In this document: one piece after another, positions 1-64,000 of the stretch | Layout of the letters: each line of letters starts with the position of its first letter | How positions within the stretch are numbered: position 1 is the stretch's first letter | Origin: Subsaxibacter sp. CAU 1640 | Lineage (GTDB): Bacteria; Bacteroidota; Bacteroidia; Flavobacteriales; Flavobacteriaceae | Direction: 5' to 3' | NCBI RefSeq assembly: GCF_023156585.1 | Contig: NZ_JALNMI010000003.1 | Coordinates: 1-64,000, forward strand | Length of the DNA stretch: 64,000 bases | Notes under the pieces: generated by a model | The model's input: only the letters and a program-made list of their open reading frames with translations | The model's database searches: none | Told to the model about the DNA's origin: nothing | Made by a program: the position numbers and the translations under genes

Positions 1-1490
1 ACTGTTGCCGCAGTCATCAGTAGCTGTCCATGTTCTGGTAACCGTGTACGAACCTTCACATTCTCCAGGCACCAAGACGTCGTTGTAAGTCAGGGTAACC
101 TCGCTGCATAGGTCGCTCGCTGTCGCCTGTGCAAACTCCGGCTGCGCAGGGCACTCGATCTTGCTCGCCTCTGGAAGCGCATCGATCACAGGCGCTGTGT
201 TGTCCTCGACGTTGATCGTCTGGGACGCTGTCGAGCTGTTGCCGCAGTCATCAGTAGCCGTCCATGTTCTGGTCACGCTGTACTCGCCGTCGCACTCGCC
301 TGGAGTCATAACGTCGTTGTACGTAAGGGTTGGTCTACTATCACAAGCATCTGTCGCAGTTGGAGTAGCGAATTCAGGCTGCGATGGGCACTCTATCGTG
401 GAGACCTCTGGTAATTGAGAAATTACCGGAGCTGTATTATCTTCTACATGTATTGTTTGTGAAGAAGTAGAAATATTACCACATTCATCTCTAGCTGTCC
501 ATGTTCTGGTTATTGAATAACTGCCTTCACAATCTCCAGGAGTTCTTACATCTCTATATGTTAGATTCACTTTTGGGTCACAAGCATCTGATGCTGTAGA
601 ATTTGCGAATTGAGGAGTGGCAGGACATTGAATGGTTGTCTCTCCAGGTAATTGAGAAATAACTGGAGGTGTAACATCTTGAACATGTATGGTTTGAGAA
701 GCAGTCGAAGAATTTCCGCATTCATCTGTTGCTGTCCATGTTCTCGTAACAGAATATCTGCCCGCACATTTAGTTGGGTTTGTGATATCTCTGTATGTTA
801 GATTTACTTTCGGATCACAGTTATCTGTTGCGACTGCTTGTGTAAATTGTGGAGTCGCAGGACAATCGATAGTTGTCACTTCTGGTAATTGAGAAATTAT
901 AGGAGCAGTAACGTCTTGTACATTAATTGTTTGAGATGCCGTTGAGCTATTTCCACAGTCATCAGTAGCTGTCCAAGTCCTAGTGACTGAATAATTGCCT
1001 GAACAATTACCTACGGTTGTTACATCTCTATAAGTCAACCTTACATTACTATCGCATGTATCAGTTGCAGTAGCTTGAGCAAATTGTGGGGTTGCTGGAC
1101 AATCTATAGTAGTTATACCTGGTAACTGAGCAATTACCGGAGCAGTATTGTCCTCGACCTCGATCACCTGTGAAGCGGTGGAACTGTTGCCACAGTCATC
1201 CGTCGCTGTCCATGTTCTGGTGACTGTATAGGAACCTTCGCATTCTCCAGGGGTCATAACATCTTCAAAAGTAAGCGTTACTTCTTGATCACATGCGTCA
1301 GTCGCAACTGCTTGAGCAAATTGCGGTTGAGCAGGACATTCAATTTTACTTGCTTCAGGAAGATCTGCGAATACTGGAGCGGTGTAATCCTCTACATAAA
1401 TCATTTGAGTTGCAGTAGAACTATTACCACAATTATCAGTTGCAGTCCATGTTCTAGTTCTTATATATGTAGTTCCACATTCCAAAGGTG
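1..1490 (-). repeat. About seven tandem ~237-bp coding repeats
   Basis: The segment encoding RTWTATD(D/N/E)CGN recurs at about 1-40, 235-270, 475-510, 714-750, 950-985, 1185-1220 and 1424-1455. Unit length is nearly constant while DNA identity between units varies strongly. The units at 1 to about 330 and the segment 1141-1262 are GC-rich with C/G-ending codons; the units between are AT-rich. Confidence 0.85.
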
Positions 1491-2022
1491 AGTCAGAGTC
1501 AACATAAGTCAATGTCACTTCTCCTCCACAATTATCTGAAGCTGTAGCTTGTGCAAATTCTGGAGAACTTGGACATTCTATTTTGGATGCTTCAGGAAGT
1601 GGGTCAATAACAGGAGGCGTTCTATCACCACCATAATAAATAAGTTTAAATTCATCTTCAAAGTTAAGACATTTAATCTCATAAGAATATTCTACAGTCC
1701 AATCGCAATTATCACCAGTGATATATGGTGTTTTAACGACTGAAATGGCAGAACCTGCACATTGATCAGCATAAGCCGCCTGTACGGCAGCAATAGACAG
1801 ACCTTGTGGTAGATCATCAATACATCGATTAAAGAATTCTGATCTTTGCGATGATTGTCCAAGCATTGAGCCTATACTAAACAACAAAAGCATGACAAGT
1901 AACGAACCTCGTATGCTTTTAATTTGTTTTGCGATAAGATCAATGCTACAACACGGTAAATTAGTGGTGGGCTGCCATAATTTGGCCCGCCCTCCACTAC
2001 GGGTAAAATTGCTCATAAACAT
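1..2022 (-). CDS. Giant repeat-containing surface protein (5' part, cut by window edge)
   Basis: The frame is open from ATG 2022 (a second ATG at 2016) to base 1, 674 codons, with the C-terminus outside the window. An N-terminal extension of about 38 residues (MSNFTRSGGRAKLWQ...) precedes a hydrophobic segment at about residues 39-53 ending SMLGQ, which I read as a late signal peptide. From about residue 140 there are seven tandem units of about 79 residues (about 237 bp). Each carries the core RTWTATDDCGNSS, a following TAPVI..LPE..IECP segment and about four conserved Cys. These look like HYR/Ig-like adhesion modules; proteins of this type in Flavobacteria often end in a T9SS or gliding-associated domain, which cannot be seen here. 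Some repeats are much more GC-rich than others. Surface location is inferred. Confidence 0.85.
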   Translation of the reverse strand, partial: MFMSNFTRSGGRAKLWQPTTNLPCCSIDLIAKQIKSIRGSLLVMLLLFSIGSMLGQSSQRSEFFNRCIDDLPQGLSIAAVQAAYADQCAGSAISVVKTPYITGDNCDWTVEYSYEIKCLNFEDEFKLIYYGGDRTPPVIDPLPEASKIECPSSPEFAQATASDNCGGEVTLTYVDSDSPLECGTTYIRTRTWTATDNCGNSSTATQMIYVEDYTAPVFADLPEASKIECPAQPQFAQAVATDACDQEVTLTFEDVMTPGECEGSYTVTRTWTATDDCGNSSTASQVIEVEDNTAPVIAQLPGITTIDCPATPQFAQATATDTCDSNVRLTYRDVTTVGNCSGNYSVTRTWTATDDCGNSSTASQTINVQDVTAPIISQLPEVTTIDCPATPQFTQAVATDNCDPKVNLTYRDITNPTKCAGRYSVTRTWTATDECGNSSTASQTIHVQDVTPPVISQLPGETTIQCPATPQFANSTASDACDPKVNLTYRDVRTPGDCEGSYSITRTWTARDECGNISTSSQTIHVEDNTAPVISQLPEVSTIECPSQPEFATPTATDACDSRPTLTYNDVMTPGECDGEYSVTRTWTATDDCGNSSTASQTINVEDNTAPVIDALPEASKIECPAQPEFAQATASDLCSEVTLTYNDVLVPGECEGSYTVTRTWTATDDCGNS

Positions 2023-2383
2023 AACATTTTGGTTTTAAAATTATTAACATCCTAAAAGACAAATTAATTTGCCCTCGTAACCATAAGTTATAGGTTTATA
2101 TGTGTAGGCTTGGGACCTCGAATGCTTTAACAACTTCAATAGAAACTATTGAATGAAAACATTCTTCTGAATATCACTATTCAAAAAAATAACGTGCTAA
2201 TAATCAATTGTTTTCGCTATTAAACAATTTCCGGTAAGACAGTATAAAAACAATTCTATACTTAGATAAATGAAAATCAATACAATCCATCTATCTAGTT
2301 CAAAAATAGAGTATAATAGATTGAACACCAAAAAAAAATTACGTTTTTTTTAACATTATCCACTTTAACTTTTTTTTTTGTAT
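2023..2383. other. 361-bp AT-rich intergenic region
   Basis: This is the gap between hutH and the repeat protein gene, both on the minus strand. I see no convincing ORF. It contains the candidate promoter at 2301-2332, a 6-bp inverted repeat GTTCAA/TTGAAC around it, and long A and T runs (2329-2349, 2370-2379) just after hutH that may aid termination. The inferred 5' untranslated region of the repeat gene is about 270 bases, long for this genome. Confidence 0.6.
2301..2332 (-). promoter_or_regulatory. Candidate Bacteroidota promoter for the repeat protein gene
   Basis: On the minus strand, TTTG (2329-2332) is followed after 20 bp by TATTTTTG (2301-2308), an exact fit to the Bacteroidota -33 TTTG / -7 TAnnTTTG pattern. 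The start codon is about 280 bp downstream. Confidence 0.45.
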
Positions 2384-3895
2384 TTAGTCGAACAACAGGT
2401 CATTCTCGATGCAAAAAACGTCGATGAACTGCAGTGTTGTGATTATGGAATCATGTAACACAACGTCTTGTTTTATGAAGTGGACATCTAGAAGATACAT
2501 TTTTAAGAATGATTCAATAAAAGGGGAAGATTTTAACGGTTTTCTAAAATGAATTGCTTGTGAGGCATTTAACAATTCTATAGCCAAAATACGTTCTACA
2601 TTATTTATCAAAGTATAGGCTTGTGTAGCAGCATTGGCTCCCATACTTACGTGGTCTTCCTGACCATTTGAAGATACAATAGAATCAACACTTGCAGGTG
2701 TTGCCAATTGTTTATTGGCGCTTACAATACTTGCCGCAGTATATTGAGGAATCATAAAGCCTGAATTGAGACCTGGATTATCCACTAAAAATGTTGGCAA
2801 ACCTCTTAATCCTGAAACCAATTGAAAAATTCTTCTTTCAGAAATATTTCCAAGTTCAGCCATTGCTATTTTAAGAAAATCCAATGCCAATGCTAACGGT
2901 TGTCCGTGAAAATTTCCACCAGAAATGATTTTATCGTCTCCTATAAATATGTTCGGATTATCTGTCACAGAATTTATTTCGGTCATAAACACCTTTAAAA
3001 CATACTCCAAAGTATCTTTTGTGGCACCGTGAACCTGTGGCATACATCTGAACGAATATGGGTCTTGAACGTGCGCTTTTTCTTGGGTGATCAGCTCGCT
3101 TCCATCCAAAAATTCCCTAACTCTTTCTGCTGTTTTAAGCTGACCTTTGTGAGGTCTTACCAAATGTACCAATTCATCAAAAGGTTCAATTCGACCATCA
3201 AAAGCATCCAAAGAAATACTGCCTATCAAATCAGCAAGATAAGAAAGCTTATACGATTTCAAAATCAAATGAACCCCATAAGCGCTCATAAATTGTGTAC
3301 CATTGAGCAATGCCAAACCTTCTTTTGACTGTAATATCATTGGTTCCCAGCCAAACTTTTTCAAAATGACTTCTGCTTCAACTACTTTGCCTTCAAACTC
3401 AACCTCACCTTTACCTATGAGCGGCAACGACAAATGTGCCAAAGGTGCCAAATCTCCAGAAGCTCCCAAAGAACCTTGAGTATAAACAACCGGAAAAATA
3501 TCATTATTATAAAAATCCACCAATCGCTGCACAGTATCCAGTTGAACACCACTGTGACCATAACTCAAAGATTGTACTTTTAGCAAGAGCATCAACTTCA
3601 CGATTTCGTTTGGAACTCTTTCTCCTATGCCACAGGCGTGAGACATCACCAAATTTTCTTGCAATTCGGTCAGTTTATCTCTTGAAATCTTGACATTATA
3701 AAGGGAACCGAAACCAGTATTGATGCCATAAATAGGATCATCTTGGGCCTGCATTCTCTCATTGAGATAAACTCTACATTTTTTAATTTTTTCTATGGCA
3801 GATGCAGATAATTCAATTTTTTGCTGCTGAAAGATAATATCGCCAATTGTAGAAATTTCAAGATGTTCAGACGATATTTGATGTATAGTTGGCAT
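2384..3895 (-). CDS. hutH: Histidine ammonia-lyase
   Basis: The enzyme removes ammonia from L-histidine to give trans-urocanate, the first step of histidine degradation. At 503 residues it has normal family length. The MIO-forming Ala-Ser-Gly triad is in GSLGASGDLAPLAH (ASG about 145-147), the YGINTGFG motif with the active-site Tyr is at about 56-63, and SHACGIG is at 85-91. The GQEDHVSMG segment near residue 410 carries the Glu typical of histidine rather than phenylalanine or tyrosine lyases, which decides the substrate call. No other hut gene is in the window, so the rest of the pathway must lie elsewhere or be missing. ATG 3895 is the natural start. Confidence 0.9.
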   Translation of the reverse strand: MPTIHQISSEHLEISTIGDIIFQQQKIELSASAIEKIKKCRVYLNERMQAQDDPIYGINTGFGSLYNVKISRDKLTELQENLVMSHACGIGERVPNEIVKLMLLLKVQSLSYGHSGVQLDTVQRLVDFYNNDIFPVVYTQGSLGASGDLAPLAHLSLPLIGKGEVEFEGKVVEAEVILKKFGWEPMILQSKEGLALLNGTQFMSAYGVHLILKSYKLSYLADLIGSISLDAFDGRIEPFDELVHLVRPHKGQLKTAERVREFLDGSELITQEKAHVQDPYSFRCMPQVHGATKDTLEYVLKVFMTEINSVTDNPNIFIGDDKIISGGNFHGQPLALALDFLKIAMAELGNISERRIFQLVSGLRGLPTFLVDNPGLNSGFMIPQYTAASIVSANKQLATPASVDSIVSSNGQEDHVSMGANAATQAYTLINNVERILAIELLNASQAIHFRKPLKSSPFIESFLKMYLLDVHFIKQDVVLHDSIITTLQFIDVFCIENDLLFD

Positions 3896-3968
3896 ATTCG
3901 TAATTTATGCAGGCAAAATTCCTAATTACATATTACTTATACAACAAATGTTAATAATAATTCAATTG

Positions 3969-4000
3969 TTGGAAATTGTGGCGTCAAAATGGTACTTTTG
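3969..4000 (+). promoter_or_regulatory. Promoter of the TlpA-like lipoprotein gene
   Basis: TTG (3969-3971) and TACTTTTG (3993-4000) are separated by 21 bp, matching the Bacteroidota -33/-7 pattern. Transcription would start near 4007, about 14 bases before ATG 4021, which also supports that start codon over the upstream ATG at 3976. Confidence 0.6.
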
Positions 4001-4020
4001 AGAAAATCAAAAATATCATT

Positions 4021-5079
4021 ATGAAACAACTACTCTTACTATTTCTTGCTATTGCAATTGTTGGATGCAAAAAAGATGAGGAAAAACCAAAGGATTACGT
4101 AACCTTTTCAGGAAAAATCACTGATAAAAACAGTGACTCCATTATCATTAGAAATCAATTTTACTCAAAAACTATAAAAGTTGATGAGAATGGAGAATTC
4201 AGTGACACCTTAAAGGTCGAAACAGGTGTTTATAATTTATTCGATGGTGCTGAATCCACTAATATTTTTCTTCAAAATGGTTATGATGTCAAAATGACTT
4301 TAGACACTAAAATGTTTGATGAAACAATTGTTTACGAAGGAAATGGTGCCGAAACAAATAATTATCTGGCAAAAAAGTCATTAATGGAAGAAAATCTTTT
4401 CCCACCTAGTCTTTTTGATTTGGAAGAAGATGAATTTAAGACAAAAGTTTCTGAAATTAACAAAGAACGAGCTACTTTTCTTGACAAGTATAAATCAATT
4501 GATTCCACTTTATATGCGCAAGAAAAACAAAGTATAGATGGTTTTGAAACAGAAATCTATAATTTTTATGTGCAAAATAAACAACGTGAGCTAGCAATGG
4601 CAAAGGAGTTTGAAAGCTTCATTGGCCAACCTTCACCAGAGTTTAAAAATTATGAAAATTATGCAGGTGGCACTACATCATTAAAAGACTTAAAAGGAAA
4701 ATATGTGTATGTGGATGTATGGGCTACTTGGTGTGGACCTTGTAAAGCTGAAATACCATATTTGAAAAAAGTTGAAGAGGAATACGAAGGCAAAAATATA
4801 CAGTTTGTTAGTATCTCTGTAGATGATGGTAGAGGATACAAAGATCGTTCTGCGGAAGCCAGTAAAGAAGGCTGGAAGAAAATGATTAAGGAAGAAGAAC
4901 TGGGAGGCATCCAATTGCTCTCTGATAAAGCTTGGAAGTCTGATTTTGTGACTGGTTATAAAATCAATGGAATCCCTCGTTTTATTTTGATTGATCCCAA
5001 AGGAAATGTTGTGAATGCCAATGCACCACGACCTTCAAGTCCAAAACTCATCAAATTGTTTGACGAACAAGGTATTTAA
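4021..5079 (+). CDS. TlpA-like thioredoxin-fold lipoprotein
   Basis: This is a predicted periplasmic, lipid-anchored thiol-disulfide protein of 352 residues. ATG 4021 gives a clean lipoprotein signal (MKQLLLLFLAIAIVGC, Cys16 as lipidated residue); an in-frame ATG at 3976 would bury it and would lie upstream of the promoter -7 box. The N-terminal about 200 residues form a beta-rich domain like those before TlpA domains in Bacteroidota (DUF4369-like). The C-terminal domain has WATWCGPC, with redox cysteines 238 and 241, and a cis-Pro region GIPRFILID. It probably reduces or isomerises envelope disulfides; its partner is unknown. It stands alone between hutH (divergent) and nnrD (convergent). 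Confidence 0.85.
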   Translation: MKQLLLLFLAIAIVGCKKDEEKPKDYVTFSGKITDKNSDSIIIRNQFYSKTIKVDENGEFSDTLKVETGVYNLFDGAESTNIFLQNGYDVKMTLDTKMFDETIVYEGNGAETNNYLAKKSLMEENLFPPSLFDLEEDEFKTKVSEINKERATFLDKYKSIDSTLYAQEKQSIDGFETEIYNFYVQNKQRELAMAKEFESFIGQPSPEFKNYENYAGGTTSLKDLKGKYVYVDVWATWCGPCKAEIPYLKKVEEEYEGKNIQFVSISVDDGRGYKDRSAEASKEGWKKMIKEEELGGIQLLSDKAWKSDFVTGYKINGIPRFILIDPKGNVVNANAPRPSSPKLIKLFDEQGI

Positions 5080-5101
5080 GCTTGTTTATATTATAAAATT
5101 C

Positions 5102-5131
5102 AAAGAGCCACTGATTAGTGGCTCTTTTTTT
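5102..5131. terminator. Bidirectional intrinsic terminator
   Basis: AAAGAGCCACT (5102-5112), loop GATT, AGTGGCTCTTT (5117-5127), followed by a T run on the plus strand and preceded by A residues. It lies between the convergent TlpA-like gene and nnrD and overlaps the nnrD stop codon. Confidence 0.85.
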
Positions 5132-6704
5132 ATCTAGTTCGTTGTCTTGAATTATGTGATTCCTCTTCCTCGGTCTCTTGTGGTGGCATATCAGGTCTAG
5201 CAAACAAATCAATGTAAGCTTTACCTAGATAGTCAATGACATTGCTTGCAATCATACTTTGATAGCCGAATTCTTCCACAGCAATATCTGCTGATTTTCC
5301 GTGAAGATACACTCCAAAAACAGTTGCACTCAATTGGTCATAACCTTGAGCCAGTAATCCAGTAATTATTCCTGTTAGAACATCACCAGTTCCAGCAGTT
5401 GCTAGACCTGGATTGCCTGTGGAATTCACATACAACTTATCCTGATATACCGTGATTGTATTTGAACCTTTTATCACAATAACAAGTTGATGCTCCTTTG
5501 AAAGCTCTTTCACCTTCTTCAATTTATCAAAATCATCTTTCCACTTCCCTATCAAACGTTCCAATTCTTTTGGATGTGGTGTTAGGATAGCGTCTTTCGG
5601 CAAGAGTTTCAATAAGTTTTTGTTTTTTGCCAATAAATTGATTCCATCAGCATCGATCACCAAAGGAGATTTGTTTGCTTTTAAAAATTTTTCAAATGCA
5701 AGTTGCGTGGTTTCTGATGTTCCCAATCCCATTCCAATTCCAATGGATGTTGGTTCAAGATCAAACTTTATTTCTGTAATTAAATTTTCGTCTTTATCCG
5801 TCATAACCATAGCTTCGGGAAATGTTGATTGTAAAATGGTATATCCACATTTTGGAACGTAAGCCGTCACCAATCCGGCTCCGGAAGCCAATGCTGCTTT
5901 GCTTGAAAGAGTTACGGCACCTATTTTTCCGTAACTGCCACCAATAATCAAACTATGCCCAAAATCGCCTTTATGGGAAAATTTCTCTCGAGGTTGGTAT
6001 ACCTGAAGCATTTCATTTTTGCCTATCAATTCTGCTTCCGTTTCAGTCGTGTAGAGATATTCTGGATCTAAACCGATATCCAAAATTTCCCATTGTTGGG
6101 TATATTTTGCCGTATCGGGAAGGAAAAATGCTAATTTGGGCGAAGCAAAACTCAATGTATAGTTAGCCCAAACCACGCCATTTTCGTCTTTTGGCACTTT
6201 GTCTGAATAAAGTCCAGATGGCATATCAATGGCTAATGTAAAGGCTTTTGATTTCCTAAAATGCTGAAATAATCCTTTTACCCAATCATCCGCAGGTCTA
6301 TTTAAACCGATACCGAACACGGCATCGACAATAATATCATCTGCACCAATGTCTGGATAATCTTCTGCACAATTGAGCATTTCGGGCCATTTTTTGGTGG
6401 TTTCCTTGATTCTATCATAATTAATCAAAAAATCCTTACTGCGTTTGTCGTTGCAATTCACCACATAGGTTTTTACATTGTACCCGTGAGTAATCAGATG
6501 TCTTGCCACCACCAAGCCATCGCCACCATTATTACCGATACCACAAAAAACGTGAATGGGCACTTGCGCTCCTTGCATCCGAACGTGAAGCCAATTAAAA
6601 ATCTGGATGCCTGCACGCTCCATCAATTCTGTGGAAGAAATGTTCTGTTTTTTGGCGGTAGTTTGGTCGCCTATATATATCTGTTCTTTTGAAAATATCT
6701 TCAT
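5130..6704 (-). CDS. nnrD: Bifunctional NAD(P)H-hydrate epimerase / ADP-dependent dehydratase
   Basis: This is a metabolite-repair enzyme that epimerises and dehydrates damaged NAD(P)HX back to NAD(P)H. Its 524 residues hold both parts. The N-terminal YjeF-type epimerase domain (about 1-215) has the glycine-rich GNNGGDGLVVARHL at about 58-70. The C-terminal ribokinase-like dehydratase domain (about 230-510) has GGSYGKIGA and the phosphate-binding AGTGDVLTGIITG near 437-450. The acidic tail (TEEEE) is unremarkable. It is divergent from the threonine operon and is probably a single-gene unit. Confidence 0.92.
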   Translation of the reverse strand: MKIFSKEQIYIGDQTTAKKQNISSTELMERAGIQIFNWLHVRMQGAQVPIHVFCGIGNNGGDGLVVARHLITHGYNVKTYVVNCNDKRSKDFLINYDRIKETTKKWPEMLNCAEDYPDIGADDIIVDAVFGIGLNRPADDWVKGLFQHFRKSKAFTLAIDMPSGLYSDKVPKDENGVVWANYTLSFASPKLAFFLPDTAKYTQQWEILDIGLDPEYLYTTETEAELIGKNEMLQVYQPREKFSHKGDFGHSLIIGGSYGKIGAVTLSSKAALASGAGLVTAYVPKCGYTILQSTFPEAMVMTDKDENLITEIKFDLEPTSIGIGMGLGTSETTQLAFEKFLKANKSPLVIDADGINLLAKNKNLLKLLPKDAILTPHPKELERLIGKWKDDFDKLKKVKELSKEHQLVIVIKGSNTITVYQDKLYVNSTGNPGLATAGTGDVLTGIITGLLAQGYDQLSATVFGVYLHGKSADIAVEEFGYQSMIASNVIDYLGKAYIDLFARPDMPPQETEEEESHNSRQRTR

Positions 6705-6780
6705 CTAAAGTATTTTAACGAATAAATAAGTGTTTCACTCCAAAATAGAGTGTTTAATTTTTTTATTACCATAAAAATAA

Positions 6781-6788
6781 TACATTTG
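6781..6788 (+). promoter_or_regulatory. -7 promoter box of the threonine operon
   Basis: TACATTTG matches TAnnTTTG exactly. A start near 6795 would place the leader-peptide ATG (6807) about 12 bases into the transcript. I do not see a clear TTTG -33 box at the expected distance. Confidence 0.5.
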
Positions 6789-6806
6789 AAAGGTATAGCA
6801 TAACAA

Positions 6807-6905
6807 ATGTCAAACGTTAATCACAGTTCAACCATAACTATTTCTTCCACATCCTTGGAAGGCTTTACTACTGTGACCACAACTACCACAACCCTTTGGG
6901 GTTAA
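6807..6905 (+). CDS. Threonine-rich leader peptide of the thr operon
   Basis: This is a 32-codon ORF from ATG 6807 to TAA 6903-6905, ending 69 bp before thrA. Eleven of its 32 residues are Thr, packed near the end as FTTVTTTTTTLWG, and two Ile codons are also present. A leader with runs of Thr codons ahead of thrABC is the hallmark of ribosome-mediated attenuation by charged tRNA-Thr, as in the enterobacterial thr leader. The stop codon overlaps a small hairpin, AACCC-TTTG-GGGTT (6890-6903). No U-tract follows it, so the coupling to thrA expression may not be classical termination. Translation of this ORF is inferred. Confidence 0.8.
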   Translation: MSNVNHSSTITISSTSLEGFTTVTTTTTTLWG

Positions 6906-6974
6906 TGCTATCATACTCTCGTCTATTCCATTATTTTCATTTTATTTGTATCAATCATTTCATAACCAATCCTT

Positions 6975-9419
6975 ATGTTAGTATTAAAATTTGGAGGCAC
7001 TTCGGTCGGTTCGGCAGAAAACATCAATAATGTCATTTCAATTTTAGAGGAAAAATCAAAGCAGTCCAAACTCGTCTGTGTGGTTTCTGCAGTGGGCGGC
7101 ATCACTGACAAATTGCTAAAGGCTGGACTTTTGGCGCAACAGAAAAACGAAAGCTATCTTTCAATTTTCAAGGAAGTAAAGACTATTCATTTCAACATCA
7201 TTGATGAGTTGATTCCGAATAAAAGTGATTCAATTTCTGAACATTTAGAGTCAAAATTCAATGGACTGAAAAGTTTATTGGATGGTATTTATTTGATCAA
7301 TGAATTATCTCCAAAGACGACTGATAAATTAGTCAGTTATGGCGAATTGCTTTCCTCCTATTTAATCACCAGGACGATGCAAAGCCGCAAGATGGATGTC
7401 GAGTTGAAGAATAGTCAAGATTTGATTGTGACCAATTCAAATTTCACTAAAGCTGAAGTCAATTACAATCTTACGAATGAACGCATTGGTTCATATTTCA
7501 AAAATGTTAGACAACATATTACCATTTTACCTGGTTTTATTTCTAAATCCGCTCAAGGCGAAGTTACAACGCTTGGTCGTGGTGGTTCGGATTTTACGGC
7601 AGCAATTGTTGCTGCGTCTCTGAATGTTAAGCAATTGGAAATTTGGACAGATGTGAGCGGAATGTACACAGCCAACCCGAAAATGGTTAAACAGGCCTAT
7701 CCTATCGAAAATCTATCGTATCAGGAAGCGATGGAACTATCGCATTTCGGTGCCAAGGTTTTGTATCCACCAACGGTTCAACCTGTTTTGGATTTGAACA
7801 TTCCAATCCATATCAAAAACACGTTAGATCCTGATGCTGTAGGAACCATTATCTCTCAAAAAGGCAACGGTAAAACTTCGCCGGCAAAAGGCATCAGTAA
7901 TATCAATTACATTGCTCTGCTTACCTTGCAAGGCAGCGGAATGGTGGGAATTCCTGGCTTTTCAAAACGATTGTTTGAAACGCTTGCAAACGAAAAAATC
8001 AATATCATTCTGATTACCCAATCTTCTTCAGAGCATTCTATTTGTTTCGGAATTGATGATAAGGATGCTGAACGTGCCAAAACAGCTATTGATGCTACTT
8101 TTGAAAATGAAATTTCTCTTCACAAGATTGATCCTATTCTGGTTGAAAACGAATTGGCTATCATTGCATTGGTGGGCGACCATATGAAAAATCATCAAGG
8201 CATCAGTGGTCGAATGTTCAGTTCCTTGGGAAAAAACAATATCAATATCAGAGCGATTGCTCAAGGTGCTTCAGAACGAAATATTTCTGCAGTCATCAAA
8301 GAAACCGATGTCAAAAAAGCACTTAATACTCTACACGAAGCTTTTTTTGAAGGCAACATCAAACAACTGAATGTGTTTATTACTGGTGTTGGGAATGTTG
8401 GAGAGAAATTGGTAGAGCAAATCAAACAGCAGCGAAAGTTCTTGAAAGACCATTTGAAACTAAACTTACGAGTGATCGGATTGTCAAATTCTCGAACAAT
8501 GATTTTCGAGGAAAACGGATTGTCTTTAAAAGATTGGAAAGAACAATTATCTGCTGGAAACGAGGCGTCTTTGCAAAGATTTATGGATGAAATAAAACGT
8601 CTCAACCTTCGCAATAGTATTTTTGTGGATATCACTGCCAATGAAGAGGTTTCGAAATTCTATGCAGACTATCTGAAACAGAATATTGCGGTAGTGGCTT
8701 GCAATAAAATAGCTTGTTCAAGTTCTTATGACAATTATCAAGAACTGAAATATCTATCTAAAAAATATAGTGCGCCATTTTTATTTGAAACCAATGTTGG
8801 CGCAGGATTGCCAATCATCGACACCCTGAATCACTTGATTGCTTCAGGTGATACCATCACATCAATTCAGGCCGTTTTATCGGGAAGTTTGAATTTTGTT
8901 TTCAATAATTTTAATGACAGCACCAAGTTTTATGATGTGGTAAAACAGGCACAGACAGAAGGTTATACCGAACCTGATCCGAGAATTGATTTAAGTGGCG
9001 TGGATGTAGCTCGTAAAATTTTGATTTTGGCTCGTGAAAGTGGCACCAAACTGAATCTAGAAGATATTGAAAATGAATCATTTTTGACCAAAGCAAATCT
9101 TGAAAGCAATTCAGTTGATGATTTTTATAAAACTTTGACTGCTGATGAGCAACATTTTCAAGCGTTGTATGCATCAGCCAAATCCAAAAACTGCCAATTG
9201 AAATATGTAGCAGAGTTTTCCGATGGAAAAGCAAAAGTTGGCTTGCGAGAGATTCCGCAAGGTCATCCGTTTTATAATCTGAAAGGAAAAGATAATATTG
9301 TGATGTTCTACACGCATCGTTATCCAGAACAACCGATGATTATCAAAGGTGCTGGTGCTGGTGCTGATGTGACTGCTTCAGGTTTGTTTGCCGATATTAT
9401 CAGAGCAGGCAATAGGTAA
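6975..9419 (+). CDS. thrA: Bifunctional aspartate kinase / homoserine dehydrogenase
   Basis: It catalyses the first and third steps from aspartate to threonine and methionine. The 814-residue fusion has an amino-acid kinase domain starting KFGGTSVGS (5-13), tandem ACT regulatory regions at about 310-460, and a dehydrogenase domain beginning at the NAD-binding FITGVGNVGEKL (about 467-478) and ending GAGAGADVTASGLFAD. The ACT regions are probably the site of feedback inhibition by threonine. ATG 6975 fits the family start. It is the first structural gene of the thr operon, 33 bp ahead of thrB if ATG 9452+6 is used, and is probably controlled by the upstream leader peptide. Confidence 0.96.
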   Translation: MLVLKFGGTSVGSAENINNVISILEEKSKQSKLVCVVSAVGGITDKLLKAGLLAQQKNESYLSIFKEVKTIHFNIIDELIPNKSDSISEHLESKFNGLKSLLDGIYLINELSPKTTDKLVSYGELLSSYLITRTMQSRKMDVELKNSQDLIVTNSNFTKAEVNYNLTNERIGSYFKNVRQHITILPGFISKSAQGEVTTLGRGGSDFTAAIVAASLNVKQLEIWTDVSGMYTANPKMVKQAYPIENLSYQEAMELSHFGAKVLYPPTVQPVLDLNIPIHIKNTLDPDAVGTIISQKGNGKTSPAKGISNINYIALLTLQGSGMVGIPGFSKRLFETLANEKINIILITQSSSEHSICFGIDDKDAERAKTAIDATFENEISLHKIDPILVENELAIIALVGDHMKNHQGISGRMFSSLGKNNINIRAIAQGASERNISAVIKETDVKKALNTLHEAFFEGNIKQLNVFITGVGNVGEKLVEQIKQQRKFLKDHLKLNLRVIGLSNSRTMIFEENGLSLKDWKEQLSAGNEASLQRFMDEIKRLNLRNSIFVDITANEEVSKFYADYLKQNIAVVACNKIACSSSYDNYQELKYLSKKYSAPFLFETNVGAGLPIIDTLNHLIASGDTITSIQAVLSGSLNFVFNNFNDSTKFYDVVKQAQTEGYTEPDPRIDLSGVDVARKILILARESGTKLNLEDIENESFLTKANLESNSVDDFYKTLTADEQHFQALYASAKSKNCQLKYVAEFSDGKAKVGLREIPQGHPFYNLKGKDNIVMFYTHRYPEQPMIIKGAGAGADVTASGLFADIIRAGNR

Positions 9420-9457
9420 TGGTTTATATAAATTAAAAAATTAGTGTATTCGTGGTT

Positions 9458-10381
9458 ATGATTGATGAAATAAAGATTTTTTCTCCGGCAACGGTTGCCA
9501 ACGTCTCCTGTGGATTTGATGTCCTTGGGTTTTGTTTGGATACCGTTGGTGATGAAATGATTGTTAGAAAAACTTCTGAAAAAGGAATTCGCATCATAAA
9601 AATAGAAGGTTATGATTTGCCTTTGGAAACCCAAAAAAATGTAGCAGGTGTTGCGGCTTTGGCTTTATACGATGATGCTAAACCTGACTATGGTTTTGAA
9701 ATTGAAATCTATAAAAACATCAAACCAGGAAGTGGTATTGGTAGCAGTTCGGCCAGTGCATCAGGAAGTATTTTTGCCATTAATGAATTGCTTGGAAAAC
9801 CTTATAATCAAACCCAATTGACCAACTTTGCAATGAAAGGCGAAGCATTGGCTAGTGGTTCGGAGCACGCTGATAATATTGCCCCTGGAATTTTCGGTGG
9901 ATTTACCTTGGTTAAAAGTACTTCACCTTTAGAAGTGTTGCAATTACCAACTCCTTATGATTTATATGCGACCATCATCCATCCCCAAATTGAAGTTAAG
10001 ACTTCTGAAGCGAGAGCCATTCTGCCAAAAGAAATCCCGATGAAAAATGCGATAACACAATGGGCAAATGTTGGAAGCCTAGTACACGCATTACATACAA
10101 ACGATTATGAATTGATAAGCAAATCGCTCAACGATGTGGTTGTGGAGCCGTATAGAAGCCAACTGATTCCTCATTTCAAGGATGTGAAAAATGAAACCAT
10201 CAATGCAGGTGCTTTAGGTTGTGGTATTTCTGGTTCTGGACCTTCGATATTTGCTTTATCCAAAGGAATCGAAAATGCCAAGAATGTTGAAAACGCGATG
10301 AAAATGGTTTATTCTAAAACACCTATTGACTTCAACACATACGTTTCGAAAATTAATACTGATGGAGTTAAAATTTTATGA
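9458..10381 (+). CDS. thrB: Homoserine kinase
   Basis: It phosphorylates L-homoserine with ATP, the fourth step of threonine synthesis. This GHMP kinase has 307 residues counted from ATG 9458; an in-frame GTG lies two codons earlier. The N-terminal IKIFSPATVANVSCGFDVLG and the ATP-binding PGSGIGSSSASASG loop (about 90-103) are typical, and the C-terminal GCGISGSGPSIFAL motif is present. It is co-transcribed with thrA. Its stop codon lies directly against a run of four 7-bp repeats. Confidence 0.95.
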   Translation: MIDEIKIFSPATVANVSCGFDVLGFCLDTVGDEMIVRKTSEKGIRIIKIEGYDLPLETQKNVAGVAALALYDDAKPDYGFEIEIYKNIKPGSGIGSSSASASGSIFAINELLGKPYNQTQLTNFAMKGEALASGSEHADNIAPGIFGGFTLVKSTSPLEVLQLPTPYDLYATIIHPQIEVKTSEARAILPKEIPMKNAITQWANVGSLVHALHTNDYELISKSLNDVVVEPYRSQLIPHFKDVKNETINAGALGCGISGSGPSIFALSKGIENAKNVENAMKMVYSKTPIDFNTYVSKINTDGVKIL

Positions 10382-10382
10382 T

Positions 10383-10410
10383 AGATGACAGATGACAGAT
10401 GACAGATGAC
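10383..10410. repeat. Four perfect 7-bp tandem repeats (AGATGAC)n
   Basis: Four exact copies of AGATGAC fill 10383-10410, starting one base after the thrB stop codon and ending ahead of the four-helix-bundle gene. A heptamer array of this kind can change length by slippage. It contains no coding sequence. Confidence 0.9.
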
Positions 10411-10435
10411 CAATTAAATCATATAAAACTTATTA

Positions 10436-10798
10436 ATGGAACTAAATAAATTCAAGTTTGAAAAATTAATAATTTGGCAAAAAGCAATGGATTTTGGAGA
10501 TGACATTGATATACTTGCTGATAGTTTTCCAGATAAGGAAAAGTTTAATTTGGCATCTCAAATAAGACGTGCTGCAGACTCCGTCGCATTAAACATTTCG
10601 GAAGGTTCAATTGGTCAGAGCAATCTTGAACAGAAGAAATTTATAGGATATTCCATTAGGTCATTAGCAGAAGTGGTTACGTGTTTATTTAAAGGTAAAA
10701 GAAGAAAATATTTAACCGAGCCACAATTCGAAGATTTTTATAATAGGTCATACGAACTTATGAATATGATGATAGCTTTTAAAAACAAACTAAACTAA
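10436..10798 (+). CDS. Four helix bundle protein (23S rRNA intervening-sequence type)
   Basis: This is a 120-residue all-helical protein. The segment IWQKAMDFGDDIDIL, the motif IRRAADSVALNISEGS (about 43-58) and the later SIRSLAEVVTCL are characteristic of the S23/IVP four helix bundle family, which is often annotated after proteins encoded in rRNA intervening sequences. The biochemical role is unknown. It sits inside the thr operon between thrB and thrC in the same direction. The short sequence GATGACCA (10405-10412) recurs inverted as TGGTCATC (10801-10808) just past its stop, so it looks like a discrete insertion. ATG 10436 is the only sensible start. Confidence 0.85.
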   Translation: MELNKFKFEKLIIWQKAMDFGDDIDILADSFPDKEKFNLASQIRRAADSVALNISEGSIGQSNLEQKKFIGYSIRSLAEVVTCLFKGKRRKYLTEPQFEDFYNRSYELMNMMIAFKNKLN

Positions 10799-10834
10799 AA
10801 TGGTCATCGGTCTTCGGTCACCTATCCTTAAATT

Positions 10835-12133
10835 ATGAACTACTACTCACTAAACAAAAAAGCTCCAACCACCAGCTTCAAAGATGCAGTAATCAAAGGA
10901 CTCGCGCCTGACAAAGGGCTCTATTTTCCTGAATCGATTACACTGCTTCCAAAGTCATTCTTTGAAGAAATAGATGATTTTAGCTATGAAGAAATTGCTT
11001 TTGAAGCTATAAAACAGTTTGTTGCACCTGATATTCCTGAAGCGGAATTAAAACAAATTATATCCGAAACCTTATCATTTGATTTTCCTGTTGTGGAAAT
11101 CAATAAGAAGATTTCAACCTTGGAACTTTTCCACGGACCAACTATGGCTTTTAAAGATGTTGGAGCTCGGTTTATGGCGAGGTGTTTAGGGTATTTCAAC
11201 AAAGACAATTCAAGGGAAGTAACTGTGTTAGTTGCAACATCTGGCGATACAGGAGGCGCAGTTGCCAACGGATTTTTGGGTGTTGAAGGCGTCAAAGTCG
11301 TGATTTTATATCCTAGCGGAAAAGTGAGCGATATCCAAGAAAAACAACTAACGACACTCAAAAAAAATATCACAGCTTTGGAAGTCGATGGTGTTTTTGA
11401 CGATTGTCAAGATATGGTGAAGCAAGCCTTTCTCGATGAAAGCATCATCAACAAAATGCAATTGACATCTGCCAATTCCATAAACGTGGCTCGTTGGCTA
11501 CCACAAATGTTCTATTATTTCTTCGCTTATAAACAATTGCACAATCAGCATAAAGACATTGTGTTTTCAGTTCCAAGTGGCAATTTTGGCAATATTTGTG
11601 CTGGAATGATGGCGCAGCAATTGGGTTTACCTATACATCATTTCATTGCTTCGAATAATGAAAATGATGTGGTTACAGAGTATCTTAAAACTAAACTCTA
11701 TCAACCAAAACCATCAGTGGCAACCATTTCAAACGCGATGGACGTTGGAAATCCCAGTAATTTTGTAAGGATTCAAGAGATTTTTAAAAATAATTTTGAG
11801 GCTTTGAAATCGAATCTTACTTCATACAGCTATTCCGATGAGAAGACTCGAGAGGCACTCAAGGAACTTTACAATGATTATAATTATGTGGCAGATCCTC
11901 ACGGAGCTGTTGGCTATTTGGGATGCAAAGATTATTTGAAAATGAATCCAAATGCGCATTGTGTCTTTTTGGAAACAGCACACGCAACCAAATTTTTGGA
12001 TGTAATAGAAGATGTGATTAGGGAAAATATTGAATTGCCAGAACAAATTGCTGCTGTGATGGACAAAAAGAAAAAATCAATTAAAATTGGTGCTTACGAA
12101 GAATTGAAAAACTATCTTTTAAGCAGCATCTAA
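10835..12133 (+). CDS. thrC: Threonine synthase
   Basis: It converts O-phospho-L-homoserine to L-threonine using pyridoxal phosphate. The 432-residue protein starts MNYYSLNKKAPTTSFKDAV; the PLP-binding lysine is Lys107 in HGPTMAFKDVGARF, followed by the phosphate-binding SGDTGGAVANGF (about 134-145). It completes the thrA-B-C pathway. Its stop codon is one base before the start of the following GNAT gene, so the transcript probably continues. The inserted four-helix-bundle gene separates it from thrB by about 450 bp. Confidence 0.96.
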   Translation: MNYYSLNKKAPTTSFKDAVIKGLAPDKGLYFPESITLLPKSFFEEIDDFSYEEIAFEAIKQFVAPDIPEAELKQIISETLSFDFPVVEINKKISTLELFHGPTMAFKDVGARFMARCLGYFNKDNSREVTVLVATSGDTGGAVANGFLGVEGVKVVILYPSGKVSDIQEKQLTTLKKNITALEVDGVFDDCQDMVKQAFLDESIINKMQLTSANSINVARWLPQMFYYFFAYKQLHNQHKDIVFSVPSGNFGNICAGMMAQQLGLPIHHFIASNNENDVVTEYLKTKLYQPKPSVATISNAMDVGNPSNFVRIQEIFKNNFEALKSNLTSYSYSDEKTREALKELYNDYNYVADPHGAVGYLGCKDYLKMNPNAHCVFLETAHATKFLDVIEDVIRENIELPEQIAAVMDKKKKSIKIGAYEELKNYLLSSI

Positions 12134-12134
12134 A

Positions 12135-12650
12135 ATGACAACCATCACACGTGCTACAGTCGAAGACGCTGCCTTGTTGGTAGACATCGGAAGGGCATCT
12201 TTTATAGATTCTCACGGAATGAGCGCTCCCAAAAAAGATATTGATGCCTACTTGGAAGAAAAATTCAATGAAGACACGTTTTCAGAAGAGTTGTTAGATG
12301 CAACAAACCATTTCTATATTCTTTATTACAATGAAAATCCTGTAGGATATTCAAAAATTATTTTCAACTTCTCGCATCAAAATGTACCATTTCAGAATGC
12401 TTCAAAATTAGAGCGTCTGTATCTTCTGAAAGAATATCATCATTTAAAATTAGGTCTGGAATTGATGACTTTAAATATCAAAAAATCCATGGAACAATCG
12501 CAAGCGGGAATCTGGCTATTTGTTTGGACTGGCAACACAAAAGCGTTCAATTTTTACAGTAAATTAGGTTTCGAGATTGTTGGCAGTTATGAGTTCAAAA
12601 TTTCCGAAACGCATTACAACCCAAATCATCAAATGTTATTGACTTATTAA
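12135..12650 (+). CDS. GNAT family N-acetyltransferase
   Basis: This is a predicted acetyl-CoA-dependent acetyltransferase of 171 residues; the substrate cannot be told. The fold is read from TTITRATVEDAALLVDIGR at the N-terminus, LERLYLLKEYHHLKLGLELM (a weak version of the acetyl-CoA loop) near 91-110, and the closing NTKAFNFYSKLGFEIVGSYEF, the standard GNAT end. The start is one base after the thrC stop, so it is likely a passenger of the thr operon. Confidence 0.85.
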   Translation: MTTITRATVEDAALLVDIGRASFIDSHGMSAPKKDIDAYLEEKFNEDTFSEELLDATNHFYILYYNENPVGYSKIIFNFSHQNVPFQNASKLERLYLLKEYHHLKLGLELMTLNIKKSMEQSQAGIWLFVWTGNTKAFNFYSKLGFEIVGSYEFKISETHYNPNHQMLLTY

Positions 12651-12660
12651 AATTAAAACT

Positions 12661-12900
12661 ATGGACAGTATTTCGGATTGGGTAGGATTTATAGGTGTTT
12701 CTCAAATCCTGTTGGCTTATTTTTTAAATGTAGCCGGAAAAATTTCAAACAACAGTCTTTCCTTTATTTTTTTGAACGTGATTGGTGCAGCAATGGCGTG
12801 TATCGCCTCCATAATGATTATATATTGGCCTTTCATCATTCTTGAAGGCATCTGGACACTTGTATCGCTCTATTCTTTAAAAAACTATTTCTCCAAATGA
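12661..12900 (+). CDS. Small three-helix membrane protein (CBU_0592-like)
   Basis: The protein has 79 residues with about three hydrophobic helices (about 8-25, 32-52, 55-75) and a conserved-looking WVGFIGVSQILLAYFLN start. It resembles the CBU_0592 family of small inner-membrane proteins, whose function is unknown. It lies 10 bp after the GNAT gene and overlaps the convergent SRPBCC gene by 16 bp at its 3' end. It ends the presumed thr transcript; I see no intrinsic terminator there. Confidence 0.75.
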   Translation: MDSISDWVGFIGVSQILLAYFLNVAGKISNNSLSFIFLNVIGAAMACIASIMIIYWPFIILEGIWTLVSLYSLKNYFSK

Positions 12901-13313
12901 TTCTTTAAAGACTTATGAATGATATGGTTCCACCCTTCCACAAAATTATGTACAGCCAAATCTGGATTATCTTTCGGAAAAGTATCCAATCCTTTATGAG
13001 TTAATTTTACTGTCGTTTGATCAACCTTATCTGTAAGTTCGAAAATCACTTCGGAATTGCCTGAATAGCCTTTATACTTCCAACAATAGCTTAACCTTTC
13101 GTTTGGCTTTGCTGATGTGACTTCACACAGATGTACATATTGCTCTCCATCTTCTACACTACCAATAAAATCAAACTTAAACCCAACCTCTGGCTTGAAT
13201 TCTTTAAGGTCAAAATACCATTGTTTCATTTCATCTTTGTCAGTCAAAGCTTTCCAAACCTGTGAAATTTGAGCATCGAAAGTTTCCTCTATTACAACAT
13301 CATTTGTTTCCAT
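12885..13313 (-). CDS. SRPBCC (AHSA1-like) protein
   Basis: This is a 142-residue START/Bet v1-fold protein of the activator-of-Hsp90-ATPase-homologue-1 type. It has VVIEETFDAQISQVWKALTD at the start, the MKQWYFDLKEFKPEVGFKFDF segment, and a closing amphipathic helix (NFVEGWNHIIHKSLKNHL). Such proteins bind small hydrophobic ligands; no specific role can be assigned. It is 14 bp downstream of the aminopeptidase gene on the same strand and probably shares its transcript. Confidence 0.85.
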   Translation of the reverse strand: METNDVVIEETFDAQISQVWKALTDKDEMKQWYFDLKEFKPEVGFKFDFIGSVEDGEQYVHLCEVTSAKPNERLSYCWKYKGYSGNSEVIFELTDKVDQTTVKLTHKGLDTFPKDNPDLAVHNFVEGWNHIIHKSLKNHLEK

Positions 13314-13327
13314 AATTGTTACTGATT

Positions 13328-14962
13328 TTAATCTAGTTTCGGCAAGACAAAATCATCCAAGGCACTTTTCTCTTTCATCAAAGCCTCTATTTCACTGGAT
13401 TTTCTTGGTGCTTCTGCGGATAAATTGACAGGCCCATTTTCCGTAATTAAAATATCATCTTCGATTCTAACGGCAATTCCCCACCATTTTTTATCGCAAT
13501 CACTGCCTTCTGGAATGTAAATTCCAGGTTCTACAGTAATGACCATATTGGCTTCAAAATTGCCTCTCAAACTCGGATCGTGCACATCCAAACCGATATG
13601 ATGCGAAGTTCCGTGAGGAAAATATTGTCTGGCATCAGCTTCGGTTTTGGCAATACCCAATTTTACCAATCCTGCATTTACAATTTTTCTAGCTGCATCA
13701 TCAGGAGACCTCAAATTGGCACCAATGACGGTAGCTTTGATTCCAGCTTCTTGGGCCTCATATACCAAATCATAAATAGCCTTTTGTTCTGGCGAGAATT
13801 TGCCATTGGCAGGAATAGTTCTTGTCACATCTGCCGTATAGCCGTGATATTCTGCGCCTAAATCCATCAAAACCAAATCATTTTCAAGCTTCATCTTGGT
13901 ATTTTCAATGTAATGAAGAACACAACCATTATTTCCAGCACCTACGATACTAGGATAACCTTCATATTCACTTCCATACTTTTTATAGACATATTCGTGA
14001 ACGCCTTGTACTTCGGTTTCAGACATCCCAGGATGCATGGCTTTCATAATTTCACGCTGTCCCATAGCCGAGATACGAACTGCTTTTTTCAACAATACCA
14101 TTTCTTCTGGAGTTTTCACTTGTCGCAATCCAGCCATAATGGTTGAAAGTGTTCTGGTATCTAGGTTGCTTTTTGGTGCTTCGGCTTCAATTTTTATGAC
14201 ACGCTGCTTTAACTCCATACGGATTTTTTCGTCTTTGGCATTAACATAATCGTTAATGACCTTATCGTCTTTCAGTTCTGGAGCATACGTCATAGCTTGC
14301 TCAATTCGTTGAACAACATTGGTGTTATTTTCAACATCTGATGTTTTAATCATTTCGTAAACTCTATCCTTCATCGGATTATCTTCAGGCATAGTGTTAT
14401 AACCACTTTGTGCCTTAAACGTTTCTATCAGACTATACAAATCGGCATCGTCCCTTTTGGAATCTCTGTAATCATTTTGAAAATTATTGAACAATACCTT
14501 GTCAAATTTCGCATAATCAATTCCAGAATCCTTGAATACACTTCCATTGAAAGCTGTATCAAAACCTAATTTTTCTTTAGCGCCTTCTACTCCAAGTCGA
14601 ATGCCTGTCCACTGCTCTGCTTGTGGGTTTTTCTCTTGAACATAAATGACTTCATTATACGTTTTCCCTTTGTCATTGTATTGATCAGATGAAAATATAA
14701 CCAACACCGCATTTGGTTCTTTATAACCTGTCAGATAATAAAAATTTGGATCTTGATGATACACATAATCCACGTCATTGCTGCGATTTCGCTCTGGATT
14801 CGCAAAAAACACGGCAACACTATTGGTTGGCATTTGACTACGGAACGCTTCTCTCCTTTCTTTATGGAATTTTGAACTTAAATAATCTTCTGGAAGTCCT
14901 TTTTGAGCGTGAGACAACGTTGTTAAAAAAAGCGTACAACAGAGTGTGAAAATGGTTTTCAT
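13328..14962 (-). CDS. Secreted Xaa-Pro aminopeptidase (M24B)
   Basis: This is a metallopeptidase that removes N-terminal residues before proline. It has 544 residues with a signal peptide (MKTIFTLCCTLFLTTLSHAQ), so it acts in the periplasm or outside. The N-terminal aminopeptidase P domain contains NRSNDVDYVYHQDPNFYYLTG. The C-terminal pita-bread domain has the metal ligands: Asp in LVLMDLGAEYHGYTADVTR, His in PHGTSHHIGLDVHD, Glu in VITVEPGIYIPEGS and Glu in IAVRIEDDILIT. It is first in a two-gene unit with the SRPBCC protein. Confidence 0.93.
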   Translation of the reverse strand: MKTIFTLCCTLFLTTLSHAQKGLPEDYLSSKFHKERREAFRSQMPTNSVAVFFANPERNRSNDVDYVYHQDPNFYYLTGYKEPNAVLVIFSSDQYNDKGKTYNEVIYVQEKNPQAEQWTGIRLGVEGAKEKLGFDTAFNGSVFKDSGIDYAKFDKVLFNNFQNDYRDSKRDDADLYSLIETFKAQSGYNTMPEDNPMKDRVYEMIKTSDVENNTNVVQRIEQAMTYAPELKDDKVINDYVNAKDEKIRMELKQRVIKIEAEAPKSNLDTRTLSTIMAGLRQVKTPEEMVLLKKAVRISAMGQREIMKAMHPGMSETEVQGVHEYVYKKYGSEYEGYPSIVGAGNNGCVLHYIENTKMKLENDLVLMDLGAEYHGYTADVTRTIPANGKFSPEQKAIYDLVYEAQEAGIKATVIGANLRSPDDAARKIVNAGLVKLGIAKTEADARQYFPHGTSHHIGLDVHDPSLRGNFEANMVITVEPGIYIPEGSDCDKKWWGIAVRIEDDILITENGPVNLSAEAPRKSSEIEALMKEKSALDDFVLPKLD

Positions 14963-15079
14963 CTTGAAATTTTTATTGAAGCCGAAATTTAATAATATTA
15001 TCCTCCTTCGAATTAGAAAACCTTAAAATTAACATATTTTTAATCGATTCTAATCCTTAATAAAACAGATAATTTTCAA

Positions 15080-15087
15080 TATTTTTG
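15080..15087 (+). promoter_or_regulatory. -7 promoter box before the 50-aa ORF and gcvT
   Basis: TATTTTTG fits TAnnTTTG. A start near 15094 would make the small ORF at 15098 nearly leaderless. No clear -33 element is seen. Confidence 0.4.
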
Positions 15088-15097
15088 TGCAACTTTT

Positions 15098-15250
15098 ATG
15101 AAAGAAGTTTTAGTTGCAATAATAGAATTCATTGGATTCAACTTTGAATTTCTATCCAATAGAAAGTCTTTAAGGAGAACTTTGCTAATGAGTTTTTTCT
15201 TATTGATTCTTGTTTTTGCAATTGTATATTATCTGACTAAAGATTTTTAG
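15098..15250 (+). CDS. Small single-helix membrane protein, 50 aa
   Basis: The ORF runs from ATG 15098 to TAG 15250. An amphipathic N-terminal half (MKEVLVAIIEFIGFNFEFLS), a basic stretch (NRKSLRR) and one membrane helix (about 31-46, SFFLLILVFAIVYYL) make a sensible small membrane protein, N-in by the positive-inside rule. A good -7 box sits just upstream and gcvT follows in the same direction. I do not recognise a family; the call rests on composition and position. Confidence 0.6.
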   Translation: MKEVLVAIIEFIGFNFEFLSNRKSLRRTLLMSFFLLILVFAIVYYLTKDF

Positions 15251-15256
15251 AATAGA

Positions 15257-15274
15257 TTTCCGCCTTTGCGGAAA
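15257..15274. repeat. Mini-palindrome copy 1 (hairpin upstream of gcvT)
   Basis: TTTCCGC-CTTT-GCGGAAA is a perfect 7-bp stem with a 4-base loop, preceded by AGA. It lies 18 bp before the gcvT start codon. Related hairpins occur at 52743-52760 and 55428-55445. Confidence 0.8.
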
Positions 15275-15291
15275 TGAAAATAAATCAATTT

Positions 15292-16374
15292 ATGAAAAAC
15301 ACAGCCTTAACATCCACTCACGAAGCTCTTGGAGCAAAAATGGTTCCTTTTGCAGGATATAATATGCCTGTTCAGTATGAAGGTGTCAATATTGAACACG
15401 AAACCGTTCGAAAAGCTGTTGGTGTATTTGATGTGTCTCATATGGGCGAATTCTTGATTGAAGGACCGAATGCATTGGACTTAATTCAAAAAGTAAGCAG
15501 TAATGATGCCTCAAAATTGACCATTGGAAAAGCGCAATACAGCTGTCTGCCGAATGAAGAAGGTGGCATTGTGGACGATTTGATTATTTATAAGGTTAAA
15601 GAAGAAACATATTTATTGGTTGTAAATGCCAGCAATATTGAAAAAGATTGGAACTGGATTTCATCAAAAAATGATGTTGGAGCTGAAATGCGCGATTTGA
15701 GTGAGGATTATTCTCTTTTGGCTATTCAAGGTCCAAAAGCGGTTGAAGCGATGCAAAGCTTGTCTAGTCACGATTTGTCATCTATCGCATTTTATAATTT
15801 TATCGTCGGTGATTTTGCAGGTATTGAGCACGTGATTATTTCGTCAACAGGTTATACAGGAAGTGGCGGATTTGAAATCTACTGTAAAAATTCTGAAGTG
15901 AAACAGGTTTGGGATAAAGTTCTCGAAGCTGGCGCTGACTATGGAATCAAACCGATTGGTTTGGCAGCCCGTGATACTTTACGATTGGAAATGGGTTATT
16001 GCCTTTATGGAAATGATATTGATGATACCACCTCACCTATTGAAGCAGGTTTGGGTTGGGTGACAAAATTCACCAAGGATTTTACAAATTCTGAAGCCTT
16101 AAAAGAAGAAAAAGAAAGAGGTCCAGAGCGCAAATTGGTAGCATTTGAGTTGGACGAACGTGGCATTCCGCGTCACGGTTATGATATTGTTGATGGCAAC
16201 GGAAAAACTATTGGTGTAGTGACTTCAGGAACGATGTCGCCTTCTATGAATAAAGGTATTGGTTTGGGCTATGTTCCAACAATTTTCTCTGAAGTTGGCA
16301 GTAAAATCAATATTCAAATTCGTAAAAATGCCATTCCTGCAACGGTTGTAAAATTGCCTTTTTATAAAGCCTAA
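15292..16374 (+). CDS. gcvT: Aminomethyltransferase (glycine cleavage T protein)
   Basis: The T protein transfers the methylene group from the H-protein-bound aminomethyl arm to tetrahydrofolate. The 360-residue protein starts [20 protein letters not shown] at ATG 15292; the in-frame ATG at 15274 lies inside the palindrome and adds six unusual residues. FDVSHMGEF (about 44-52), the folate-binding core [11 protein letters not shown] (about 190-200) and the C-terminal [16 protein letters not shown] are all typical. The genes for the P and H proteins are not in the window, but lpdA (the L protein) is at 21.7 kb. Confidence 0.95.
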
Positions 16375-16407
16375 ATGGATTAACTTCTCTACCGGAAACG
16401 ACTTTTG

Positions 16408-17238
16408 ATGCAAGAACGAGAAGAAAAACATAGAATTTTAATCCTTGGAGCCAGTGGCTTTTTGGGCAATTCGCTTTACAAGGAACTTTGCCCTTATTTC
16501 AATACGTTTGGTACGTATTGCACCACAAACGCTTCGTATGAAAAGAATAAACACTTCTTTCAATATAACGTACAAGAAGATGATATTTTTGAAATTCTTG
16601 AAGCTGTAAGACCTTCTATTGTAATTTCCGCTTTGCGTGGCGATTTTCATTCTCAAACCCTCGCACATCAACATCTGATGGAATATCTGGTGTTGAACAA
16701 CTGTAAAATCATCTTTCTATCATCAGCCAATGTGTTTGATGCCTACAGTAAATTTCCCAGTTATGAAGATGATAAAACCTTGAGCGAGAGTATTTATGGG
16801 CATTTCAAAATAAAGATTGAAAATATGTTGCTTCGTTTGCCAAAAAAGCAAGTTGCTGTTCTTCGTCTTCCAATGGTTTTTGGTTCACAGTCTCCTCGTA
16901 TCAAAGAACTGAAACAACACATTCACGACAAAACTCCCATCGAGATTTTCCCAAACTTGATTATGAATGTCACCACAGATTTTAAAGTGACGCAACAGGT
17001 TCATTATATCATCAATAGAGCAAAATATGGCGTGTTTCATCTTGGAAGTACTGATTTGGTGCATCACGATGATTTTATAAAAGAATTGGTTACGGCGCTT
17101 ACTCCTATCAATGTGCAGTACAAACACGTGTTTACAACCAATGAAGACCGCTACCTTGCAGTGATGCCCAAAGCCAATAAATTGCCCAAACATCTTCAAA
17201 TTACCAGCAGCGAAGTCCTGGAAGAATTGAAAGTCTGA
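16408..17238 (+). CDS. SDR-family NAD(P)-binding protein (RmlD-like)
   Basis: This is an extended short-chain dehydrogenase-like protein of 276 residues, similar to dTDP-4-dehydrorhamnose reductases. The nucleotide-binding ILILGASGFLGNSLYKEL is at about 9-26, followed by VISALRGD, an IIFLSSANVFDA strand and LRLPMVFGSQSPR. The usual YxxxK is represented by YGHFKIKIE at about 128-136, so the catalytic Tyr-x3-Lys is present. The substrate is unknown. ATG 16408 is preferred over an adjacent TTG at 16405. It follows gcvT by 33 bp. Confidence 0.8.
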   Translation: MQEREEKHRILILGASGFLGNSLYKELCPYFNTFGTYCTTNASYEKNKHFFQYNVQEDDIFEILEAVRPSIVISALRGDFHSQTLAHQHLMEYLVLNNCKIIFLSSANVFDAYSKFPSYEDDKTLSESIYGHFKIKIENMLLRLPKKQVAVLRLPMVFGSQSPRIKELKQHIHDKTPIEIFPNLIMNVTTDFKVTQQVHYIINRAKYGVFHLGSTDLVHHDDFIKELVTALTPINVQYKHVFTTNEDRYLAVMPKANKLPKHLQITSSEVLEELKV

Positions 17239-17246
17239 AAAGTTAT

Positions 17247-17360
17247 GAGTGCCTAAAGTACTTGGAGTGCCTAAAGTTCTAAAGGTTTATGTCAATAAAT
17301 AGATTTAAATTTAAGTTCTCAAAACTTTAAGTACTTATTACTTTCAAACTTTAGGCACTT
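17247..17360. repeat. Direct and inverted repeats of GAGTGCCTAAAGT
   Basis: GAGTGCCTAAAGTACTT (17247-17263) is followed by GAGTGCCTAAAGTTCT (17265-17280). The reverse complement ACTTTAGGCACTT appears at 17348-17360, and CTTTAAGTACTT lies between. The whole gap between the SDR gene and the dehydratase gene could fold as one imperfect hairpin. Confidence 0.8.
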
Positions 17361-17408
17361 AAAACTTAAAATATTTCGCTAACTTTAAATCACCTAAAAC
17401 TAGAATAG

Positions 17409-17699
17409 ATGAAAAAGTTAGATAAAGACACTATCGAAGCGAAATTACTTCAGTTCCCAGACTGGGATTATTACGACGATGCCATTCACGCAGAGTTCGA
17501 ATTTGATAACTTCAAGGATTGCTTTAGCGCCATGAGCCGGATAGCTTTCGAATGTGAAGCCCTTAACCATCATCCAGATTGGACCAATGTTTATAATGTG
17601 CTCACCATCTCATTGTCCACACATTCAGCAAAAGGTGTTACCGAAAAAGACTTCCAATTGGCAGAAGCCATTGAAGCCATTGTAGAGGTTCAAGATTAA
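17409..17699 (+). CDS. 4a-hydroxytetrahydrobiopterin dehydratase
   Basis: This pterin-4a-carbinolamine dehydratase recycles the pterin cofactor of aromatic amino acid hydroxylases. It has 96 residues, normal length. The active-site signature is the His pair in ALNHHPDWTNVYN (about 52-64) with the downstream LSTHSAKGVTEKDFQLAEAI. A phenylalanine hydroxylase is expected elsewhere in the genome. ATG 17409 follows a palindromic intergenic region. Confidence 0.92.
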   Translation: MKKLDKDTIEAKLLQFPDWDYYDDAIHAEFEFDNFKDCFSAMSRIAFECEALNHHPDWTNVYNVLTISLSTHSAKGVTEKDFQLAEAIEAIVEVQD

Positions 17700-17823
17700 T
17701 TTGTATTATACATTAGCTTTTTTCTAAATTTGCCAATGAATGTTGACAGACTGATGCATTCTTATGCATTGCTATGTCATATGACATACAATCAATTATT
17801 TAAAAATTAAATCATAAATAGAA

Positions 17824-18546
17824 ATGGGTAGAGCTTTTGAATTTAGGAAGGCACGAAAGATGAAACGTTGGTCTGCGATGAGCAAGGCCTTTACACGCAT
17901 TGGTAAAGATATCGTCATGGCGGTAAAAGAAGGTGGCCCAGACCCAGACAGTAATGCACGTTTAAGAGCCGTCATTCAAAATGCGAAATCTGTGAACATG
18001 CCAAAAGACAACGTAGAGCGCGCCATTAAGCGTGCTTCTGATAAAAGTCTTGGTGATTTTAAAGAAGTACTTTTTGAAGGTTATGCACCACACGGCATCG
18101 CCATTTTAGTGGAAACAGCAACTGATAACAATACACGAACAGTCGCCAACATCCGTAGTTACTTCAATAAATGCGATGGAAGTTTGGGCACTTCTGGCTC
18201 TGTGGTGTTTATGTTTGACCATACCTGCAACTTCAGAATTCCTGCGGATGGCATTGATGTGGAAGAACTGGAATTGGAAATGATCGATTTTGGAGTCGAA
18301 GAAGTATTTGCTGATGAAGATGGCATTATGATTTATGCGCCTTTTGAAAGCTTTGGTGCCATTCAGAGCGAACTTGAAAGCAGAGGTATTGAAATTTTAT
18401 CTTCAGGGTTTGAACGCATTCCGCAAGTGACTAAACAACTTACTCCCGAACAAGCAGCTGATGTTGAAAAACTTCTAGAAAAAATTGAAGAAGATGATGA
18501 CGTTCAGAATGTGTATCATACCATGGAAGAATCTTCTGAAGAGTAA
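17824..18546 (+). CDS. YebC/PmpR family protein
   Basis: The 240-residue protein belongs to the YebC/TACO1 family, annotated as DNA-binding regulators and more recently linked to translation of proline-rich stretches. It starts MGRAFEFRKARKMKRWSAMSKAFTRIGKDI, a variant of the usual AGHSKWANIKHRK start that I associate with the Bacteroidota form. The conserved GGPDPDSNARLRAVIQNAK, MPKDNVERAIKRA, EGYAPHGIAILVE and TDNNTRTVANIRSYF follow. The acidic C-terminus (EEDDDVQNVYHTMEESSEE) is typical. It is a single gene closed by a good terminator. Confidence 0.93.
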   Translation: MGRAFEFRKARKMKRWSAMSKAFTRIGKDIVMAVKEGGPDPDSNARLRAVIQNAKSVNMPKDNVERAIKRASDKSLGDFKEVLFEGYAPHGIAILVETATDNNTRTVANIRSYFNKCDGSLGTSGSVVFMFDHTCNFRIPADGIDVEELELEMIDFGVEEVFADEDGIMIYAPFESFGAIQSELESRGIEILSSGFERIPQVTKQLTPEQAADVEKLLEKIEEDDDVQNVYHTMEESSEE

Positions 18547-18570
18547 ACTAAAAATTAAAATATTTATTAG

Positions 18571-18598
18571 AAAGAGAACCAGTTGTGTTCTCTTTTTT
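18571..18598 (+). terminator. Intrinsic terminator after the YebC gene
   Basis: AAAGAGAAC (18571-18579), loop CAGTTGT, GTTCTCTTT (18587-18595), running into a T tract. It lies 25 bp after the stop codon. The 170 bp that follow are AT-rich without visible features. Confidence 0.85.
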
Positions 18599-18768
18599 AT
18601 TCTTCATCAATTTTATTCCTTTATATTTTAGGATGCCTTTTAAAGTGTTTTGAGATTTAATTGGGGTTTCAAGAGTTTTTTTGTATTGCTTTTGGGAAGT
18701 TGGGAATTATAAATTTTGAAAAAACGTAAAGATCGTAAGTAAAAACATTAACAATAGCGAAATATTAT

Positions 18769-19299
18769 CTATTCACATTCTTTTTGCAATGGTTTGTTTT
18801 TCCATTGAATCCAGTATTCTTGGAGGCCTTCTGGAGTTGTTTTGAGTGTGCTGATGTTGAGTTGGTGGTTTAGTAGTGTGACGTTTTTTAATTCTTCTTT
18901 TCTACCTTCTAGTGCTGGTGTGTGATTCCAGCCACCAACGTGGTCGAAGGACGTATAAGCATTGCATTTTGAAGCAACGGAAACAAATGGGATTTGCAAA
19001 GTATAAACGACATTGCCTGTTCCCATACCTTTAGTGCTCATTTGTATGGCTTCAAAGTTTACTTTTTTATAGTTTTTGGATTTGTACAATTCTTTGAGTT
19101 TATCACCCACAGCTTTGCTCATCTTGTTAGAGAATTTATGTGCGACGTCGCTACCATCGATGAATTCTGGGCCTGTGTAGGAGCTACTACAACCATTCTC
19201 TGTGCAATTGATACTGACATCTTGCTGCTTTGTTGTTTTATCTGATTGGCAACTTAAATGGAATAGGACTATAAGAATGGTGTATAGTGGGAGGTTCAT
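18769..19299 (-). CDS. Hypothetical lipoprotein
   Basis: The protein has 176 residues with a short lipoprotein signal (MNLPLYTILIVLFHLSC, Cys17). After it comes SINCTENGCSSSYTGPEFIDGSDVAHKFSN, then a mixed alpha/beta domain and a Cys near the C-terminus (QKECE). I do not recognise a family. It is the last gene of a three-gene minus-strand run, three bases after the preceding ORF, so the two are almost certainly co-translated. Periplasmic location is inferred from the lipobox. Confidence 0.7.
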   Translation of the reverse strand: MNLPLYTILIVLFHLSCQSDKTTKQQDVSINCTENGCSSSYTGPEFIDGSDVAHKFSNKMSKAVGDKLKELYKSKNYKKVNFEAIQMSTKGMGTGNVVYTLQIPFVSVASKCNAYTSFDHVGGWNHTPALEGRKEELKNVTLLNHQLNISTLKTTPEGLQEYWIQWKNKPLQKECE

Positions 19300-19302
19300 A
19301 GA

Positions 19303-19875
19303 CTAACTATCTATTGGTTTTAATTTTTTATTGGCGACTAATTTTTCAAGAAAGTTAATAATTATATCCCGACACTGGTTTAGATGCTCGAGTGTTTCGG
19401 GTTGATGCTTGGTCTCCAAAACTAACACGGTTTGATCAAATGGAATGTTTGGATTATGATACTTTTCAAATTTTCGGATTGACAGTTTTAGATCTGGGCA
19501 CACTATAAATAATTTCTCGATTTTAGCATGTGGTATATACTCGTTGATTTCATTATGAGAAGCCTTAATAACTAATTTTCCGGTAGAAAAGAATAATTGT
19601 TTCCAACGAGACAATTGATGAATTTCAACTCGCCATTTTTCAACTGTTTCAATAGGTGTTGTGATAGTTAAACCGTTTCCCGTATATGTTGAAGATCCAG
19701 GGTTCGCAGATTTATTAACTTTTTGCTGATAATAAATTTGCAGATCATGGAAGTTCTCCACAGCGCTGTACATTTGTTGTTTTCCATATAGATAATGAGT
19801 CTCTTCGCTAGAATCTATCAATTGATTTTCTTTAACGAAAGCTTTCCAATTGTCATCTATTTTTTTCCAATTCAA
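19303..19875 (-). CDS. Hypothetical protein, 190 aa, TTG start
   Basis: This is an open frame of 190 residues with no recognised domain, no signal peptide and no membrane helix. The N-terminus is NWKKIDDNWKAFVKENQLI, and the rest mixes helices with strands (KLSIRKFEKYHNPNIPFDQTVLVLETKH). The first plausible start is TTG at 19875, as the next ATG is 34 codons later. It lies between the transglutaminase-like gene (59 bp) and the lipoprotein gene (3 bp), so it is probably part of one transcript. Function unknown. Confidence 0.65.
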   Translation of the reverse strand: MNWKKIDDNWKAFVKENQLIDSSEETHYLYGKQQMYSAVENFHDLQIYYQQKVNKSANPGSSTYTGNGLTITTPIETVEKWRVEIHQLSRWKQLFFSTGKLVIKASHNEINEYIPHAKIEKLFIVCPDLKLSIRKFEKYHNPNIPFDQTVLVLETKHQPETLEHLNQCRDIIINFLEKLVANKKLKPIDS

Positions 19876-19934
19876 TTTTTGCAGTTATATGTGAATCATA
19901 TTATTTAATTCTTGCATAAAGATAATCTTTTACT

Positions 19935-20948
19935 TCACCCCTTCACCTCAAAGGTATGGCTCGAAATTAGATCTGTGCCAATCATTAGATGAACATCGTA
20001 GATGCCTGTGCGGTCAAAACTGTATTCGATGGTGAGGGTTTGATGGTTGATGGTGGTGTTTTCTGGGTGGATGGTTTTTGAACTGCTGCCATCGTCTAGC
20101 ATCAATTTGACGTCTTTTACATTAATTGTTTTTGAAAGTTCACACTGAAAAGTGACCTTTTGGTATTTATAGACGGTATTGAAAAGTGTTTTTGGCTGAC
20201 TGTAAGCATTGAGATTTCTATAGGTTTTGCCATAGATAATGGGTGCATCGAGAAAATCTTGGTAAGTGGGATTACTGTTTTCCAATAAGAGCCACTTCTG
20301 CTCTACCGGAAAATGATTGATGGCAAACAATTTTGGACTTGCCAAAAAGAAGCCGTCATTGTAATTAAATTCAAACTTATTGGTTTCAGGGTGTGGTGTG
20401 CCGCTCGCCCAAGTAGGGTCGCACAGATACCATTTGCCATTCAGCTTTACAGCATTCCAGGCGTGGTTGGGCATATCCAAGGTGCTAACATCAATTGTAC
20501 TTGTTTTGGCGAAGCCTTGAATGATTTGACATTCAATCTGTGATAAATCACTTAGTTTCTTTACCAAATAGGCATAGCCAGAACAAATGGTACGCTGCTT
20601 ACGAAGTAGTTTTTTAAAAGACTGCTTTCGGAATCTAGCATTCCACTCTTCGAGCTTTAGGCTGTCATTTTTATAACGTTGACGTTTACGTTGGTTAATT
20701 TCAAACAATCCATAATCATTTGAAATGTTGCTAGAAACCCATTTGAATATGGCCCTGAATTTTTCAACATCTGTAGAAAGTGATGAAGTGAGATTGTGTG
20801 AGAGCAATGGCAGGTTGTATAGACCATCATTTTTGTATTCCAATGCTATGCTATCGGCCTTATTGAAATTGACCGTTGCAAAATCTGACCTTTGGGCATA
20901 GGATTGGAATACACTAATGACAAGTGCTATGAATAGCCATAATCTCAT
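19935..20948 (-). CDS. Secreted transglutaminase-like protein
   Basis: The 337-residue protein has a signal peptide (MRLWLFIALVISVFQSYAQ). The transglutaminase-like core has Cys122 in RTICSGYAYLVKKL, His162 in MPNHAWNAVKL and Asp177 in WYLCDPTWASG, so the Cys-His-Asp triad is complete. It is followed by a beta-sandwich-like region (YKYQKVTFQCELSKTI...). Such bacterial domains act as peptidases or cross-linkers on the cell surface; the substrate is unknown. It is 15 bp downstream of the regulatory-domain gene on the same strand. Confidence 0.85.
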   Translation of the reverse strand: MRLWLFIALVISVFQSYAQRSDFATVNFNKADSIALEYKNDGLYNLPLLSHNLTSSLSTDVEKFRAIFKWVSSNISNDYGLFEINQRKRQRYKNDSLKLEEWNARFRKQSFKKLLRKQRTICSGYAYLVKKLSDLSQIECQIIQGFAKTSTIDVSTLDMPNHAWNAVKLNGKWYLCDPTWASGTPHPETNKFEFNYNDGFFLASPKLFAINHFPVEQKWLLLENSNPTYQDFLDAPIIYGKTYRNLNAYSQPKTLFNTVYKYQKVTFQCELSKTINVKDVKLMLDDGSSSKTIHPENTTINHQTLTIEYSFDRTGIYDVHLMIGTDLISSHTFEVKG

Positions 20949-20963
20949 AAATAGATACTCGTT

Positions 20964-21380
20964 CTATTTGGTACGCTTTGATTTGTAGGGTTTGTCGCTG
21001 TTTGGTGCTCCTGAAAATTCGTATAAATCTTCGCTAAGCGTCAAACGGATGAAATCTACTCCATCTTTGATTTTCACTTCTTGCGTTAAAAATCCGAGAT
21101 ACGTAACCACCAGAACATCTCCTGTTTTTAAAGCTTTTGGAAAGGTGAACTCTCCTTTGCTATTGGTTGTAGTACCTGTGGTTCCACCTTTTAAGATGAC
21201 GCTGGCGCTTTCCAGTGGACCTTCTTGGTTACTAATGACACCTGTGATTGTGCGTTCAGTTTGCTGCGCTGGAGTTTGTGCAAACAGTGTATTTACCGAT
21301 ACGGATAGCATCATCAATAGAGCAAAGAAACCTAGCGTGCGCATCATTTTGTTTGGAATGTGTGTGACTTGTGCTTTCAT
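20964..21380 (-). CDS. Carboxypeptidase-like regulatory domain protein
   Basis: The 138-residue secreted protein consists of a signal peptide (hydrophobic 15-35, ending NTLFAQ) and one carboxypeptidase-D regulatory-like beta-sandwich: ITGVISNQEGPLESASVILK, GTTTNSKGEFTFPKAL, VLVVTYLGFLTQEVKI. The same module starts many TonB-dependent receptors, but here no plug or barrel follows. It probably leads the envelope gene run at 18.8-21.4 kb. An internal ATG at residue 12 or 13 (MMRTLG) could be the real start, giving a more usual signal peptide. Confidence 0.8.
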   Translation of the reverse strand: MKAQVTHIPNKMMRTLGFFALLMMLSVSVNTLFAQTPAQQTERTITGVISNQEGPLESASVILKGGTTGTTTNSKGEFTFPKALKTGDVLVVTYLGFLTQEVKIKDGVDFIRLTLSEDLYEFSGAPNSDKPYKSKRTK

Positions 21381-21611
21381 AATTATATAAGTTTTGTTTA
21401 ACCAAATGTATCTTAAAAGACAGGCAATTAAAATTGAAAATGAGTGAAAAGCCCGTTTGAATGAGTGACTGTCCTTTTAGTTAATAAAGATAGTAAAAAC
21501 TTGAGGATACAAATGTTAATTAATAGATCAAAGTACTACTCATTCCAATTACAAAAAAAATGTACAATCTTCTTTCCCAATCTAGTTATCATCTACATTT
21601 TAGATTTGGAA

Positions 21612-21644
21612 TTTGTAATTTGAAAATTAGTTTTTGTAACTTCG
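21612..21644 (+). promoter_or_regulatory. Candidate promoter of lpdA
   Basis: TTTG (21612-21615), 21 bp, then TAACTTCG (21637-21644), seven of eight positions of TAnnTTTG. The start codon is 30 bp downstream. Confidence 0.4.
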
Positions 21645-21673
21645 TAGCTTCTAATAAAGATTAAAAAATTCTC

Positions 21674-23050
21674 ATGAGTAAATACGATATTATTGTTCTT
21701 GGAAGTGGTCCTGGAGGCTATGTTACTGCTATTAGAGCGTCTCAATTAGGTTTTAAAACTGCTATCATAGAAAAAGAAAGTCTCGGAGGTGTATGCCTTA
21801 ATTGGGGCTGTATTCCTACCAAAGCATTATTGAAATCTGCACAGGTATTTGAATATCTAAAACACGCCGAAGATTATGGTCTTTCTGTAGAGCATTATGG
21901 AAAAGATTTTGATGCAGTTGTGAAACGTAGTCGTGGTGTTGCTGAAGGCATGAGCAAAGGTGTTCAGTTTCTTATGAAGAAGAATAAAATCGACGTCATT
22001 AATGGTTTTGGAAAAGTAAAACCAGGAAAAAAAGTAGATGTTGACGGAAAAGAATATAGCGCAGACCATATCATCATTGCTACTGGAGCACGTTCTCGCG
22101 AGTTGCCAAGCTTGAAACAAGATGGCAAAAAAGTCATTGGCTACAGAGAGGCTATGAGCCTTAAGGAGCAACCAAAGAAAATGATTGTTGTTGGTTCTGG
22201 AGCTATTGGCGTGGAGTTTGCATACTTCTACAACTCAATGGGCACCGAAGTAACTATTGTAGAGTTTATGCCAAATGTCGTGCCTGTTGAAGATGAAGAT
22301 GTGTCGAAACAATTGGAAAAATCATTCAAAAAGAGCGGTATCAATATTATGACTTCTTCGGAAGTTACTAAAGTTGATACTTCAGGTAATGGAGTAAAAG
22401 CAACCGTTAAGACTTCAAAAGGTGAAGAAACACTTGAGGCTGACATCATATTATCAGCTGTAGGCATCAAATCAAATATTGAAAATATTGGATTGGAAGA
22501 TGTTGGAATCGCTGTAGACAGAGACAAGATTTTGGTGAACAAATTTTATCAAACTAATATTCCTGGTTATTATGCCATTGGTGATGTTACACCAGGACAA
22601 GCGTTGGCACACGTTGCATCTGCAGAAGGTATTTTGTGTGTTGAAAAAATTGCTGGACAACACGTGGAAGCATTGGATTACGGAAATATTCCGGGATGTA
22701 CCTATTGTACACCAGAGGTTGCCAGCGTAGGATTAACCGAAAAACAGGCCAAAGAAAAAGGATACGACATCAAAGTTGGTAAGTTCCCGTTCTCTGCTTC
22801 TGGTAAAGCAAGTGCTTCTGGAGCCAAGGATGGTTTTGTAAAAGTGATTTTTGATGCCAAATATGGCGAGTGGTTAGGCTGCCATATGATTGGTGCTGGT
22901 GTTACCGACATGATTGCTGAAGCTGTATTAGGCCGTAAACTTGAAACTACAGGACACGAAGTATTGAAGGCTGTTCACCCTCACCCTACGATGAGTGAGG
23001 CAGTGATGGAAGCTGTGGCTGATGCTTATGGAGAAGTGATTCACTTGTAG
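21674..23050 (+). CDS. lpdA: Dihydrolipoyl dehydrogenase
   Basis: This FAD enzyme reoxidises lipoamide in 2-oxoacid dehydrogenase complexes and in glycine cleavage (E3/L protein). The 458-residue protein has the FAD-binding IIVLGSGPGGYVTAIRA (about 5-21), the redox disulfide Cys41/Cys46 in GGVCLNWGCIPTK, the NAD-binding VVGSGAIGVEFAY (about 173-185), GYYAIGDVTPG and the active-site His-Glu pair in VHPHPTMSEAVMEA. It is monocistronic and ends in a strong terminator. Confidence 0.95.
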   Translation: MSKYDIIVLGSGPGGYVTAIRASQLGFKTAIIEKESLGGVCLNWGCIPTKALLKSAQVFEYLKHAEDYGLSVEHYGKDFDAVVKRSRGVAEGMSKGVQFLMKKNKIDVINGFGKVKPGKKVDVDGKEYSADHIIIATGARSRELPSLKQDGKKVIGYREAMSLKEQPKKMIVVGSGAIGVEFAYFYNSMGTEVTIVEFMPNVVPVEDEDVSKQLEKSFKKSGINIMTSSEVTKVDTSGNGVKATVKTSKGEETLEADIILSAVGIKSNIENIGLEDVGIAVDRDKILVNKFYQTNIPGYYAIGDVTPGQALAHVASAEGILCVEKIAGQHVEALDYGNIPGCTYCTPEVASVGLTEKQAKEKGYDIKVGKFPFSASGKASASGAKDGFVKVIFDAKYGEWLGCHMIGAGVTDMIAEAVLGRKLETTGHEVLKAVHPHPTMSEAVMEAVADAYGEVIHL

Positions 23051-23070
23051 TATTCATAAAATATATTGAA

Positions 23071-23100
23071 AAAAGGCGGTTCAGAAATGAACCGCCTTTT
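23071..23100. terminator. Strong bidirectional terminator
   Basis: AAAAGGCGGTTCA (23071-23083), loop GAAA, TGAACCGCCTTTT (23088-23100): a perfect 13-bp stem between lpdA and the convergent beta-barrel gene. Confidence 0.9.
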
Positions 23101-23103
23101 TAA

Positions 23104-23697
23104 TTAAAATCTATATCCGAGTGTGATATGGAATGAGTTGAGTTTTGTTTTTAAATTGACTTCCTGATAAAAGGCTGGATCAAATTCATTCTCAATATAT
23201 TCTGTAGTTATCGCATCAGGAGTTCTATTAGTAAGTTCCAAAGCGTACCTCGCTTCTAAATAGAAATGTTCATTTATGTCATATCCCGCTCCAAAACTTG
23301 CGTCCAATCCAAACGTATTGATTGGCAAACCTTGTTTATCGCCAAAACTGAACGTTCCTTGGGGTCCTGCCATTAATCCAAACTTATCTGCCACATAATA
23401 TTTTAACATTACAGGTACAAATAGAAAAGTTTCATCATTAATAAAAGCAAATTGAGCACTTGGTTGTAGATAAAGTTTTTCAGAGATTTCACTGTTCAAT
23501 GAAATTCCAACGCTGACACCACCTTCAGAATTAGTAGCGGAAATGGAAGAATTATCAAGGCTAGATTTTGCTGTGGCACCAACGTAGCCTACAGTAATAC
23601 CAAATTGGTTTTGTTTTTTGTCGACAGTAGATGTGTCTTGGGCAATAATTGACGTTGTAACTACTAGACACAACGACAGCATAAGTAAATGTTTCAT
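23104..23697 (-). CDS. Outer-membrane beta-barrel protein (porin family)
   Basis: The 197-residue protein has a signal peptide (MKHLLMLSLCLVVTTSIIAQ) and eight or so amphipathic strands, including LYLQPSAQFAFIN, FGLMAGPQGTFSFG, GAGYDINEHFYLEARYALEL and the closing FHITLGYRF with C-terminal Phe. It resembles the small PorT/OmpW-like barrels common in Bacteroidota. It is the first of five related genes between here and xerD and the only one on the far side of aroQ. It is 16 bp downstream of aroQ. Confidence 0.85.
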   Translation of the reverse strand: MKHLLMLSLCLVVTTSIIAQDTSTVDKKQNQFGITVGYVGATAKSSLDNSSISATNSEGGVSVGISLNSEISEKLYLQPSAQFAFINDETFLFVPVMLKYYVADKFGLMAGPQGTFSFGDKQGLPINTFGLDASFGAGYDINEHFYLEARYALELTNRTPDAITTEYIENEFDPAFYQEVNLKTKLNSFHITLGYRF

Positions 23698-23713
23698 AGA
23701 TATAATTTAGGAT

Positions 23714-24130
23714 TTAGATAAAACTCTGTATTGCCAGCTCATAGCTTTGAAGACCAAAGCCAAGAATGACACCTTTCGCATTTGGAGACACATATGATTT
23801 ATGTCTGAATTTCTCCCTATTGAACGTATTTGAAATATGAACTTCCACCACAGGAACTTTTATTGCTTTTACGGCATCGCCAATTCCTACCGAAGTATGA
23901 GTGTAGGCCGCAGCGTTGAGGATAATACCATCATAAGAAAACCCAACCTCTTGCAATTTATCAATTAACTCCCCTTCTACATTAGATTGAAAATGTTCGA
24001 TATCAATATCTGGATATTTGCTTTTCAACTTATCCAGGAATTCCGTAAAAGACAAACTTCCATACAAGTCCGGCTCTCGTGTTCCAAGCAAATTTAAGTT
24101 GGGTCCGTTAATGATGATCAATTTTTTCAT
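23714..24130 (-). CDS. aroQ: Type II 3-dehydroquinate dehydratase
   Basis: It catalyses the third step of the shikimate pathway, as a small dodecameric enzyme. The 138-residue protein shows IINGPNLNLLGTREPDLYG (about 6-24, with the catalytic Tyr at 23), the substrate loop ILNAAAYTHTSVGIGDA and the catalytic His in VEVHISNTFNREKFRHKSY. A -7 box CAAAAATA (minus-strand TATTTTTG) is at 24144-24151, about 14 bp upstream. It sits within the beta-barrel gene array. Confidence 0.95.
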   Translation of the reverse strand: MKKLIIINGPNLNLLGTREPDLYGSLSFTEFLDKLKSKYPDIDIEHFQSNVEGELIDKLQEVGFSYDGIILNAAAYTHTSVGIGDAVKAIKVPVVEVHISNTFNREKFRHKSYVSPNAKGVILGFGLQSYELAIQSFI

Positions 24131-24143
24131 AAAGTAAATATAT

Positions 24144-24151
24144 CAAAAATA
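24144..24151 (-). promoter_or_regulatory. -7 promoter box of aroQ
   Basis: On the minus strand the sequence reads TATTTTTG, an exact TAnnTTTG match, 14 bp before the aroQ ATG at 24130. No clear -33 element is seen. Confidence 0.45.
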
Positions 24152-24156
24152 AAGCA

Positions 24157-24186
24157 CAAAAAAACCGAAGTTGTTGACTTCGGTTT
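24157..24186 (-). terminator. Intrinsic terminator of the broken barrel gene
   Basis: On the minus strand, a 9-10 bp stem (AAACCGAAGt / ...CTTCGGTTT, bases 24162-24186) runs into seven T. It ends the 24206-24844 gene before aroQ. The same ACCGAAG...CTTCGGT stem recurs near 26372-26397, and a shortened relative near 24992-25020. Confidence 0.8.
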
Positions 24187-24205
24187 CTTATAAGTTTTCA
24201 TTGGT

Positions 24206-24844
24206 CTAGAAACTAAATCCTAGTCCAAATTGCCAAACAGAATTCTTGGCATCTACATTTTCAAAAATGGTATCATCCTTAAAAATATTTGTGAGTCCAT
24301 AAGTATATCTGGCATTTAAGAAAAAACCATTGTTGAACTTATATCCCGCACCCAAGGCAAGGTTAGTGTCGAACCCTTTTATGTAAGAATCATCCGGATC
24401 TATCACTACATCTCCTCCATCGTTCGTAGGTTGAGAATCGATTTCTTCATTAATTTTAAACCCAAATTGAGGACCTGCCTCAATATTAAGACCTTCTACT
24501 AAATATACTTTAAACAATAATGGTACTTGAATGTAGCTCAATTGATATTCAATGTTGTCATCCACATCAAAGAAGTTGTCTTGATCGTTGCTCATAATCG
24601 TAAAACCCTGACCTGAATAAAGAACCTCTGGTTAAAATGAAAATCGTTCAGTAATTGGAAATTCCATAAAAACACCAGCATTAAAACTGGTTCTTGAGTC
24701 TAAATCGCCTACATCATCACCTACAATGTTTGAAAAGTTGACACCTGCTTTGGCCCCAAATTCTGGAGTTGAACTATCATCCTGTGCAAACGTTGAATAA
24801 AACGTTGCCGTCAAAAATCCTATAGTTAAAAAAATTCGTTTCAT
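24206..24844 (-). pseudogene. Beta-barrel protein gene interrupted by one in-frame stop
   Basis: Reading from ATG 24844, the frame gives a signal peptide (MKRIFLTIGFLTATFYSTFAQ) and a barrel N-terminus ending ITERFSF, then a TAA at 24632-24634. The same frame continues without shift as PEVLYSGQGFTIMSND and on to the C-terminal WQFGLGFSF at 24206. The neighbouring paralogues read FAVQPELLY and FAIQPEIIY at this point, so the TAA replaces a conserved Gln codon (CAA to TAA). All else about the gene (212 codons, signal, C-terminal Phe) is intact. It could be a fresh pseudogene, a sequencing error or a readthrough site. Confidence 0.85.
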
Positions 24845-24991
24845 ATCTTAAAGTTTTAAAATTTGATATGAGGTTGTACGAAATGTAACACACATGTGGT
24901 TGTCAAGCTACAGTAGGTTTAACAACAATTTAAGTGTTTTAACAAAGTGTTTTACGACGAAATGCAAAACAAGGTAAATAAACTATGAATA

Positions 24992-25020
24992 AAAAAACCG
25001 AAGCGTTTGCCCCGGTTTTT
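24992..25020 (-). terminator. Probable terminator of the 25042-25563 gene
   Basis: AAAAACCG ... CGGTTTTT with a 12-base interior, followed by T residues on the minus strand. The stem is imperfect and seems a degraded version of the ACCGAAG-type stems nearby. Confidence 0.6.
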
Positions 25021-25041
25021 ATTAATATAATTAGATTTATC

Positions 25042-25563
25042 TTATAAATGTATTGCAAATCCAATTAGTACTTGCAAAGCATCATCATAAAAATCACTAT
25101 TCATTGATACGTTGTAACGCAATTTTGGCTCAATACTCACTTTAGGAGTAATAAACCATGCGTAACCACCTTCTACACCTACATATGATGGGTTTTCATC
25201 AACATCTTTATAACTAACACCTGTGTAATCAAGTCCGACAGGAAATTGATTAGCGATATAATATTTAGCTCCTACTTTGTAAGAAAAAGCTGAAAAATCA
25301 TCACCAAAATCCTGATATCCAAGACCAGCTTTGATAGCTAGATTATCAACAACAAAATATCCACCTTCAGCTCCAACTGACCATTGTGTTTCACCATCAA
25401 CAGATGTCAAAGAGAATGCCGTGCTACCAGTTGTCCAAGATCCTGTGTTAATTTCAATTAACCATTTCCCTTCTTGGATAGGTCCATGCTCTTGATCATC
25501 TTGTGCATTAACATTAGATAATCCGAATACTGCCAATGCAGCAATAAGTAATACTTTTTTCAT
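25042..25563 (-). CDS. Outer-membrane beta-barrel protein (porin family)
   Basis: The 173-residue protein has a signal peptide (MKKVLLIAALAVFGLSNVNAQ) nearly identical to that of the 26418-26930 gene, showing recent common origin. The strands include WSVGAEGGYFVVDNLAIKAG, YKVGAKYYIANQFPVGLDYTG, YVGVEGGYAWFITPKVSIEPKLRY and the closing LQVLIGFAIHL. The final residue is Leu, not the Phe/Tyr usual for barrels. It has its own promoter and terminator. Confidence 0.85.
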   Translation of the reverse strand: MKKVLLIAALAVFGLSNVNAQDDQEHGPIQEGKWLIEINTGSWTTGSTAFSLTSVDGETQWSVGAEGGYFVVDNLAIKAGLGYQDFGDDFSAFSYKVGAKYYIANQFPVGLDYTGVSYKDVDENPSYVGVEGGYAWFITPKVSIEPKLRYNVSMNSDFYDDALQVLIGFAIHL

Positions 25564-25591
25564 AATTGATTAAGTTTAAAAAATTAGTGGG

Positions 25592-25622
25592 CAAATGTAA
25601 ATCCAATTCCGAAATCTTGCAA
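25592..25622 (-). promoter_or_regulatory. Promoter of the 25042-25563 barrel gene
   Basis: On the minus strand TTG (25620-25622), 20 bp, TACATTTG (25592-25599): a clean -33/-7 pair 29 bp before the ATG. Confidence 0.6.
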
Positions 25623-25699
25623 GAAAAAAAATTATAATAGCAATAATTTATAATTATTTAAAAATCATGTAATTATATAAAATTAAGCGGCTCACAGTT

Positions 25700-26284
25700 T
25701 CAAAATAAATATCCGATAGACATCTGAATGATTCTATTTTTAAATTTATCGTGAGGCAAACCACTAACAACGTTGGTTAGACCATAAGAATACCTAGCAT
25801 TAAGATTGATACCATTTTTAAATAGAATACCGACACCGATATTTAAACTTAAATCATTGGATCTCATACCTTCCTTGATGTCAATATCTTTATTTTCACC
25901 TTCAATAACAGTTTCCAATCTCGCAGTATTTAGGTAACCTATTTGCGGACCAGCTTCGACATATATGCTATTTGATGCATAATATTTGATCATCACAGGA
26001 ACATGTATATATGAGAACTTAAATATCCGTTCAGACCCATCTAGGATATAATCAAAGCCTTGTTGAGAGTATATGATTTCTGGTTGAATGGCAAAATTAT
26101 TTTCATATAGAGCTTCCATCATCCCTCCCACATGAAAGGATGTTCTAGAATTCGTTGAAGTCTCTATCTCTGATGAATTGGAAATATTGATACCTGCTTT
26201 AAATCCAAAACGGACATCTTGAGAGTTCATAGATGTCATATTGGCCATAGAAATTAGTAAAATTAGTAATTGTAATCTATTCAT
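25700..26284 (-). CDS. Outer-membrane beta-barrel protein (porin family)
   Basis: The 194-residue protein has a signal peptide (MNRLQLLILLISMANMTSMNSQ). Barrel signatures are FGFKAGINISNS, TSFHVGGMMEALYENNFAIQPEIIYSQQG, SIYVEAGPQIGYLN, GINLNARYSYGLTNV and the C-terminal IIQMSIGYLF. It is the closest match to the interrupted gene (shared ARYSYGLTN / ARYTYGLTN and TSFNAG/TSFHVG). No separate terminator is evident after it. Confidence 0.85.
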   Translation of the reverse strand: MNRLQLLILLISMANMTSMNSQDVRFGFKAGINISNSSEIETSTNSRTSFHVGGMMEALYENNFAIQPEIIYSQQGFDYILDGSERIFKFSYIHVPVMIKYYASNSIYVEAGPQIGYLNTARLETVIEGENKDIDIKEGMRSNDLSLNIGVGILFKNGINLNARYSYGLTNVVSGLPHDKFKNRIIQMSIGYLF

Positions 26285-26365
26285 AATTGGTTAATAGAAT
26301 AAGATGATAAAAATATAAAAAAGAAGATTAATATCATGCTATAGCCCGATGCAAGAAGTTTGCTC

Positions 26366-26397
26366 AAAAAAAAAACCGAAGCAATTACTTCGGTTTT
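26366..26397 (-). terminator. Intrinsic terminator of the 26418-26930 gene
   Basis: On the minus strand a 10-bp stem (AAAACCGAAG at 26372-26381, CTTCGGTTTT at 26388-26397, loop CAATTA) runs into a T tract. Confidence 0.85.
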
Positions 26398-26417
26398 CAT
26401 TATTATTTAAAAATGTT

Positions 26418-26930
26418 TTAGAACTTGTATCCAACACCAAGGAAGAAACCGCTCAATTTAGCAGAAACATCGCTTCCACCATCTTCAATCAAGTTAGCAA
26501 GACCAATGTTGTATCTTGCCTCAGCAAAGAACTCTTCTGTAAATTCATAAGAAACACCAGCCTCAATTCCATAGTTAAATGAATTGAAACCTTCAGGTTG
26601 ATCCATTACAAATCCAAGAGTTGGACCAGCCATAACATTAAATTGATCAGTAACCATAAATTTTGCCATGATTGGTAAAGCAATTTGATTTGCATCAGTT
26701 ACAGCAACATAAAGAAGCTCTGGTTGAACTGCAAATTTTTCAGAAACACCAATTTCTGCAAATGCACCTACATAGAAACCTGTTTCAGATCCTGTAGCGC
26801 TAAAACCATCAAATTCAACTTTGCTTGATGCAAAATCAACACCAGCTTTAACACCGAAACTAGTTTCTTGTGCGTTTACATTTGATAATCCAAAAGCTGC
26901 AAAAGCAGCAATTAACATTAATTTTTTCAT
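26418..26930 (-). CDS. Outer-membrane beta-barrel protein (porin family)
   Basis: The 170-residue protein starts at ATG 26930, which gives the signal peptide MKKLMLIAAFAAFGLSNVNAQ; a longer frame from 26960 would add ten unlikely residues. Strands include SFGVKAGVDFASS, TGFYVGAFAEIGVSEKFAVQPELLY, VTDQFNVMAGPTLGF, YGIEAGVSYEFTEEFFAEARYNIGLANL and the closing GFFLGVGYKF. It is the last barrel before the divergent xerD gene. Confidence 0.87.
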   Translation of the reverse strand: MKKLMLIAAFAAFGLSNVNAQETSFGVKAGVDFASSKVEFDGFSATGSETGFYVGAFAEIGVSEKFAVQPELLYVAVTDANQIALPIMAKFMVTDQFNVMAGPTLGFVMDQPEGFNSFNYGIEAGVSYEFTEEFFAEARYNIGLANLIEDGGSDVSAKLSGFFLGVGYKF

Positions 26931-27150
26931 AATCTTTAAGTTTTTAAAATTGATTAGCACAAACTAAATACTTTTTTTTGAGATATTAAAGTTATTTCAA
27001 ACAGTTATTAACAATCTTGTGAACATATTTTTTTAAAATGTTGTTTATCAATAAATTAAAACTAATGTTATTAACAATAATTTTCAAAAATACGACAAAT
27101 GACGTATAAATTCGTTTAGCTATTCGGTTGATTTTACTAATTTTATCGTC

Positions 27151-28062
27151 ATGAAGTGGCAAAATGCACTAAAAGATTACAAGCATTATCTCAAAATAGA
27201 GCGTGGTCTGTCTAAAAATTCTATCGTCAATTACGAATACGATTTGAAAAAACTGGTTTATTTTCTAGAATCTAGAAACATAAATGAATCTCCATATACT
27301 ATTGAATATTCTACAATTCAAGAATTTATATATGACGTTTCAAAATCTCATAATGCCAGGTCACAATCACGAATTATATCTGGATTGAGAAGTTTTTTTA
27401 GTTATTTGGTGTTTGAAGATTATAGGAAGACAAATCCTTTGGATTTGATTGAATCTCCTAAAATCGGTAGAAAACTTCCAGATACCTTGAGTATTGAAGA
27501 TATAGACAGATTGATACAGGCCATAGACCTCACTCATGAATATAACGGCATCCGCATAGGCGAGCGCGACCGAACGATATTGGAAACTTTATACAGTTGC
27601 GGACTTCGTGTCAGTGAACTTACAGAGCTTAAGTTATCTGATTTGTTTTTTGATGAAGACTTCATCAAGGTAACTGGGAAAGGTGACAAACAACGGTTTG
27701 TCCCTATTGGTTACAGCACACAAAAAATCATCAATACTTATATTAATGAGGTAAGAACAATGATTGCTATCAAACCAGGTTTCAATGACACCCTGTTTTT
27801 AAATCATAGGGGCAAACAATTAACACGAGCTATGATTTTTACCATCATCAAACGCTTGGCTGAAAAAATAAATCTCAACAAGACTATTTCGCCTCACACC
27901 TTTAGACACTCATTTGCAACACATCTTCTAGAAAATGGAGCCGATTTAAGAGCTATACAATTGATGTTAGGACACGAGAGCATTACCACCACAGAAGTTT
28001 ATATGCACGTAGATAGAAGCCATCTAAAGGAAGTTCTTCATAAGTTTCATCCTAGGAAGTAG
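27151..28062 (+). CDS. xerD: Tyrosine recombinase XerD
   Basis: This is a site-specific recombinase that, with XerC, resolves chromosome dimers at dif. The 303-residue protein has an N-terminal SAM-like DNA-binding domain (about 1-90) and a complete catalytic set: Arg153 (CGLRVSEL), Lys177 (TGKGDKQR), His249 and Arg252 (HTFRHSFATH), His275 (MLGHESITTTEVY) and Tyr284. Position and length fit the housekeeping enzyme rather than an integron or phage integrase. It is divergent from the barrel array. Confidence 0.92.
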   Translation: MKWQNALKDYKHYLKIERGLSKNSIVNYEYDLKKLVYFLESRNINESPYTIEYSTIQEFIYDVSKSHNARSQSRIISGLRSFFSYLVFEDYRKTNPLDLIESPKIGRKLPDTLSIEDIDRLIQAIDLTHEYNGIRIGERDRTILETLYSCGLRVSELTELKLSDLFFDEDFIKVTGKGDKQRFVPIGYSTQKIINTYINEVRTMIAIKPGFNDTLFLNHRGKQLTRAMIFTIIKRLAEKINLNKTISPHTFRHSFATHLLENGADLRAIQLMLGHESITTTEVYMHVDRSHLKEVLHKFHPRK

Positions 28063-28217
28063 TTTTCAGTAGCAGTTTTCAGTATCAGTACACAGATGGT
28101 TACGGATTGCAGATTCTTTATGAATGAGGAATCGGTAGACAAGAGCCAAGACCGTCGATTACCAACTGAATGCTGAAAACTGGGATTGGGACTGCGACTG
28201 AAAACTGCTACTGCCAA
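28063..28217. repeat. CAGT-rich intergenic repeat with a 16-bp inverted repeat
   Basis: AGTAGCAGTTTTCAGT (28068-28083) is repeated inverted and exact as ACTGAAAACTGCTACT (28197-28212), enclosing about 113 bp. The arms contain several CAGT units. A shorter CAGT-rich stretch lies at 52643-52680. No ORF is present in this gap between xerD and the convergent rny. Confidence 0.85.
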
Positions 28218-29795
28218 CTATTTAGCAATATTGACAGCTCTTGTTTCACGTATAACAGTCACCTTAACCTGCCCAGGATACGTCATATCGGTCTGGATTT
28301 TTTGAGATATTTCGAAAGATAGATTTGCTGCCTGATCATCAGAAACTCTTTCACTTTCAACCATAACTCTTAATTCACGCCCTGCTTGAATTGCATAAGC
28401 TTTGTTGACTCCACTAAAGCCAAATGCCACATCTTCCAAGTCTTTCAAACGCTGAATATAAGAATCCAACACTTGACGTCTTGCTCCTGGTCTCGCGCCT
28501 GAAATCGCGTCACACACCTGAATGATTGGTGACAATAAGGTTGTCATTTCTATCTCATCGTGGTGTGCTCCAATGGCGTTGCATATTTCTGGTTTCTCAC
28601 CATATTTTTCTGCCCATTGCATCCCCAAAATAGCGTGAGGTGTTTCCATATCAGATTCTGAATCTGGCACTTTACCTATATCGTGAAGTAATCCCGCTCG
28701 TTTTGCCAATTTAGGGTTCAATCCCAATTCTGCAGCCATCACACCGCAAAGCTTGGCAACTTCGCGTGAGTGTTGCAGCAGGTTTTGACCATAAGAAGAA
28801 CGATACTTCATTCTTCCTACCAATTTTATCAATTCTGGGTGTAAACCGTGGATTCCCAAATCGATCACAGTTCGTTTTCCAACTTCAATGATTTCCTGTT
28901 CAATCTGTTTTCTTGTTTTTTCTACAACCTCTTCGATTTTTGCAGGATGTATACGACCGTCTGTCACTAATTTATGTAAAGACAATCGCGCAATCTCACG
29001 ACGCACCGAATCAAAACAAGATAAGATGATAGCCTCTGGCGTATCATCCACAATGATTTCAACACCTGTTGCAGCTTCTATCGCTCTAATGTTTCGACCT
29101 TCGCGACCAATAATGCGTCCTTTGACATCATCAGATTCTATATTGAATACAGAAACACAATTATCAACCGCTTCTTCCGTACCAATACGCTGAATAGTAT
29201 TGATAATGATTTTTTTAGCTTCTTGCTGCGCTGTTAATTTGGCCTCTTCAATTGAATTCTGAACGAAAGCCATCGCATCTGATTTTGCTTCGCTCTTAAG
29301 CGATTCCACCAATTGAGATTTCGCTTCTTCAGCAGAAAGACCTGAAATAACCTCTAATTGTTTGATTTGGCTTTTGTGAGCCTTTTCAACCTCTTCTTTT
29401 TTCTTTTCAAGAAACTCAAGTTTAAAATCACTTTCCTTGATTTTTTCTTCGAGTTCTTGACTCAATTTTTTGTTTTTTGCCAATTCGCTCGACACTTGAG
29501 ATTCCTTGTCCCTTGTACGCTTTTCAGCTTCAGCTATTTTTTTGTCACGACTTAAAATAACAGTTTCGTGTTCTGCTTTTAGTTCGATGAACTTTTCTTT
29601 GGCTTGTAAAAGTTTATCTTTTTTAATGCTCTCGCCTTCGGCATTGGCCTGCTTTATGATAGAGGATGCTTCATCCTTTGCATTTTTTATGATTTTTGAA
29701 GCATTGGTCTTTTCCATTGACTTCGCTATGATATATCCTAGTATTGCTCCCAATACTACGCCTCCAACAATCATTAAAATTGTGTTCGTTTCCAT
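28218..29795 (-). CDS. rny: Ribonuclease Y
   Basis: This membrane-bound endoribonuclease starts mRNA decay. The 525-residue protein has an N-terminal membrane helix (about 5-24, [20 protein letters not shown]), a long charged coiled coil (about 30-190), a KH domain ([21 protein letters not shown], about 218-238) and an HD domain with [12 protein letters not shown] near 370. All typical parts are intact. It is downstream of the 6S RNA and zapA on the same strand. Confidence 0.95.
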
Positions 29796-29821
29796 TTTCT
29801 AGTTTAGTTTAGTTATAAAAA

Positions 29822-29990
29822 AAAAGCCTACATCAGTTTCGAATTTTGTATAAACTCCTTAAAAACAAGTTTAGGGCTAACAAACTGATCAAAAATCCGT
29901 TCAAAGACGGCCCGATTTTACAGCTTAAACTCACCCTTTTTAAAGAATTAACGTTGAGTTTATCAAAAAAAATAACTAATGTAGGCAGTA
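29822..29990 (-). ncRNA. ssrS: 6S RNA (Flavobacteria type)
   Basis: A rod-shaped RNA of about 165 nt fits this gap between zapA and rny. The terminal stem pairs GCCTACATTAGTT (minus strand, 29974-29986) with AACTGATGTAGGC (29826-29838), 13 bp with one G-U, followed at once by a T run. A second stem pairs TAAACTC (29851-29857) with GAGTTTA (29956-29962), a third AGTTTA with TAAACT, and an apical part has AAAATC/GATTTT and CCGT/ACGG. The long interrupted hairpin with a large bubble is the 6S plan, which mimics an open promoter and holds RNA polymerase. Position next to zapA agrees with known 6S loci. The exact 5' end is uncertain. Confidence 0.78.
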
Positions 29991-30013
29991 ACCTATTTAT
30001 ATTTTAAAGAACG

Positions 30014-30307
30014 TCAAGAGATTAAATGTTGCTGAAGGAGTTCGTTTAAACTTTCAAGTTTATTTTGCACTTCTTCATTAACATACTCTTTATCTATCGA
30101 TTTTTGTTCCACTTGGGATGCAAACTGTAAGGCACACATAGCCAAAACATCTTGTTTATCCCTAACGGAATAATTCTGCTCAAATTGCATAATCATCGTC
30201 TCGATTTTCTTTGCAGCCTTTCTCAAACCTTCCTCTTGGCTAGGCGCAATGGTCAATGGGTAGACTCTATTGGCGATGGAAAGCTTTATTTTTAGCTGTT
30301 CAGACAT
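30014..30307 (-). CDS. zapA: Cell division protein ZapA
   Basis: ZapA binds FtsZ and stabilises the division ring. ATG 30307 gives 97 residues starting MSEQLKIKLSIANRVYPLTI, the normal length; a longer frame upstream overlaps the preceding gene. The N-terminal beta domain is followed by LRKAAKKIETMIMQFEQNY and a C-terminal coiled coil (VNEEVQNKLESLNELLQQHL). It is 19 bp downstream of a coiled-coil gene and about 25 bp upstream of 6S RNA. Confidence 0.9.
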   Translation of the reverse strand: MSEQLKIKLSIANRVYPLTIAPSQEEGLRKAAKKIETMIMQFEQNYSVRDKQDVLAMCALQFASQVEQKSIDKEYVNEEVQNKLESLNELLQQHLIS

Positions 30308-30326
30308 TATGATTTTTTTTGTTGCA

Positions 30327-30617
30327 TTATTCTGATAATTGAGCAATACAATGGTCAATATCTTTAATCAATGCGTTTATTTTGAGCTTTGTCTCTCGTT
30401 TGTTTTCATCACTGCCCAACATTGAACTTGCAATTTTGAGTGATTCGTATTTTTCAATCCAGGTTGAAAGTTCTTCCTGCTGCTGGATGATTTTTTGTTG
30501 ATATTGGGCTAATTCCTCTGAAAGCTTTGCATTGGTCTGCTTTAAAACTTCTTGTTTATGCAAAACCTTGCTGATTTTATTCTCTAAAGAATCAACAATA
30601 TCTTCAATTTTACTCAT
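30327..30617 (-). CDS. Coiled-coil protein co-transcribed with zapA (ZapB-like by position)
   Basis: This 96-residue protein is almost wholly heptad coiled coil (IEDIVDSLENKISKVLHKQEVLKQTNAKLSEELAQYQQKI...) with a short C-terminal helix. Its size, structure and place right before zapA suggest a division-ring partner analogous to ZapB, though sequence similarity to enterobacterial ZapB is not claimed. A complete promoter lies 25 bp upstream. Confidence 0.75.
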   Translation of the reverse strand: MSKIEDIVDSLENKISKVLHKQEVLKQTNAKLSEELAQYQQKIIQQQEELSTWIEKYESLKIASSMLGSDENKRETKLKINALIKDIDHCIAQLSE

Positions 30618-30641
30618 TTACAATTTTCAATACTGATGAAA

Positions 30642-30672
30642 CAAAGTTAACATACCAAAATTAAAAATCACA
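30642..30672 (-). promoter_or_regulatory. Promoter of the coiled-coil gene / zapA unit
   Basis: On the minus strand TTG (30670-30672), 20 bp, TAACTTTG (30642-30649), an exact -33/-7 pair; transcription would begin about 18 bp before ATG 30617. Confidence 0.6.
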
Positions 30673-30844
30673 ATTCTTTTACAATAAATTTCAAAATATT
30701 TCTTTTTAGATGATAGCGATTGTGTCAGTCACAATAAACCTCTTGAGGTTGATTATTTTGAGAAATAGATTACAAACTAAATTAGTGTTTCCCGTTGTAC
30801 CAACTTCAAACTTTTTTAATATTTTTAGCCTTTCAAATCATCAT

Positions 30845-32530
30845 ATGAAATACCTTTTTATAGCCCTCATTTTCTCACAAATTACTTTTTCCCAAGTTGA
30901 ATACCCAAAGGATTACTTTAGAAGTCCGCTGGATGTTACTTTGATACTTTCGGGCTCTTTTGCAGAGCTTCGTACCAATCATTTTCATTCTGGTTTAGAC
31001 ATCAAAACACAGCAGCGAACAGGTTTGAATGTCTATGCCGCAGCAGAAGGTTATGTGAGCCGTATAAAAATTCAGCATTATGGCTATGGAAAAGCCTTGT
31101 ATGTCACGCATCCCAATGGCTACACAACAGTTTATGGACACTTGCAGGCATTTGCTCCTAAAATCGAGGCTTATCTAAAAGCGAAACAGTATGAAAAAGA
31201 AAGTTATGAAATAGAACTTTTCCCAACTGCTGAAGAACTTCAGATAATGACTGATGAAGTCATTGCGTATTCAGGAAATACTGGAGGTTCAGGTGGTCCT
31301 CATTTGCATTTTGAAATTCGCGACCAGCAAGAAAGAACCATCAATCCGCTGTTATTTGGTTTGGATGTCAAAGATTCGAAACCGCCAACTCTTACTTCTG
31401 TTTTTGCTTATCCAAAGGATGATAAATCTACCATCAATAACTCTAACTCACGTTTGGAATTACGATTTATGCCTGGGAAAAATAACGAGTATAAAGTTGA
31501 GTCCATCCAAGCATCGGGAGAAATTGGTTTTTCAATCGGTTCTCATGACCAGCTAGACCTAGCAGTCAATAAAAACGGCTTGAGCAATATCCAAACTTTC
31601 TTTAATGGCAACAAGAAGTTTGAAATGGATTTTTTCAGGTTTTCTTTTGATGAATCACGTCACATCAATAGATTCATAGATTATGAATATTACAAAACCA
31701 AACGTACTCATCTACAAAAATTATTTGTTGAAAAAGGCAATGTTTTGAGTATGTTTAAAGATTTGGATGATGATGGGTACATTACGGTTGAAGAAGGAAC
31801 GTCTTCGGTTTACAAAGTGCGACTTCAAGATTTTGCAGGCAATGAAAGCTGGATTACCATTCCCATAACAGGTAAAAAACCAGATTCTATCCCATCTAAA
31901 CCTGAAAACAAAAAAAATTATTATGTGTTTTCTGACCAAGCCACCACCTTAAATGATAAAAATGTAACCGTTTCATTCCCTGCCAACAGTTTTTATGAAG
32001 ATACTTTTATTGATTTTAAAGTGAATAATGACACGCTGTATTTAGACAAGGATGTGATTCCGCTTCAAAAAAATGTCACGATTCAATATGATATCAGCCA
32101 TTTTAAGGATTCTGAAAAAGATCGACTCTACATTGCTGAATTACTTGGTTATAAAAAATATCCTAGCTATTTAAACACCAGACGAAAAGAAAATTTTCTG
32201 ACAGCTTCTTCCAATGCTTTGGGAAGTTATGTGTTGGTTTTGGACACCACCAAGCCAACGATTGCTCCAGTGAATTTTCAGGATGGCAAATGGTTGAGCA
32301 AATATCGTTATTTAACCCTCAAAATCACCGATGATTTATCTGGAATCGGAAACTATCGAGCAACCATTAATGGCAAATGGATTTTAATGGAATATGAATA
32401 CAAAGACAATACGCTAACTTTCGACTTTAATGATAATATCGTTACAGATACTAAAAACGAATTAAAAGTCATCGTAACCGATAATGTGGGAAATAGTGCT
32501 ACATTTGAAGCAACCTTTTTTAGAAAATAA
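30845..32530 (+). CDS. M23 family metallopeptidase (LytM domain)
   Basis: This is a secreted peptidoglycan or peptide endopeptidase of 561 residues counted from ATG 30845, which gives the signal peptide MKYLFIALIFSQITFSQ; an upstream in-frame ATG at 30710 adds 45 residues of no sense. The LytM zinc site is complete: FHSGLD (His48, Asp52) and GGPHLHFEIR (about 148-157). The C-terminal 350 residues are beta-rich domains. It is followed after 12 bp by the TonB-receptor gene, which suggests shared work at the envelope. Confidence 0.9.
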   Translation: MKYLFIALIFSQITFSQVEYPKDYFRSPLDVTLILSGSFAELRTNHFHSGLDIKTQQRTGLNVYAAAEGYVSRIKIQHYGYGKALYVTHPNGYTTVYGHLQAFAPKIEAYLKAKQYEKESYEIELFPTAEELQIMTDEVIAYSGNTGGSGGPHLHFEIRDQQERTINPLLFGLDVKDSKPPTLTSVFAYPKDDKSTINNSNSRLELRFMPGKNNEYKVESIQASGEIGFSIGSHDQLDLAVNKNGLSNIQTFFNGNKKFEMDFFRFSFDESRHINRFIDYEYYKTKRTHLQKLFVEKGNVLSMFKDLDDDGYITVEEGTSSVYKVRLQDFAGNESWITIPITGKKPDSIPSKPENKKNYYVFSDQATTLNDKNVTVSFPANSFYEDTFIDFKVNNDTLYLDKDVIPLQKNVTIQYDISHFKDSEKDRLYIAELLGYKKYPSYLNTRRKENFLTASSNALGSYVLVLDTTKPTIAPVNFQDGKWLSKYRYLTLKITDDLSGIGNYRATINGKWILMEYEYKDNTLTFDFNDNIVTDTKNELKVIVTDNVGNSATFEATFFRK

Positions 32531-32542
32531 AACAGTTCACTT

Positions 32543-34999
32543 TTGAAACAACTAACAACCTTTCTTCTCATTTTTTGTGTACATCTGATTGGATTTTCAC
32601 AATCTGCAACCATTAAAGGTATCATCCTGGACGACACACAATTGCCAATAGCCAATGTAAGTATCAAGGCTGGCGAAAGAGGAACCACAAGCAACGAAAA
32701 TGGGTTTTACGAACTCAAAATTGATGTTGACACCGAAGTAACCATCGAATTCACTCATATTTCCTACAAACGCGTCGTTGTAAAATTCAATTTAAAGAAC
32801 GGTCAAGAAGTGGAGTTTAATCCTGTGATGAATTTGAACGTGGAGCAAATTGCGACTGTTGTCATCAATCAAAATACACGTCAATCAGTAGATGGTGTCA
32901 CTTCAATTTCTCCAGAAGTTATAAGAACTATCAAAGGCGCTCAACCTGGTGTCGAAAACATTTTGAAAACACTTCCTGGTGTAAATATTTCCAATGAATT
33001 AAGTACACAGTATTCCGTAAGAGGTGGAAATTTTGATGAAAACTTGGTGTATGTCAATGAAATTGAAGTCTATCGTCCGTTTTTGGTACGTTCTGGGCAG
33101 CAAGAAGGTTTGAGTTTTGTAAATACAGATTTAACGCAGAATGTCGATTTCTCTGCGGGAGGATGGCAAGCAAAATATGGCGATAAATTGTCATCGGTTT
33201 TGGATATCACCTATCGAAAACCTATTAAATTCGGCTTAAGTGCCGATTTGAGTTTGCTTGGCGGAAGCCTTGCTGCGGAAACTGTTTCAAAAGATTCAAA
33301 ATTCACAGGGATTGTAGGATTGCGTTATCGCGACAATAGTTTGGTCTTGAATTCATTGGAAACCGAAGGCATCGTAAGACCAGTCTTTGCTGATGCTCAA
33401 ACGTATCTGACCTACAAATTTACTGATAAATTTCAATTGGATTTCTTGGGCAACATAGGTATCAACAAATATGATTTTCAACCACAAAACCGCCAGACCA
33501 ACTTCGGAACTTTGGAAAATCCTCTTGCATTGCTTGTGTTTTACGAAGGTCAAGAAAAAGATGAATACCAAACCTATTTCGGTGCCTTAAAAGCCAATTA
33601 TTTTGTAAATGATGACTTAACGCTAAAGTTGATTGGCTCTACCTATCATACCACGGAAGAAGAGTATTTTGATATTTTAGCTCAATATCGATTAGGAGAG
33701 GTAGATAGTAATATTGGCAGCGAAACATTGGGTGAAGTAGAATTCAGTGAAGGTATTGGTGGTCAATTGACGCACGCCAGAAATGATTTGGATGCATTGA
33801 TTACGACCATTGAACATCGTGGTGATTACCAAAACGATGAAGACACTTACGAATGGTCCATCAAGTACACTCACGAAGACATTCGTGATCGTTTGGTAGA
33901 ATGGGAAGTTATTGATTCTGCAGGTTTCTCTATCAATCCTCCTAACCTTGATTTTTTCAATGAACAGCCTTACCAACCCTATCAAGGTCCATTGGTGGCA
34001 TTTCAAAATGTAAGGGCGACTAACAATGTCCAAATAGATCGATTTCAAGCATTCGCACAATGGAGCCGACGCTCTACACTTGGCAACAACGAAGTGTTTT
34101 ATAATGCTGGTGTACGGGTTCACAATTGGACAGTTAATGGCGACGGTATCGAAAGTACCACTCAAACCGTTTTTAGCCCTAGAGCGCAATTTGCCATCAA
34201 GCCAGATTGGGAAAAAGATATGTTGTTTAGAATTGCGGGTGGTCTGTATTATCAACCTCCTTTTTATCGCGAGTTGAGAGATTCTATGGGAACAGTGAGG
34301 CCAAATGTAAAAGCGCAGCAATCAGTGCATATCGTACTTGGTAATGAGTATAGTTTCAAAATGTGGGACCGACCATTTAAATTGGTTTCTGAAGCCTATT
34401 ATAAAAGTATGAGCGACGTCAATCCTTATACATTGGAAAATGTGAGGATTCGCTATCGTGCCAATAATAATGCTAAGGCTTATGCTTATGGTCTTGATTT
34501 ACGTTTGAACGGCGAGTTTGTTCCTGGTACTGAATCGTGGTTTAGTTTTGGATATCTTAAAACAGAAGAAAATATTGAAAATCGAGGCTACATTTCTCGT
34601 CCTACAGACCAACGATTGAAATTTGGTGTCTTGTTTCAAGATTATGTTCCAACCATTCCGGATTTAAAAATGTATTTGAACTTGGTATACAACACCGGTG
34701 TGCCTGGAGGTTCACCTAGTTATGCTGATCCTTATGAATATCAAAACCGTTTGCGAGATTATAAGCGTGCCGATTTGGGAATCAGTTATGTTTTAGTGGA
34801 TCAAAATAAAACCTATACGAGCGGTTGGAAACGTAAATTTAGAGAGTTGTCCCTGGGTTTTGAAATCTTTAATATGTTTGATGTTCAAAATACGATTACC
34901 AACACTTGGGTGAGAGATGTGTACAGCAAACGTCAGTATGCCATCCCAAATTATTTGAGCCCTAGGGTTTTCAACGTTAGATTATCAATGAAGCTTTAA
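32543..34999 (+). CDS. TonB-dependent receptor with carboxypeptidase-like N-terminal domain
   Basis: This outer-membrane gated channel has 818 residues. It starts at TTG 32543 (no ATG nearby) with the signal KQLTTFLLIFCVHLIGFSQ, then a carboxypeptidase-regulatory module (ATIKGIILDDTQLPIANVSIK). The plug domain contains GVENILKTLPGVNISNELSTQYSVRGG (in parts, about 135-160) and the barrel ends RVFNVRLSMKL. No SusD partner follows, so a glycan-uptake role is not indicated. Tight linkage to the M23 gene suggests one transcript. The ligand is unknown. Confidence 0.9.
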   Translation: MKQLTTFLLIFCVHLIGFSQSATIKGIILDDTQLPIANVSIKAGERGTTSNENGFYELKIDVDTEVTIEFTHISYKRVVVKFNLKNGQEVEFNPVMNLNVEQIATVVINQNTRQSVDGVTSISPEVIRTIKGAQPGVENILKTLPGVNISNELSTQYSVRGGNFDENLVYVNEIEVYRPFLVRSGQQEGLSFVNTDLTQNVDFSAGGWQAKYGDKLSSVLDITYRKPIKFGLSADLSLLGGSLAAETVSKDSKFTGIVGLRYRDNSLVLNSLETEGIVRPVFADAQTYLTYKFTDKFQLDFLGNIGINKYDFQPQNRQTNFGTLENPLALLVFYEGQEKDEYQTYFGALKANYFVNDDLTLKLIGSTYHTTEEEYFDILAQYRLGEVDSNIGSETLGEVEFSEGIGGQLTHARNDLDALITTIEHRGDYQNDEDTYEWSIKYTHEDIRDRLVEWEVIDSAGFSINPPNLDFFNEQPYQPYQGPLVAFQNVRATNNVQIDRFQAFAQWSRRSTLGNNEVFYNAGVRVHNWTVNGDGIESTTQTVFSPRAQFAIKPDWEKDMLFRIAGGLYYQPPFYRELRDSMGTVRPNVKAQQSVHIVLGNEYSFKMWDRPFKLVSEAYYKSMSDVNPYTLENVRIRYRANNNAKAYAYGLDLRLNGEFVPGTESWFSFGYLKTEENIENRGYISRPTDQRLKFGVLFQDYVPTIPDLKMYLNLVYNTGVPGGSPSYADPYEYQNRLRDYKRADLGISYVLVDQNKTYTSGWKRKFRELSLGFEIFNMFDVQNTITNTWVRDVYSKRQYAIPNYLSPRVFNVRLSMKL

Positions 35000-35002
35000 A
35001 TC

Positions 35003-35635
35003 TTACTGTTTTCTCAACCAACCGAGAACATCACTTTGATTTAAATACCATTTTTCACCTTTAAACTTTAGGGCAATTTTATCTCTAGAAGTTTTGCCAA
35101 CGTTTTGTTGCACAATTTCTATGAAATTATCTTCAACATTGGAAACAATAGCAACGTGACCATAAGGATTGAACATATTTCCATCAAAAATCAACAAATC
35201 ATCAATTTGCGGCTTGGATGTACTTCCATTTGAAAATTGCACTAATTTCCTTTCGGAATTCAGGTGGCCATCGGCAATTCTTCCATTAAAGAAATCCTTT
35301 GCGTGGCCATAACTGTTGGGCATTTTATGGTTCAAATGTTCGTAATAATAACGTTTGACAAACTCCACGCATTGCCATTTCAAACCTAAATTATAACCAT
35401 CAGAAGTTAAATGTCTCCCAGAAGTGTTGTTCATACTTTTATTGTAGAATACCACAACATTATTGAAGACATCCAGCGTATCGCCAATGTTTTCAACCTC
35501 ATAATGTTTGATTTTTACGGAAGAATTGGTTGTGGATAAAGATTCAGATAATTGGAGTGAATCGACAGACTTTGTTTTTTCTTCGCAAGAAAGAAAAACG
35601 ATGATTGCAATGATATAGAAGTAGTTAGTTTTCAA
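35003..35635 (-). CDS. CHAP-domain lipoprotein
   Basis: The 210-residue protein has a lipoprotein signal (MKTNYFYIIAIIVFLSC, Cys17) and a CHAP amidase/endopeptidase domain: the nucleophile Cys89 in WQCVEFVKRYY and the His in NPYGHVAIVSN (about 158), followed by EIVQQNVG. It probably cuts peptide cross-links in peptidoglycan from the periplasmic face. It overlaps the preceding cysteine desulfurase gene by 11 bp, so the two are translated together, although their roles have no clear link. Confidence 0.85.
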   Translation of the reverse strand: MKTNYFYIIAIIVFLSCEEKTKSVDSLQLSESLSTTNSSVKIKHYEVENIGDTLDVFNNVVVFYNKSMNNTSGRHLTSDGYNLGLKWQCVEFVKRYYYEHLNHKMPNSYGHAKDFFNGRIADGHLNSERKLVQFSNGSTSKPQIDDLLIFDGNMFNPYGHVAIVSNVEDNFIEIVQQNVGKTSRDKIALKFKGEKWYLNQSDVLGWLRKQ

Positions 35636-36773
35636 TAAAGCTGGTCAATACCTGCATAACGTAATCAACTTCCGATTTCGTATTGAAACTACTGAAAGAA
35701 AAACGAACCGAGGGCAATTGTAGATGTTCATCATCCAAAATCTCCGCAAGCACGTGCGAATTTTGATTACTTCCGCTCTGGCAAGCACTTCCTCTGGAAG
35801 ATGCAATACCCTTTAAATCCAATTGAAACTGCATCAGTGAGGCTTTTTGCTGTGGAAGTGGCAAACAAACATTCAATAAGGTGTAAGTACTGTTTTCAAA
35901 ATCAGAACAATTACCATTAAAAGATACTTTTCGGAATGTATCTTTCAAAGCATCCATAAAATAGGCTTTGATGCCTTCTATATGTGAACGTTCAGTATTC
36001 AAATTAGCATATGAGATTTTAAGAGCTTCTTCCATCCCAACAATATTATGAATGGCTTCAGTACCTGCCCGAAAGCCTCTCTCCTGCTCGCCTCCAAAAA
36101 TAGATGCTTTCAAACCACTATTTTTTCTGACGAATACAAAACCAATTCCTTTAGGACCGTGAAATTTATGAGCACTTGCTGTCAAAAAATCAATCGGTGT
36201 CTTTTGCAAATCCATCGAATAATGTCCAATGGATTGCACAGTATCACTATGAAACAAGGAATTGTTCGCCTTGCACAAATCTGCTGTTTTTTGAATATCG
36301 AGTTTATTGCCTATTTCATTGTTGATGTGCATCAAACTGACCAGTTTTTTGGTGGGTGATTGCAACAACGATTCCAAATGCTCAAAATCCACATTACCTT
36401 TAGAATCCAAATGGACATACGATACCACAATTTGATATTCTTTCGCCAAGGCCTCCACAACGTGCAGTACAGCGTGATGTTCAATCTTTGATGTGATGAT
36501 TTCCGCAACGCCCAAATCCCTAACGGCACTTCTCAATATCAAATTATTGGCTTCTGTTCCACCTGAAGTAAAAATGATTTCTGATGCAGAACAATTCAAT
36601 AATGAAGCAATGGTTTTTCTAGATGTTTCAATCAGTGATTTTGATGAACGTCCAAAACTATGCGAAGATGATGCATTGCCATACGTATCTTTCATCACTG
36701 AAAGCATACGTTGAAGGACCTCCTCTCGTATAGGCGTCGTAGCGGCATTATCAAAATAGACGTGTTGATTCAT
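35625..36773 (-). CDS. Cysteine desulfurase (NifS/IscS-like)
   Basis: This PLP enzyme takes sulfur from cysteine for Fe-S or thiolation pathways. The 382-residue protein starts VYFDNAATTPIREEV; the PLP-binding Lys is in TASAHKFHGPKGIGF (about 199) and the catalytic Cys in SSRGSACQSGSNQNS (about 327), with the short loop of group I enzymes. No iscU, sufE or tRNA-thiolation partner is adjacent, so NifS, IscS and other subgroups cannot be told apart. Confidence 0.9.
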   Translation of the reverse strand: MNQHVYFDNAATTPIREEVLQRMLSVMKDTYGNASSSHSFGRSSKSLIETSRKTIASLLNCSASEIIFTSGGTEANNLILRSAVRDLGVAEIITSKIEHHAVLHVVEALAKEYQIVVSYVHLDSKGNVDFEHLESLLQSPTKKLVSLMHINNEIGNKLDIQKTADLCKANNSLFHSDTVQSIGHYSMDLQKTPIDFLTASAHKFHGPKGIGFVFVRKNSGLKASIFGGEQERGFRAGTEAIHNIVGMEEALKISYANLNTERSHIEGIKAYFMDALKDTFRKVSFNGNCSDFENSTYTLLNVCLPLPQQKASLMQFQLDLKGIASSRGSACQSGSNQNSHVLAEILDDEHLQLPSVRFSFSSFNTKSEVDYVMQVLTSFIEN

Positions 36774-36790
36774 TTGCAGGATTGAAAGCC

Positions 36791-36798
36791 CAAAAATA
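36791..36798 (-). promoter_or_regulatory. -7 promoter box of the cysteine desulfurase gene
   Basis: The minus strand reads TATTTTTG (TAnnTTTG) 17 bp before ATG 36773. A divergent -7 box for the next gene is at 36845-36852. Confidence 0.45.
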
Positions 36799-36844
36799 GC
36801 ACAAATAAATCATAACTTCGTGCGTTATAAATTCTCAAATACTT

Positions 36845-36852
36845 TATTTTTG
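36845..36852 (+). promoter_or_regulatory. -7 promoter box of the calcium-repeat lipoprotein gene
   Basis: TATTTTTG, exact TAnnTTTG, 17 bp before ATG 36870. No clear -33 element. Confidence 0.45.
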
Positions 36853-36869
36853 TTTTCAAATTGAATGAA

Positions 36870-37781
36870 ATGAGAAAGATTTTTTATGCCCTTTTCACCC
36901 TTTTTCTTTTAACATCTTGCAACGATGGTGACGTTATTGAAGTAGAGTTAGATTTTGAGCAAGATTTAAGTCTGTGCGAAGAAAGTACATCATCCTATTT
37001 GGTATACGAAATTAAGGAGCAACCGTATGAATCTTTGAGTTTATTGTTTCCAAAAAATGCGACAACAGCTTTAATTTTTAATCCTACAGAAAATAATTAC
37101 ACCCAAACCTTGACCATTAATGGTTCAACCATACGCTTTAATTATCGTACCTATAATGGCAATCCTGAAGATTTGTTTTGCTCTTTGATACCAAATCCTA
37201 ATGTCGATATCATCAATGATTACGAGTCACCGTCTGGGACTGTTACAACATTGACAACCTTTACAGATGATGATGGCGATGGCATCCCTTCAGAAGTTGA
37301 AGACGAAAACCTAGATGGTGACAATAACCCTGCGACAAATCCAACTGACAGAGATGGAGACGGAATCCCTGACTATAAAGACGCGGACGATGATAATGAC
37401 AATATTCCTACCCGATTTGAAAACCACAACTACAGCGAAGAAAATGGTTTAAGTGAAGCTCAGGATACGGATGGAGATGGAACTCCTGATTATCTTGATG
37501 AGGAGGATGATGGCGATGATGTATTGACTCGTTACGAAGATGAAGATGGTGATTCAAATCCTATGGACGATTTTGATCTATCTTCAGAAACTCCAGATGT
37601 ACCAAGATATTTAGACAATACGGCAATGGAAACGTTTGCTGGCGGTGAGTTAACCACCAATACCTATACTCGAAATTTTATAGTGAGATTTAAGCTTAAT
37701 AATTTGGATTTACGGATATTGAGTACTGATGTTATAGAGCTAGGCACTTACAGGTACTCATTGCCACGCGAAGGTGAATGA
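36870..37781 (+). CDS. Lipoprotein with Asp-rich (thrombospondin type 3-like) calcium-binding repeats
   Basis: ATG 36870 gives 303 residues with the lipoprotein signal MRKIFYALFTLFLLTSC (Cys17); a TTG three codons earlier is less likely. The middle (about 130-235) has repeated Asp loops: DDDGDGIPSEVEDENLDGD, DRDGDGIPDYKDADDDND, DTDGDGTPDYLDEEDDGDD and DEDGDSNPMDDFD. These bind calcium in the TSP3/EF-hand-like fold. The C-terminal strands (TYTRNFIVRFKLNNLDLRI) may be a docking part. The function is unknown; surface exposure is plausible. Confidence 0.85.
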   Translation: MRKIFYALFTLFLLTSCNDGDVIEVELDFEQDLSLCEESTSSYLVYEIKEQPYESLSLLFPKNATTALIFNPTENNYTQTLTINGSTIRFNYRTYNGNPEDLFCSLIPNPNVDIINDYESPSGTVTTLTTFTDDDGDGIPSEVEDENLDGDNNPATNPTDRDGDGIPDYKDADDDNDNIPTRFENHNYSEENGLSEAQDTDGDGTPDYLDEEDDGDDVLTRYEDEDGDSNPMDDFDLSSETPDVPRYLDNTAMETFAGGELTTNTYTRNFIVRFKLNNLDLRILSTDVIELGTYRYSLPREGE

Positions 37782-37785
37782 TAGC

Positions 37786-38349
37786 TTAAGATTTAGCATT
37801 CTGATAAATATAAACCTCCATCGCTCCTAAACCATATTTTTGATAGTTGGCGTCATACCATTTCATGTTATCATAACGGTTGACCATAAACTCTAGTTCG
37901 GCTCTTAAAACGCCTTGTCCAACTCCGTGTATCAATACAATTTTTTGGATGTTTTTGCTCATGGCAAACTCTAGTTTGCGTTTGGCAGTATCCAGTTGAA
38001 GTGTCAGTTTATCATGGCCAGACATTCCTCGCTCGTTTGAAGTCAGCTGATGAATGTGCAAGTCCACCTCCATCGTGGGCTGATTGCCTTCTTTGGGTTT
38101 TACACGTAAATTCTTTCGCCTTTTTTCTTCTTCTTTTTCAGAAATAACGGTCTTGATGGACTGATTAGAAAAAAGTTCTTTATTTATAGATTCTTTTGGG
38201 TTGATTTTAAGTAATTCATTTGGAGAAAAATCCAGCTCAAAGCCTTCCTCTGTTTCAATGGTTATTTTATCTGGTAAGATGTTTGAAACCACGCCAGAGA
38301 AGTTCTCATCCATGACCAAAACCTTATCTCCAACCTCAAAATTCATCAT
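37786..38349 (-). CDS. Smr-domain protein (DUF2027-like)
   Basis: About 187 residues from ATG 38349 or 38346 (MNFEVGDKVLVMDENF). The N-terminal SH3-like part (GDKVLVMDENFSGVVSNIL) is followed by a basic linker (EEEKRRKNLRVKPKE) and a C-terminal Smr domain with DLHIHQL and IHGVGQGVLRAEL. Smr domains are nucleases or RNA-binding modules of MutS2 relatives. The role of the stand-alone form is unknown. It overlaps the previous gene by 14 bp, suggesting translational coupling. Confidence 0.85.
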   Translation of the reverse strand: MMNFEVGDKVLVMDENFSGVVSNILPDKITIETEEGFELDFSPNELLKINPKESINKELFSNQSIKTVISEKEEEKRRKNLRVKPKEGNQPTMEVDLHIHQLTSNERGMSGHDKLTLQLDTAKRKLEFAMSKNIQKIVLIHGVGQGVLRAELEFMVNRYDNMKWYDANYQKYGLGAMEVYIYQNAKS

Positions 38350-38539
38350 TTTCTTCTTTAGAATTGTCCTGATCATATTTACTGGGGATATTCCGCGAAA
38401 TACGATACAAGCCCATCATTAAAACGAATATTCCCAACACTAAGAGATACTGATTTTGATCGGTCCCAGATTGTGCGTAAATAGCTATAAATGCACCTGT
38501 TACAATTAATAAAAAACTTATAATTCGAGATAAATTCAT
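38336..38539 (-). CDS. Small two-helix membrane protein
   Basis: The 67-residue protein has two hydrophobic helices (about 5-22 and 30-46, LLVLGIFVLMMGLYRI) and a charged tail (KYDQDNSKEENDEF). Its end overlaps the start of the Smr-domain gene. No family is recognised; the overlap and the good start support a real gene. Confidence 0.65.
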   Translation of the reverse strand: MNLSRIISFLLIVTGAFIAIYAQSGTDQNQYLLVLGIFVLMMGLYRISRNIPSKYDQDNSKEENDEF

Positions 38540-38652
38540 GGTTTCAACGGACTATTTTTACAAGTTGTCGAATTTACGGCTTATTATCAAAACTGATTAT
38601 AAATCACTACAAAATTTTTCTTATTTTTAAATGTAAAGAAAACCGATTTACT

Positions 38653-40473
38653 ATGCTGAAAACTACTATTTTATCAAATTTGATGATTTTATCAATCAGT
38701 TTGTTTTTTGGAATTATTTCATATGCTCAAGTGGGTATTGGCACCACATCTCCAGAGCCACGATCCATTTTAGATTTAAGAAGCACAGATAAAGGCTTTT
38801 TAGTTCCTAGAGTAAATATCACTAATCTCGGAAATATAGCGCCTATTACTGGAGGAGCAACTTCAGAACCTTTACTTGTATGGAATACAAATGTAGGTAC
38901 AGGAACTGGGTTTCATTATTGGAGCGGCTCTACATGGGTACCTTTATCATCATCATCCGGCAATCATTGGTCTCTAAATGGAAATACCATCACAACGGCA
39001 AATTTTTTAGGCACCATCAATGGATTAGATTTAAATGTAAGAACTGCAAATACTAATAGGTTGCGGGTTCAATCCAATGGCCAGGTAACTGTAGGATTTG
39101 GTGCAGGTGCAGCAAATGCAGGTGATCAGTTAAGTTCTGTCGGAACTTATGGAGTTGCAGGATATAGTGGCACAACAGGTACCGGTGTCTACGGACAGAA
39201 TATAAGTTCAGGAAACGGTGTTTGGGGTTTAAACAACTCTAGCGGTAATGGCGTGTATGGATATAACAATTCATCTGGAGATGCTGTTCATGCAGAACAT
39301 GATGGTTCAGGTAATGCCGTAGATGCGGTGGCCTATGGTTCTGGGGTTGGTGTTTATGCTGAAAATTTTGCCTGGACTGATTATGCCATTCAAGCTGTAG
39401 ATGGTATTGCTTCAGTTTTTGCTGACAATACATTATTAGGTTTTGACGCAATAATTGCTGATACTGATGATCCCGTTTCTAACAGTTTATGGGCTAGAAA
39501 TACGAATACTGCCGGAACAGCAGTATTAGGCGGAGCAAGCGGAATTTATGTTTTTGCTACCAATGGCTCAGGAGTTGCAGGATCAAGTAGAAAATTAGGT
39601 GTGTTTGGATATGCGGGAACAGGAACTACTGGATCTGCCAATTACGGGAATGCTGGTGGACAATTCACTTTGGATTCTGATAATAATCCCGCTACCACTA
39701 CTGGAAATACTGGAACTAGAGCTACAGCAACTATTGCTGGATATGATAATATTTCACCTAATGGTAGTTTGGCTGTTGCTAACAGCTATTTTGGTGGCTA
39801 CTTTTTAGGTGGCAACATCAATGGAGCACCAAGTTATGCATATGCTGGCATTAAATATGGAACCAATGCGGCTGGTACAACAGGTACTAATTATAAAATC
39901 ATTGGGAATGGAACAAACTCCACAATTATAAAGGATAATACGAATACACCTCGTATACTATTTTCTCCGGAAGCACCAGAAATTCTCTTTGAAGATTATG
40001 GTACGGGCAAATTAATAAACGGTGTGGCCGAAATTTTAATCGACCCAGTTTTAAAGGATGCTATATATGTTGATGAAAATCATCCGTTGAAAGTATTTAT
40101 TCAGTTGGAAGGTGATTGCAATGGGGTTTATGTCACTAATAAATCCGCAAATGGTTTTACCGTTAAGGAATTAGGAAACGGTGTTTCTAATGTATCATTT
40201 TCATACCACATCGTCGCAAATAGAGCTGACGAGATAGGTTCTAATGGCGAGATCTCATCCAAGCATGTTGGGTTAAGATTCCCCGTTGGACCTGCTCCGT
40301 TAAAGGAAACTTCTCTTTCAGTTAGAAAAGAAGGTGACAATAAAAATGATAAAAACTTAAATTCTAAAAAGAATAAAAATAGGCGTATAACTACTGAAAA
40401 CGAGGGAAATACTTTATCTGAAGATGAAGTCAAGGAAATCATAAAAAAAGTAGATATATCCCAAAAAAATTAA
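38653..40473 (+). CDS. Surface protein with Gly-rich short repeats
   Basis: The 606-residue secreted protein (signal about 1-25 ending ISYAQ) opens with VGIGTTSPEPRSILDLRSTDKGFLVPRVN, the common start of Bacteroidota tail-fibre-like or adhesin proteins. The middle has repeats of about 11-12 residues, such as SSGNGVWGLNN, SSGNGVYGYNN and SSGDAVHAEHD, likely a left-handed beta-helix. The segment ALGEDYGTGKLINGV-like (actual FEDYGTGKLINGVAEI) through AEIGSNGE resembles a C-terminal domain seen in such proteins, and the tail is Lys/Asn-rich. No T9SS domain is obvious. The next gene encodes a T9SS cargo protein. Confidence 0.75.
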   Translation: MLKTTILSNLMILSISLFFGIISYAQVGIGTTSPEPRSILDLRSTDKGFLVPRVNITNLGNIAPITGGATSEPLLVWNTNVGTGTGFHYWSGSTWVPLSSSSGNHWSLNGNTITTANFLGTINGLDLNVRTANTNRLRVQSNGQVTVGFGAGAANAGDQLSSVGTYGVAGYSGTTGTGVYGQNISSGNGVWGLNNSSGNGVYGYNNSSGDAVHAEHDGSGNAVDAVAYGSGVGVYAENFAWTDYAIQAVDGIASVFADNTLLGFDAIIADTDDPVSNSLWARNTNTAGTAVLGGASGIYVFATNGSGVAGSSRKLGVFGYAGTGTTGSANYGNAGGQFTLDSDNNPATTTGNTGTRATATIAGYDNISPNGSLAVANSYFGGYFLGGNINGAPSYAYAGIKYGTNAAGTTGTNYKIIGNGTNSTIIKDNTNTPRILFSPEAPEILFEDYGTGKLINGVAEILIDPVLKDAIYVDENHPLKVFIQLEGDCNGVYVTNKSANGFTVKELGNGVSNVSFSYHIVANRADEIGSNGEISSKHVGLRFPVGPAPLKETSLSVRKEGDNKNDKNLNSKKNKNRRITTENEGNTLSEDEVKEIIKKVDISQKN

Positions 40474-40565
40474 TACTTTTAAAAAATTATTTAAATTCAT
40501 ATAGTTCATATTCAATTTGTTAACCCTATTTGGCAAATCACATTACATCTTAAAATCAATTTGAA

Positions 40566-42416
40566 ATGAAAAAAGCTTTATCCTTTCTGATGTTTCTTAT
40601 CACGATCGCGTCATTTGCCCAAACCGACCTTTATGTATCAAACAATGCCAACACCTATATTTATGTAGCTGGCAGTAATTTTAACGATACTCCAGTATCT
40701 GCAACTGTGCCCAGCTCCAATGTTCCTCTTTTTGTGACTAATAATATCGAGCTTGCTGGCTCAAATAGTTTTATTTATTTACGGAATGATGGCCAATTGC
40801 TACAAAGTTCAAGCAGTAATGGAAATTCAGGAACAGGCAACTTAAGTGTTTATCAGGAAGGTAACGTAAGTGCCTATGAATATAATTATTGGTGTTCTCC
40901 TGTAGGAAGTACAACCGCTTCTTCAGTGAGCAACCCTTTCGGTGTAACTTTACTCAATGATGTTGTTAACGTAACAAACTCTACTCCTGCTACTGTAGTT
41001 CATCTTCCAGATCATAATGGACTAGCTTCCCCTTTAACAATTGAAAGAAATTGGATTTATAAATATACCAATCCTTCAAATTTGTATTCAGATTGGGTTC
41101 CTGTATTTGCTAATACAACCATAAATCCCGGTGAAGGTTTCACCATGAAAGGTACTAACGGTACCAGTGCAAATAATCCAGGTAATGCACAACGCTATGA
41201 CTTTAGAGGAAAACCAAATTCAGGAACGTTTACTATGAATGTTGCAGCACCCGTTGCTGGAGTTGCACAACAAACTTTGGTAGGAAACCCTTACCCTTCC
41301 TCATTAGATGCTCGTTCATTTTTATACGATACTCAAAATGTAACCTCCATCGATGCTGCTTTGTACTATTGGGAACAAGCATCTATTGGCTCTCACTATT
41401 TAGCAGACTATCAAGGTGGCTACGGTACCTATACTATTAACGCAGCCGGAACTGTTGATTCGTATTCACCTGCGGTTTTTTTAAGCTATGACGCTGCCGG
41501 AAATCCAACAGGTTCTGTAGGTGGTTCTGTTCCTAAAACTGCCAGACGTTTTATACCCGTAGGACAAGGATTTATGGTACAAGGTAGAGTTGGATCGACC
41601 GGAACTGTGAGGACTACAAACAATATGCGCGTGTTTTACAAAGAATCTAGTGCGAATAGTGAGTTTTTTAGACTGTCTTCTGAAGATGAAACTTATGGCA
41701 TCTCCTATAACGAATACGGCTTTTCAATGGTACCAGCCGACTATAAGCGCTTCAGACTAAATGTGGAGTTCAATAATCTATACAAACGTCAATTGGTTCA
41801 AAACTTCCATGCTACTGCTGGTGACGGATTTGATGTAGGATTGGAAGCTAAAAGCCCAGAAGGAGTAGATTCTGATGCTTATTGGACATTAGATAATGAG
41901 GCATACGTTATACAAGCCAATAATTTTGATGCGAGTTTGCGTATTCCTTTAGTGGTCAATGTAGCAGAACAACAACCTGTAGGGTTCAGTATTTTTGACA
42001 TACAGCAATTCGATGATTCCCAACCTATCTATATCCATGATATCGATGCCAATTTGTATGTTGACTTAAGAACTCAAAACTATGAAATCAATTTACCTGT
42101 CGGAAATTATACAAATAGATTTGAAATTACGTTTGAGGATGCAACCTTAAACACACCAGAAGTTACCGAAGCTGATTTCAAGATTTTCCAAGACAATCCA
42201 CAGGCGCAATTGACAGTTTTAAATCCAAATGGATTGGATGTAAAAAGCGTCAAAATGTTTGACACTGCTGGCAAACAGATATTCAATGCTACCAATTTAA
42301 ACATTGAAAGTGAATATCATTTCACCACCAAAACATTGAGCGAAGGCGTCTATGTTGCAAGCATAACCGTTGGTAGTGGCGATGTGATTACCAAAAAAGT
42401 AATTGTCAAAAACTAA
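40566..42416 (+). CDS. T9SS type A sorting domain-containing surface protein
   Basis: The 616-residue protein has a signal peptide (MKKALSFLMFLITIASFAQ), a beta-rich body with VGNPYPSSLDARSFLYD and GQGFMVQG, and a C-terminal sorting domain (about 545-616): VLNPNGLDVKSVKMFDTAGKQIF ... LSEGVYVASITVGSGDVITKKVIVKN in pieces, with the typical end. It is exported through the type IX system and probably anchored on the surface. The GNPYPS motif is common in this cargo family. It follows the repeat protein gene by 92 bp. Confidence 0.9.
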   Translation: MKKALSFLMFLITIASFAQTDLYVSNNANTYIYVAGSNFNDTPVSATVPSSNVPLFVTNNIELAGSNSFIYLRNDGQLLQSSSSNGNSGTGNLSVYQEGNVSAYEYNYWCSPVGSTTASSVSNPFGVTLLNDVVNVTNSTPATVVHLPDHNGLASPLTIERNWIYKYTNPSNLYSDWVPVFANTTINPGEGFTMKGTNGTSANNPGNAQRYDFRGKPNSGTFTMNVAAPVAGVAQQTLVGNPYPSSLDARSFLYDTQNVTSIDAALYYWEQASIGSHYLADYQGGYGTYTINAAGTVDSYSPAVFLSYDAAGNPTGSVGGSVPKTARRFIPVGQGFMVQGRVGSTGTVRTTNNMRVFYKESSANSEFFRLSSEDETYGISYNEYGFSMVPADYKRFRLNVEFNNLYKRQLVQNFHATAGDGFDVGLEAKSPEGVDSDAYWTLDNEAYVIQANNFDASLRIPLVVNVAEQQPVGFSIFDIQQFDDSQPIYIHDIDANLYVDLRTQNYEINLPVGNYTNRFEITFEDATLNTPEVTEADFKIFQDNPQAQLTVLNPNGLDVKSVKMFDTAGKQIFNATNLNIESEYHFTTKTLSEGVYVASITVGSGDVITKKVIVKN

Positions 42417-42417
42417 A

Positions 42418-42448
42418 TTGATTGTCAAATCAGGTTTTTATACATTTG
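42418..42448 (+). promoter_or_regulatory. Promoter of the DUF2752 gene
   Basis: TTG (42418-42420), 20 bp, TACATTTG (42441-42448): a complete -33/-7 pair 17 bp before ATG 42466. It starts right after the stop codon of the T9SS protein. Confidence 0.6.
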
Positions 42449-42465
42449 TGTAAAACGAATTTCTG

Positions 42466-42750
42466 ATGTCTTCACCAGAAGATTTTATGTTACCATGTCT
42501 CAACAAAAAATTGTTGGGAGTTGAATGCTTTGGATGTGGCATTCAACGTGCAACGGTACTATTGTTTCAAGGAGAATTTACAGCAGCATTTTTAATGTAC
42601 CCTGCTATTTATTCTCTTTTTTTATTGGCGCTTTTTCTTATCTTTAACCTGTTCGTGAAATTCAAGTTTGACGAACGCATAAAAATAGCGCTGGTAGTAC
42701 TTAATGTAAGTATCATCGTTATCAGTTATCTTATAAAAGTAATCAACTAA
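42466..42750 (+). CDS. DUF2752 family membrane protein
   Basis: The 94-residue protein has the DUF2752 signature of paired cysteines (PCLNKKLLGVECFGCGIQRA, about 10-28) and two membrane helices (about 41-61 and 73-91). Function is unknown in the family. It forms a pair with the CCC-motif gene 9 bp downstream, an arrangement I associate with Flavobacteria. Confidence 0.82.
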   Translation: MSSPEDFMLPCLNKKLLGVECFGCGIQRATVLLFQGEFTAAFLMYPAIYSLFLLALFLIFNLFVKFKFDERIKIALVVLNVSIIVISYLIKVIN

Positions 42751-42759
42751 ACAATCATT

Positions 42760-43095
42760 ATGGAAAAACAAAAACTCAACTCAACCATCGTTTACGTCCT
42801 ATCCGTGTTAGGATTTTTGTGCTGCTGTGTCATGGGAATCGGAGTTGTACCATCAGGTATTGCCTATTTTATGGCGAATAGCAAACTGAAAGAAGCATCA
42901 TTAGCGCCTGAAAATTATGACAATATCGATGGCATGAAAACGGCAAAAACTATCGCATTGATAGTTTTAATCATCAATGCCCTGTATCTAGTGTATTCTA
43001 TTTATAGAATTTCTACAGTCGGTTGGGATGAGATCATGGAGCAATCTAGACAAATGCAAGAGGAATGGATGAAGGGTGCTGGTTCAGGATCTTAA
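42760..43095 (+). CDS. CCC-motif membrane protein
   Basis: The 111-residue protein has two membrane helices (about 11-33 and 66-86). The first contains three consecutive Cys (FLCCCVMGIG). It has the DUF4190-like layout in which two helices flank a cytoplasmic loop (NSKLKEASLAPENYDNID). A short charged tail follows. No function is known. It ends at a strong terminator. Confidence 0.78.
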   Translation: MEKQKLNSTIVYVLSVLGFLCCCVMGIGVVPSGIAYFMANSKLKEASLAPENYDNIDGMKTAKTIALIVLIINALYLVYSIYRISTVGWDEIMEQSRQMQEEWMKGAGSGS

Positions 43096-43111
43096 TCTAA
43101 TTTCGAAATAA

Positions 43112-43150
43112 ATAAAAAAAGGCTGTCGTTTCAAACTGACAGCCTTTTCT
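43112..43150. terminator. Bidirectional intrinsic terminator
   Basis: AAAAGGCTGTC (43117-43127) and GACAGCCTTTT (43138-43148) form an 11-bp stem with A and T runs on either side, between the CCC-motif gene and the convergent rocD. Confidence 0.88.
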
Positions 43151-43168
43151 TTTTTGAATATATTTTGA

Positions 43169-44413
43169 TTACTTCTCGAATTGTTTCAGTGTTTTGACAA
43201 TGATGCTGACACAATCTAATAACTGCTCTTTGGTCATTACCAATGGTGGCGCAAATCGGATGATATTACCATGGGTTGGTTTTGCCAATAGCCCATTGTC
43301 GCGCAATGCCAAACAAATATTCCAAGCCCTTTCGCTGTCTTCGGTATCATTAATGACAATGGCATTCAACAGCCCTTTTCCTCTTACCAAATGAACGATG
43401 TTGCTATCCTTAATATAAGCGTTCAATTCACTTCGGAACAATTGCCCAAGTGTTTCTGCATTTTCTGCCAATTTCTCGTCTTTTACAACTTCCAATGCCG
43501 CTATAGCAACTGCTGCTGCTACAGGATTTCCACCAAAAGTACTTCCGTGACTACCTGGCTTGATGACATTCATAATGGCATTATCAGCCAGCACAGCGCT
43601 CACAGGATAAGCGCCTCCACTTAAGGCTTTCCCAAGAATCAGAATATCTGGTTTCACGTTTTCATGGTCTACAGCCAATAGCTTTCCAGTCCTCGCAATA
43701 CCAGTCTGTACTTCATCTGCTATAAACAATACATTGTATTTTTCACATAGTGCTTTTGCTCTTGCCAAATACCCTTCGCTTGGCACATACACACCAGCTT
43801 CACCTTGAATAGGTTCTACCAAAAATCCAGCAACGTTCGGATTGTTTTTCAGTGCAGCTTCCAGTTCCTCAAGATTATCATAATCTATTTTGATAAAACC
43901 ATCTGTAAACGGTCCAAAATGCTTGCGAGCCACAGGATCATTGGAGAATGAAATGATGGTAGTCGTACGTCCGTGAAAATTGTTTTTGCATACGATGATT
44001 TCGGCCTCTTTATTCTCAATGCCCTTTACTTCATAAGCCCATTTTCTACAGATTTTCAAAGCGGTCTCCACTGCTTCCGCGCCTGTGTTCATGGGCAACA
44101 GTTTGTCAAAACCAAAATACTCACAGGCATATTTCTCATACTTGCCAAGCATATCATTATAAAATGCTCTAGAGGTCAATGCCAATGTTTTGGATTGTTC
44201 CACCAATGCATTGACGATTTTCGGGTGACAATGTCCTTGGTTCACTGCGGAATACGCTGAAAGAAAATCATAATATTGCTTTCCTTCTACATCCCAAACG
44301 TGTACACCTTCTCCTCTACTCAATACTACCGGTAGCGGATGGTAATTGTGCGCGCCATACTTGTTTTCTAGGTCTATTGCTTGTTGAGACCCTAATTGTT
44401 CTAAAACAGCCAT
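43169..44413 (-). CDS. rocD: Ornithine aminotransferase
   Basis: It transfers the delta-amino group of ornithine to 2-oxoglutarate, linking arginine and proline metabolism. ATG 44413 gives 414 residues starting [24 protein letters not shown]; an upstream in-frame ATG adds nine residues. [21 protein letters not shown], the PLP Asp in [17 protein letters not shown] and the PLP Lys in [18 protein letters not shown] (about 259) are intact. It is a single gene. Confidence 0.93.
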
Positions 44414-44676
44414 TTTAAATAATTTTAAAGTTAACGCCAAGCCTTATTGTCGGTATCGTTTGCCGTTAGTTCCTAATACAAACTCTTACAACCAATATCG
44501 CTCAACGATTAAAATAACCATTCCTTCTGTACCTTTATTCTTTCGAAGAACCCGACAGCTATCGGGACGAAAAAGCAGCGTGGGAGAGAAATCATCCCTA
44601 GGACTCGCAAATTACTAAATATCTTGTGAATTTTTTTATATCCACATCTGATTTTTATTGTAGTTGATTAGATGTG
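44414..44676. other. Intergenic region upstream of rocD
   Basis: The stretch has no convincing ORF. It holds the near-palindrome CCCGACAGCTATCGGG (44551-44566), one base from the perfect CCCGATAGCTATCGGG type, and otherwise AT-rich sequence running into the minisatellite. Confidence 0.6.
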
Positions 44677-44928
44677 ATGATGAAATGGTTATGTGTAATG
44701 TACCAATGGTTATTTGTCATGAACCATTAGTGAACTGTGATGTACCTTTTGTAAACTGTCATGCACCAAATGTTTTCTGTTATGTACCAAAGGTTTTCTG
44801 TTATACACCAAAAGTAAACTGCCATGCACCAAGAGTAAACTGTCATGTACCATTAGTAAACTGTCATGTACCAAAGGTTTTTTGTTATGTACAATTAGTA
44901 AACTGTTATGTACCAAAACGCTCTAAAA
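44677..44928. repeat. 21-bp minisatellite, about 11 copies
   Basis: Head-to-tail units of exactly 21 bp run from about 44677 to 44928, with consensus ATGTACCAttAGTAAACTGTC (in 21 positions: ATGTACC, a variable AT triplet, then GTAAACTGT or GTTTTCTGT, then C/T). Two subtypes differ at the third quarter (GTAAAC versus GTTTTC). The last unit decays into the region before rlmD. Because 21 is a multiple of three, both strands stay open across it, giving a Cys-per-7-residue frame on plus and an MVHDSLL-type frame on minus. Confidence 0.92.
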
Positions 44929-45107
44929 CCACAGTAAAACCTCAAAAACACCCCAAAAATGACTTCAAAAACATGTCATTTTTAAACAGAGGAATTTCAC
45001 TCATTAAATTGCTCAAATTTTGGTGTAAAAACACTCAAATCGTCATCACCTAAAATCTATGATTGTAAAAAAACGGACCGCTTTTAATACCTTTCATAAA
45101 AAGCAAC

Positions 45108-45115
45108 TATTTTTG
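45108..45115 (+). promoter_or_regulatory. -7 promoter box of rlmD
   Basis: TATTTTTG, exact TAnnTTTG, just 4 bases before ATG 45120, which would make the transcript almost leaderless. Confidence 0.4.
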
Positions 45116-45119
45116 CGGC

Positions 45120-46532
45120 ATGAAACGAAGAGCTGCCAAACAAGTTTTTGAAAAAATTGAAGTCCTAGATGCTGGTGCAAAAGGTAAAACCATCGCCAAA
45201 GCGCCTGATGGACGTGTCATCTTTCTATCTAATACAGTCCCTGGTGATGTTGTGGATATTCAAACCTTCAAAAAACGAAAAGCCTATTATGAAGGTAAGG
45301 CCATCGCATTTCATTCGTATTCTGAAAAACGTACAGAACCTAAATGCCAACATTTTGGCGTGTGTGGCGGTTGCAAATGGCAAGACATGGATTATAAATT
45401 CCAGTTAGAATACAAACAGAAAGAGGTTGAAAACAATCTGAAGCGTATCGGTCATGTAGAATTGCCAGAAACCTCACCTATTTTAGGTTCTGAAGAACAG
45501 TATTTCTACAGAAACAAAATGGAATTCTCCTTCAGCGACAGCCGTTGGTTGACGTTGGAAGAAATTCAATCTGATAAAGAACTAGATGATAAAAATGCCC
45601 TTGGATTTCACATTCCCGGAATGTGGGATAAAATCTTGGACATTAAGAAATGTTGGTTGCAGGAAGACCCATCGAATGCCATTCGTAATTCGGTAAAGCA
45701 ATTTGCAATTGATAATGACTTGGAGTTTTTCAATACTCGTAACCAATCTGGTCTTTTAAGAACGATGATGATTCGTACTGCATCTACTGGTGACATTATG
45801 GTAATGATTCAATTCTTTAAAGAAGACAAGCAGAAACGCGAATTGCTCCTTGATTTCATTGCCAATGAATTCCCTGAAATCACTTCTTTGCAATATGTTA
45901 TCAATGGCAAAGCAAATGATACCATTTATGACCAAGAAGTGATTTGCTACAAAGGTGAAGACCACATCTTTGAAGATATGGAAGGTTTAAAATTTAAAAT
46001 CAATGCCAAATCCTTTTATCAAACCAATTCGCAACAAGCTTACGAATTGTATAAAGTGACTCGTGATTTCGCAGATTTAAAAGGTGATGAACTTGTGTAT
46101 GATTTATATACAGGTACAGGAACCATTGCGCAGTTTGTTGCCAAACAAGCAAAGAAAGTAATAGGTGTAGAAGCTGTGCCAGACGCCATTTCAGCAGCCA
46201 AAGAGAATGCACAATTAAATCAGATAGAAAACGTTGAATTCTATGTTGGAGATATGAAAAATGTGTTTAATTCAGAATTCATAAAGCAACACGGTCATCC
46301 AGATGTGATCATTACCGATCCACCGCGTGATGGAATGCATAAAGATGTGGTAGAACAAATTTTGAATATTTCACCTAAAAAAGTGGTGTATGTCAGCTGT
46401 AATTCAGCAACGCAGGCAAGAGATTTACAATTGATGGATGCTATGTATAAAGTGACCAAAGTGCAACCTGTAGATATGTTTCCACAAACGCATCATGTAG
46501 AAAATGTTGTACTTTTGGAAAGAAGATCATAA
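45120..46532 (+). CDS. rlmD: 23S rRNA (uracil-C5)-methyltransferase, RlmD family
   Basis: This SAM-dependent enzyme methylates a uridine of 23S rRNA. The 470-residue protein has an N-terminal TRAM domain (about 1-70), the 4Fe-4S cysteines Cys76, Cys82, Cys85 (PKCQHFGVCGGCKWQ) and a fourth in DIKKCWLQ, and a Rossmann domain with VYDLYTGTGTIAQFVA and the catalytic motif ITDPPRDGMHKDVV plus YVSCNSATQARDL. The rRNA position (U1939 or another) cannot be read from sequence alone. It begins a run with two small conserved proteins. Confidence 0.9.
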   Translation: MKRRAAKQVFEKIEVLDAGAKGKTIAKAPDGRVIFLSNTVPGDVVDIQTFKKRKAYYEGKAIAFHSYSEKRTEPKCQHFGVCGGCKWQDMDYKFQLEYKQKEVENNLKRIGHVELPETSPILGSEEQYFYRNKMEFSFSDSRWLTLEEIQSDKELDDKNALGFHIPGMWDKILDIKKCWLQEDPSNAIRNSVKQFAIDNDLEFFNTRNQSGLLRTMMIRTASTGDIMVMIQFFKEDKQKRELLLDFIANEFPEITSLQYVINGKANDTIYDQEVICYKGEDHIFEDMEGLKFKINAKSFYQTNSQQAYELYKVTRDFADLKGDELVYDLYTGTGTIAQFVAKQAKKVIGVEAVPDAISAAKENAQLNQIENVEFYVGDMKNVFNSEFIKQHGHPDVIITDPPRDGMHKDVVEQILNISPKKVVYVSCNSATQARDLQLMDAMYKVTKVQPVDMFPQTHHVENVVLLERRS

Positions 46533-46555
46533 AACTGAACGTTAATAACGACAAC

Positions 46556-47095
46556 TTGAAATACCAAACTATATTTAAATTCTTTTTGCTTGTTTTTATT
46601 ATCATAGGAACATCAAGCTGTGAGCGCGATGATATCTGTGCAGAAGCCACGCAAACAACACCTCATCTAGTCATTGAATTTTACGACATCAATGATCCTG
46701 ATGTTTTAAAAGATGTAAGACAGCTTTCTGTAAGAGGATTTGATAGAGATGATAATCCTTTAGATGATATCACAGTAGAATCTCCTTTTAGTTCAATAAC
46801 ATTACCACTGTATTTTCAGAATGAAGGAGAAAATGTGGTTTCACGATTTTCTATTGAAAAAGACACCGATTTCCGTTTGGATTCAGACCCTGCCACAGAG
46901 TCAAATGTGGATATCATCGAAATAAGTTACACTCCTCAATTTGAATATGTATCAAGAGCATGTGGCTATAAAAGTATTTTTACTAACCTTTCCATTACAG
47001 TTGTTCAGGATGGCAACAATTGGATTTTATCAAACGAAGTTATATTTACAACCATAGAAAATGAAAATGAAGCACACATCTTACTTCGTCATTAG
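46556..47095 (+). CDS. Lipoprotein-like conserved Flavobacteria protein (DUF6452-like)
   Basis: The 179-residue protein starts at TTG 46556 with a lipoprotein-type signal (KYQTIFKFFLLVFIIIGTSSC, Cys22) followed by ERDDICAEATQTTPHLVIEFYD, the mark of what I recall as DUF6452. The rest is beta-rich. It begins 24 bp after rlmD, and its 3' end overlaps the next gene by about 30 bp, so the three genes form one unit. Function unknown. Confidence 0.75.
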   Translation: MKYQTIFKFFLLVFIIIGTSSCERDDICAEATQTTPHLVIEFYDINDPDVLKDVRQLSVRGFDRDDNPLDDITVESPFSSITLPLYFQNEGENVVSRFSIEKDTDFRLDSDPATESNVDIIEISYTPQFEYVSRACGYKSIFTNLSITVVQDGNNWILSNEVIFTTIENENEAHILLRH

Positions 47096-47810
47096 TCTTT
47101 TGCTTTTGATGTTGGTACCAATGACATCATTTTCACAAGAAGAAACCACCCAGCAACAAGACACATTAGTTTACAAGCAGAAATACGGATTGCGTTTAGG
47201 TGCTGATATTTATAGACCTATACGCAGTTTTATAGATGAAGAGTATACAGGTTTTGAAATCAATGGTGACTACCGACTTACCAAAAGTATCTATTTAGCA
47301 GGAGAATTGGGAACAGAGCAACGAAGTAATGTAACTGATTATCTTGATGTCACTGCAAAAGGCAGTTATTTCAAGGCTGGAGTCGACTACAACTTTTATC
47401 AGAATTGGCTCGACATGGAAAACATGATCTATGGAGGTTTCCGAGTTGGTGTGAGTTCGTTCAGCCAAACGTTGAACAGTTATACCGTCTATAATACAGA
47501 TCCTTATTATGATGACCCTTTTACATCTGATGTTTCGCAGGAATTTAAAGGTCTTTCTGCTATTTGGGCCGAAATTATTTTTGGAATGAAAGTCGAAGTC
47601 ATCAACAATATTTATGTTGGAGCCAATGTGCAGCTGAAAGGCAGAATAACTGAAACCAAACCAGAGAATTTTGCCAACCTCTATATACCAGGATTCAATA
47701 AAGTGTTTGATAGTGGACGCTTCGGGATTGGCTTTGGCTATAACGTTTCTTACCTCATCCCTATTTATAAAAAGGATAAAAAAGTGGCTGTTGAAAAAAA
47801 CAGTAATTAA
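47061..47810 (+). CDS. Conserved secreted barrel-like protein (DUF6048-like)
   Basis: The 249-residue protein (ATG 47061, or 47067 for MKHTSYFVISLLLLMLVPMTSFSQ) has a signal peptide and alternating strands: YGLRLGADIYRPIRSFIDEEYTGFEINGDYRLTKSIYLAGELG, then SYFKAGVDYNFYQNW and FGIGFGYNVSYLIPI. It looks like an outer-membrane barrel, and matches what I recall as DUF6048, which is encoded beside DUF6452 in many Flavobacteria. Overlap with the preceding gene supports a functional pair. Confidence 0.78.
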   Translation: MKMKHTSYFVISLLLLMLVPMTSFSQEETTQQQDTLVYKQKYGLRLGADIYRPIRSFIDEEYTGFEINGDYRLTKSIYLAGELGTEQRSNVTDYLDVTAKGSYFKAGVDYNFYQNWLDMENMIYGGFRVGVSSFSQTLNSYTVYNTDPYYDDPFTSDVSQEFKGLSAIWAEIIFGMKVEVINNIYVGANVQLKGRITETKPENFANLYIPGFNKVFDSGRFGIGFGYNVSYLIPIYKKDKKVAVEKNSN

Positions 47811-47912
47811 GATACAGATTTTGTTTGATTTCTAACCATCATTAATCGGTAGTCATCATTCACTAATCTTAATCATTTTTTCTTATCTTTTCCATAGAAT
47901 TTCATCATCGAT

Positions 47913-48437
47913 ATGGACAAGGAATCTATTGCTGATTTATTGGAAGAAAAAAACCAAGCACTTCTTACATATTTAGAACAACAACCTGAAGAAAAATGGC
48001 CCGAAGGTCCTGCTGGAAAATGGACTTCCGGTCAACAGGCATTGCATCTTTTGCAAAGCATCAAGCCTTTAAACGATGCTTTGAGTATGCCCAAATTCTT
48101 ATTGAGATATAAATTCGGTAAAGCCAACCGAGAAGTCAGATCTTACGAAACGGTTGTGCAACGTTATCAAGAACGGTTGAAAGATGCGAAAGGTGCAACT
48201 TTTAGAGGTTCTCAAAATATGAAGATTCCGACCATTCACGAAAAAAAGTATATACTCACACGTCTTCAGGTTGAAAGCAAAAAACTACAATACAAAACCA
48301 GAAAAATGTCTGATAAAAATCTAGACACGCTCATTCTTCCGCATCCGTTGATGGGAAAAATGCCTGTCAGAGAAATCATTATGTGGACGGCTCATCATAT
48401 CGAACACCACACAAAAATTCTTCAAGAAAACTATTGA
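47913..48437 (+). CDS. DinB-like four-helix protein
   Basis: The 174-residue protein has the DinB/YfiT-like bundle with metal-ligand-like His: GQQALHLLQS (about 44-53) and the closing MWTAHHIEHHTKIL. Such proteins are putative metal-dependent hydrolases or thiol transferases; the activity here is not known. It stands 100 bp after the DUF6048-like gene and 50 bp before the next. Confidence 0.8.
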   Translation: MDKESIADLLEEKNQALLTYLEQQPEEKWPEGPAGKWTSGQQALHLLQSIKPLNDALSMPKFLLRYKFGKANREVRSYETVVQRYQERLKDAKGATFRGSQNMKIPTIHEKKYILTRLQVESKKLQYKTRKMSDKNLDTLILPHPLMGKMPVREIIMWTAHHIEHHTKILQENY

Positions 48438-48488
48438 AGACACGTTACAAATCGTTTTCCAACTCGTCTACCTTAAAAACCATCAACT

Positions 48489-49979
48489 ATGAAATTTCAA
48501 CACATTCTGTTTGTGACAATCCTTTTAGGTTGGTCAACATTAATGTTTTCACAACAAATTACAGGGCAAATCATTGATGCCAAAACCAATGAACCCATTG
48601 CGTTTGCGACCGTTCAATATGGAGAAAACAGCGGTGTGGTGAGCAATATGGAAGGTTATTTTACTTTAAGTATGGAACGATTGACCGATGAGACTATGCT
48701 GACCGTTTCTTTTATGGGTTATCAAACTCAAGAATTATCCATCAAAACATTGGAAAGTCAAAGTAATCTTATCAAACTCAAAGAAGCCGTCAATCAGTTG
48801 AACACGGTTTATATTACCAACAAATTACCGAGTGTTGACAGTGTGATGGCAAGAGTTCAGCGAAATCTTCCAAAGAATTATCAGTTTTCAAACGTCAAAC
48901 AGACATTGTTTTCAAGGGAAACTATGTTTTTTAAAGCCAATAAACTGGATGTTGACATTGATAAATCTTCAGGTTTTAGCAAAAAGCAATTGGAAGCTTC
49001 CAATAAAGAATTCAATCAACTGACCAATCAGATTGTGAACAATCCGCCTACACAGACCTTTACTGACGTGTTATCCGAGTTACATTTAAAATCTGACCTC
49101 AACGGAAAAATGGATGTGAAGCAGGCCACAAAACTGAAAGACCGAAAAAACAGTCTGTCGCTGGAAACCATACAGGCGAGAGTCACTAACATTGCTTTGC
49201 AGCATTTAGATACCTCTAAAACTTATAAGGTGAAAAGCGGCTGGTTTAAGGTAGATGATTCTCTTTCACTCAAGAAAAGCAAGGAAAAGAAACAGGATTT
49301 AGATGACAACAGTTTCAACAAATTAAAATCAGAAAACATTCATTATCTGGCGGAGCATTTGTTCAAAGACAAATCTTTGATGGATTTTGTGTTGGATACT
49401 GAACTATATGATTACGAACTTACCAACGTTACCACGATTGACGACCAGTTAGTATATGTTGTAACCTATGAGCCACGTAAACGCAGTGCCAAGTTTACTG
49501 GCACGATTTACATTGCTGATGAAGATTATGCCATTTTGAAAATGGATTACAGTTATGCCGAAGGGAGAATTGGTGAGAAATTAAACCTAAAGCTTCTTTT
49601 AGGTGTCAAATATGTGGAAAATGTGAACAAAGGCACAGTCATCTATAAAAAGAACGGCGAAGAAAATTATTATCCGTACTACATCAATCACGAATCTGGG
49701 AAATATGTGTATGCACACAGACCATTTAAGTTTACTGAAAACGATGACGACAGCAAGAACAAAGTCTCGTTTGATGTGGTGATTGAAGGAAACATTGTGG
49801 AAAAATATGAAGTGATGAGCCTTGGTTATTCCAGTTCAGATGATGCCACATTCAGCGCTGTAACCGAACCGAAGAAAGTAGATTACATACAACTAAAGCA
49901 ATACGACCCAACACTATGGAAAGATTATAACATCTTGGAACCGTTGGATGAATTGAAGAAATTTAAGGTTGAGGAGTAG
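48489..49979 (+). CDS. Carboxypeptidase-like regulatory domain protein, 496 aa
   Basis: The secreted protein (signal MKFQHILFVTILLGWSTLMFS) begins with a carboxypeptidase-regulatory-like beta-sandwich: QITGQIIDAKTNEPIAFATVQYGENSGVVSNMEGYFTL in parts. It continues with a 380-residue region rich in strands, including TKLKDRKNSLSLETIQARV and IAEEDYAILKMDYSYAEGRIGE-like segments (actual IADEDYAILKMDYSYAEG). No TonB plug or barrel is present. I do not assign a function. It is convergent with the THUMP methyltransferase gene. Confidence 0.8.
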   Translation: MKFQHILFVTILLGWSTLMFSQQITGQIIDAKTNEPIAFATVQYGENSGVVSNMEGYFTLSMERLTDETMLTVSFMGYQTQELSIKTLESQSNLIKLKEAVNQLNTVYITNKLPSVDSVMARVQRNLPKNYQFSNVKQTLFSRETMFFKANKLDVDIDKSSGFSKKQLEASNKEFNQLTNQIVNNPPTQTFTDVLSELHLKSDLNGKMDVKQATKLKDRKNSLSLETIQARVTNIALQHLDTSKTYKVKSGWFKVDDSLSLKKSKEKKQDLDDNSFNKLKSENIHYLAEHLFKDKSLMDFVLDTELYDYELTNVTTIDDQLVYVVTYEPRKRSAKFTGTIYIADEDYAILKMDYSYAEGRIGEKLNLKLLLGVKYVENVNKGTVIYKKNGEENYYPYYINHESGKYVYAHRPFKFTENDDDSKNKVSFDVVIEGNIVEKYEVMSLGYSSSDDATFSAVTEPKKVDYIQLKQYDPTLWKDYNILEPLDELKKFKVEE

Positions 49980-49996
49980 TAGAAATCTAAAGATTT

Positions 49997-51154
49997 CTAA
50001 TCATTATACTTTGCTTTCTTACTGCCTTCATACATCACATATTTGACCAAACGTGCTTCGAGCTTGGCATTTACAAGGTGAATTTTTCTAGAAGGTCTTA
50101 AACCTACGTGTTTTAGAGCATCCAAATTTGACGTGATGAACCAAGCATCCGTACCAGGATAATTTTGCTTTAAGGTGTCGCCAATATTTTTATAAAAGGT
50201 TTCCATTTCTATATCCAAACGTTCGCCATAAGGTGGATTGAACACCATATGAAGCTTGTTATCACCTCCTTTTTGGGTCTTGAAGAAATCTTCGTGCTTC
50301 ACCTCTATAAAATCTTCCAATTGTGCATTCTTCACATTGTCTTTTGCTTTCGCAACTGCACTCGGACTTTTATCATAACCAACTATCTTATAATGGAAAT
50401 CTCTGGTTTTATTCAGAAGTGATTCTTCTATTTTTTCAAATAAATCGACATCCCAATCATTCCAACGTTCGAATGCAAATTCCTTTCTCATTAAATTAGG
50501 TGGAATGTTACAAGCAATCATTGCTGCTTCAATCAAAATGGTACCACTACCACACATAGGATCCATAAAATCAGATTGTCCATCCCAACCAGACAACATC
50601 ACCAAACCAGCTGCCAGCACCTCATTGATAGGCGCAATATTGGTAGCTGTTTTGTAGCCACGCTTGTGCAAGGAATCACCAGATGTGTCCAAGGAAATAT
50701 TACAGAAATCCCTATCGATATGGACGTTGATTTTAAGATCAGGAAACTTCAAATCGACATTAGGACGCTGACCCGTCATGTCTCTTATCTTATCTACAAT
50801 GGCATCTTTGGTTTTCTGTGCGATGTAGAGAGAATGGGTAAACAATTTGGAGTGAACCGTGGCATCTACCGCGAGCGTTCCCGATGGTTTGAGCAAATGT
50901 TGCCAATCCATTTTATAGAGCTTGTCATAAAGATCTTTTTCACTTTTAACTCGAAAGGAATTAATAGGTTTCAGAATTTTAATGGCTGTGCGCAACCCTA
51001 AATTGGCTTTATACATAAACCCTTTATCGCCCACAAAACTGACACTTCGTACTCCGGTTTTCACGTCTTGTGCGCCCATTTGCGTCAATTCCTTTGCTAA
51101 AATATCTTCAAAGCCAAACAAGGTTTTGGCCACCATATTAAAATTATTCTCCAT
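49997..51154 (-). CDS. THUMP-domain RNA methyltransferase (RlmL/TrmN-like)
   Basis: This class I SAM-dependent methyltransferase has 385 residues from ATG 51154 (MENNFNMVAKTLFGFEDILA); an in-frame start 24 codons earlier adds a stretch unlike the family and overlaps the divergent gene. A ferredoxin-like and THUMP region (about 1-160) is followed by the Rossmann domain with DPMCGSGTILIEAAMIA and motif IV NPPYGERL. It resembles the N-terminal half of RlmL, which makes m2G in 23S rRNA, but tRNA is possible. Confidence 0.88.
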   Translation of the reverse strand: MENNFNMVAKTLFGFEDILAKELTQMGAQDVKTGVRSVSFVGDKGFMYKANLGLRTAIKILKPINSFRVKSEKDLYDKLYKMDWQHLLKPSGTLAVDATVHSKLFTHSLYIAQKTKDAIVDKIRDMTGQRPNVDLKFPDLKINVHIDRDFCNISLDTSGDSLHKRGYKTATNIAPINEVLAAGLVMLSGWDGQSDFMDPMCGSGTILIEAAMIACNIPPNLMRKEFAFERWNDWDVDLFEKIEESLLNKTRDFHYKIVGYDKSPSAVAKAKDNVKNAQLEDFIEVKHEDFFKTQKGGDNKLHMVFNPPYGERLDIEMETFYKNIGDTLKQNYPGTDAWFITSNLDALKHVGLRPSRKIHLVNAKLEARLVKYVMYEGSKKAKYND

Positions 51155-51172
51155 AGTGCACTCTCTGTAGAT

Positions 51173-51195
51173 TGCAAAAATAAAGTATTTTTGCA
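51173..51195. promoter_or_regulatory. Back-to-back divergent -7 boxes in one palindrome
   Basis: TGCAAAAATA (51173-51182) and its exact inverse TATTTTTGCA (51186-51195) are separated by AAG. Each arm carries a perfect TAnnTTTG box: minus strand at 51175-51182 for the THUMP gene (ATG 51154), plus strand at 51186-51193 for the methyltransferase gene (ATG 51213). Confidence 0.6.
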
Positions 51196-51212
51196 GGCAG
51201 ACGAATGATTCG

Positions 51213-51944
51213 ATGAATAAAGACACAACACAATGGTACGCTTCTTGGTTTGATACACCTTATTACCACATTTTGTACAAGGATAGAGACCACGCGGAGG
51301 CTCATCAATTTATGGACAACCTTACCAACTATCTCAATCTCCCTGCGCAAGGCAAGATTTTAGATTTAGCGTGTGGTAAAGGTCGTCATTCGGTGTATTT
51401 GAATTCTTTGGGCTATGACGTGACAGGAGTAGATTTATCTGCCAATAGCATTGCATACGCCAAGCAATTTGAAAACGAAACGCTTCATTTTAAGGTACAC
51501 GATATGTGCAAACCGTTCCATCAGAAGTTTGATGCTGTTTTCAATCTGTTTACCAGTTTTGGGTATTTTGATAAGGAGGAAGATAATTTAAGTACCATCA
51601 AAGCTATTAAGGAAGATTTGAACGAAGCAGGTTTTGGAGTGATTGATTTTATGAACACCGATTATGTCATCGAGAATTTGGTTGCTGAAGATGTCAAAGT
51701 GATTGAAGGCATTGAATTTCATCAAAAGCGTTACGTGAAAGATGGACATATCATCAAAGACATTGAATTTGATGCTGATGGTATGCATCATTTTTATCAA
51801 GAACGTGTGAAGGCTTTCACATTGAATGATTTTGAAGCACTGTTTGAGGAAGCAGGTGTATATCTGCTGGATGTTTTCGGTGATTATAAACTGCGAAAAT
51901 TCCACAACAGTTTTTCCGAACGTTTGGTTATGATTTTTAAATAG
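51213..51944 (+). CDS. Class I SAM-dependent methyltransferase
   Basis: The 243-residue enzyme has the SAM-binding motif LDLACGKGRHSVYLNSLGYDVTGVDLS (about 48-74; motif I DLACGKG) and DAVFNLFTSFGYF, a Rossmann strand region. It resembles small-molecule or tellurite-resistance-type methyltransferases; the substrate is unknown. It is divergent from the THUMP gene over a 58-bp gap and is followed after 21 bp by a ZIP transporter. Confidence 0.85.
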   Translation: MNKDTTQWYASWFDTPYYHILYKDRDHAEAHQFMDNLTNYLNLPAQGKILDLACGKGRHSVYLNSLGYDVTGVDLSANSIAYAKQFENETLHFKVHDMCKPFHQKFDAVFNLFTSFGYFDKEEDNLSTIKAIKEDLNEAGFGVIDFMNTDYVIENLVAEDVKVIEGIEFHQKRYVKDGHIIKDIEFDADGMHHFYQERVKAFTLNDFEALFEEAGVYLLDVFGDYKLRKFHNSFSERLVMIFK

Positions 51945-51965
51945 GAAAATTGTTATTTTAGCAAC

Positions 51966-52640
51966 ATGACTAACTACCTATTACCTATCCTTGCCGTTAT
52001 TACTGGAGTTGTATTGGCTTTTGTATTTAAGCAAACCAAATCATTTTCTACGAAGCTCCTACTCTCTTTCAGTGGCGCATTTTTATTGGCATTGACACTT
52101 TTTGATTTGTTACCGGAAGTTTATGAACACCTTGAAGGAAAGCAGACAGGCTTATTCATTATGAGCGGTATCCTTCTTCAGATTCTGTTGGAGTTTTTTT
52201 CAAAAGGTGCCGAACACGGTCACATCCATATTCATAAACACGCTACAGCCTTCCCGTGGGCACTGTTCATCAGTTTGTGCATCCATAGTTTTTTGGAAGG
52301 TTTTCCCATTCATCAGCACAATGATATGGTCTATGGCGTCTTGATACATAAAATACCTATTGCAGCTTTGATCACTTCTTTTCTATTGCAGTCGAATTTT
52401 TCTAAAATGCAAATTGCCTTATTTTTAGTAGTGTTTGCCTCTATGACACCACTTGGAACCTTAATTTCCAATACCGTGGAATTGGTGGAGAGTTATGTTT
52501 ATTATATCAATGCCATCGTAATTGGTATCTTTTTCCATATCTCAACCATCATATTGTTTGAAAGCAGCGAAGGCCACAAGTTCAATCTGTCGAAGTTAGT
52601 GGTCATTGTATTAGGGGTTGTAGTGGCTTATTTGATATGA
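51966..52640 (+). CDS. ZIP family metal transporter
   Basis: The 224-residue protein has about seven to eight membrane helices. The metal site is read from HGHIHIHKH (about 77-85, a His-rich loop) and CIHSFLEGFPIHQ, the conserved helix IV/V His-Glu motifs of ZIP proteins. It is predicted to move zinc or related divalent ions into the cytoplasm. Probably co-transcribed with the methyltransferase gene. Confidence 0.9.
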   Translation: MTNYLLPILAVITGVVLAFVFKQTKSFSTKLLLSFSGAFLLALTLFDLLPEVYEHLEGKQTGLFIMSGILLQILLEFFSKGAEHGHIHIHKHATAFPWALFISLCIHSFLEGFPIHQHNDMVYGVLIHKIPIAALITSFLLQSNFSKMQIALFLVVFASMTPLGTLISNTVELVESYVYYINAIVIGIFFHISTIILFESSEGHKFNLSKLVVIVLGVVVAYLI

Positions 52641-52642
52641 CC

Positions 52643-52680
52643 TTTGACAGTATTCAGTTGGCAGTGGCAGTAGGCAGATA
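52643..52680. repeat. CAGT-rich intergenic stretch
   Basis: After the ZIP stop codon, GACAGTATTCAGTTGGCAGT and the following GGCAGTAGGCAG resemble the repeat arms at 28063-28212. Several CAGT units occur within 38 bp. It is a degraded or partial copy. Confidence 0.6.
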
Positions 52681-52742
52681 GTATCAGGTTGATAATTATT
52701 TATAAATCAGGAATTATATTTAATTCTATTTAAATCAAGAGA

Positions 52743-52760
52743 TTCCTGCTTCCGCAGGAA
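52743..52760. repeat. Mini-palindrome copy 2
   Basis: TTCCTGC-TTCC-GCAGGAA, a 7-bp perfect stem with 4-base loop, 6 bp before the ATG of the DUF4268 gene (52767). It belongs to the same family as 15257-15274 and 55428-55445; the stem pairs change while pairing is kept. Confidence 0.8.
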
Positions 52761-52766
52761 GTTAAT

Positions 52767-53195
52767 ATGTTTTCAAAAGAAGAAAGCCGTCAATTACGAG
52801 AAGAATTTTGGATCAGTTTTGGGAAATCCTTTCCGAGGAAATGGATTTTGTATGACACCAAAATCAAAGGCTTATCTTTTAAATTTCACTTTGACACCAA
52901 GACCGCGCTTGTGGCTCTGGACCTTGAAGATGATCTGGAAAATCGCATCAATTATTGGGAAAAACTGCAATCTTTAAAATCCATATTAAAGGAAGAATTT
53001 TTGCCTGAAGCCATTTTTGAAGAAGAATACTATCTGGAAAACGGCAAGGAGATTTCACGCATCTATGTGCAACTAGAAGAAAAAGTATCCATTCATAATA
53101 AAAATACTTGGCGCGAAGTGATGGTGTTTTTCAACGAAACGATGGCTCTATTTGAGGATTTCTTTGAAGACTACAAGGATATTCTTGAGGCCTAA
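52767..53195 (+). CDS. DUF4268 family protein
   Basis: The 142-residue protein reads MFSKEESRQLREEFWISFGKSFPRKW, then LYDTKIKGLSFKFHFDTKTALVALDLE and FFNETMALFEDFFEDYKDIL, matching the DUF4268 pattern. The family is sometimes linked to nucleases; no catalytic residues can be assigned here. It has no obvious partners. Confidence 0.82.
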   Translation: MFSKEESRQLREEFWISFGKSFPRKWILYDTKIKGLSFKFHFDTKTALVALDLEDDLENRINYWEKLQSLKSILKEEFLPEAIFEEEYYLENGKEISRIYVQLEEKVSIHNKNTWREVMVFFNETMALFEDFFEDYKDILEA

Positions 53196-53348
53196 TCTTT
53201 TTACTGTATATAGATATTCCATCTTCTTTCTTTTTTGATATTGTTAAAATATTTTCCATTTGGTATAAGTGATTTTCTGCTGTTTGCTAACTTTATTGCT
53301 CTTTTGAGTCTTAAAGCTCAATTCCAAAATCTAAAATCAAATATCTCA

Positions 53349-54164
53349 ATGATCATCGACGTACATACCCACATCAATAATTATCACGAAGAACGCGTAA
53401 CGAGCATTAACGAATCGTTAGACCTATTGGTAAAAACTATGGAAGAGAATCAAATTGATTACTCATTGGTACTATCGAGTTACAAGGTAAATGAACACCG
53501 ACCAAGTACCAAACGCGTAGTTGAGGCGATTGCTGACCGAAAAAATCTAGGCGTGGTGGCTGGTGTGAGTTATTTGCATCATAACCATCGTGATCTTCGC
53601 GAAATCAGTGAGTTTCTTGATGATGGATTGGTAAAAGGTTTAAAATTCTATCCAGGCTATGAACCTTTTTATCCCAATAATGAACGTTTAAAAGTGTGGT
53701 ACGATATGGCCATTGCCTATGATGTGCCTGTGATGTTCCACTCTGGAGATACCTATGCACCTCGCGGGAAGGTGAAATATTCTCATCCCATCCATCATGA
53801 TGATCTGGCAGTGGATTATCCAGAGCTTAAGATTGTGATTTGCCATGTGGGTAATCCTTGGATTAAGGATTGTATGGAAGTAGTTTATAAAAATGACAAT
53901 GTGTATGCTGATATTTCTGGGCTAACTTTGGGTGATTTCAATGATAAGTTTGAACGCTATATGAAGAGCGAGATTGAAGAGATGATTACCTATGCTGGCG
54001 ACCCTAAATATTTGCTGTATGGCACTGACTGGCCTATCTGCAATATGGATTCCTATTTAAAGTTTATGAAACATCTGGAGTTGCCATTGGATAAAAAGGA
54101 ACTCATTTTATGGAAAAATGCTGCGGAGTTGTTTAAGATAGATGTGGGAAAACTTCATTTATAA
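53349..54164 (+). CDS. Amidohydrolase family metal-dependent hydrolase
   Basis: ATG 53349 gives 271 residues starting MIIDVHTHINNYHEE, with the metal-binding HxH (His6, His8); an upstream frame adds 38 AT-rich residues of no sense. Further ligands are in VPVMFHSGDTYAP, IVICHVGNPW and the Asp in LLYGTDWPICNMD, the amidohydrolase_2 (decarboxylase-like) pattern. Substrate unknown. Single gene. Confidence 0.88.
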   Translation: MIIDVHTHINNYHEERVTSINESLDLLVKTMEENQIDYSLVLSSYKVNEHRPSTKRVVEAIADRKNLGVVAGVSYLHHNHRDLREISEFLDDGLVKGLKFYPGYEPFYPNNERLKVWYDMAIAYDVPVMFHSGDTYAPRGKVKYSHPIHHDDLAVDYPELKIVICHVGNPWIKDCMEVVYKNDNVYADISGLTLGDFNDKFERYMKSEIEEMITYAGDPKYLLYGTDWPICNMDSYLKFMKHLELPLDKKELILWKNAAELFKIDVGKLHL

Positions 54165-54250
54165 TCATTCTATTTTATAGAATAAATATTGATAAGTCCA
54201 AAAAGTTTATTTAGAGTTAAAAAGTAATCCCATACATAAAGACGATACAT

Positions 54251-54709
54251 TTAAGCATCTTCCAATATCTGCGATGCGTGTACTTTTGATTTCACCTTTT
54301 CGATGACTTTTTCAATCACGCCTTTTTCATCAATCACAAACGTGGTACGATGGATGCCATCAAAGGTTCTACCCATAAATTTCTTTTCACCCCAAACACC
54401 GAAAGCCTTGATGACCGATTTGTCTACATCTGCCAATAATGGATAAGGAAAATCGTGTTTCTTTTTGAAATTGGATTGCTTTTTTTGTGTATCTGCACTC
54501 ACGCCTAGTATTTCGTAGCCTTTATCTTTAAGCTCTTTATAATGGTCGCGAAGATTGCAAGCTTCCACCGTACAAGTAGGCGTGCTGGCGGCAGGATAAA
54601 AGAACACCACTAGTTTTTTCCCTTTGTAATCGCTTAACGAAATGGTGTTTCCTTGTTCGTCTAACTGTGAAAAATTTGGTGCCTTGTCTCCTACTTTTAA
54701 AGTCGTCAT
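54251..54709 (-). CDS. bcp: Thioredoxin-dependent peroxiredoxin (BCP/PrxQ)
   Basis: It reduces hydrogen and lipid peroxides using thioredoxin. The 152-residue protein has the peroxidatic Cys46 and resolving Cys51 in ASTPTCTVEACNLRD, an atypical 2-Cys arrangement with CxxxxC spacing usual for PrxQ. The FFYPA segment before it and the GIHRTTFVIDEKG end are standard. Divergent from nth across 36 bp. Confidence 0.93.
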   Translation of the reverse strand: MTTLKVGDKAPNFSQLDEQGNTISLSDYKGKKLVVFFYPAASTPTCTVEACNLRDHYKELKDKGYEILGVSADTQKKQSNFKKKHDFPYPLLADVDKSVIKAFGVWGEKKFMGRTFDGIHRTTFVIDEKGVIEKVIEKVKSKVHASQILEDA

Positions 54710-54745
54710 AATATCTTAATTTTGAATTTTTGTAAAAATACAACT

Positions 54746-55402
54746 ATGACCAAACAAGAAAAAGTTGATTTTGTTATAACTACGTTAAATAGCCTCTATC
54801 CTACCATTCCCGTGCCTTTAGAGCATAAAGATCCATATACATTATTGATTGCTGTACTGATGTCGGCACAAAGTACAGATGTGAGGGTCAATCAAATTAC
54901 ACCATTATTGTTTGCACGAGCTGACAATCCTTATGATATGGTGAAATTGACCGTTGATGAAATAAGAGCGATTATCAAACCCGTTGGACTGTCGCCTATG
55001 AAGAGTAAAGGCATCCACGGATTGTCTCAAATATTGATTGATAAACACAATGGTGAAGTTCCACAGACCTATGAAGAATTAGAAGCCTTACCTGCCGTAG
55101 GTCATAAAACGGCGGCTGTGGTCCTTTCGCAAGCATTTGGAATTCCTGCCTTTCCGGTAGATACACATATTCATAGATTGATGTATCGTTGGGGTTTTAG
55201 CAATGGTAAAAATGTGGTACAAACGGAACGCGATGCGAAACGTTTGTTTCCTGAAGAACTCTGGAATGATTTGCACTTGCAGATCATTTGGTATGGGCGC
55301 GATTATTCGCCAGCAAGAGGTTGGAATATGGAAAAAGATGTCATTACCAAAACCATTGGTAGAAAATCGGTTTTGAATGATTATTATTCTAAAAAGAAGT
55401 AA
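54746..55402 (+). CDS. nth: Endonuclease III without Fe-S cysteines
   Basis: This base-excision repair glycosylase/AP lyase removes oxidised pyrimidines. ATG 54746 gives 218 residues with a complete helix-hairpin-helix LEALPAVGHKTAAVV (Lys121, the catalytic lysine) and FPVDTHIHR (Asp139), which match Escherichia coli Lys120 and Asp138. The C-terminal loop that normally holds four cluster Cys reads WYGRDYSPARGWNMEKDVI, and there is no Cys anywhere in these 218 residues. The fold is therefore cluster-free. Function is expected to be kept. Confidence 0.9.
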   Translation: MTKQEKVDFVITTLNSLYPTIPVPLEHKDPYTLLIAVLMSAQSTDVRVNQITPLLFARADNPYDMVKLTVDEIRAIIKPVGLSPMKSKGIHGLSQILIDKHNGEVPQTYEELEALPAVGHKTAAVVLSQAFGIPAFPVDTHIHRLMYRWGFSNGKNVVQTERDAKRLFPEELWNDLHLQIIWYGRDYSPARGWNMEKDVITKTIGRKSVLNDYYSKKK

Positions 55403-55427
55403 TTAGATTATTTGTTTTCAACAAAGA

Positions 55428-55445
55428 TTCCCACCTTCGTGGGAA
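55428..55445. repeat. Mini-palindrome copy 3
   Basis: TTCCCAC-CTTC-GTGGGAA, a 7-bp perfect stem with 4-base loop, preceded by AAAGA, 25 bp after the nth stop. Same family as the copies at 15257 and 52743. Confidence 0.8.
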
Positions 55446-55450
55446 CAAGA

Positions 55451-55483
55451 AAAAAGTCCCGATGAGCTAATTATCGGGACTTT
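55451..55483 (-). terminator. Terminator of the sigma factor unit
   Basis: AAAGTCCCGAT (55453-55463), loop of nine, ATCGGGACTTT (55473-55483): 11-bp stem followed on the minus strand by six T. It ends the 49-residue ORF. Confidence 0.85.
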
Positions 55484-55489
55484 CAAAGT

Positions 55490-55639
55490 TTAGTTCTGAA
55501 GTGCTTCAAACTTCAAATTATTACAATGTATAACACTTAAAGCCTTAGAGTAATTCAAAAGAAAAGAAACAGTCTCCTCTTTTGGGTTCAAATTGATTTG
55601 GGTTTCCGTGATTTTTTTTTCAGAGTAAAGTTTTGCCAT
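55490..55639 (-). CDS. 49-residue conserved-looking protein downstream of the sigma factor
   Basis: ATG 55639 to TAA 55490. The sequence begins MAKLYSEKKITETQINLNP and ends FEALQN, with a core helix ETVSFLLNYSKALSVIHCNN. It is 58 bp after the sigma factor stop on the same strand and is closed by a dedicated terminator. I recall similar short proteins next to this sigma gene in Flavobacteria, which would make it a conserved partner. There is no signal or membrane helix. Function unknown. Confidence 0.72.
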   Translation of the reverse strand: MAKLYSEKKITETQINLNPKEETVSFLLNYSKALSVIHCNNLKFEALQN

Positions 55640-55696
55640 TTTGGAATTTTTAGTTGATACTATTCCTAATAACGCAACTAACTTTACTTTATTATA

Positions 55697-56287
55697 TCAA
55701 TTTGTTAAAATTATATTTTTTTGGTCGATCACCTTTCTTAAGTTGATCAATGCATAACGCATTCTTCCCAACGCTGTATTGATGCTGACGCCTGTTTTAT
55801 CAGAGATTTCCTTAAAGCTCATATCTTGATACATACGCATCATCAACACATCTTTTTGGTCGTCTGGCAGTTCGTCAATCAAACGTCTCAAATCGCATTC
55901 TATCTGCTCTTTGATAATGGTTTTTTCGGCATCTAAAGAAGAATCGCTCAATACCGAAAAGATGCTGAATTCACCACTGTTGTCAAACTTCGGCATTCTG
56001 CTGTTCTTTCTAAAGTGGTCGATGATGAGGTTGTGCGCAATACGCATCACCCAAGGTAGAAATTTTCCCTCTTCATTATACTTACCAAGTTTAAGCGTCC
56101 TGATAACTTTAATAAAGGTGTCCTGAAAAATATCTTCAGTGATATCTCTATCATACACTTTAGAATAAATAAAACTATAGATTTTTTGTTGGTGTCTGTG
56201 GATTAAAACGGAGAGCGCGCTCTCGTCGCCTTTCAGATAATTGCTGACCAAGGCAGCGTCTGTGATAAGTTCGTGTCTCATAATCAT
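55697..56287 (-). CDS. ECF-type RNA polymerase sigma factor
   Basis: About 196 residues from ATG 56287 (or 194 from ATG 56281, MRHELITDAALVSNYLKGDE); longer frames upstream lack sense. Region 2 contains YSFIYSKVYDRDITEDIFQDTFIKV and LPWVMRIAHNLIIDHFRK; region 4 contains LPDDQKDVLMMRMYQDMSFKEISDKTGVSINTALGRMRYAL. No anti-sigma gene follows. It is a conserved Flavobacteria sigma factor whose regulon I cannot read from sequence. Confidence 0.92.
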   Translation of the reverse strand: MIMRHELITDAALVSNYLKGDESALSVLIHRHQQKIYSFIYSKVYDRDITEDIFQDTFIKVIRTLKLGKYNEEGKFLPWVMRIAHNLIIDHFRKNSRMPKFDNSGEFSIFSVLSDSSLDAEKTIIKEQIECDLRRLIDELPDDQKDVLMMRMYQDMSFKEISDKTGVSINTALGRMRYALINLRKVIDQKNIILTN

Positions 56288-56478
56288 TACTTTTAGTACA
56301 TAGAGATGGCTCTCTACGCTTGGGGTTATTGTAAAAGTAATCTTATGATATAGGCAACTGTATTTTAAACGATTATGATTCAAATATAACAACAATCATT
56401 CCTAAAATGCAAAGTTTCGGACTAAACTTTAACATTTTATTGCACAATAACTTTTTTTCAAGGCTGATTTAGATAACG

Positions 56479-56486
56479 TATCTTTG
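56479..56486 (+). promoter_or_regulatory. -7 promoter box of uvrA
   Basis: TATCTTTG, exact TAnnTTTG, 24 bp before ATG 56510; no perfect -33 box. Confidence 0.5.
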
Positions 56487-56509
56487 CAAATTCAGAATCT
56501 AGAAACCCT

Positions 56510-59293
56510 ATGTTTAGTAAGCTTTCAGACGTAAATCCTAAAGAAAATATCATCATCAAAGGCGCCAATCTGCACAACCTAAAAAATATGGACGTGGTGA
56601 TTCCGCGCAACAAATTGGTGGTCATAACGGGATTATCTGGCTCTGGAAAGTCGAGTTTATCGTTTGATACGCTCTATGCCGAAGGCCAAAGACGCTACGT
56701 GGAGAGTTTGTCGAGTTACGCACGTCAGTTTTTGGGTCGGCTCAATAAACCGAAAGTAGACTACATCAAAGGCATCGCACCTGCTATTGCTATTGAACAA
56801 AAGGTAAATTCAACCAATCCGCGTTCTACCGTTGGTACATCCACTGAAATTTATGATTATCTGAAATTACTGTTCGCAAGGATTGGTAAAACCTACTCGC
56901 CTATTTCGGGCGATTTGGTTAAAAAGCATACCACCGCAGATGTATTGGATTTGGTAAAATCGTTTGATGAAGGTGAAAAACTGTTGCTCCTCGCTCCTAT
57001 TACTTTGGAAGAAGGACGCAGTATGGAAGATAAACTAAAGGTACTGCAACAGCAGGGTTATGCACGTGTGCAGTATGAAAATGAGGTTTTTCGTATTGAA
57101 GATACGTTCGATAAAACCTTTAAGAAAGACGTCTTTTTGGTGGTGGATCGAATTGTGGTGAAACACGAAGAAGATTTCTACAACCGATTGGCAGATGCTA
57201 TTGAAATCTCCTTTTTCGAAGGAAAAGGCACCACAATCATAGAATCATTGTCTGATAACAAGCAGACGGTTTTCAATAACCGATTTGAGTTGGACGGAAT
57301 GACCTTTATGGAGCCGAATGTTCATTTGTTCAGCTTCAACAATCCTTATGGTGCGTGCCCTAAATGTGAAGGTTATGGTGATGTGATTGGGATTGATGAA
57401 GATTTGGTAATTCCTAACACAGCCTTGTCTGTCTATGAAAATGCCATTTTTCCTTGGCGCGGCGAAAGTATGAGTTGGTATCGTGACCAATTGGTGAACA
57501 ACTCTCATAAATTTGATTTCCCTATACACAAACCCTATTTTCAGTTAACTGACGCTCAAAAGCAATTGGTTTGGGATGGTAATAAGTATTTTGAAGGTTT
57601 GGATTCGTTCTTTGCGGAATTGGAAGCAAAGGCATATAAAATTCAAAACCGCGTAATGCTGTCGCGTTACAGAGGTAAAACAAAGTGCAACAAATGCCAC
57701 GGAAAACGTCTTCGACCTGAAGCCAATTATGTGAAAGTTGGTAATGCGACCATCACCGATTTGGTGGGAATGCCATTGGATAAATTAACAGCATTCTTCA
57801 ATCAGTTGGAATTAAGCGACCACGATACAAAGATTTCAGAGCGTTTACTTAAAGAAATTACCAATCGTTTGAGTTTCTTGTCAAATGTTGGTTTGGATTA
57901 TTTAACACTGAATAGAAAGTCGAATACCTTATCAGGCGGTGAGAGTCAGCGTATCAATCTTGCTACATCATTGGGTAGTAGTTTGGTGGGCTCAATGTAT
58001 ATCTTGGATGAACCAAGTATTGGCTTGCATCCTAAAGACACTGAAAAGCTGATTGTAGTCTTGAAAGCTTTGCGCGATTTGGGTAATACGGTGATTGTGG
58101 TAGAACACGACGAAGATATTATGAAGGCTGCCGATGAAATCATTGATATTGGTCCAGAAGCTGGAACGTTTGGTGGTGAAGTCGTGGCTGCTGGAACTTA
58201 TGAAGACATCTTAAAAGCAGATACCTTAACAGCCAAATATCTCAACGGAGAGATGGAAATCACAGTTCCTAAAAAACGTCGCACTTCCAAATATCAAATA
58301 GAGATTGTTGGCGCACGCGAACACAATCTTAAAAACGTTGATGTCACTTTTCCTTTGGAAATGTTGACGGTCGTGACAGGTGTTTCCGGTAGTGGGAAGA
58401 GTACTCTAGTAAAGAAAATCCTCTATCCTTCCATTCAAAAGCACTTAACTGGTTTTAGTGATAAGGCTGGACAGTTTTCTGAAATTAAGGGCAATTACAA
58501 AAACATTCAACAGATTGAGTTTGTTGATCAAAATCCAATTGGTCGCTCATCGCGTTCCAATCCGGTGACGTATATCAAAGCTTACGATGATATTCGTGCA
58601 TTGTTTGCTAATCAGAAGTTGAGCAAGATTCGGAATTATCAAGCAAAACATTTCTCTTTCAACGTCGATGGGGGGCGCTGCGAAACTTGTAAAGGTGATG
58701 GTGAAGTCACCATTGAAATGCAGTTTATGGCAGATGTGCATTTGGTGTGCGAAACCTGTAACGGCAAACGTTTCAAAAAAGAAATCCTTGAGGTTACTTT
58801 TGAGGATAAAAACATTGACGACGTTCTCAATATGACCATTGATGATGCTGTGGCGTTCTTCGACAAGCACAATCAATCGAAAATTCAATCAAAATTGCAG
58901 CCTTTGCAAGATGTTGGTTTGGGTTACGTCACGCTTGGACAAAGCTCTTCTACCCTTTCTGGTGGTGAAGCGCAGCGTATCAAGTTGGCAACGTTTCTTG
59001 GGAAAGGTTCAAAAAGTGATAATGCCTTGTTCATTTTTGATGAGCCTACCACTGGTTTACATTTTCACGATATCCAAAAGTTATTGAAATCCTTTCAAGC
59101 CTTGATAGAACAAGGTCATTCAATTATCGTGATTGAACATAACCTCGACCTAATCAAATGCGCCGATTATATCATCGATTTAGGTCCTGAAGGTGGTGAA
59201 CGTGGCGGACACCTGGTAGCAAGCGGCACACCAGAAGAACTGGTAAAAAACAAGAACTCTGTTACTGGGAAATATTTGAAGGAAAAGCTGTAA
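56510..59293 (+). CDS. uvrA: Excinuclease ABC subunit A
   Basis: This is the damage-recognition ATPase of nucleotide excision repair. The 927-residue protein has two ABC modules: Walker A GLSGSGKSS (41-49) and GVSGSGKST near 623, with signature motifs NTLSGGESQRINLA and STLSGGEAQRIKLA and Walker B LDEPSIGLH and FDEPTTGLH. Zinc pairs are seen in CPKCEGYGD, CNKCHGKR and CETCKGDG ... CETCNGKRF. Length is typical of UvrA. Single gene. Confidence 0.96.
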   Translation: MFSKLSDVNPKENIIIKGANLHNLKNMDVVIPRNKLVVITGLSGSGKSSLSFDTLYAEGQRRYVESLSSYARQFLGRLNKPKVDYIKGIAPAIAIEQKVNSTNPRSTVGTSTEIYDYLKLLFARIGKTYSPISGDLVKKHTTADVLDLVKSFDEGEKLLLLAPITLEEGRSMEDKLKVLQQQGYARVQYENEVFRIEDTFDKTFKKDVFLVVDRIVVKHEEDFYNRLADAIEISFFEGKGTTIIESLSDNKQTVFNNRFELDGMTFMEPNVHLFSFNNPYGACPKCEGYGDVIGIDEDLVIPNTALSVYENAIFPWRGESMSWYRDQLVNNSHKFDFPIHKPYFQLTDAQKQLVWDGNKYFEGLDSFFAELEAKAYKIQNRVMLSRYRGKTKCNKCHGKRLRPEANYVKVGNATITDLVGMPLDKLTAFFNQLELSDHDTKISERLLKEITNRLSFLSNVGLDYLTLNRKSNTLSGGESQRINLATSLGSSLVGSMYILDEPSIGLHPKDTEKLIVVLKALRDLGNTVIVVEHDEDIMKAADEIIDIGPEAGTFGGEVVAAGTYEDILKADTLTAKYLNGEMEITVPKKRRTSKYQIEIVGAREHNLKNVDVTFPLEMLTVVTGVSGSGKSTLVKKILYPSIQKHLTGFSDKAGQFSEIKGNYKNIQQIEFVDQNPIGRSSRSNPVTYIKAYDDIRALFANQKLSKIRNYQAKHFSFNVDGGRCETCKGDGEVTIEMQFMADVHLVCETCNGKRFKKEILEVTFEDKNIDDVLNMTIDDAVAFFDKHNQSKIQSKLQPLQDVGLGYVTLGQSSSTLSGGEAQRIKLATFLGKGSKSDNALFIFDEPTTGLHFHDIQKLLKSFQALIEQGHSIIVIEHNLDLIKCADYIIDLGPEGGERGGHLVASGTPEELVKNKNSVTGKYLKEKL

Positions 59294-59389
59294 AGCTTTA
59301 AGCGATATGCTTAATGCAATAAGCATCCATTCTTGATCTTTAACCTTTGCGTCTTTGTGAGATACAATCTAAAAGCTAAAGGCTAACAG

Positions 59390-60496
59390 CTAATAAAACA
59401 AAAACGCCATGATCCCCACAATTACGGCTGCAGATGGAATGACAAACGACAGAAACAAAAACGAAATCACGCTACTCTTTATAAAACTCAAAAAGATACC
59501 TTGCTGATAGAAGTTTTTGACACCTATCAACAAATAAAAGAAGGTGGATAGCATCGTAATTGCAATGATCCAAGAGGGAAATTCATCCCACAGTAAGGAT
59601 AAGGCAACCAACAGAGAAAACACCGTAAACAAAAACGAAAAGAAGTAAAACGTAAACACCAAATGGTAGGCAAATCGGCCTTTGTTGAAATAAAAGATCT
59701 TCAATATCAATGCAAATATTGGCAACAGAATAAACATTGCAATCGGTATACTGCTGTAAAAAGCCTGTAAGATAGAACCACCGCTTTTGTTTTTGTAAAA
59801 CTTCAATGCCTGACGGTAAAAGCGCTTTTTAATAGCTCCTGCATCATCCTCCATACCAATATGCTTCAAGATATCATCATCGGTAGCACCAGTTTCTAAA
59901 AGTGAGTCTATTTCTGTTTGATTAAAATTCAATCCAGCGATCGAACTGTTCATTCCTCTATCTTGTTTTTTTTTGGCTTCAACCAACGAGGAATCCACTT
60001 GCATTATTTGTTCATCTGTAAGCCCCAACTGCTTCTGATTCTTCTTTAAAGGACTTGTTATATTTGCATCTATAATAGAATCTTGCAGATGCTTCAACGA
60101 GTCTTGCTCACGCTCTTGAATGGAATCCCTAACAGCCTCTACTTTATCAAACTGCTCTTTTAAGCCTGTGTCAATACTTTGCGCCTGTTGCCTCGAAATG
60201 AATGACAACAGAAAGAAAAACACCACCGAAATAAACAGATACATCTGTGCAGGATGTAGATATAACAAGCGCTGACCACTCACAAAACGTTTCGGCAAAT
60301 AGCCTGGCTTCGTCATCAACGGAATAAAGCTTTTGAAAAATCTGGCGTCTACAGAAAAGTAGTTGGCAATGGTATTATGAAACAGTACGCCCAGCGTCAG
60401 CTTGTCTTCTGCCTGCTGTCCACAATACGGACAGTACGGATAGTGTGCCTCAAAGCGCTGATTGCAATTGGAACATTCGATGGTTGGCTTTCGCAT
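59390..60496 (-). CDS. DUF3667 membrane protein with zinc ribbon
   Basis: The 368-residue protein starts with a zinc ribbon (Cys8, Cys11, Cys22, Cys25: CSNCNQRF and CPYCGQQ), then the DUF3667 motif NYFSVDARFFKSFIPLMTKPGYLPKRFVSGQR in parts, one membrane helix (about 86-103), a charged coiled region (about 105-210) and about four further helices to the end. The family is specific to Bacteroidota and of unknown role. Its start is 235 bp from the divergent surface-protein gene. Confidence 0.88.
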   Translation of the reverse strand: MRKPTIECSNCNQRFEAHYPYCPYCGQQAEDKLTLGVLFHNTIANYFSVDARFFKSFIPLMTKPGYLPKRFVSGQRLLYLHPAQMYLFISVVFFFLLSFISRQQAQSIDTGLKEQFDKVEAVRDSIQEREQDSLKHLQDSIIDANITSPLKKNQKQLGLTDEQIMQVDSSLVEAKKKQDRGMNSSIAGLNFNQTEIDSLLETGATDDDILKHIGMEDDAGAIKKRFYRQALKFYKNKSGGSILQAFYSSIPIAMFILLPIFALILKIFYFNKGRFAYHLVFTFYFFSFLFTVFSLLVALSLLWDEFPSWIIAITMLSTFFYLLIGVKNFYQQGIFLSFIKSSVISFLFLSFVIPSAAVIVGIMAFLFY

Positions 60497-60644
60497 AGCG
60501 GTTGGTCAGTGATTGAAGATATAAATGTACTAAAAATCATCAATAGTTAGAATCGCCTACAAAATTCTTTCAAATTGAATAACTAATTGCTACACAGGCG
60601 CCAACATCACACTTCTACCTTCTCACTTTGAGGCATTTACATTT

Positions 60645-60661
60645 TTGGCACGCATATTGGA
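60645..60661 (+). promoter_or_regulatory. Sigma-54 (-24/-12) type promoter
   Basis: TTGGCACG (60645-60652), CATA, TTGGA (60657-60661). The -24 GG and the -12 element are 10 bp apart as the sigma-54 consensus TGGCACG-N4-TTGC requires; the only deviation is G in place of C at the -12 GC. The start codon at 60732 is about 60 bp past the expected transcription start. Confidence 0.55.
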
Positions 60662-60731
60662 TACTCATAGTAGTATAGCGTAAGCCGAAAAGCTTTTAAC
60701 CAGAGTAGGCACAATCTTAAATCCTTTAATT

Positions 60732-61418
60732 ATGAAAACAACAGTACTTTTTACAGCAATGGTGTTAATGGGATTAACATCTGCTAACGCAACAAAAACC
60801 AACGTTGCACCACAAGGTGAAGATTTCAATTATTCAACACGCTATCACTATGCAGAACCTATCTTGTTTATGGAGCGCGGTGTTGAATTCCTAATCTTTC
60901 CTGACGGAAGTTTTGATTTCAATACCAATGCCGGCAATTCTGCAAACTCGTACAATGATGATAGCTATTACTATTACAGAGGCAACAGCGCTGTACGTGG
61001 CGGTGTCAACACCACACAAGGTGCGCCTGGTACCGTAAGCAGAAGCAATTACTACACACCTAGCTATGGTGGCGTGCTGATACAACACGACTTTGATGGT
61101 AAGGTAAGACGTATCGGTAACGTGTTTATCAACTATGATAGCGTAGGCCGTGTAAAACGTGTGGGCTCTGTATATATGAGCTATAACCGTGGCGGTATGC
61201 TTACCCAAGTGGGTGGCTTGCGAATCACTTATAACAGCTGGGGCGAAATTATGCACAGCGCTGGTATGGTGAACCACAGCAATAGCCAGTATAACATACA
61301 GTTAGGTCAAAACTATGGCAACAGTTATAACAACTATGGTGGTTTTGATGATGCTGATGACTATTACTACTACCGTCAAGGAGATAAAGTAAAGAAACAA
61401 AAGAAAATAAAGAGATAA
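60732..61418 (+). CDS. Secreted protein with repeated GRV-type strands
   Basis: The 228-residue protein has a signal peptide (MKTTVLFTAMVLMGLTSANA). After a Ser/Asn/Tyr-rich part (SYNDDSYYYYRGNSAVRGG) come four strand repeats of about 20 residues: FDGKVRRIGNVFINYDSVG, RVKRVGSVYMSYNRGG, MLTQVGGLRITYNSWG and EIMHSAGMVNHSNSQ. The C-terminus is Tyr/Asp-rich then basic (KVKKQKKIKR). The repeats suggest a beta-structure facing the periplasm or surface. Family known to me only as conserved in Flavobacteria. Confidence 0.8.
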   Translation: MKTTVLFTAMVLMGLTSANATKTNVAPQGEDFNYSTRYHYAEPILFMERGVEFLIFPDGSFDFNTNAGNSANSYNDDSYYYYRGNSAVRGGVNTTQGAPGTVSRSNYYTPSYGGVLIQHDFDGKVRRIGNVFINYDSVGRVKRVGSVYMSYNRGGMLTQVGGLRITYNSWGEIMHSAGMVNHSNSQYNIQLGQNYGNSYNNYGGFDDADDYYYYRQGDKVKKQKKIKR

Positions 61419-61456
61419 CATCTACTTATTGTTGAACCGAAAACCCTGAAGTCCTT

Positions 61457-61477
61457 CCCCAAGGCTTTGGGGTTTTT
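61457..61477 (+). terminator. Terminator after the GRV-repeat gene
   Basis: CCCC-AAGGCTTT-GGGG (61457-61472) followed by TTTTT. The stem is short but GC-rich. Confidence 0.65.
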
Positions 61478-61504
61478 CAATTTTTATGTTGAAGTAATAA
61501 AACC

Positions 61505-61541
61505 AAAAAACCACCTCCTATTAAATAAGAAGTGGTTTTTT
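61505..61541. terminator. Bidirectional terminator
   Basis: AAAAAACCAC (61505-61514) and GTGGTTTTTT (61532-61541) with partly paired interior form a terminator usable from either strand, between the GRV-repeat gene and the convergent orphan gene. Confidence 0.75.
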
Positions 61542-61613
61542 CTGAATATCAACACTACTTGTCCGAAAGCCTGATCAGTCCAACTCTCCAACAAGTCTAA
61601 AAGCTAACAGCCA

Positions 61614-62522
61614 TTAAAGATATTTATGGTTAGGGCATTTTCTAAATGATAAACCACTGATTTCTTTATACTGAAAACTTCTACTACCGAATAATGATAA
61701 AAACACATTCTTCACCGCGTAAGCCCTATCCACTAATCCTGTGATATCCTTATACATAATCACATCACGCGCTATACGTGCATTTCTAGTTTCGGTACGC
61801 ATCATCTCCACAGCACGATATTTATCTACCATTCGTGTATGCTTGTCTCTCAAAGCATTTGGTTTCAATTTTATCGCACCAGGAGTGTAAGCGGTTTGCT
61901 GTTCTAAAAACTGTATAAACGCTTCAAAGTAAATAGCCAACTGGGCATAACTTTGGTGGCTCACACTATTAAGGTCTAAATCATCAGCTTTCGCTTTAAT
62001 AACACGATACCCTTGTATCACAGCGTTCAAGTTCTTTAATTGTGCGATGGCCATTGCAGACACACCACAAGTTGTAAAAAATCTCACCGCTTGCGTACAA
62101 GTTGTTTTCAAATCAGCATACTCACTCACCTGCGCTTCAACAGCTACATCCAGCAACGCTTGTTTGTTAGACAATGTAGAGATAGACTGTGTAGCGGCGT
62201 CATAAACGTCGTGCAAAGCATCCGGGTCTAGCAATGGGTTGGTGTTAATGTAGTCGTCTCCTTGCGCATCAACAGCGTTAGAGATACGCCCAAAGTTTCG
62301 TAGATTGATACCATGCCCAGTCTCCTCGGTACGGCCTTTCTTTTTCGCTTTAGGTACATCCGCTTCCTGTTTGGCAGCAGCAACTTTTTGAGATTGAACA
62401 TTCACGTTTGGTTCAACTGTAGCCGGTGCTACAGGAGCCTGTTTCACAACGGCATTCTGCCCGTTGTGTGGTACAGAGCCATTAAGCACTGCACCGTTAG
62501 TAGGATATGGATTGTCGACCAT
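61614..62522 (-). CDS. Orphan hypothetical protein, about 302 aa
   Basis: ATG 62522 gives about 302 residues (MVDNPYPTNGAVLNGSVPHN...); an upstream in-frame ATG at 62561 adds 13. The first 75 residues are Pro/Ala/Val-rich and low-complexity, ending in a basic stretch (KAKKKGRTEETGHGIN). The rest is predicted all-helical with ISTLSNKQALLDVAVEAQVSEYADLKTTC and YFEAFIQFLEQQTAYTP. Near the end MRTETRNARIARDVIMYKD is basic. No domain is recognised. Codons are more balanced than in neighbours. A three-way junction lies about 85 bp upstream. Confidence 0.7.
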   Translation of the reverse strand: MVDNPYPTNGAVLNGSVPHNGQNAVVKQAPVAPATVEPNVNVQSQKVAAAKQEADVPKAKKKGRTEETGHGINLRNFGRISNAVDAQGDDYINTNPLLDPDALHDVYDAATQSISTLSNKQALLDVAVEAQVSEYADLKTTCTQAVRFFTTCGVSAMAIAQLKNLNAVIQGYRVIKAKADDLDLNSVSHQSYAQLAIYFEAFIQFLEQQTAYTPGAIKLKPNALRDKHTRMVDKYRAVEMMRTETRNARIARDVIMYKDITGLVDRAYAVKNVFLSLFGSRSFQYKEISGLSFRKCPNHKYL

Positions 62523-62606
62523 ATTGATTTGGAATAAATTAATAAATAAAACGTTACCCATAATGCACTTACATCACATACACATATAGTGTAACTATCG
62601 GCATTA

Positions 62607-62657
62607 TTTATTGAATCCCTACGGGACTATGGACAACCGTGTCCATCACTCAATAAA
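62607..62657. other. Perfect three-way-junction element
   Basis: Outer stem TTTATTGA (62607-62614) with TCAATAAA (62650-62657), enclosing hairpin TCCC-TAC-GGGA (62616-62626) and hairpin ATGGACA-ACCG-TGTCCAT (62629-62646). Only a few bases are unpaired at the junction. It lies 85 bp upstream of the orphan protein's start on the minus strand and could be part of its leader or a DNA-level element. Confidence 0.6.
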
Positions 62658-63004
62658 AAATAAAATTGAAAATCACTCTACATAAATCGGAACTCGAAGT
62701 CATTTGTCCCTTGAGCGAGCTACTGATCATTTAGCAGCTTGTAGCCATTTGACTATCATGTCACTGATATAGCATCAGTTACACAATGCAATACTACAAA
62801 ATATTTCAATACATCCGACAAAGCGCAATAAAATCCGATAAAAAACATTCAAAAATAAGAAGAAACTGTAATACAACCACTTATCGCAACACCGCGCCAC
62901 TGCTCACAAATCTTGACATTTTGATGATAGAAAAATATTTTGAAAAAATTTTGAAAATAATTAGTGATAGATACTTTCTTTAACATAAAAACTTATCTTT
63001 ACCA

Positions 63005-63131
63005 CAAGCCGTAATAAGTCAGTGAGGTTGGGCCAACCCTGTGGATGAATGGTAGCGCAACCGTCTTTAAAGAGCGTTATTTTTTACGGTCAGTCCATAA
63101 AACCCTAACATTAATTTGGTAGGGTTTTTTA
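63005..63131 (+). ncRNA. Candidate small RNA with intrinsic terminator
   Basis: A -7-like box TATCTTTA is at about 62994-63001. The transcript would contain a closing stem CCGTAA (63009-63014) with TTACGG (63084-63089), an inner GGTTG (63026-63030) that can pair either with CAACC at 63034-63038 or with CAACC at 63058-63062, and a terminator AAAACCCTA (63099-63107) / TAGGGTTTT (63120-63128) followed by T. I could not match it to tRNA, SRP RNA or tmRNA. Expression is not shown. Confidence 0.45.
63099..63130 (+). terminator. Intrinsic terminator of the candidate small RNA
   Basis: AAAACCCTA (63099-63107), 12-base loop, TAGGGTTTT (63120-63128) and T residues to 63130. No protein gene precedes it on the plus strand for more than 1.6 kb, so it implies a non-coding transcript. 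Confidence 0.75.
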
Positions 63132-63192
63132 AATAGGAATATACAAAGCGGAAAATCTTAAAAGCAGGTTACTCCAAAGAGCATAAATAAAA

Positions 63193-63245
63193 CACCAAAG
63201 CCATTGCCTTGACGGATTCAGTCCGTTAGGAACTACACTTTGGTG
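63193..63245. other. Nested hairpin element
   Basis: Outer stem CACCAAAG (63193-63200) with CTTTGGTG (63238-63245), and inside it ACGGA-TTCAG-TCCGT (63212-63226). On the minus strand TTTTATTT follows the outer stem, as in a terminator. Confidence 0.6.
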
Positions 63246-63401
63246 CACTCGGTGATTAACTTTGTTACGGATTGTCAATGCCACCGAATTCATAAAGGTA
63301 TCAAAATTAATATAATATAGATAATTTGTCCCTTTACGGTTTTCCACATTCACATTATCAGAAATATCCCTACATTTACAAACACTCCAAATCTCTTTGG
63401 C

Positions 63402-63422
63402 ATGCTGAATTTATTTCAGCAT
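63402..63422. repeat. Palindrome ATGCTGAA/TTCAGCAT
   Basis: An 8-bp perfect hairpin with a 5-base loop (TTTAT), 45 bp before the lipoprotein gene. I associate ATGCTGAAN5TTCAGCAT-type palindromes with scattered repeats in Flavobacteria; only one copy is in this window. Confidence 0.6.
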
Positions 63423-63466
63423 CTCATAAATCAAATTCTTAATATTAAACCTTTAAAACAAAATTC

Positions 63467-64000
63467 ATGAGATTCCGTATCATAACTATTACGTGTCTAT
63501 CAATTCTAATTTTATCCTGTGGTAAGACTAAAGAAGAAATTAAACTGGAACAACTACAGACTGAACACAATAAAGAAATCGAAAGGATTCATTTGGAAAA
63601 GATTGAGGTGGGAAAGTCAAAGATGAAAATGGAATTAACCAAGGAGTTGGAAAGATTAAACAAAATAATGGAGCAAGAAAACAAAAAGCTTGATGAAATT
63701 AATGAGTTTAAATTAGGACGTTCTAGCTCTACAAAAGACAAAGAACTTTCCGAACAGAATAAAAGAATATACTTTTTAGAAACAGTTATTTCTAAAATAG
63801 AAAATGAAATTTCAGAGCTTAATTTAACTCAAACATATGATTTTCAAGATAGTCCAAAACAATTAGTAAATTATCTATTTGAAATGGCTCAAAACAAAGA
63901 TTTCAGTAAGATGAGACATTTGTGTGACCCTTATGGCGAAGGCGACAATGAATCCAGATCTCTGTGCTTGTTAGAAATACATGAAGCGGGTTCACAACAG
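63467..64000 (+). CDS. Coiled-coil lipoprotein (3' end outside window)
   Basis: The frame opens at ATG 63467 and runs 178 codons to the window end without a stop. The signal MRFRIITITCLSILILSC has the lipobox LILSC (Cys18). Residues about 20-125 form a long charged coiled coil (EEIKLEQLQTEHNKEIERIH and on), and a different domain begins at about 135 (SPKQLVNYLFEMAQNKDF), with two Cys after it. Family not recognised. The product is probably periplasmic. Confidence 0.8.
   Translation, partial: MRFRIITITCLSILILSCGKTKEEIKLEQLQTEHNKEIERIHLEKIEVGKSKMKMELTKELERLNKIMEQENKKLDEINEFKLGRSSSTKDKELSEQNKRIYFLETVISKIENEISELNLTQTYDFQDSPKQLVNYLFEMAQNKDFSKMRHLCDPYGEGDNESRSLCLLEIHEAGSQQ

Follow-up and report, generated by a model that had tools for sequence, protein, structure and literature searches.

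A threonine-rich leader without an evident terminator ahead of thrABC in a flavobacterial genome and its relatives

The thrABC genes in the DNA analysed here, a stretch of 64,000 nucleotides that we call the window, are preceded by a short open reading frame (ORF) dense in threonine codons, which raises the question of how such a leader could act on the genes behind it when no terminator is evident between the two. Leader-peptide attenuators are usually recognised by their terminator, and in the classical ribosome-mediated attenuators, the trp, his and thr leaders of enterobacteria, the terminator is the defining part. The locus contains the following features.

6781-6788, + strand: -7 promoter box TACATTTG of the TAnnTTTG type, read from the sequence
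6807-6905, + strand: threonine leader ORF, 32 codons, 11 of them Thr, peptide MSNVNHSSTITISSTSLEGFTTVTTTTTTLWG, read from the sequence; Thr-dense leaders also occur in relatives
6876-6893, + strand: run of six Thr codons, the last of which (ACC, 6891-6893) lies inside the 5' arm of hairpin P2
6890-6903, + strand: hairpin P2, AACCC(TTTG)GGGTT, 5 bp, -5.4 kcal/mol for 6888-6905
6906-6974, + strand: C-rich, G-poor, unstructured tract, 16 C and 3 G of 69, without a terminator
6975-9419, + strand: thrA, bifunctional aspartokinase-homoserine dehydrogenase, with amino acid kinase, ACT and homoserine dehydrogenase domains
9452-10381, + strand: thrB-like GHMP kinase gene, with GHMP kinase domains
10436-10798: 23S rRNA intervening-sequence protein gene (PF05635, E 1.8e-29), between the thrB-like gene and thrC
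10835-12133, + strand: thrC, threonine synthase, with Thr_synth_N and PALP domains

The initial annotation had described a 32-codon ORF with 11 Thr codons, six of them consecutive before LWG-stop, ahead of thrA and behind a good -7 box, and the sequence confirms this description. The ORF starts 18 nt past the TACATTTG box, its C-terminal part runs through the six consecutive Thr codons into L-W-G and the stop codon TAA (6903-6905), and a gap of 69 nt separates it from thrA. Six ACN triplets in a row occur a single time in the 64 kb (both strands, all frames), and we regard the reading of this ORF as a threonine leader as near certain. The 5-bp hairpin said to overlap the leader stop codon is likewise present, at 6890-6903, where it has one base in common with that codon. 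Relatives show the hairpin again, together with the leader and in the same order, which is more than chance would give. TAnnTTTG is the -7 box consensus in PMC9723704. Judged by its place, the thrB-like gene probably encodes homoserine kinase. As a side observation, nothing in the window's genome matches PF00920, the family of dihydroxyacid dehydratases (ilvD), and branched-chain synthesis may be missing.

No terminator was found when 6906-6974 was scanned for a hairpin followed by a U-run, relaxed limits included. A second scan, of 6700-7100, returned a sole site upstream of the promoter and none between leader and thrA; this site, at 6736-6752, is a terminator-like hairpin with a T-rich tail that lies between a divergent YjeF-like gene and the thr promoter. 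The region 6906-6994 folds no better than shuffled sequences (z +0.67). The two scans and the shuffle folding, with the his and trp leaders as control, bear out the earlier remark that neither a terminator nor a U-run follows the leader. In the same genome, hisG is preceded by the leader MKFIQNHHHHFHTCTQAS with a terminator of -13.6 kcal/mol and trpE by the leader MNTILNHTWWWNSRNANFVN with one of -15.6 kcal/mol (contigs C4 and C5; loci L117 and L119). Among relatives, a strong terminator follows 20 of 20 recognisable His leaders, and the main scanner found a strong terminator in 28 of 30 his upstreams, for which hisG starts were guessed, L146 gave no call and L169 (-9.8) fell just under the -10 limit. 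Since the same genome's his and trp leaders carry strong terminators, as do the His leaders of relatives, the absence of one at thr is meaningful: classical attenuators are in use in this organism, and thr is the exception. In support of this, no terminator stronger than -7.1 kcal/mol was found in 107 thrA upstreams with P2 by our leader finder and terminator scan, custom scripts with arbitrary cut-offs. Weak calls were made in five of the 107 (L009 and L012, -7.0 each; L053, -7.1; L032 and L124, -6.9 each). The missing terminator is well supported by these comparisons and, as the stop signal that such switches normally carry is lacking, the sensing of threonine probably follows a route not yet described.

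The element is widely kept within Flavobacteriaceae. The family set comprised the window and the best 80 of 437 thrA relatives found, and these 81 loci, like all those compared here, are mutually related rather than independent. ACCC-N(2-5)-GGG stands ahead of thrA in 70 of the 81 upstreams, and a Thr-dense leader ending at P2 was called by script in 60 of those 70 (60 of 81 overall), the P2 loci without a Thr-dense leader called beside P2 being L009, L010, L012, L032, L044, L053, L054, L057, L063 and L081. The alignment in relatives that had been suggested as a check has thus been carried out, and both the Thr run and the pairing are conserved. In alignment A1, whose 67 rows were picked for having P2, invariant columns fall in the -7 box (the A and three T), in P2 and in thrA. 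The genus g2 of the same family, which we take to be Flavobacterium, has the P2 kind without a terminator, TACCCCTTAGGGGTA.

Throughout, P2 is of the type ACCC-loop-GGGT; its 5' arm opens within the final Thr codon, and the stop codon is either enclosed by the hairpin or next to it. Its loop ranges from 2 to 7 bases, and its distance to thrA is 81-112 nt save in the insertion loci L041 (165), L023 (192) and L032 (291). The invariance of its bases arises partly by selection, since the pattern demands CCC and GGG and loci were picked for ACCC and GGG; a fixed sequence would also be expected where the arm has to contain a Thr codon. Nevertheless, 107 of 107 loci have the U that faces the A of P2, although it was not a selection criterion. 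The ends of the leader peptides differ among relatives (LWG, PWG, LRG, LLG, RLG, TP-stop, TR-stop) while P2 is constant, and it is therefore the RNA, not the peptide, that is conserved. We conclude that the leader element is real and conserved; we found no name for it in the literature or in Rfam. Rfam includes an enterobacterial threonine leader, and at E-values up to 1 none of the covariance models of Rfam 15 matched the leader (window 1-20000); the leaders of 13 related loci gave no match either.

In addition to the family set we sampled 29 thrA loci from 146 genomes plus 20 stretches, and 22 further loci from 99 genomes, best matches only. Two kinds of Thr leader occur among 43 further thrA upstreams of other families (one a duplicate). 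The P2 kind without terminator is found in families f2 (L132), f4 (L122-L129), f17 (L172, L173) and f34 (L176-L178, L183), where P2 precedes a box like ACATATC; the f4 loci read TACCCCATAACGGGGTA, with the stop codon within the loop. In the second kind P2 is missing and a strong terminator is present (L135, L136, L137, L140, L187, L188 and L193; by eye also L133 and L192). In a scan of 152 upstreams, 94 had a Thr leader with P2 and 13 had a called leader with no adjoining P2. Terminators of -14.5 to -22.5 were found for seven of these 13. The remaining six comprise L057, L081 and L093, where P2 is present and a different ORF was called, L138, probably a chance ORF, and L184 and L190, which have a flipped stem.

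In L184 and L190 (ACGGGGTRACCCG) the pairs of the stem are exchanged, the stem starts in the Thr codon ACG and the stop codon lies in the loop. When 394 genomes were searched with ACNACGGGGTRACCCG, 7 matches came up, against 4 in the reversed control. Two of the matches stand before thrA behind Thr codons, L233 (in the genome of L184) and L234, both of one genus, and keep CATATTCC at a similar distance; the remaining five are not ahead of thrA. Though found in few species, the flipped stem is the best sign in these sequences that P2 may matter as a hairpin.

The same stem bears on the idea that P2 is a DNA operator, its palindrome AACCC-N4-GGGTT binding a dimeric regulator and the Thr run being coincidental. 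P2 is indeed palindromic in DNA and hardly varies. We nevertheless think this reading highly improbable, given that in 94 loci P2 sits where a Thr-rich ORF ends, within or beside the stop codon, that its loop length varies, that L184 and L190 have the entire stem flipped, and that the motif did not turn up at other regulatory sites in the genome. The possibility that P2 is a motif of general use in the window's genome was itself rejected, as its two other matches there both sit inside ORFs.

A box region follows the stop codon.

6908-6923, + strand: post-stop box region CTATCATACTCTCGTC, placed by comparison with relatives, a loose relative of CATAT[CA]

The window's own box, CATACTCTCGTC, only loosely resembles CATAT[CA], the exact form being absent from the window; the exact box occurs in 27 of the 107 P2 loci, 8-13 nt past the G run. 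A search that used no protein information, with the pattern ACCCCN{2,5}GGGGTN{6,12}CATATM, matched in 21 of 26 chosen genomes (22 matches; reversed control 1) and in 33 of 296 genomes of the phylum (35 matches; reversed control 3), the window's own genome giving no match to this strict hairpin-plus-box pattern. At 31 of the 36 matches inspected, the thrA motif KFGG(T/S)S lies within 330 nt, in all cases behind Thr/Ile-rich codons. The matches L216, L222, L223, L224 and L230 are without thrA and were set aside as chance; outside the inspected set there was one match in G358 and one each in G422 and G433. Patterns were used in place of a covariance model because MAFFT misplaced the P2 3' arm at differing loop lengths (alignment A2).

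The best explanation of these findings, to which we give a probability of roughly 0.45, is a threonine-sensing leader-peptide attenuator without an intrinsic terminator that acts via pausing or Rho. A shortage of charged Thr-tRNA would halt ribosomes within the Thr run, whose last codon forms part of the P2 5' arm. Because P2 extends from that codon to the stop codon, which it encloses or adjoins, it should fold only once the leader's end is free of ribosomes; a ribosome that is terminating, or has stalled on the final Thr codons, would cover P2, which would therefore report ribosome position. With ample threonine, the ribosome would finish and depart and P2 would fold close behind RNA polymerase, leaving ribosome-free, C-rich and unstructured RNA ahead of thrA open to Rho and to an early end of transcription. 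A ribosome stalled on the last Thr codons would keep P2 open and trail the polymerase closely, and thrABC would be transcribed. In hairpin-stabilised pauses the hairpin folds in the exit channel of RNA polymerase, and with the box just behind P2, polymerase would stand on the box while P2 folds in that channel. We infer the response to threonine, the pausing at the box and the part played by Rho, the latter two from geometry and composition.

Termination by Rho would suit the tract, which is rich in C, poor in G and unstructured, and the genome has a gene for Rho (RNA-binding domain of Rho, E 2.4e-35, in a 552-aa open frame). Only 0.11% of the 69-nt stretches of the window, both strands, match the tract in having at least 16 C with at most 3 G, and 1.6% have a C minus G as high or higher. 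The combination of C-rich, unstructured downstream RNA and an encoded Rho is why ribosome-controlled pausing with Rho termination is favoured. Against it stand the tract in genus g2, which is not clearly C-rich (L100 has 13 C and 11 G of 99), the exact box in only 27 of 107 loci, and the hairpin P3 described below, which it leaves unexplained. A ribosome stalled at least 4 codons ahead of P2 would leave P2 free, and the sign of the effect is therefore not secured.

The missing terminator could instead point to control of translation, as the initial annotation had considered, with leader or post-stop RNA masking the thrA start until it is freed by leader translation or stalling. In keeping with this, 6902-6914 can pair with the thrA start region, the fold of 6888-6994 reaching -10.6 kcal/mol, about half of it from P2. 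However, native complementarity between the post-stop segment and the thrA start is no higher than that of swapped sequences (six comparisons, z -1.1 to +1.6), 6906-6994 folds like its shuffles (z +0.67), and the distance to thrA ranges from 81 to 291 nt through insertions. These insertions, of about 65-190 nt ahead of thrA, leave the leader and P2 intact and keep P2 and the box together. Complementarity, folding and insertions thus lend control of thrA translation no support, and we think it unlikely. Extra sequence between the leader element and thrA was noted in L023, L032, L041, L095, L099, L102 and L105-L107; the insertion in L032 resembles a dispersed repeat.

Two further hairpins are present in the leader region of relatives, one of which is also found in the window.

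6844-6861, + strand: hairpin P1 (CTTCC..GGAAG) inside the leader ORF, -7.3 kcal/mol for 6838-6866

The other, P3, is found in most relatives and lies about 30-70 nt past the start of P2. In a profile of 77 sequences less than 85% alike, folds beat shuffles at P1 (mean z -1.81), P2 (about -1.3) and P3 (-2.19), and the RNA between P2 and P3 is less structured than shuffles (+0.6). P1 covaries, with both-side changes at 5 of 5 pairs counted and 73% of cells paired, as does P3, at 8 of 8 pairs. With the structure hand-placed on rows of the same alignment in which it was counted, the covariation score of the three helices together is 0.175 against 0.100 for shuffles, of which 0 of 500 reach it, and 0.035-0.095 when partner columns are slid. 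A cross-species swap test over 636 pairs of segments also made P3 (t -4.9) and P1 (t to -3.3) stand out, and gave a signal at -80 x -25/-30 (t -3.5, -3.1) that is unexplained. RNAalifold on A1 found P2 alone.

P3 suggests a second alternative, namely classical attenuation via a weak or unusual intrinsic terminator, formed by P3 or by an extended fold of P2, whose tail departs from a pure U run. P3 covaries, and a laxer scan found a weak P3 (-3.0 to -4.8 kcal/mol) with a T-rich tail in 9 of 92 loci (L028, L036, L038, L039, L042, L046, L056, L061 and L064); moreover, the weak calls in L009, L012 and L053 (-7.0 to -7.1) come from an extended fold containing P2, with a T-rich tail behind it. Yet the tailed P3 stems are feeble beside the -13.6 and -15.6 kcal/mol of the organism's own his and trp terminators, P3 is lacking in the window, L005 and L006, and no clear antiterminator pairing was found, all of which makes this reading quite unlikely. 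The antiterminator candidate, P2 GGGG with the post-stop box, was rejected, its overall pairing being no better than that of dinucleotide shuffles (mean paired 0.78 vs 0.74); 7 of 92 loci are at rank 3 or better of 60, and the pairing is convincing in the single loci L005, L045, L067 and L074.

P3 is small in L004, and L009 and L012 fold to nothing there. Its absence from the window, L005 and L006, together with the 11 of 81 loci that lack P2, several of them without any leader, would also fit a relic: a leader that in the window's lineage no longer has its output part (P3), with thrABC expressed constitutively. This we consider very unlikely, because the Thr run, P1, P2 and the position of the stop codon are intact in the window, L005 and L006.

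A helix between the leader 5'UTR and the post-stop segment is suggested by the window fold, in which 6796-6801 is complementary to 6905-6910 around the stop codon. Native sequences pair better there than all 200 swaps (68 sequences); in a stricter set of 38, 3-5 of 100 swaps match the native pairs, a level also seen in two unrelated segments (2-3 of 100). These comparisons are no more than suggestive of such a helix.

The terminator-less attenuator favoured here shares with classical attenuators, both the enterobacterial ones and the organism's own his and trp leaders, a promoter, a short leader ORF with a run of end-product codons and then the biosynthetic operon. It differs from them in that the defining terminator is absent from the thr leader of the window and no clear antiterminator pairing was found. 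Rho-dependent leader switches are known from tnaC, mgtL and corL, which sense signals other than Thr. As in these, leader translation would decide the access of Rho to ribosome-free RNA, a role for Rho that is putative here, whereas the element of the window has a Thr run and a hairpin at the stop codon. We tentatively propose, with rather less than even confidence, that these leaders form an old terminator-less class of threonine attenuator in Bacteroidota, a separate class of ribosome-mediated attenuation in which the stop-codon hairpin and CATAT-type box act as a ribosome-cleared pause that decides a Rho stop, and which alternates within the phylum with the classical terminator type.

Our literature search found no paper on such a thr leader in Bacteroidota. 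Strong clues for leader-peptide attenuation upstream of amino-acid operons have been presented for Flavobacterium psychrophilum (PMC9723704), the main text of which has 0 occurrences of threonine or thrA and, in the parts compared, no terminator-less class. Leader-like short ORFs are mentioned for B. thetaiotaomicron in PMC7366714, and a comparative attenuation study from 2010 (Lopatovskaya and colleagues), cited in PMC4833913, may cover Bacteroidota. The Corynebacterium ilvB-II leader, as described in PMC10272879, likewise places a uORF rich in end-product residues before a biosynthetic operon; it concerns branched-chain amino acids in another phylum, and is likened here by its uORF, not by structure. 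What the thr locus adds is that terminator attenuators serve his and trp in this organism but not thr, for which it has a different device, kept across distant families of the phylum. As both types of thr leader, terminated and terminator-less, are found next to each other among related genomes, and as the element is compact and clearly delimited, the coupling of translation, RNA polymerase pausing and Rho in Bacteroidota is now open to direct tests.

Nature also offers loci in which the element is reduced or gone. Several of the 11 family loci without P2 have lost the whole leader and kept the promoter; in L055, L059, L078, L079 and L082, which amount to natural leader deletions, thrA lies shortly downstream of a promoter of this type. 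In L113-L116, from four reduced genomes (f15, about 600 kb each), thrA lacks both the Thr leader and P2. In the thrA upstream of L130, where no Thr leader or P2 5' arm was seen, GGGGTT and ACATATCA remain, possibly as a decaying element.
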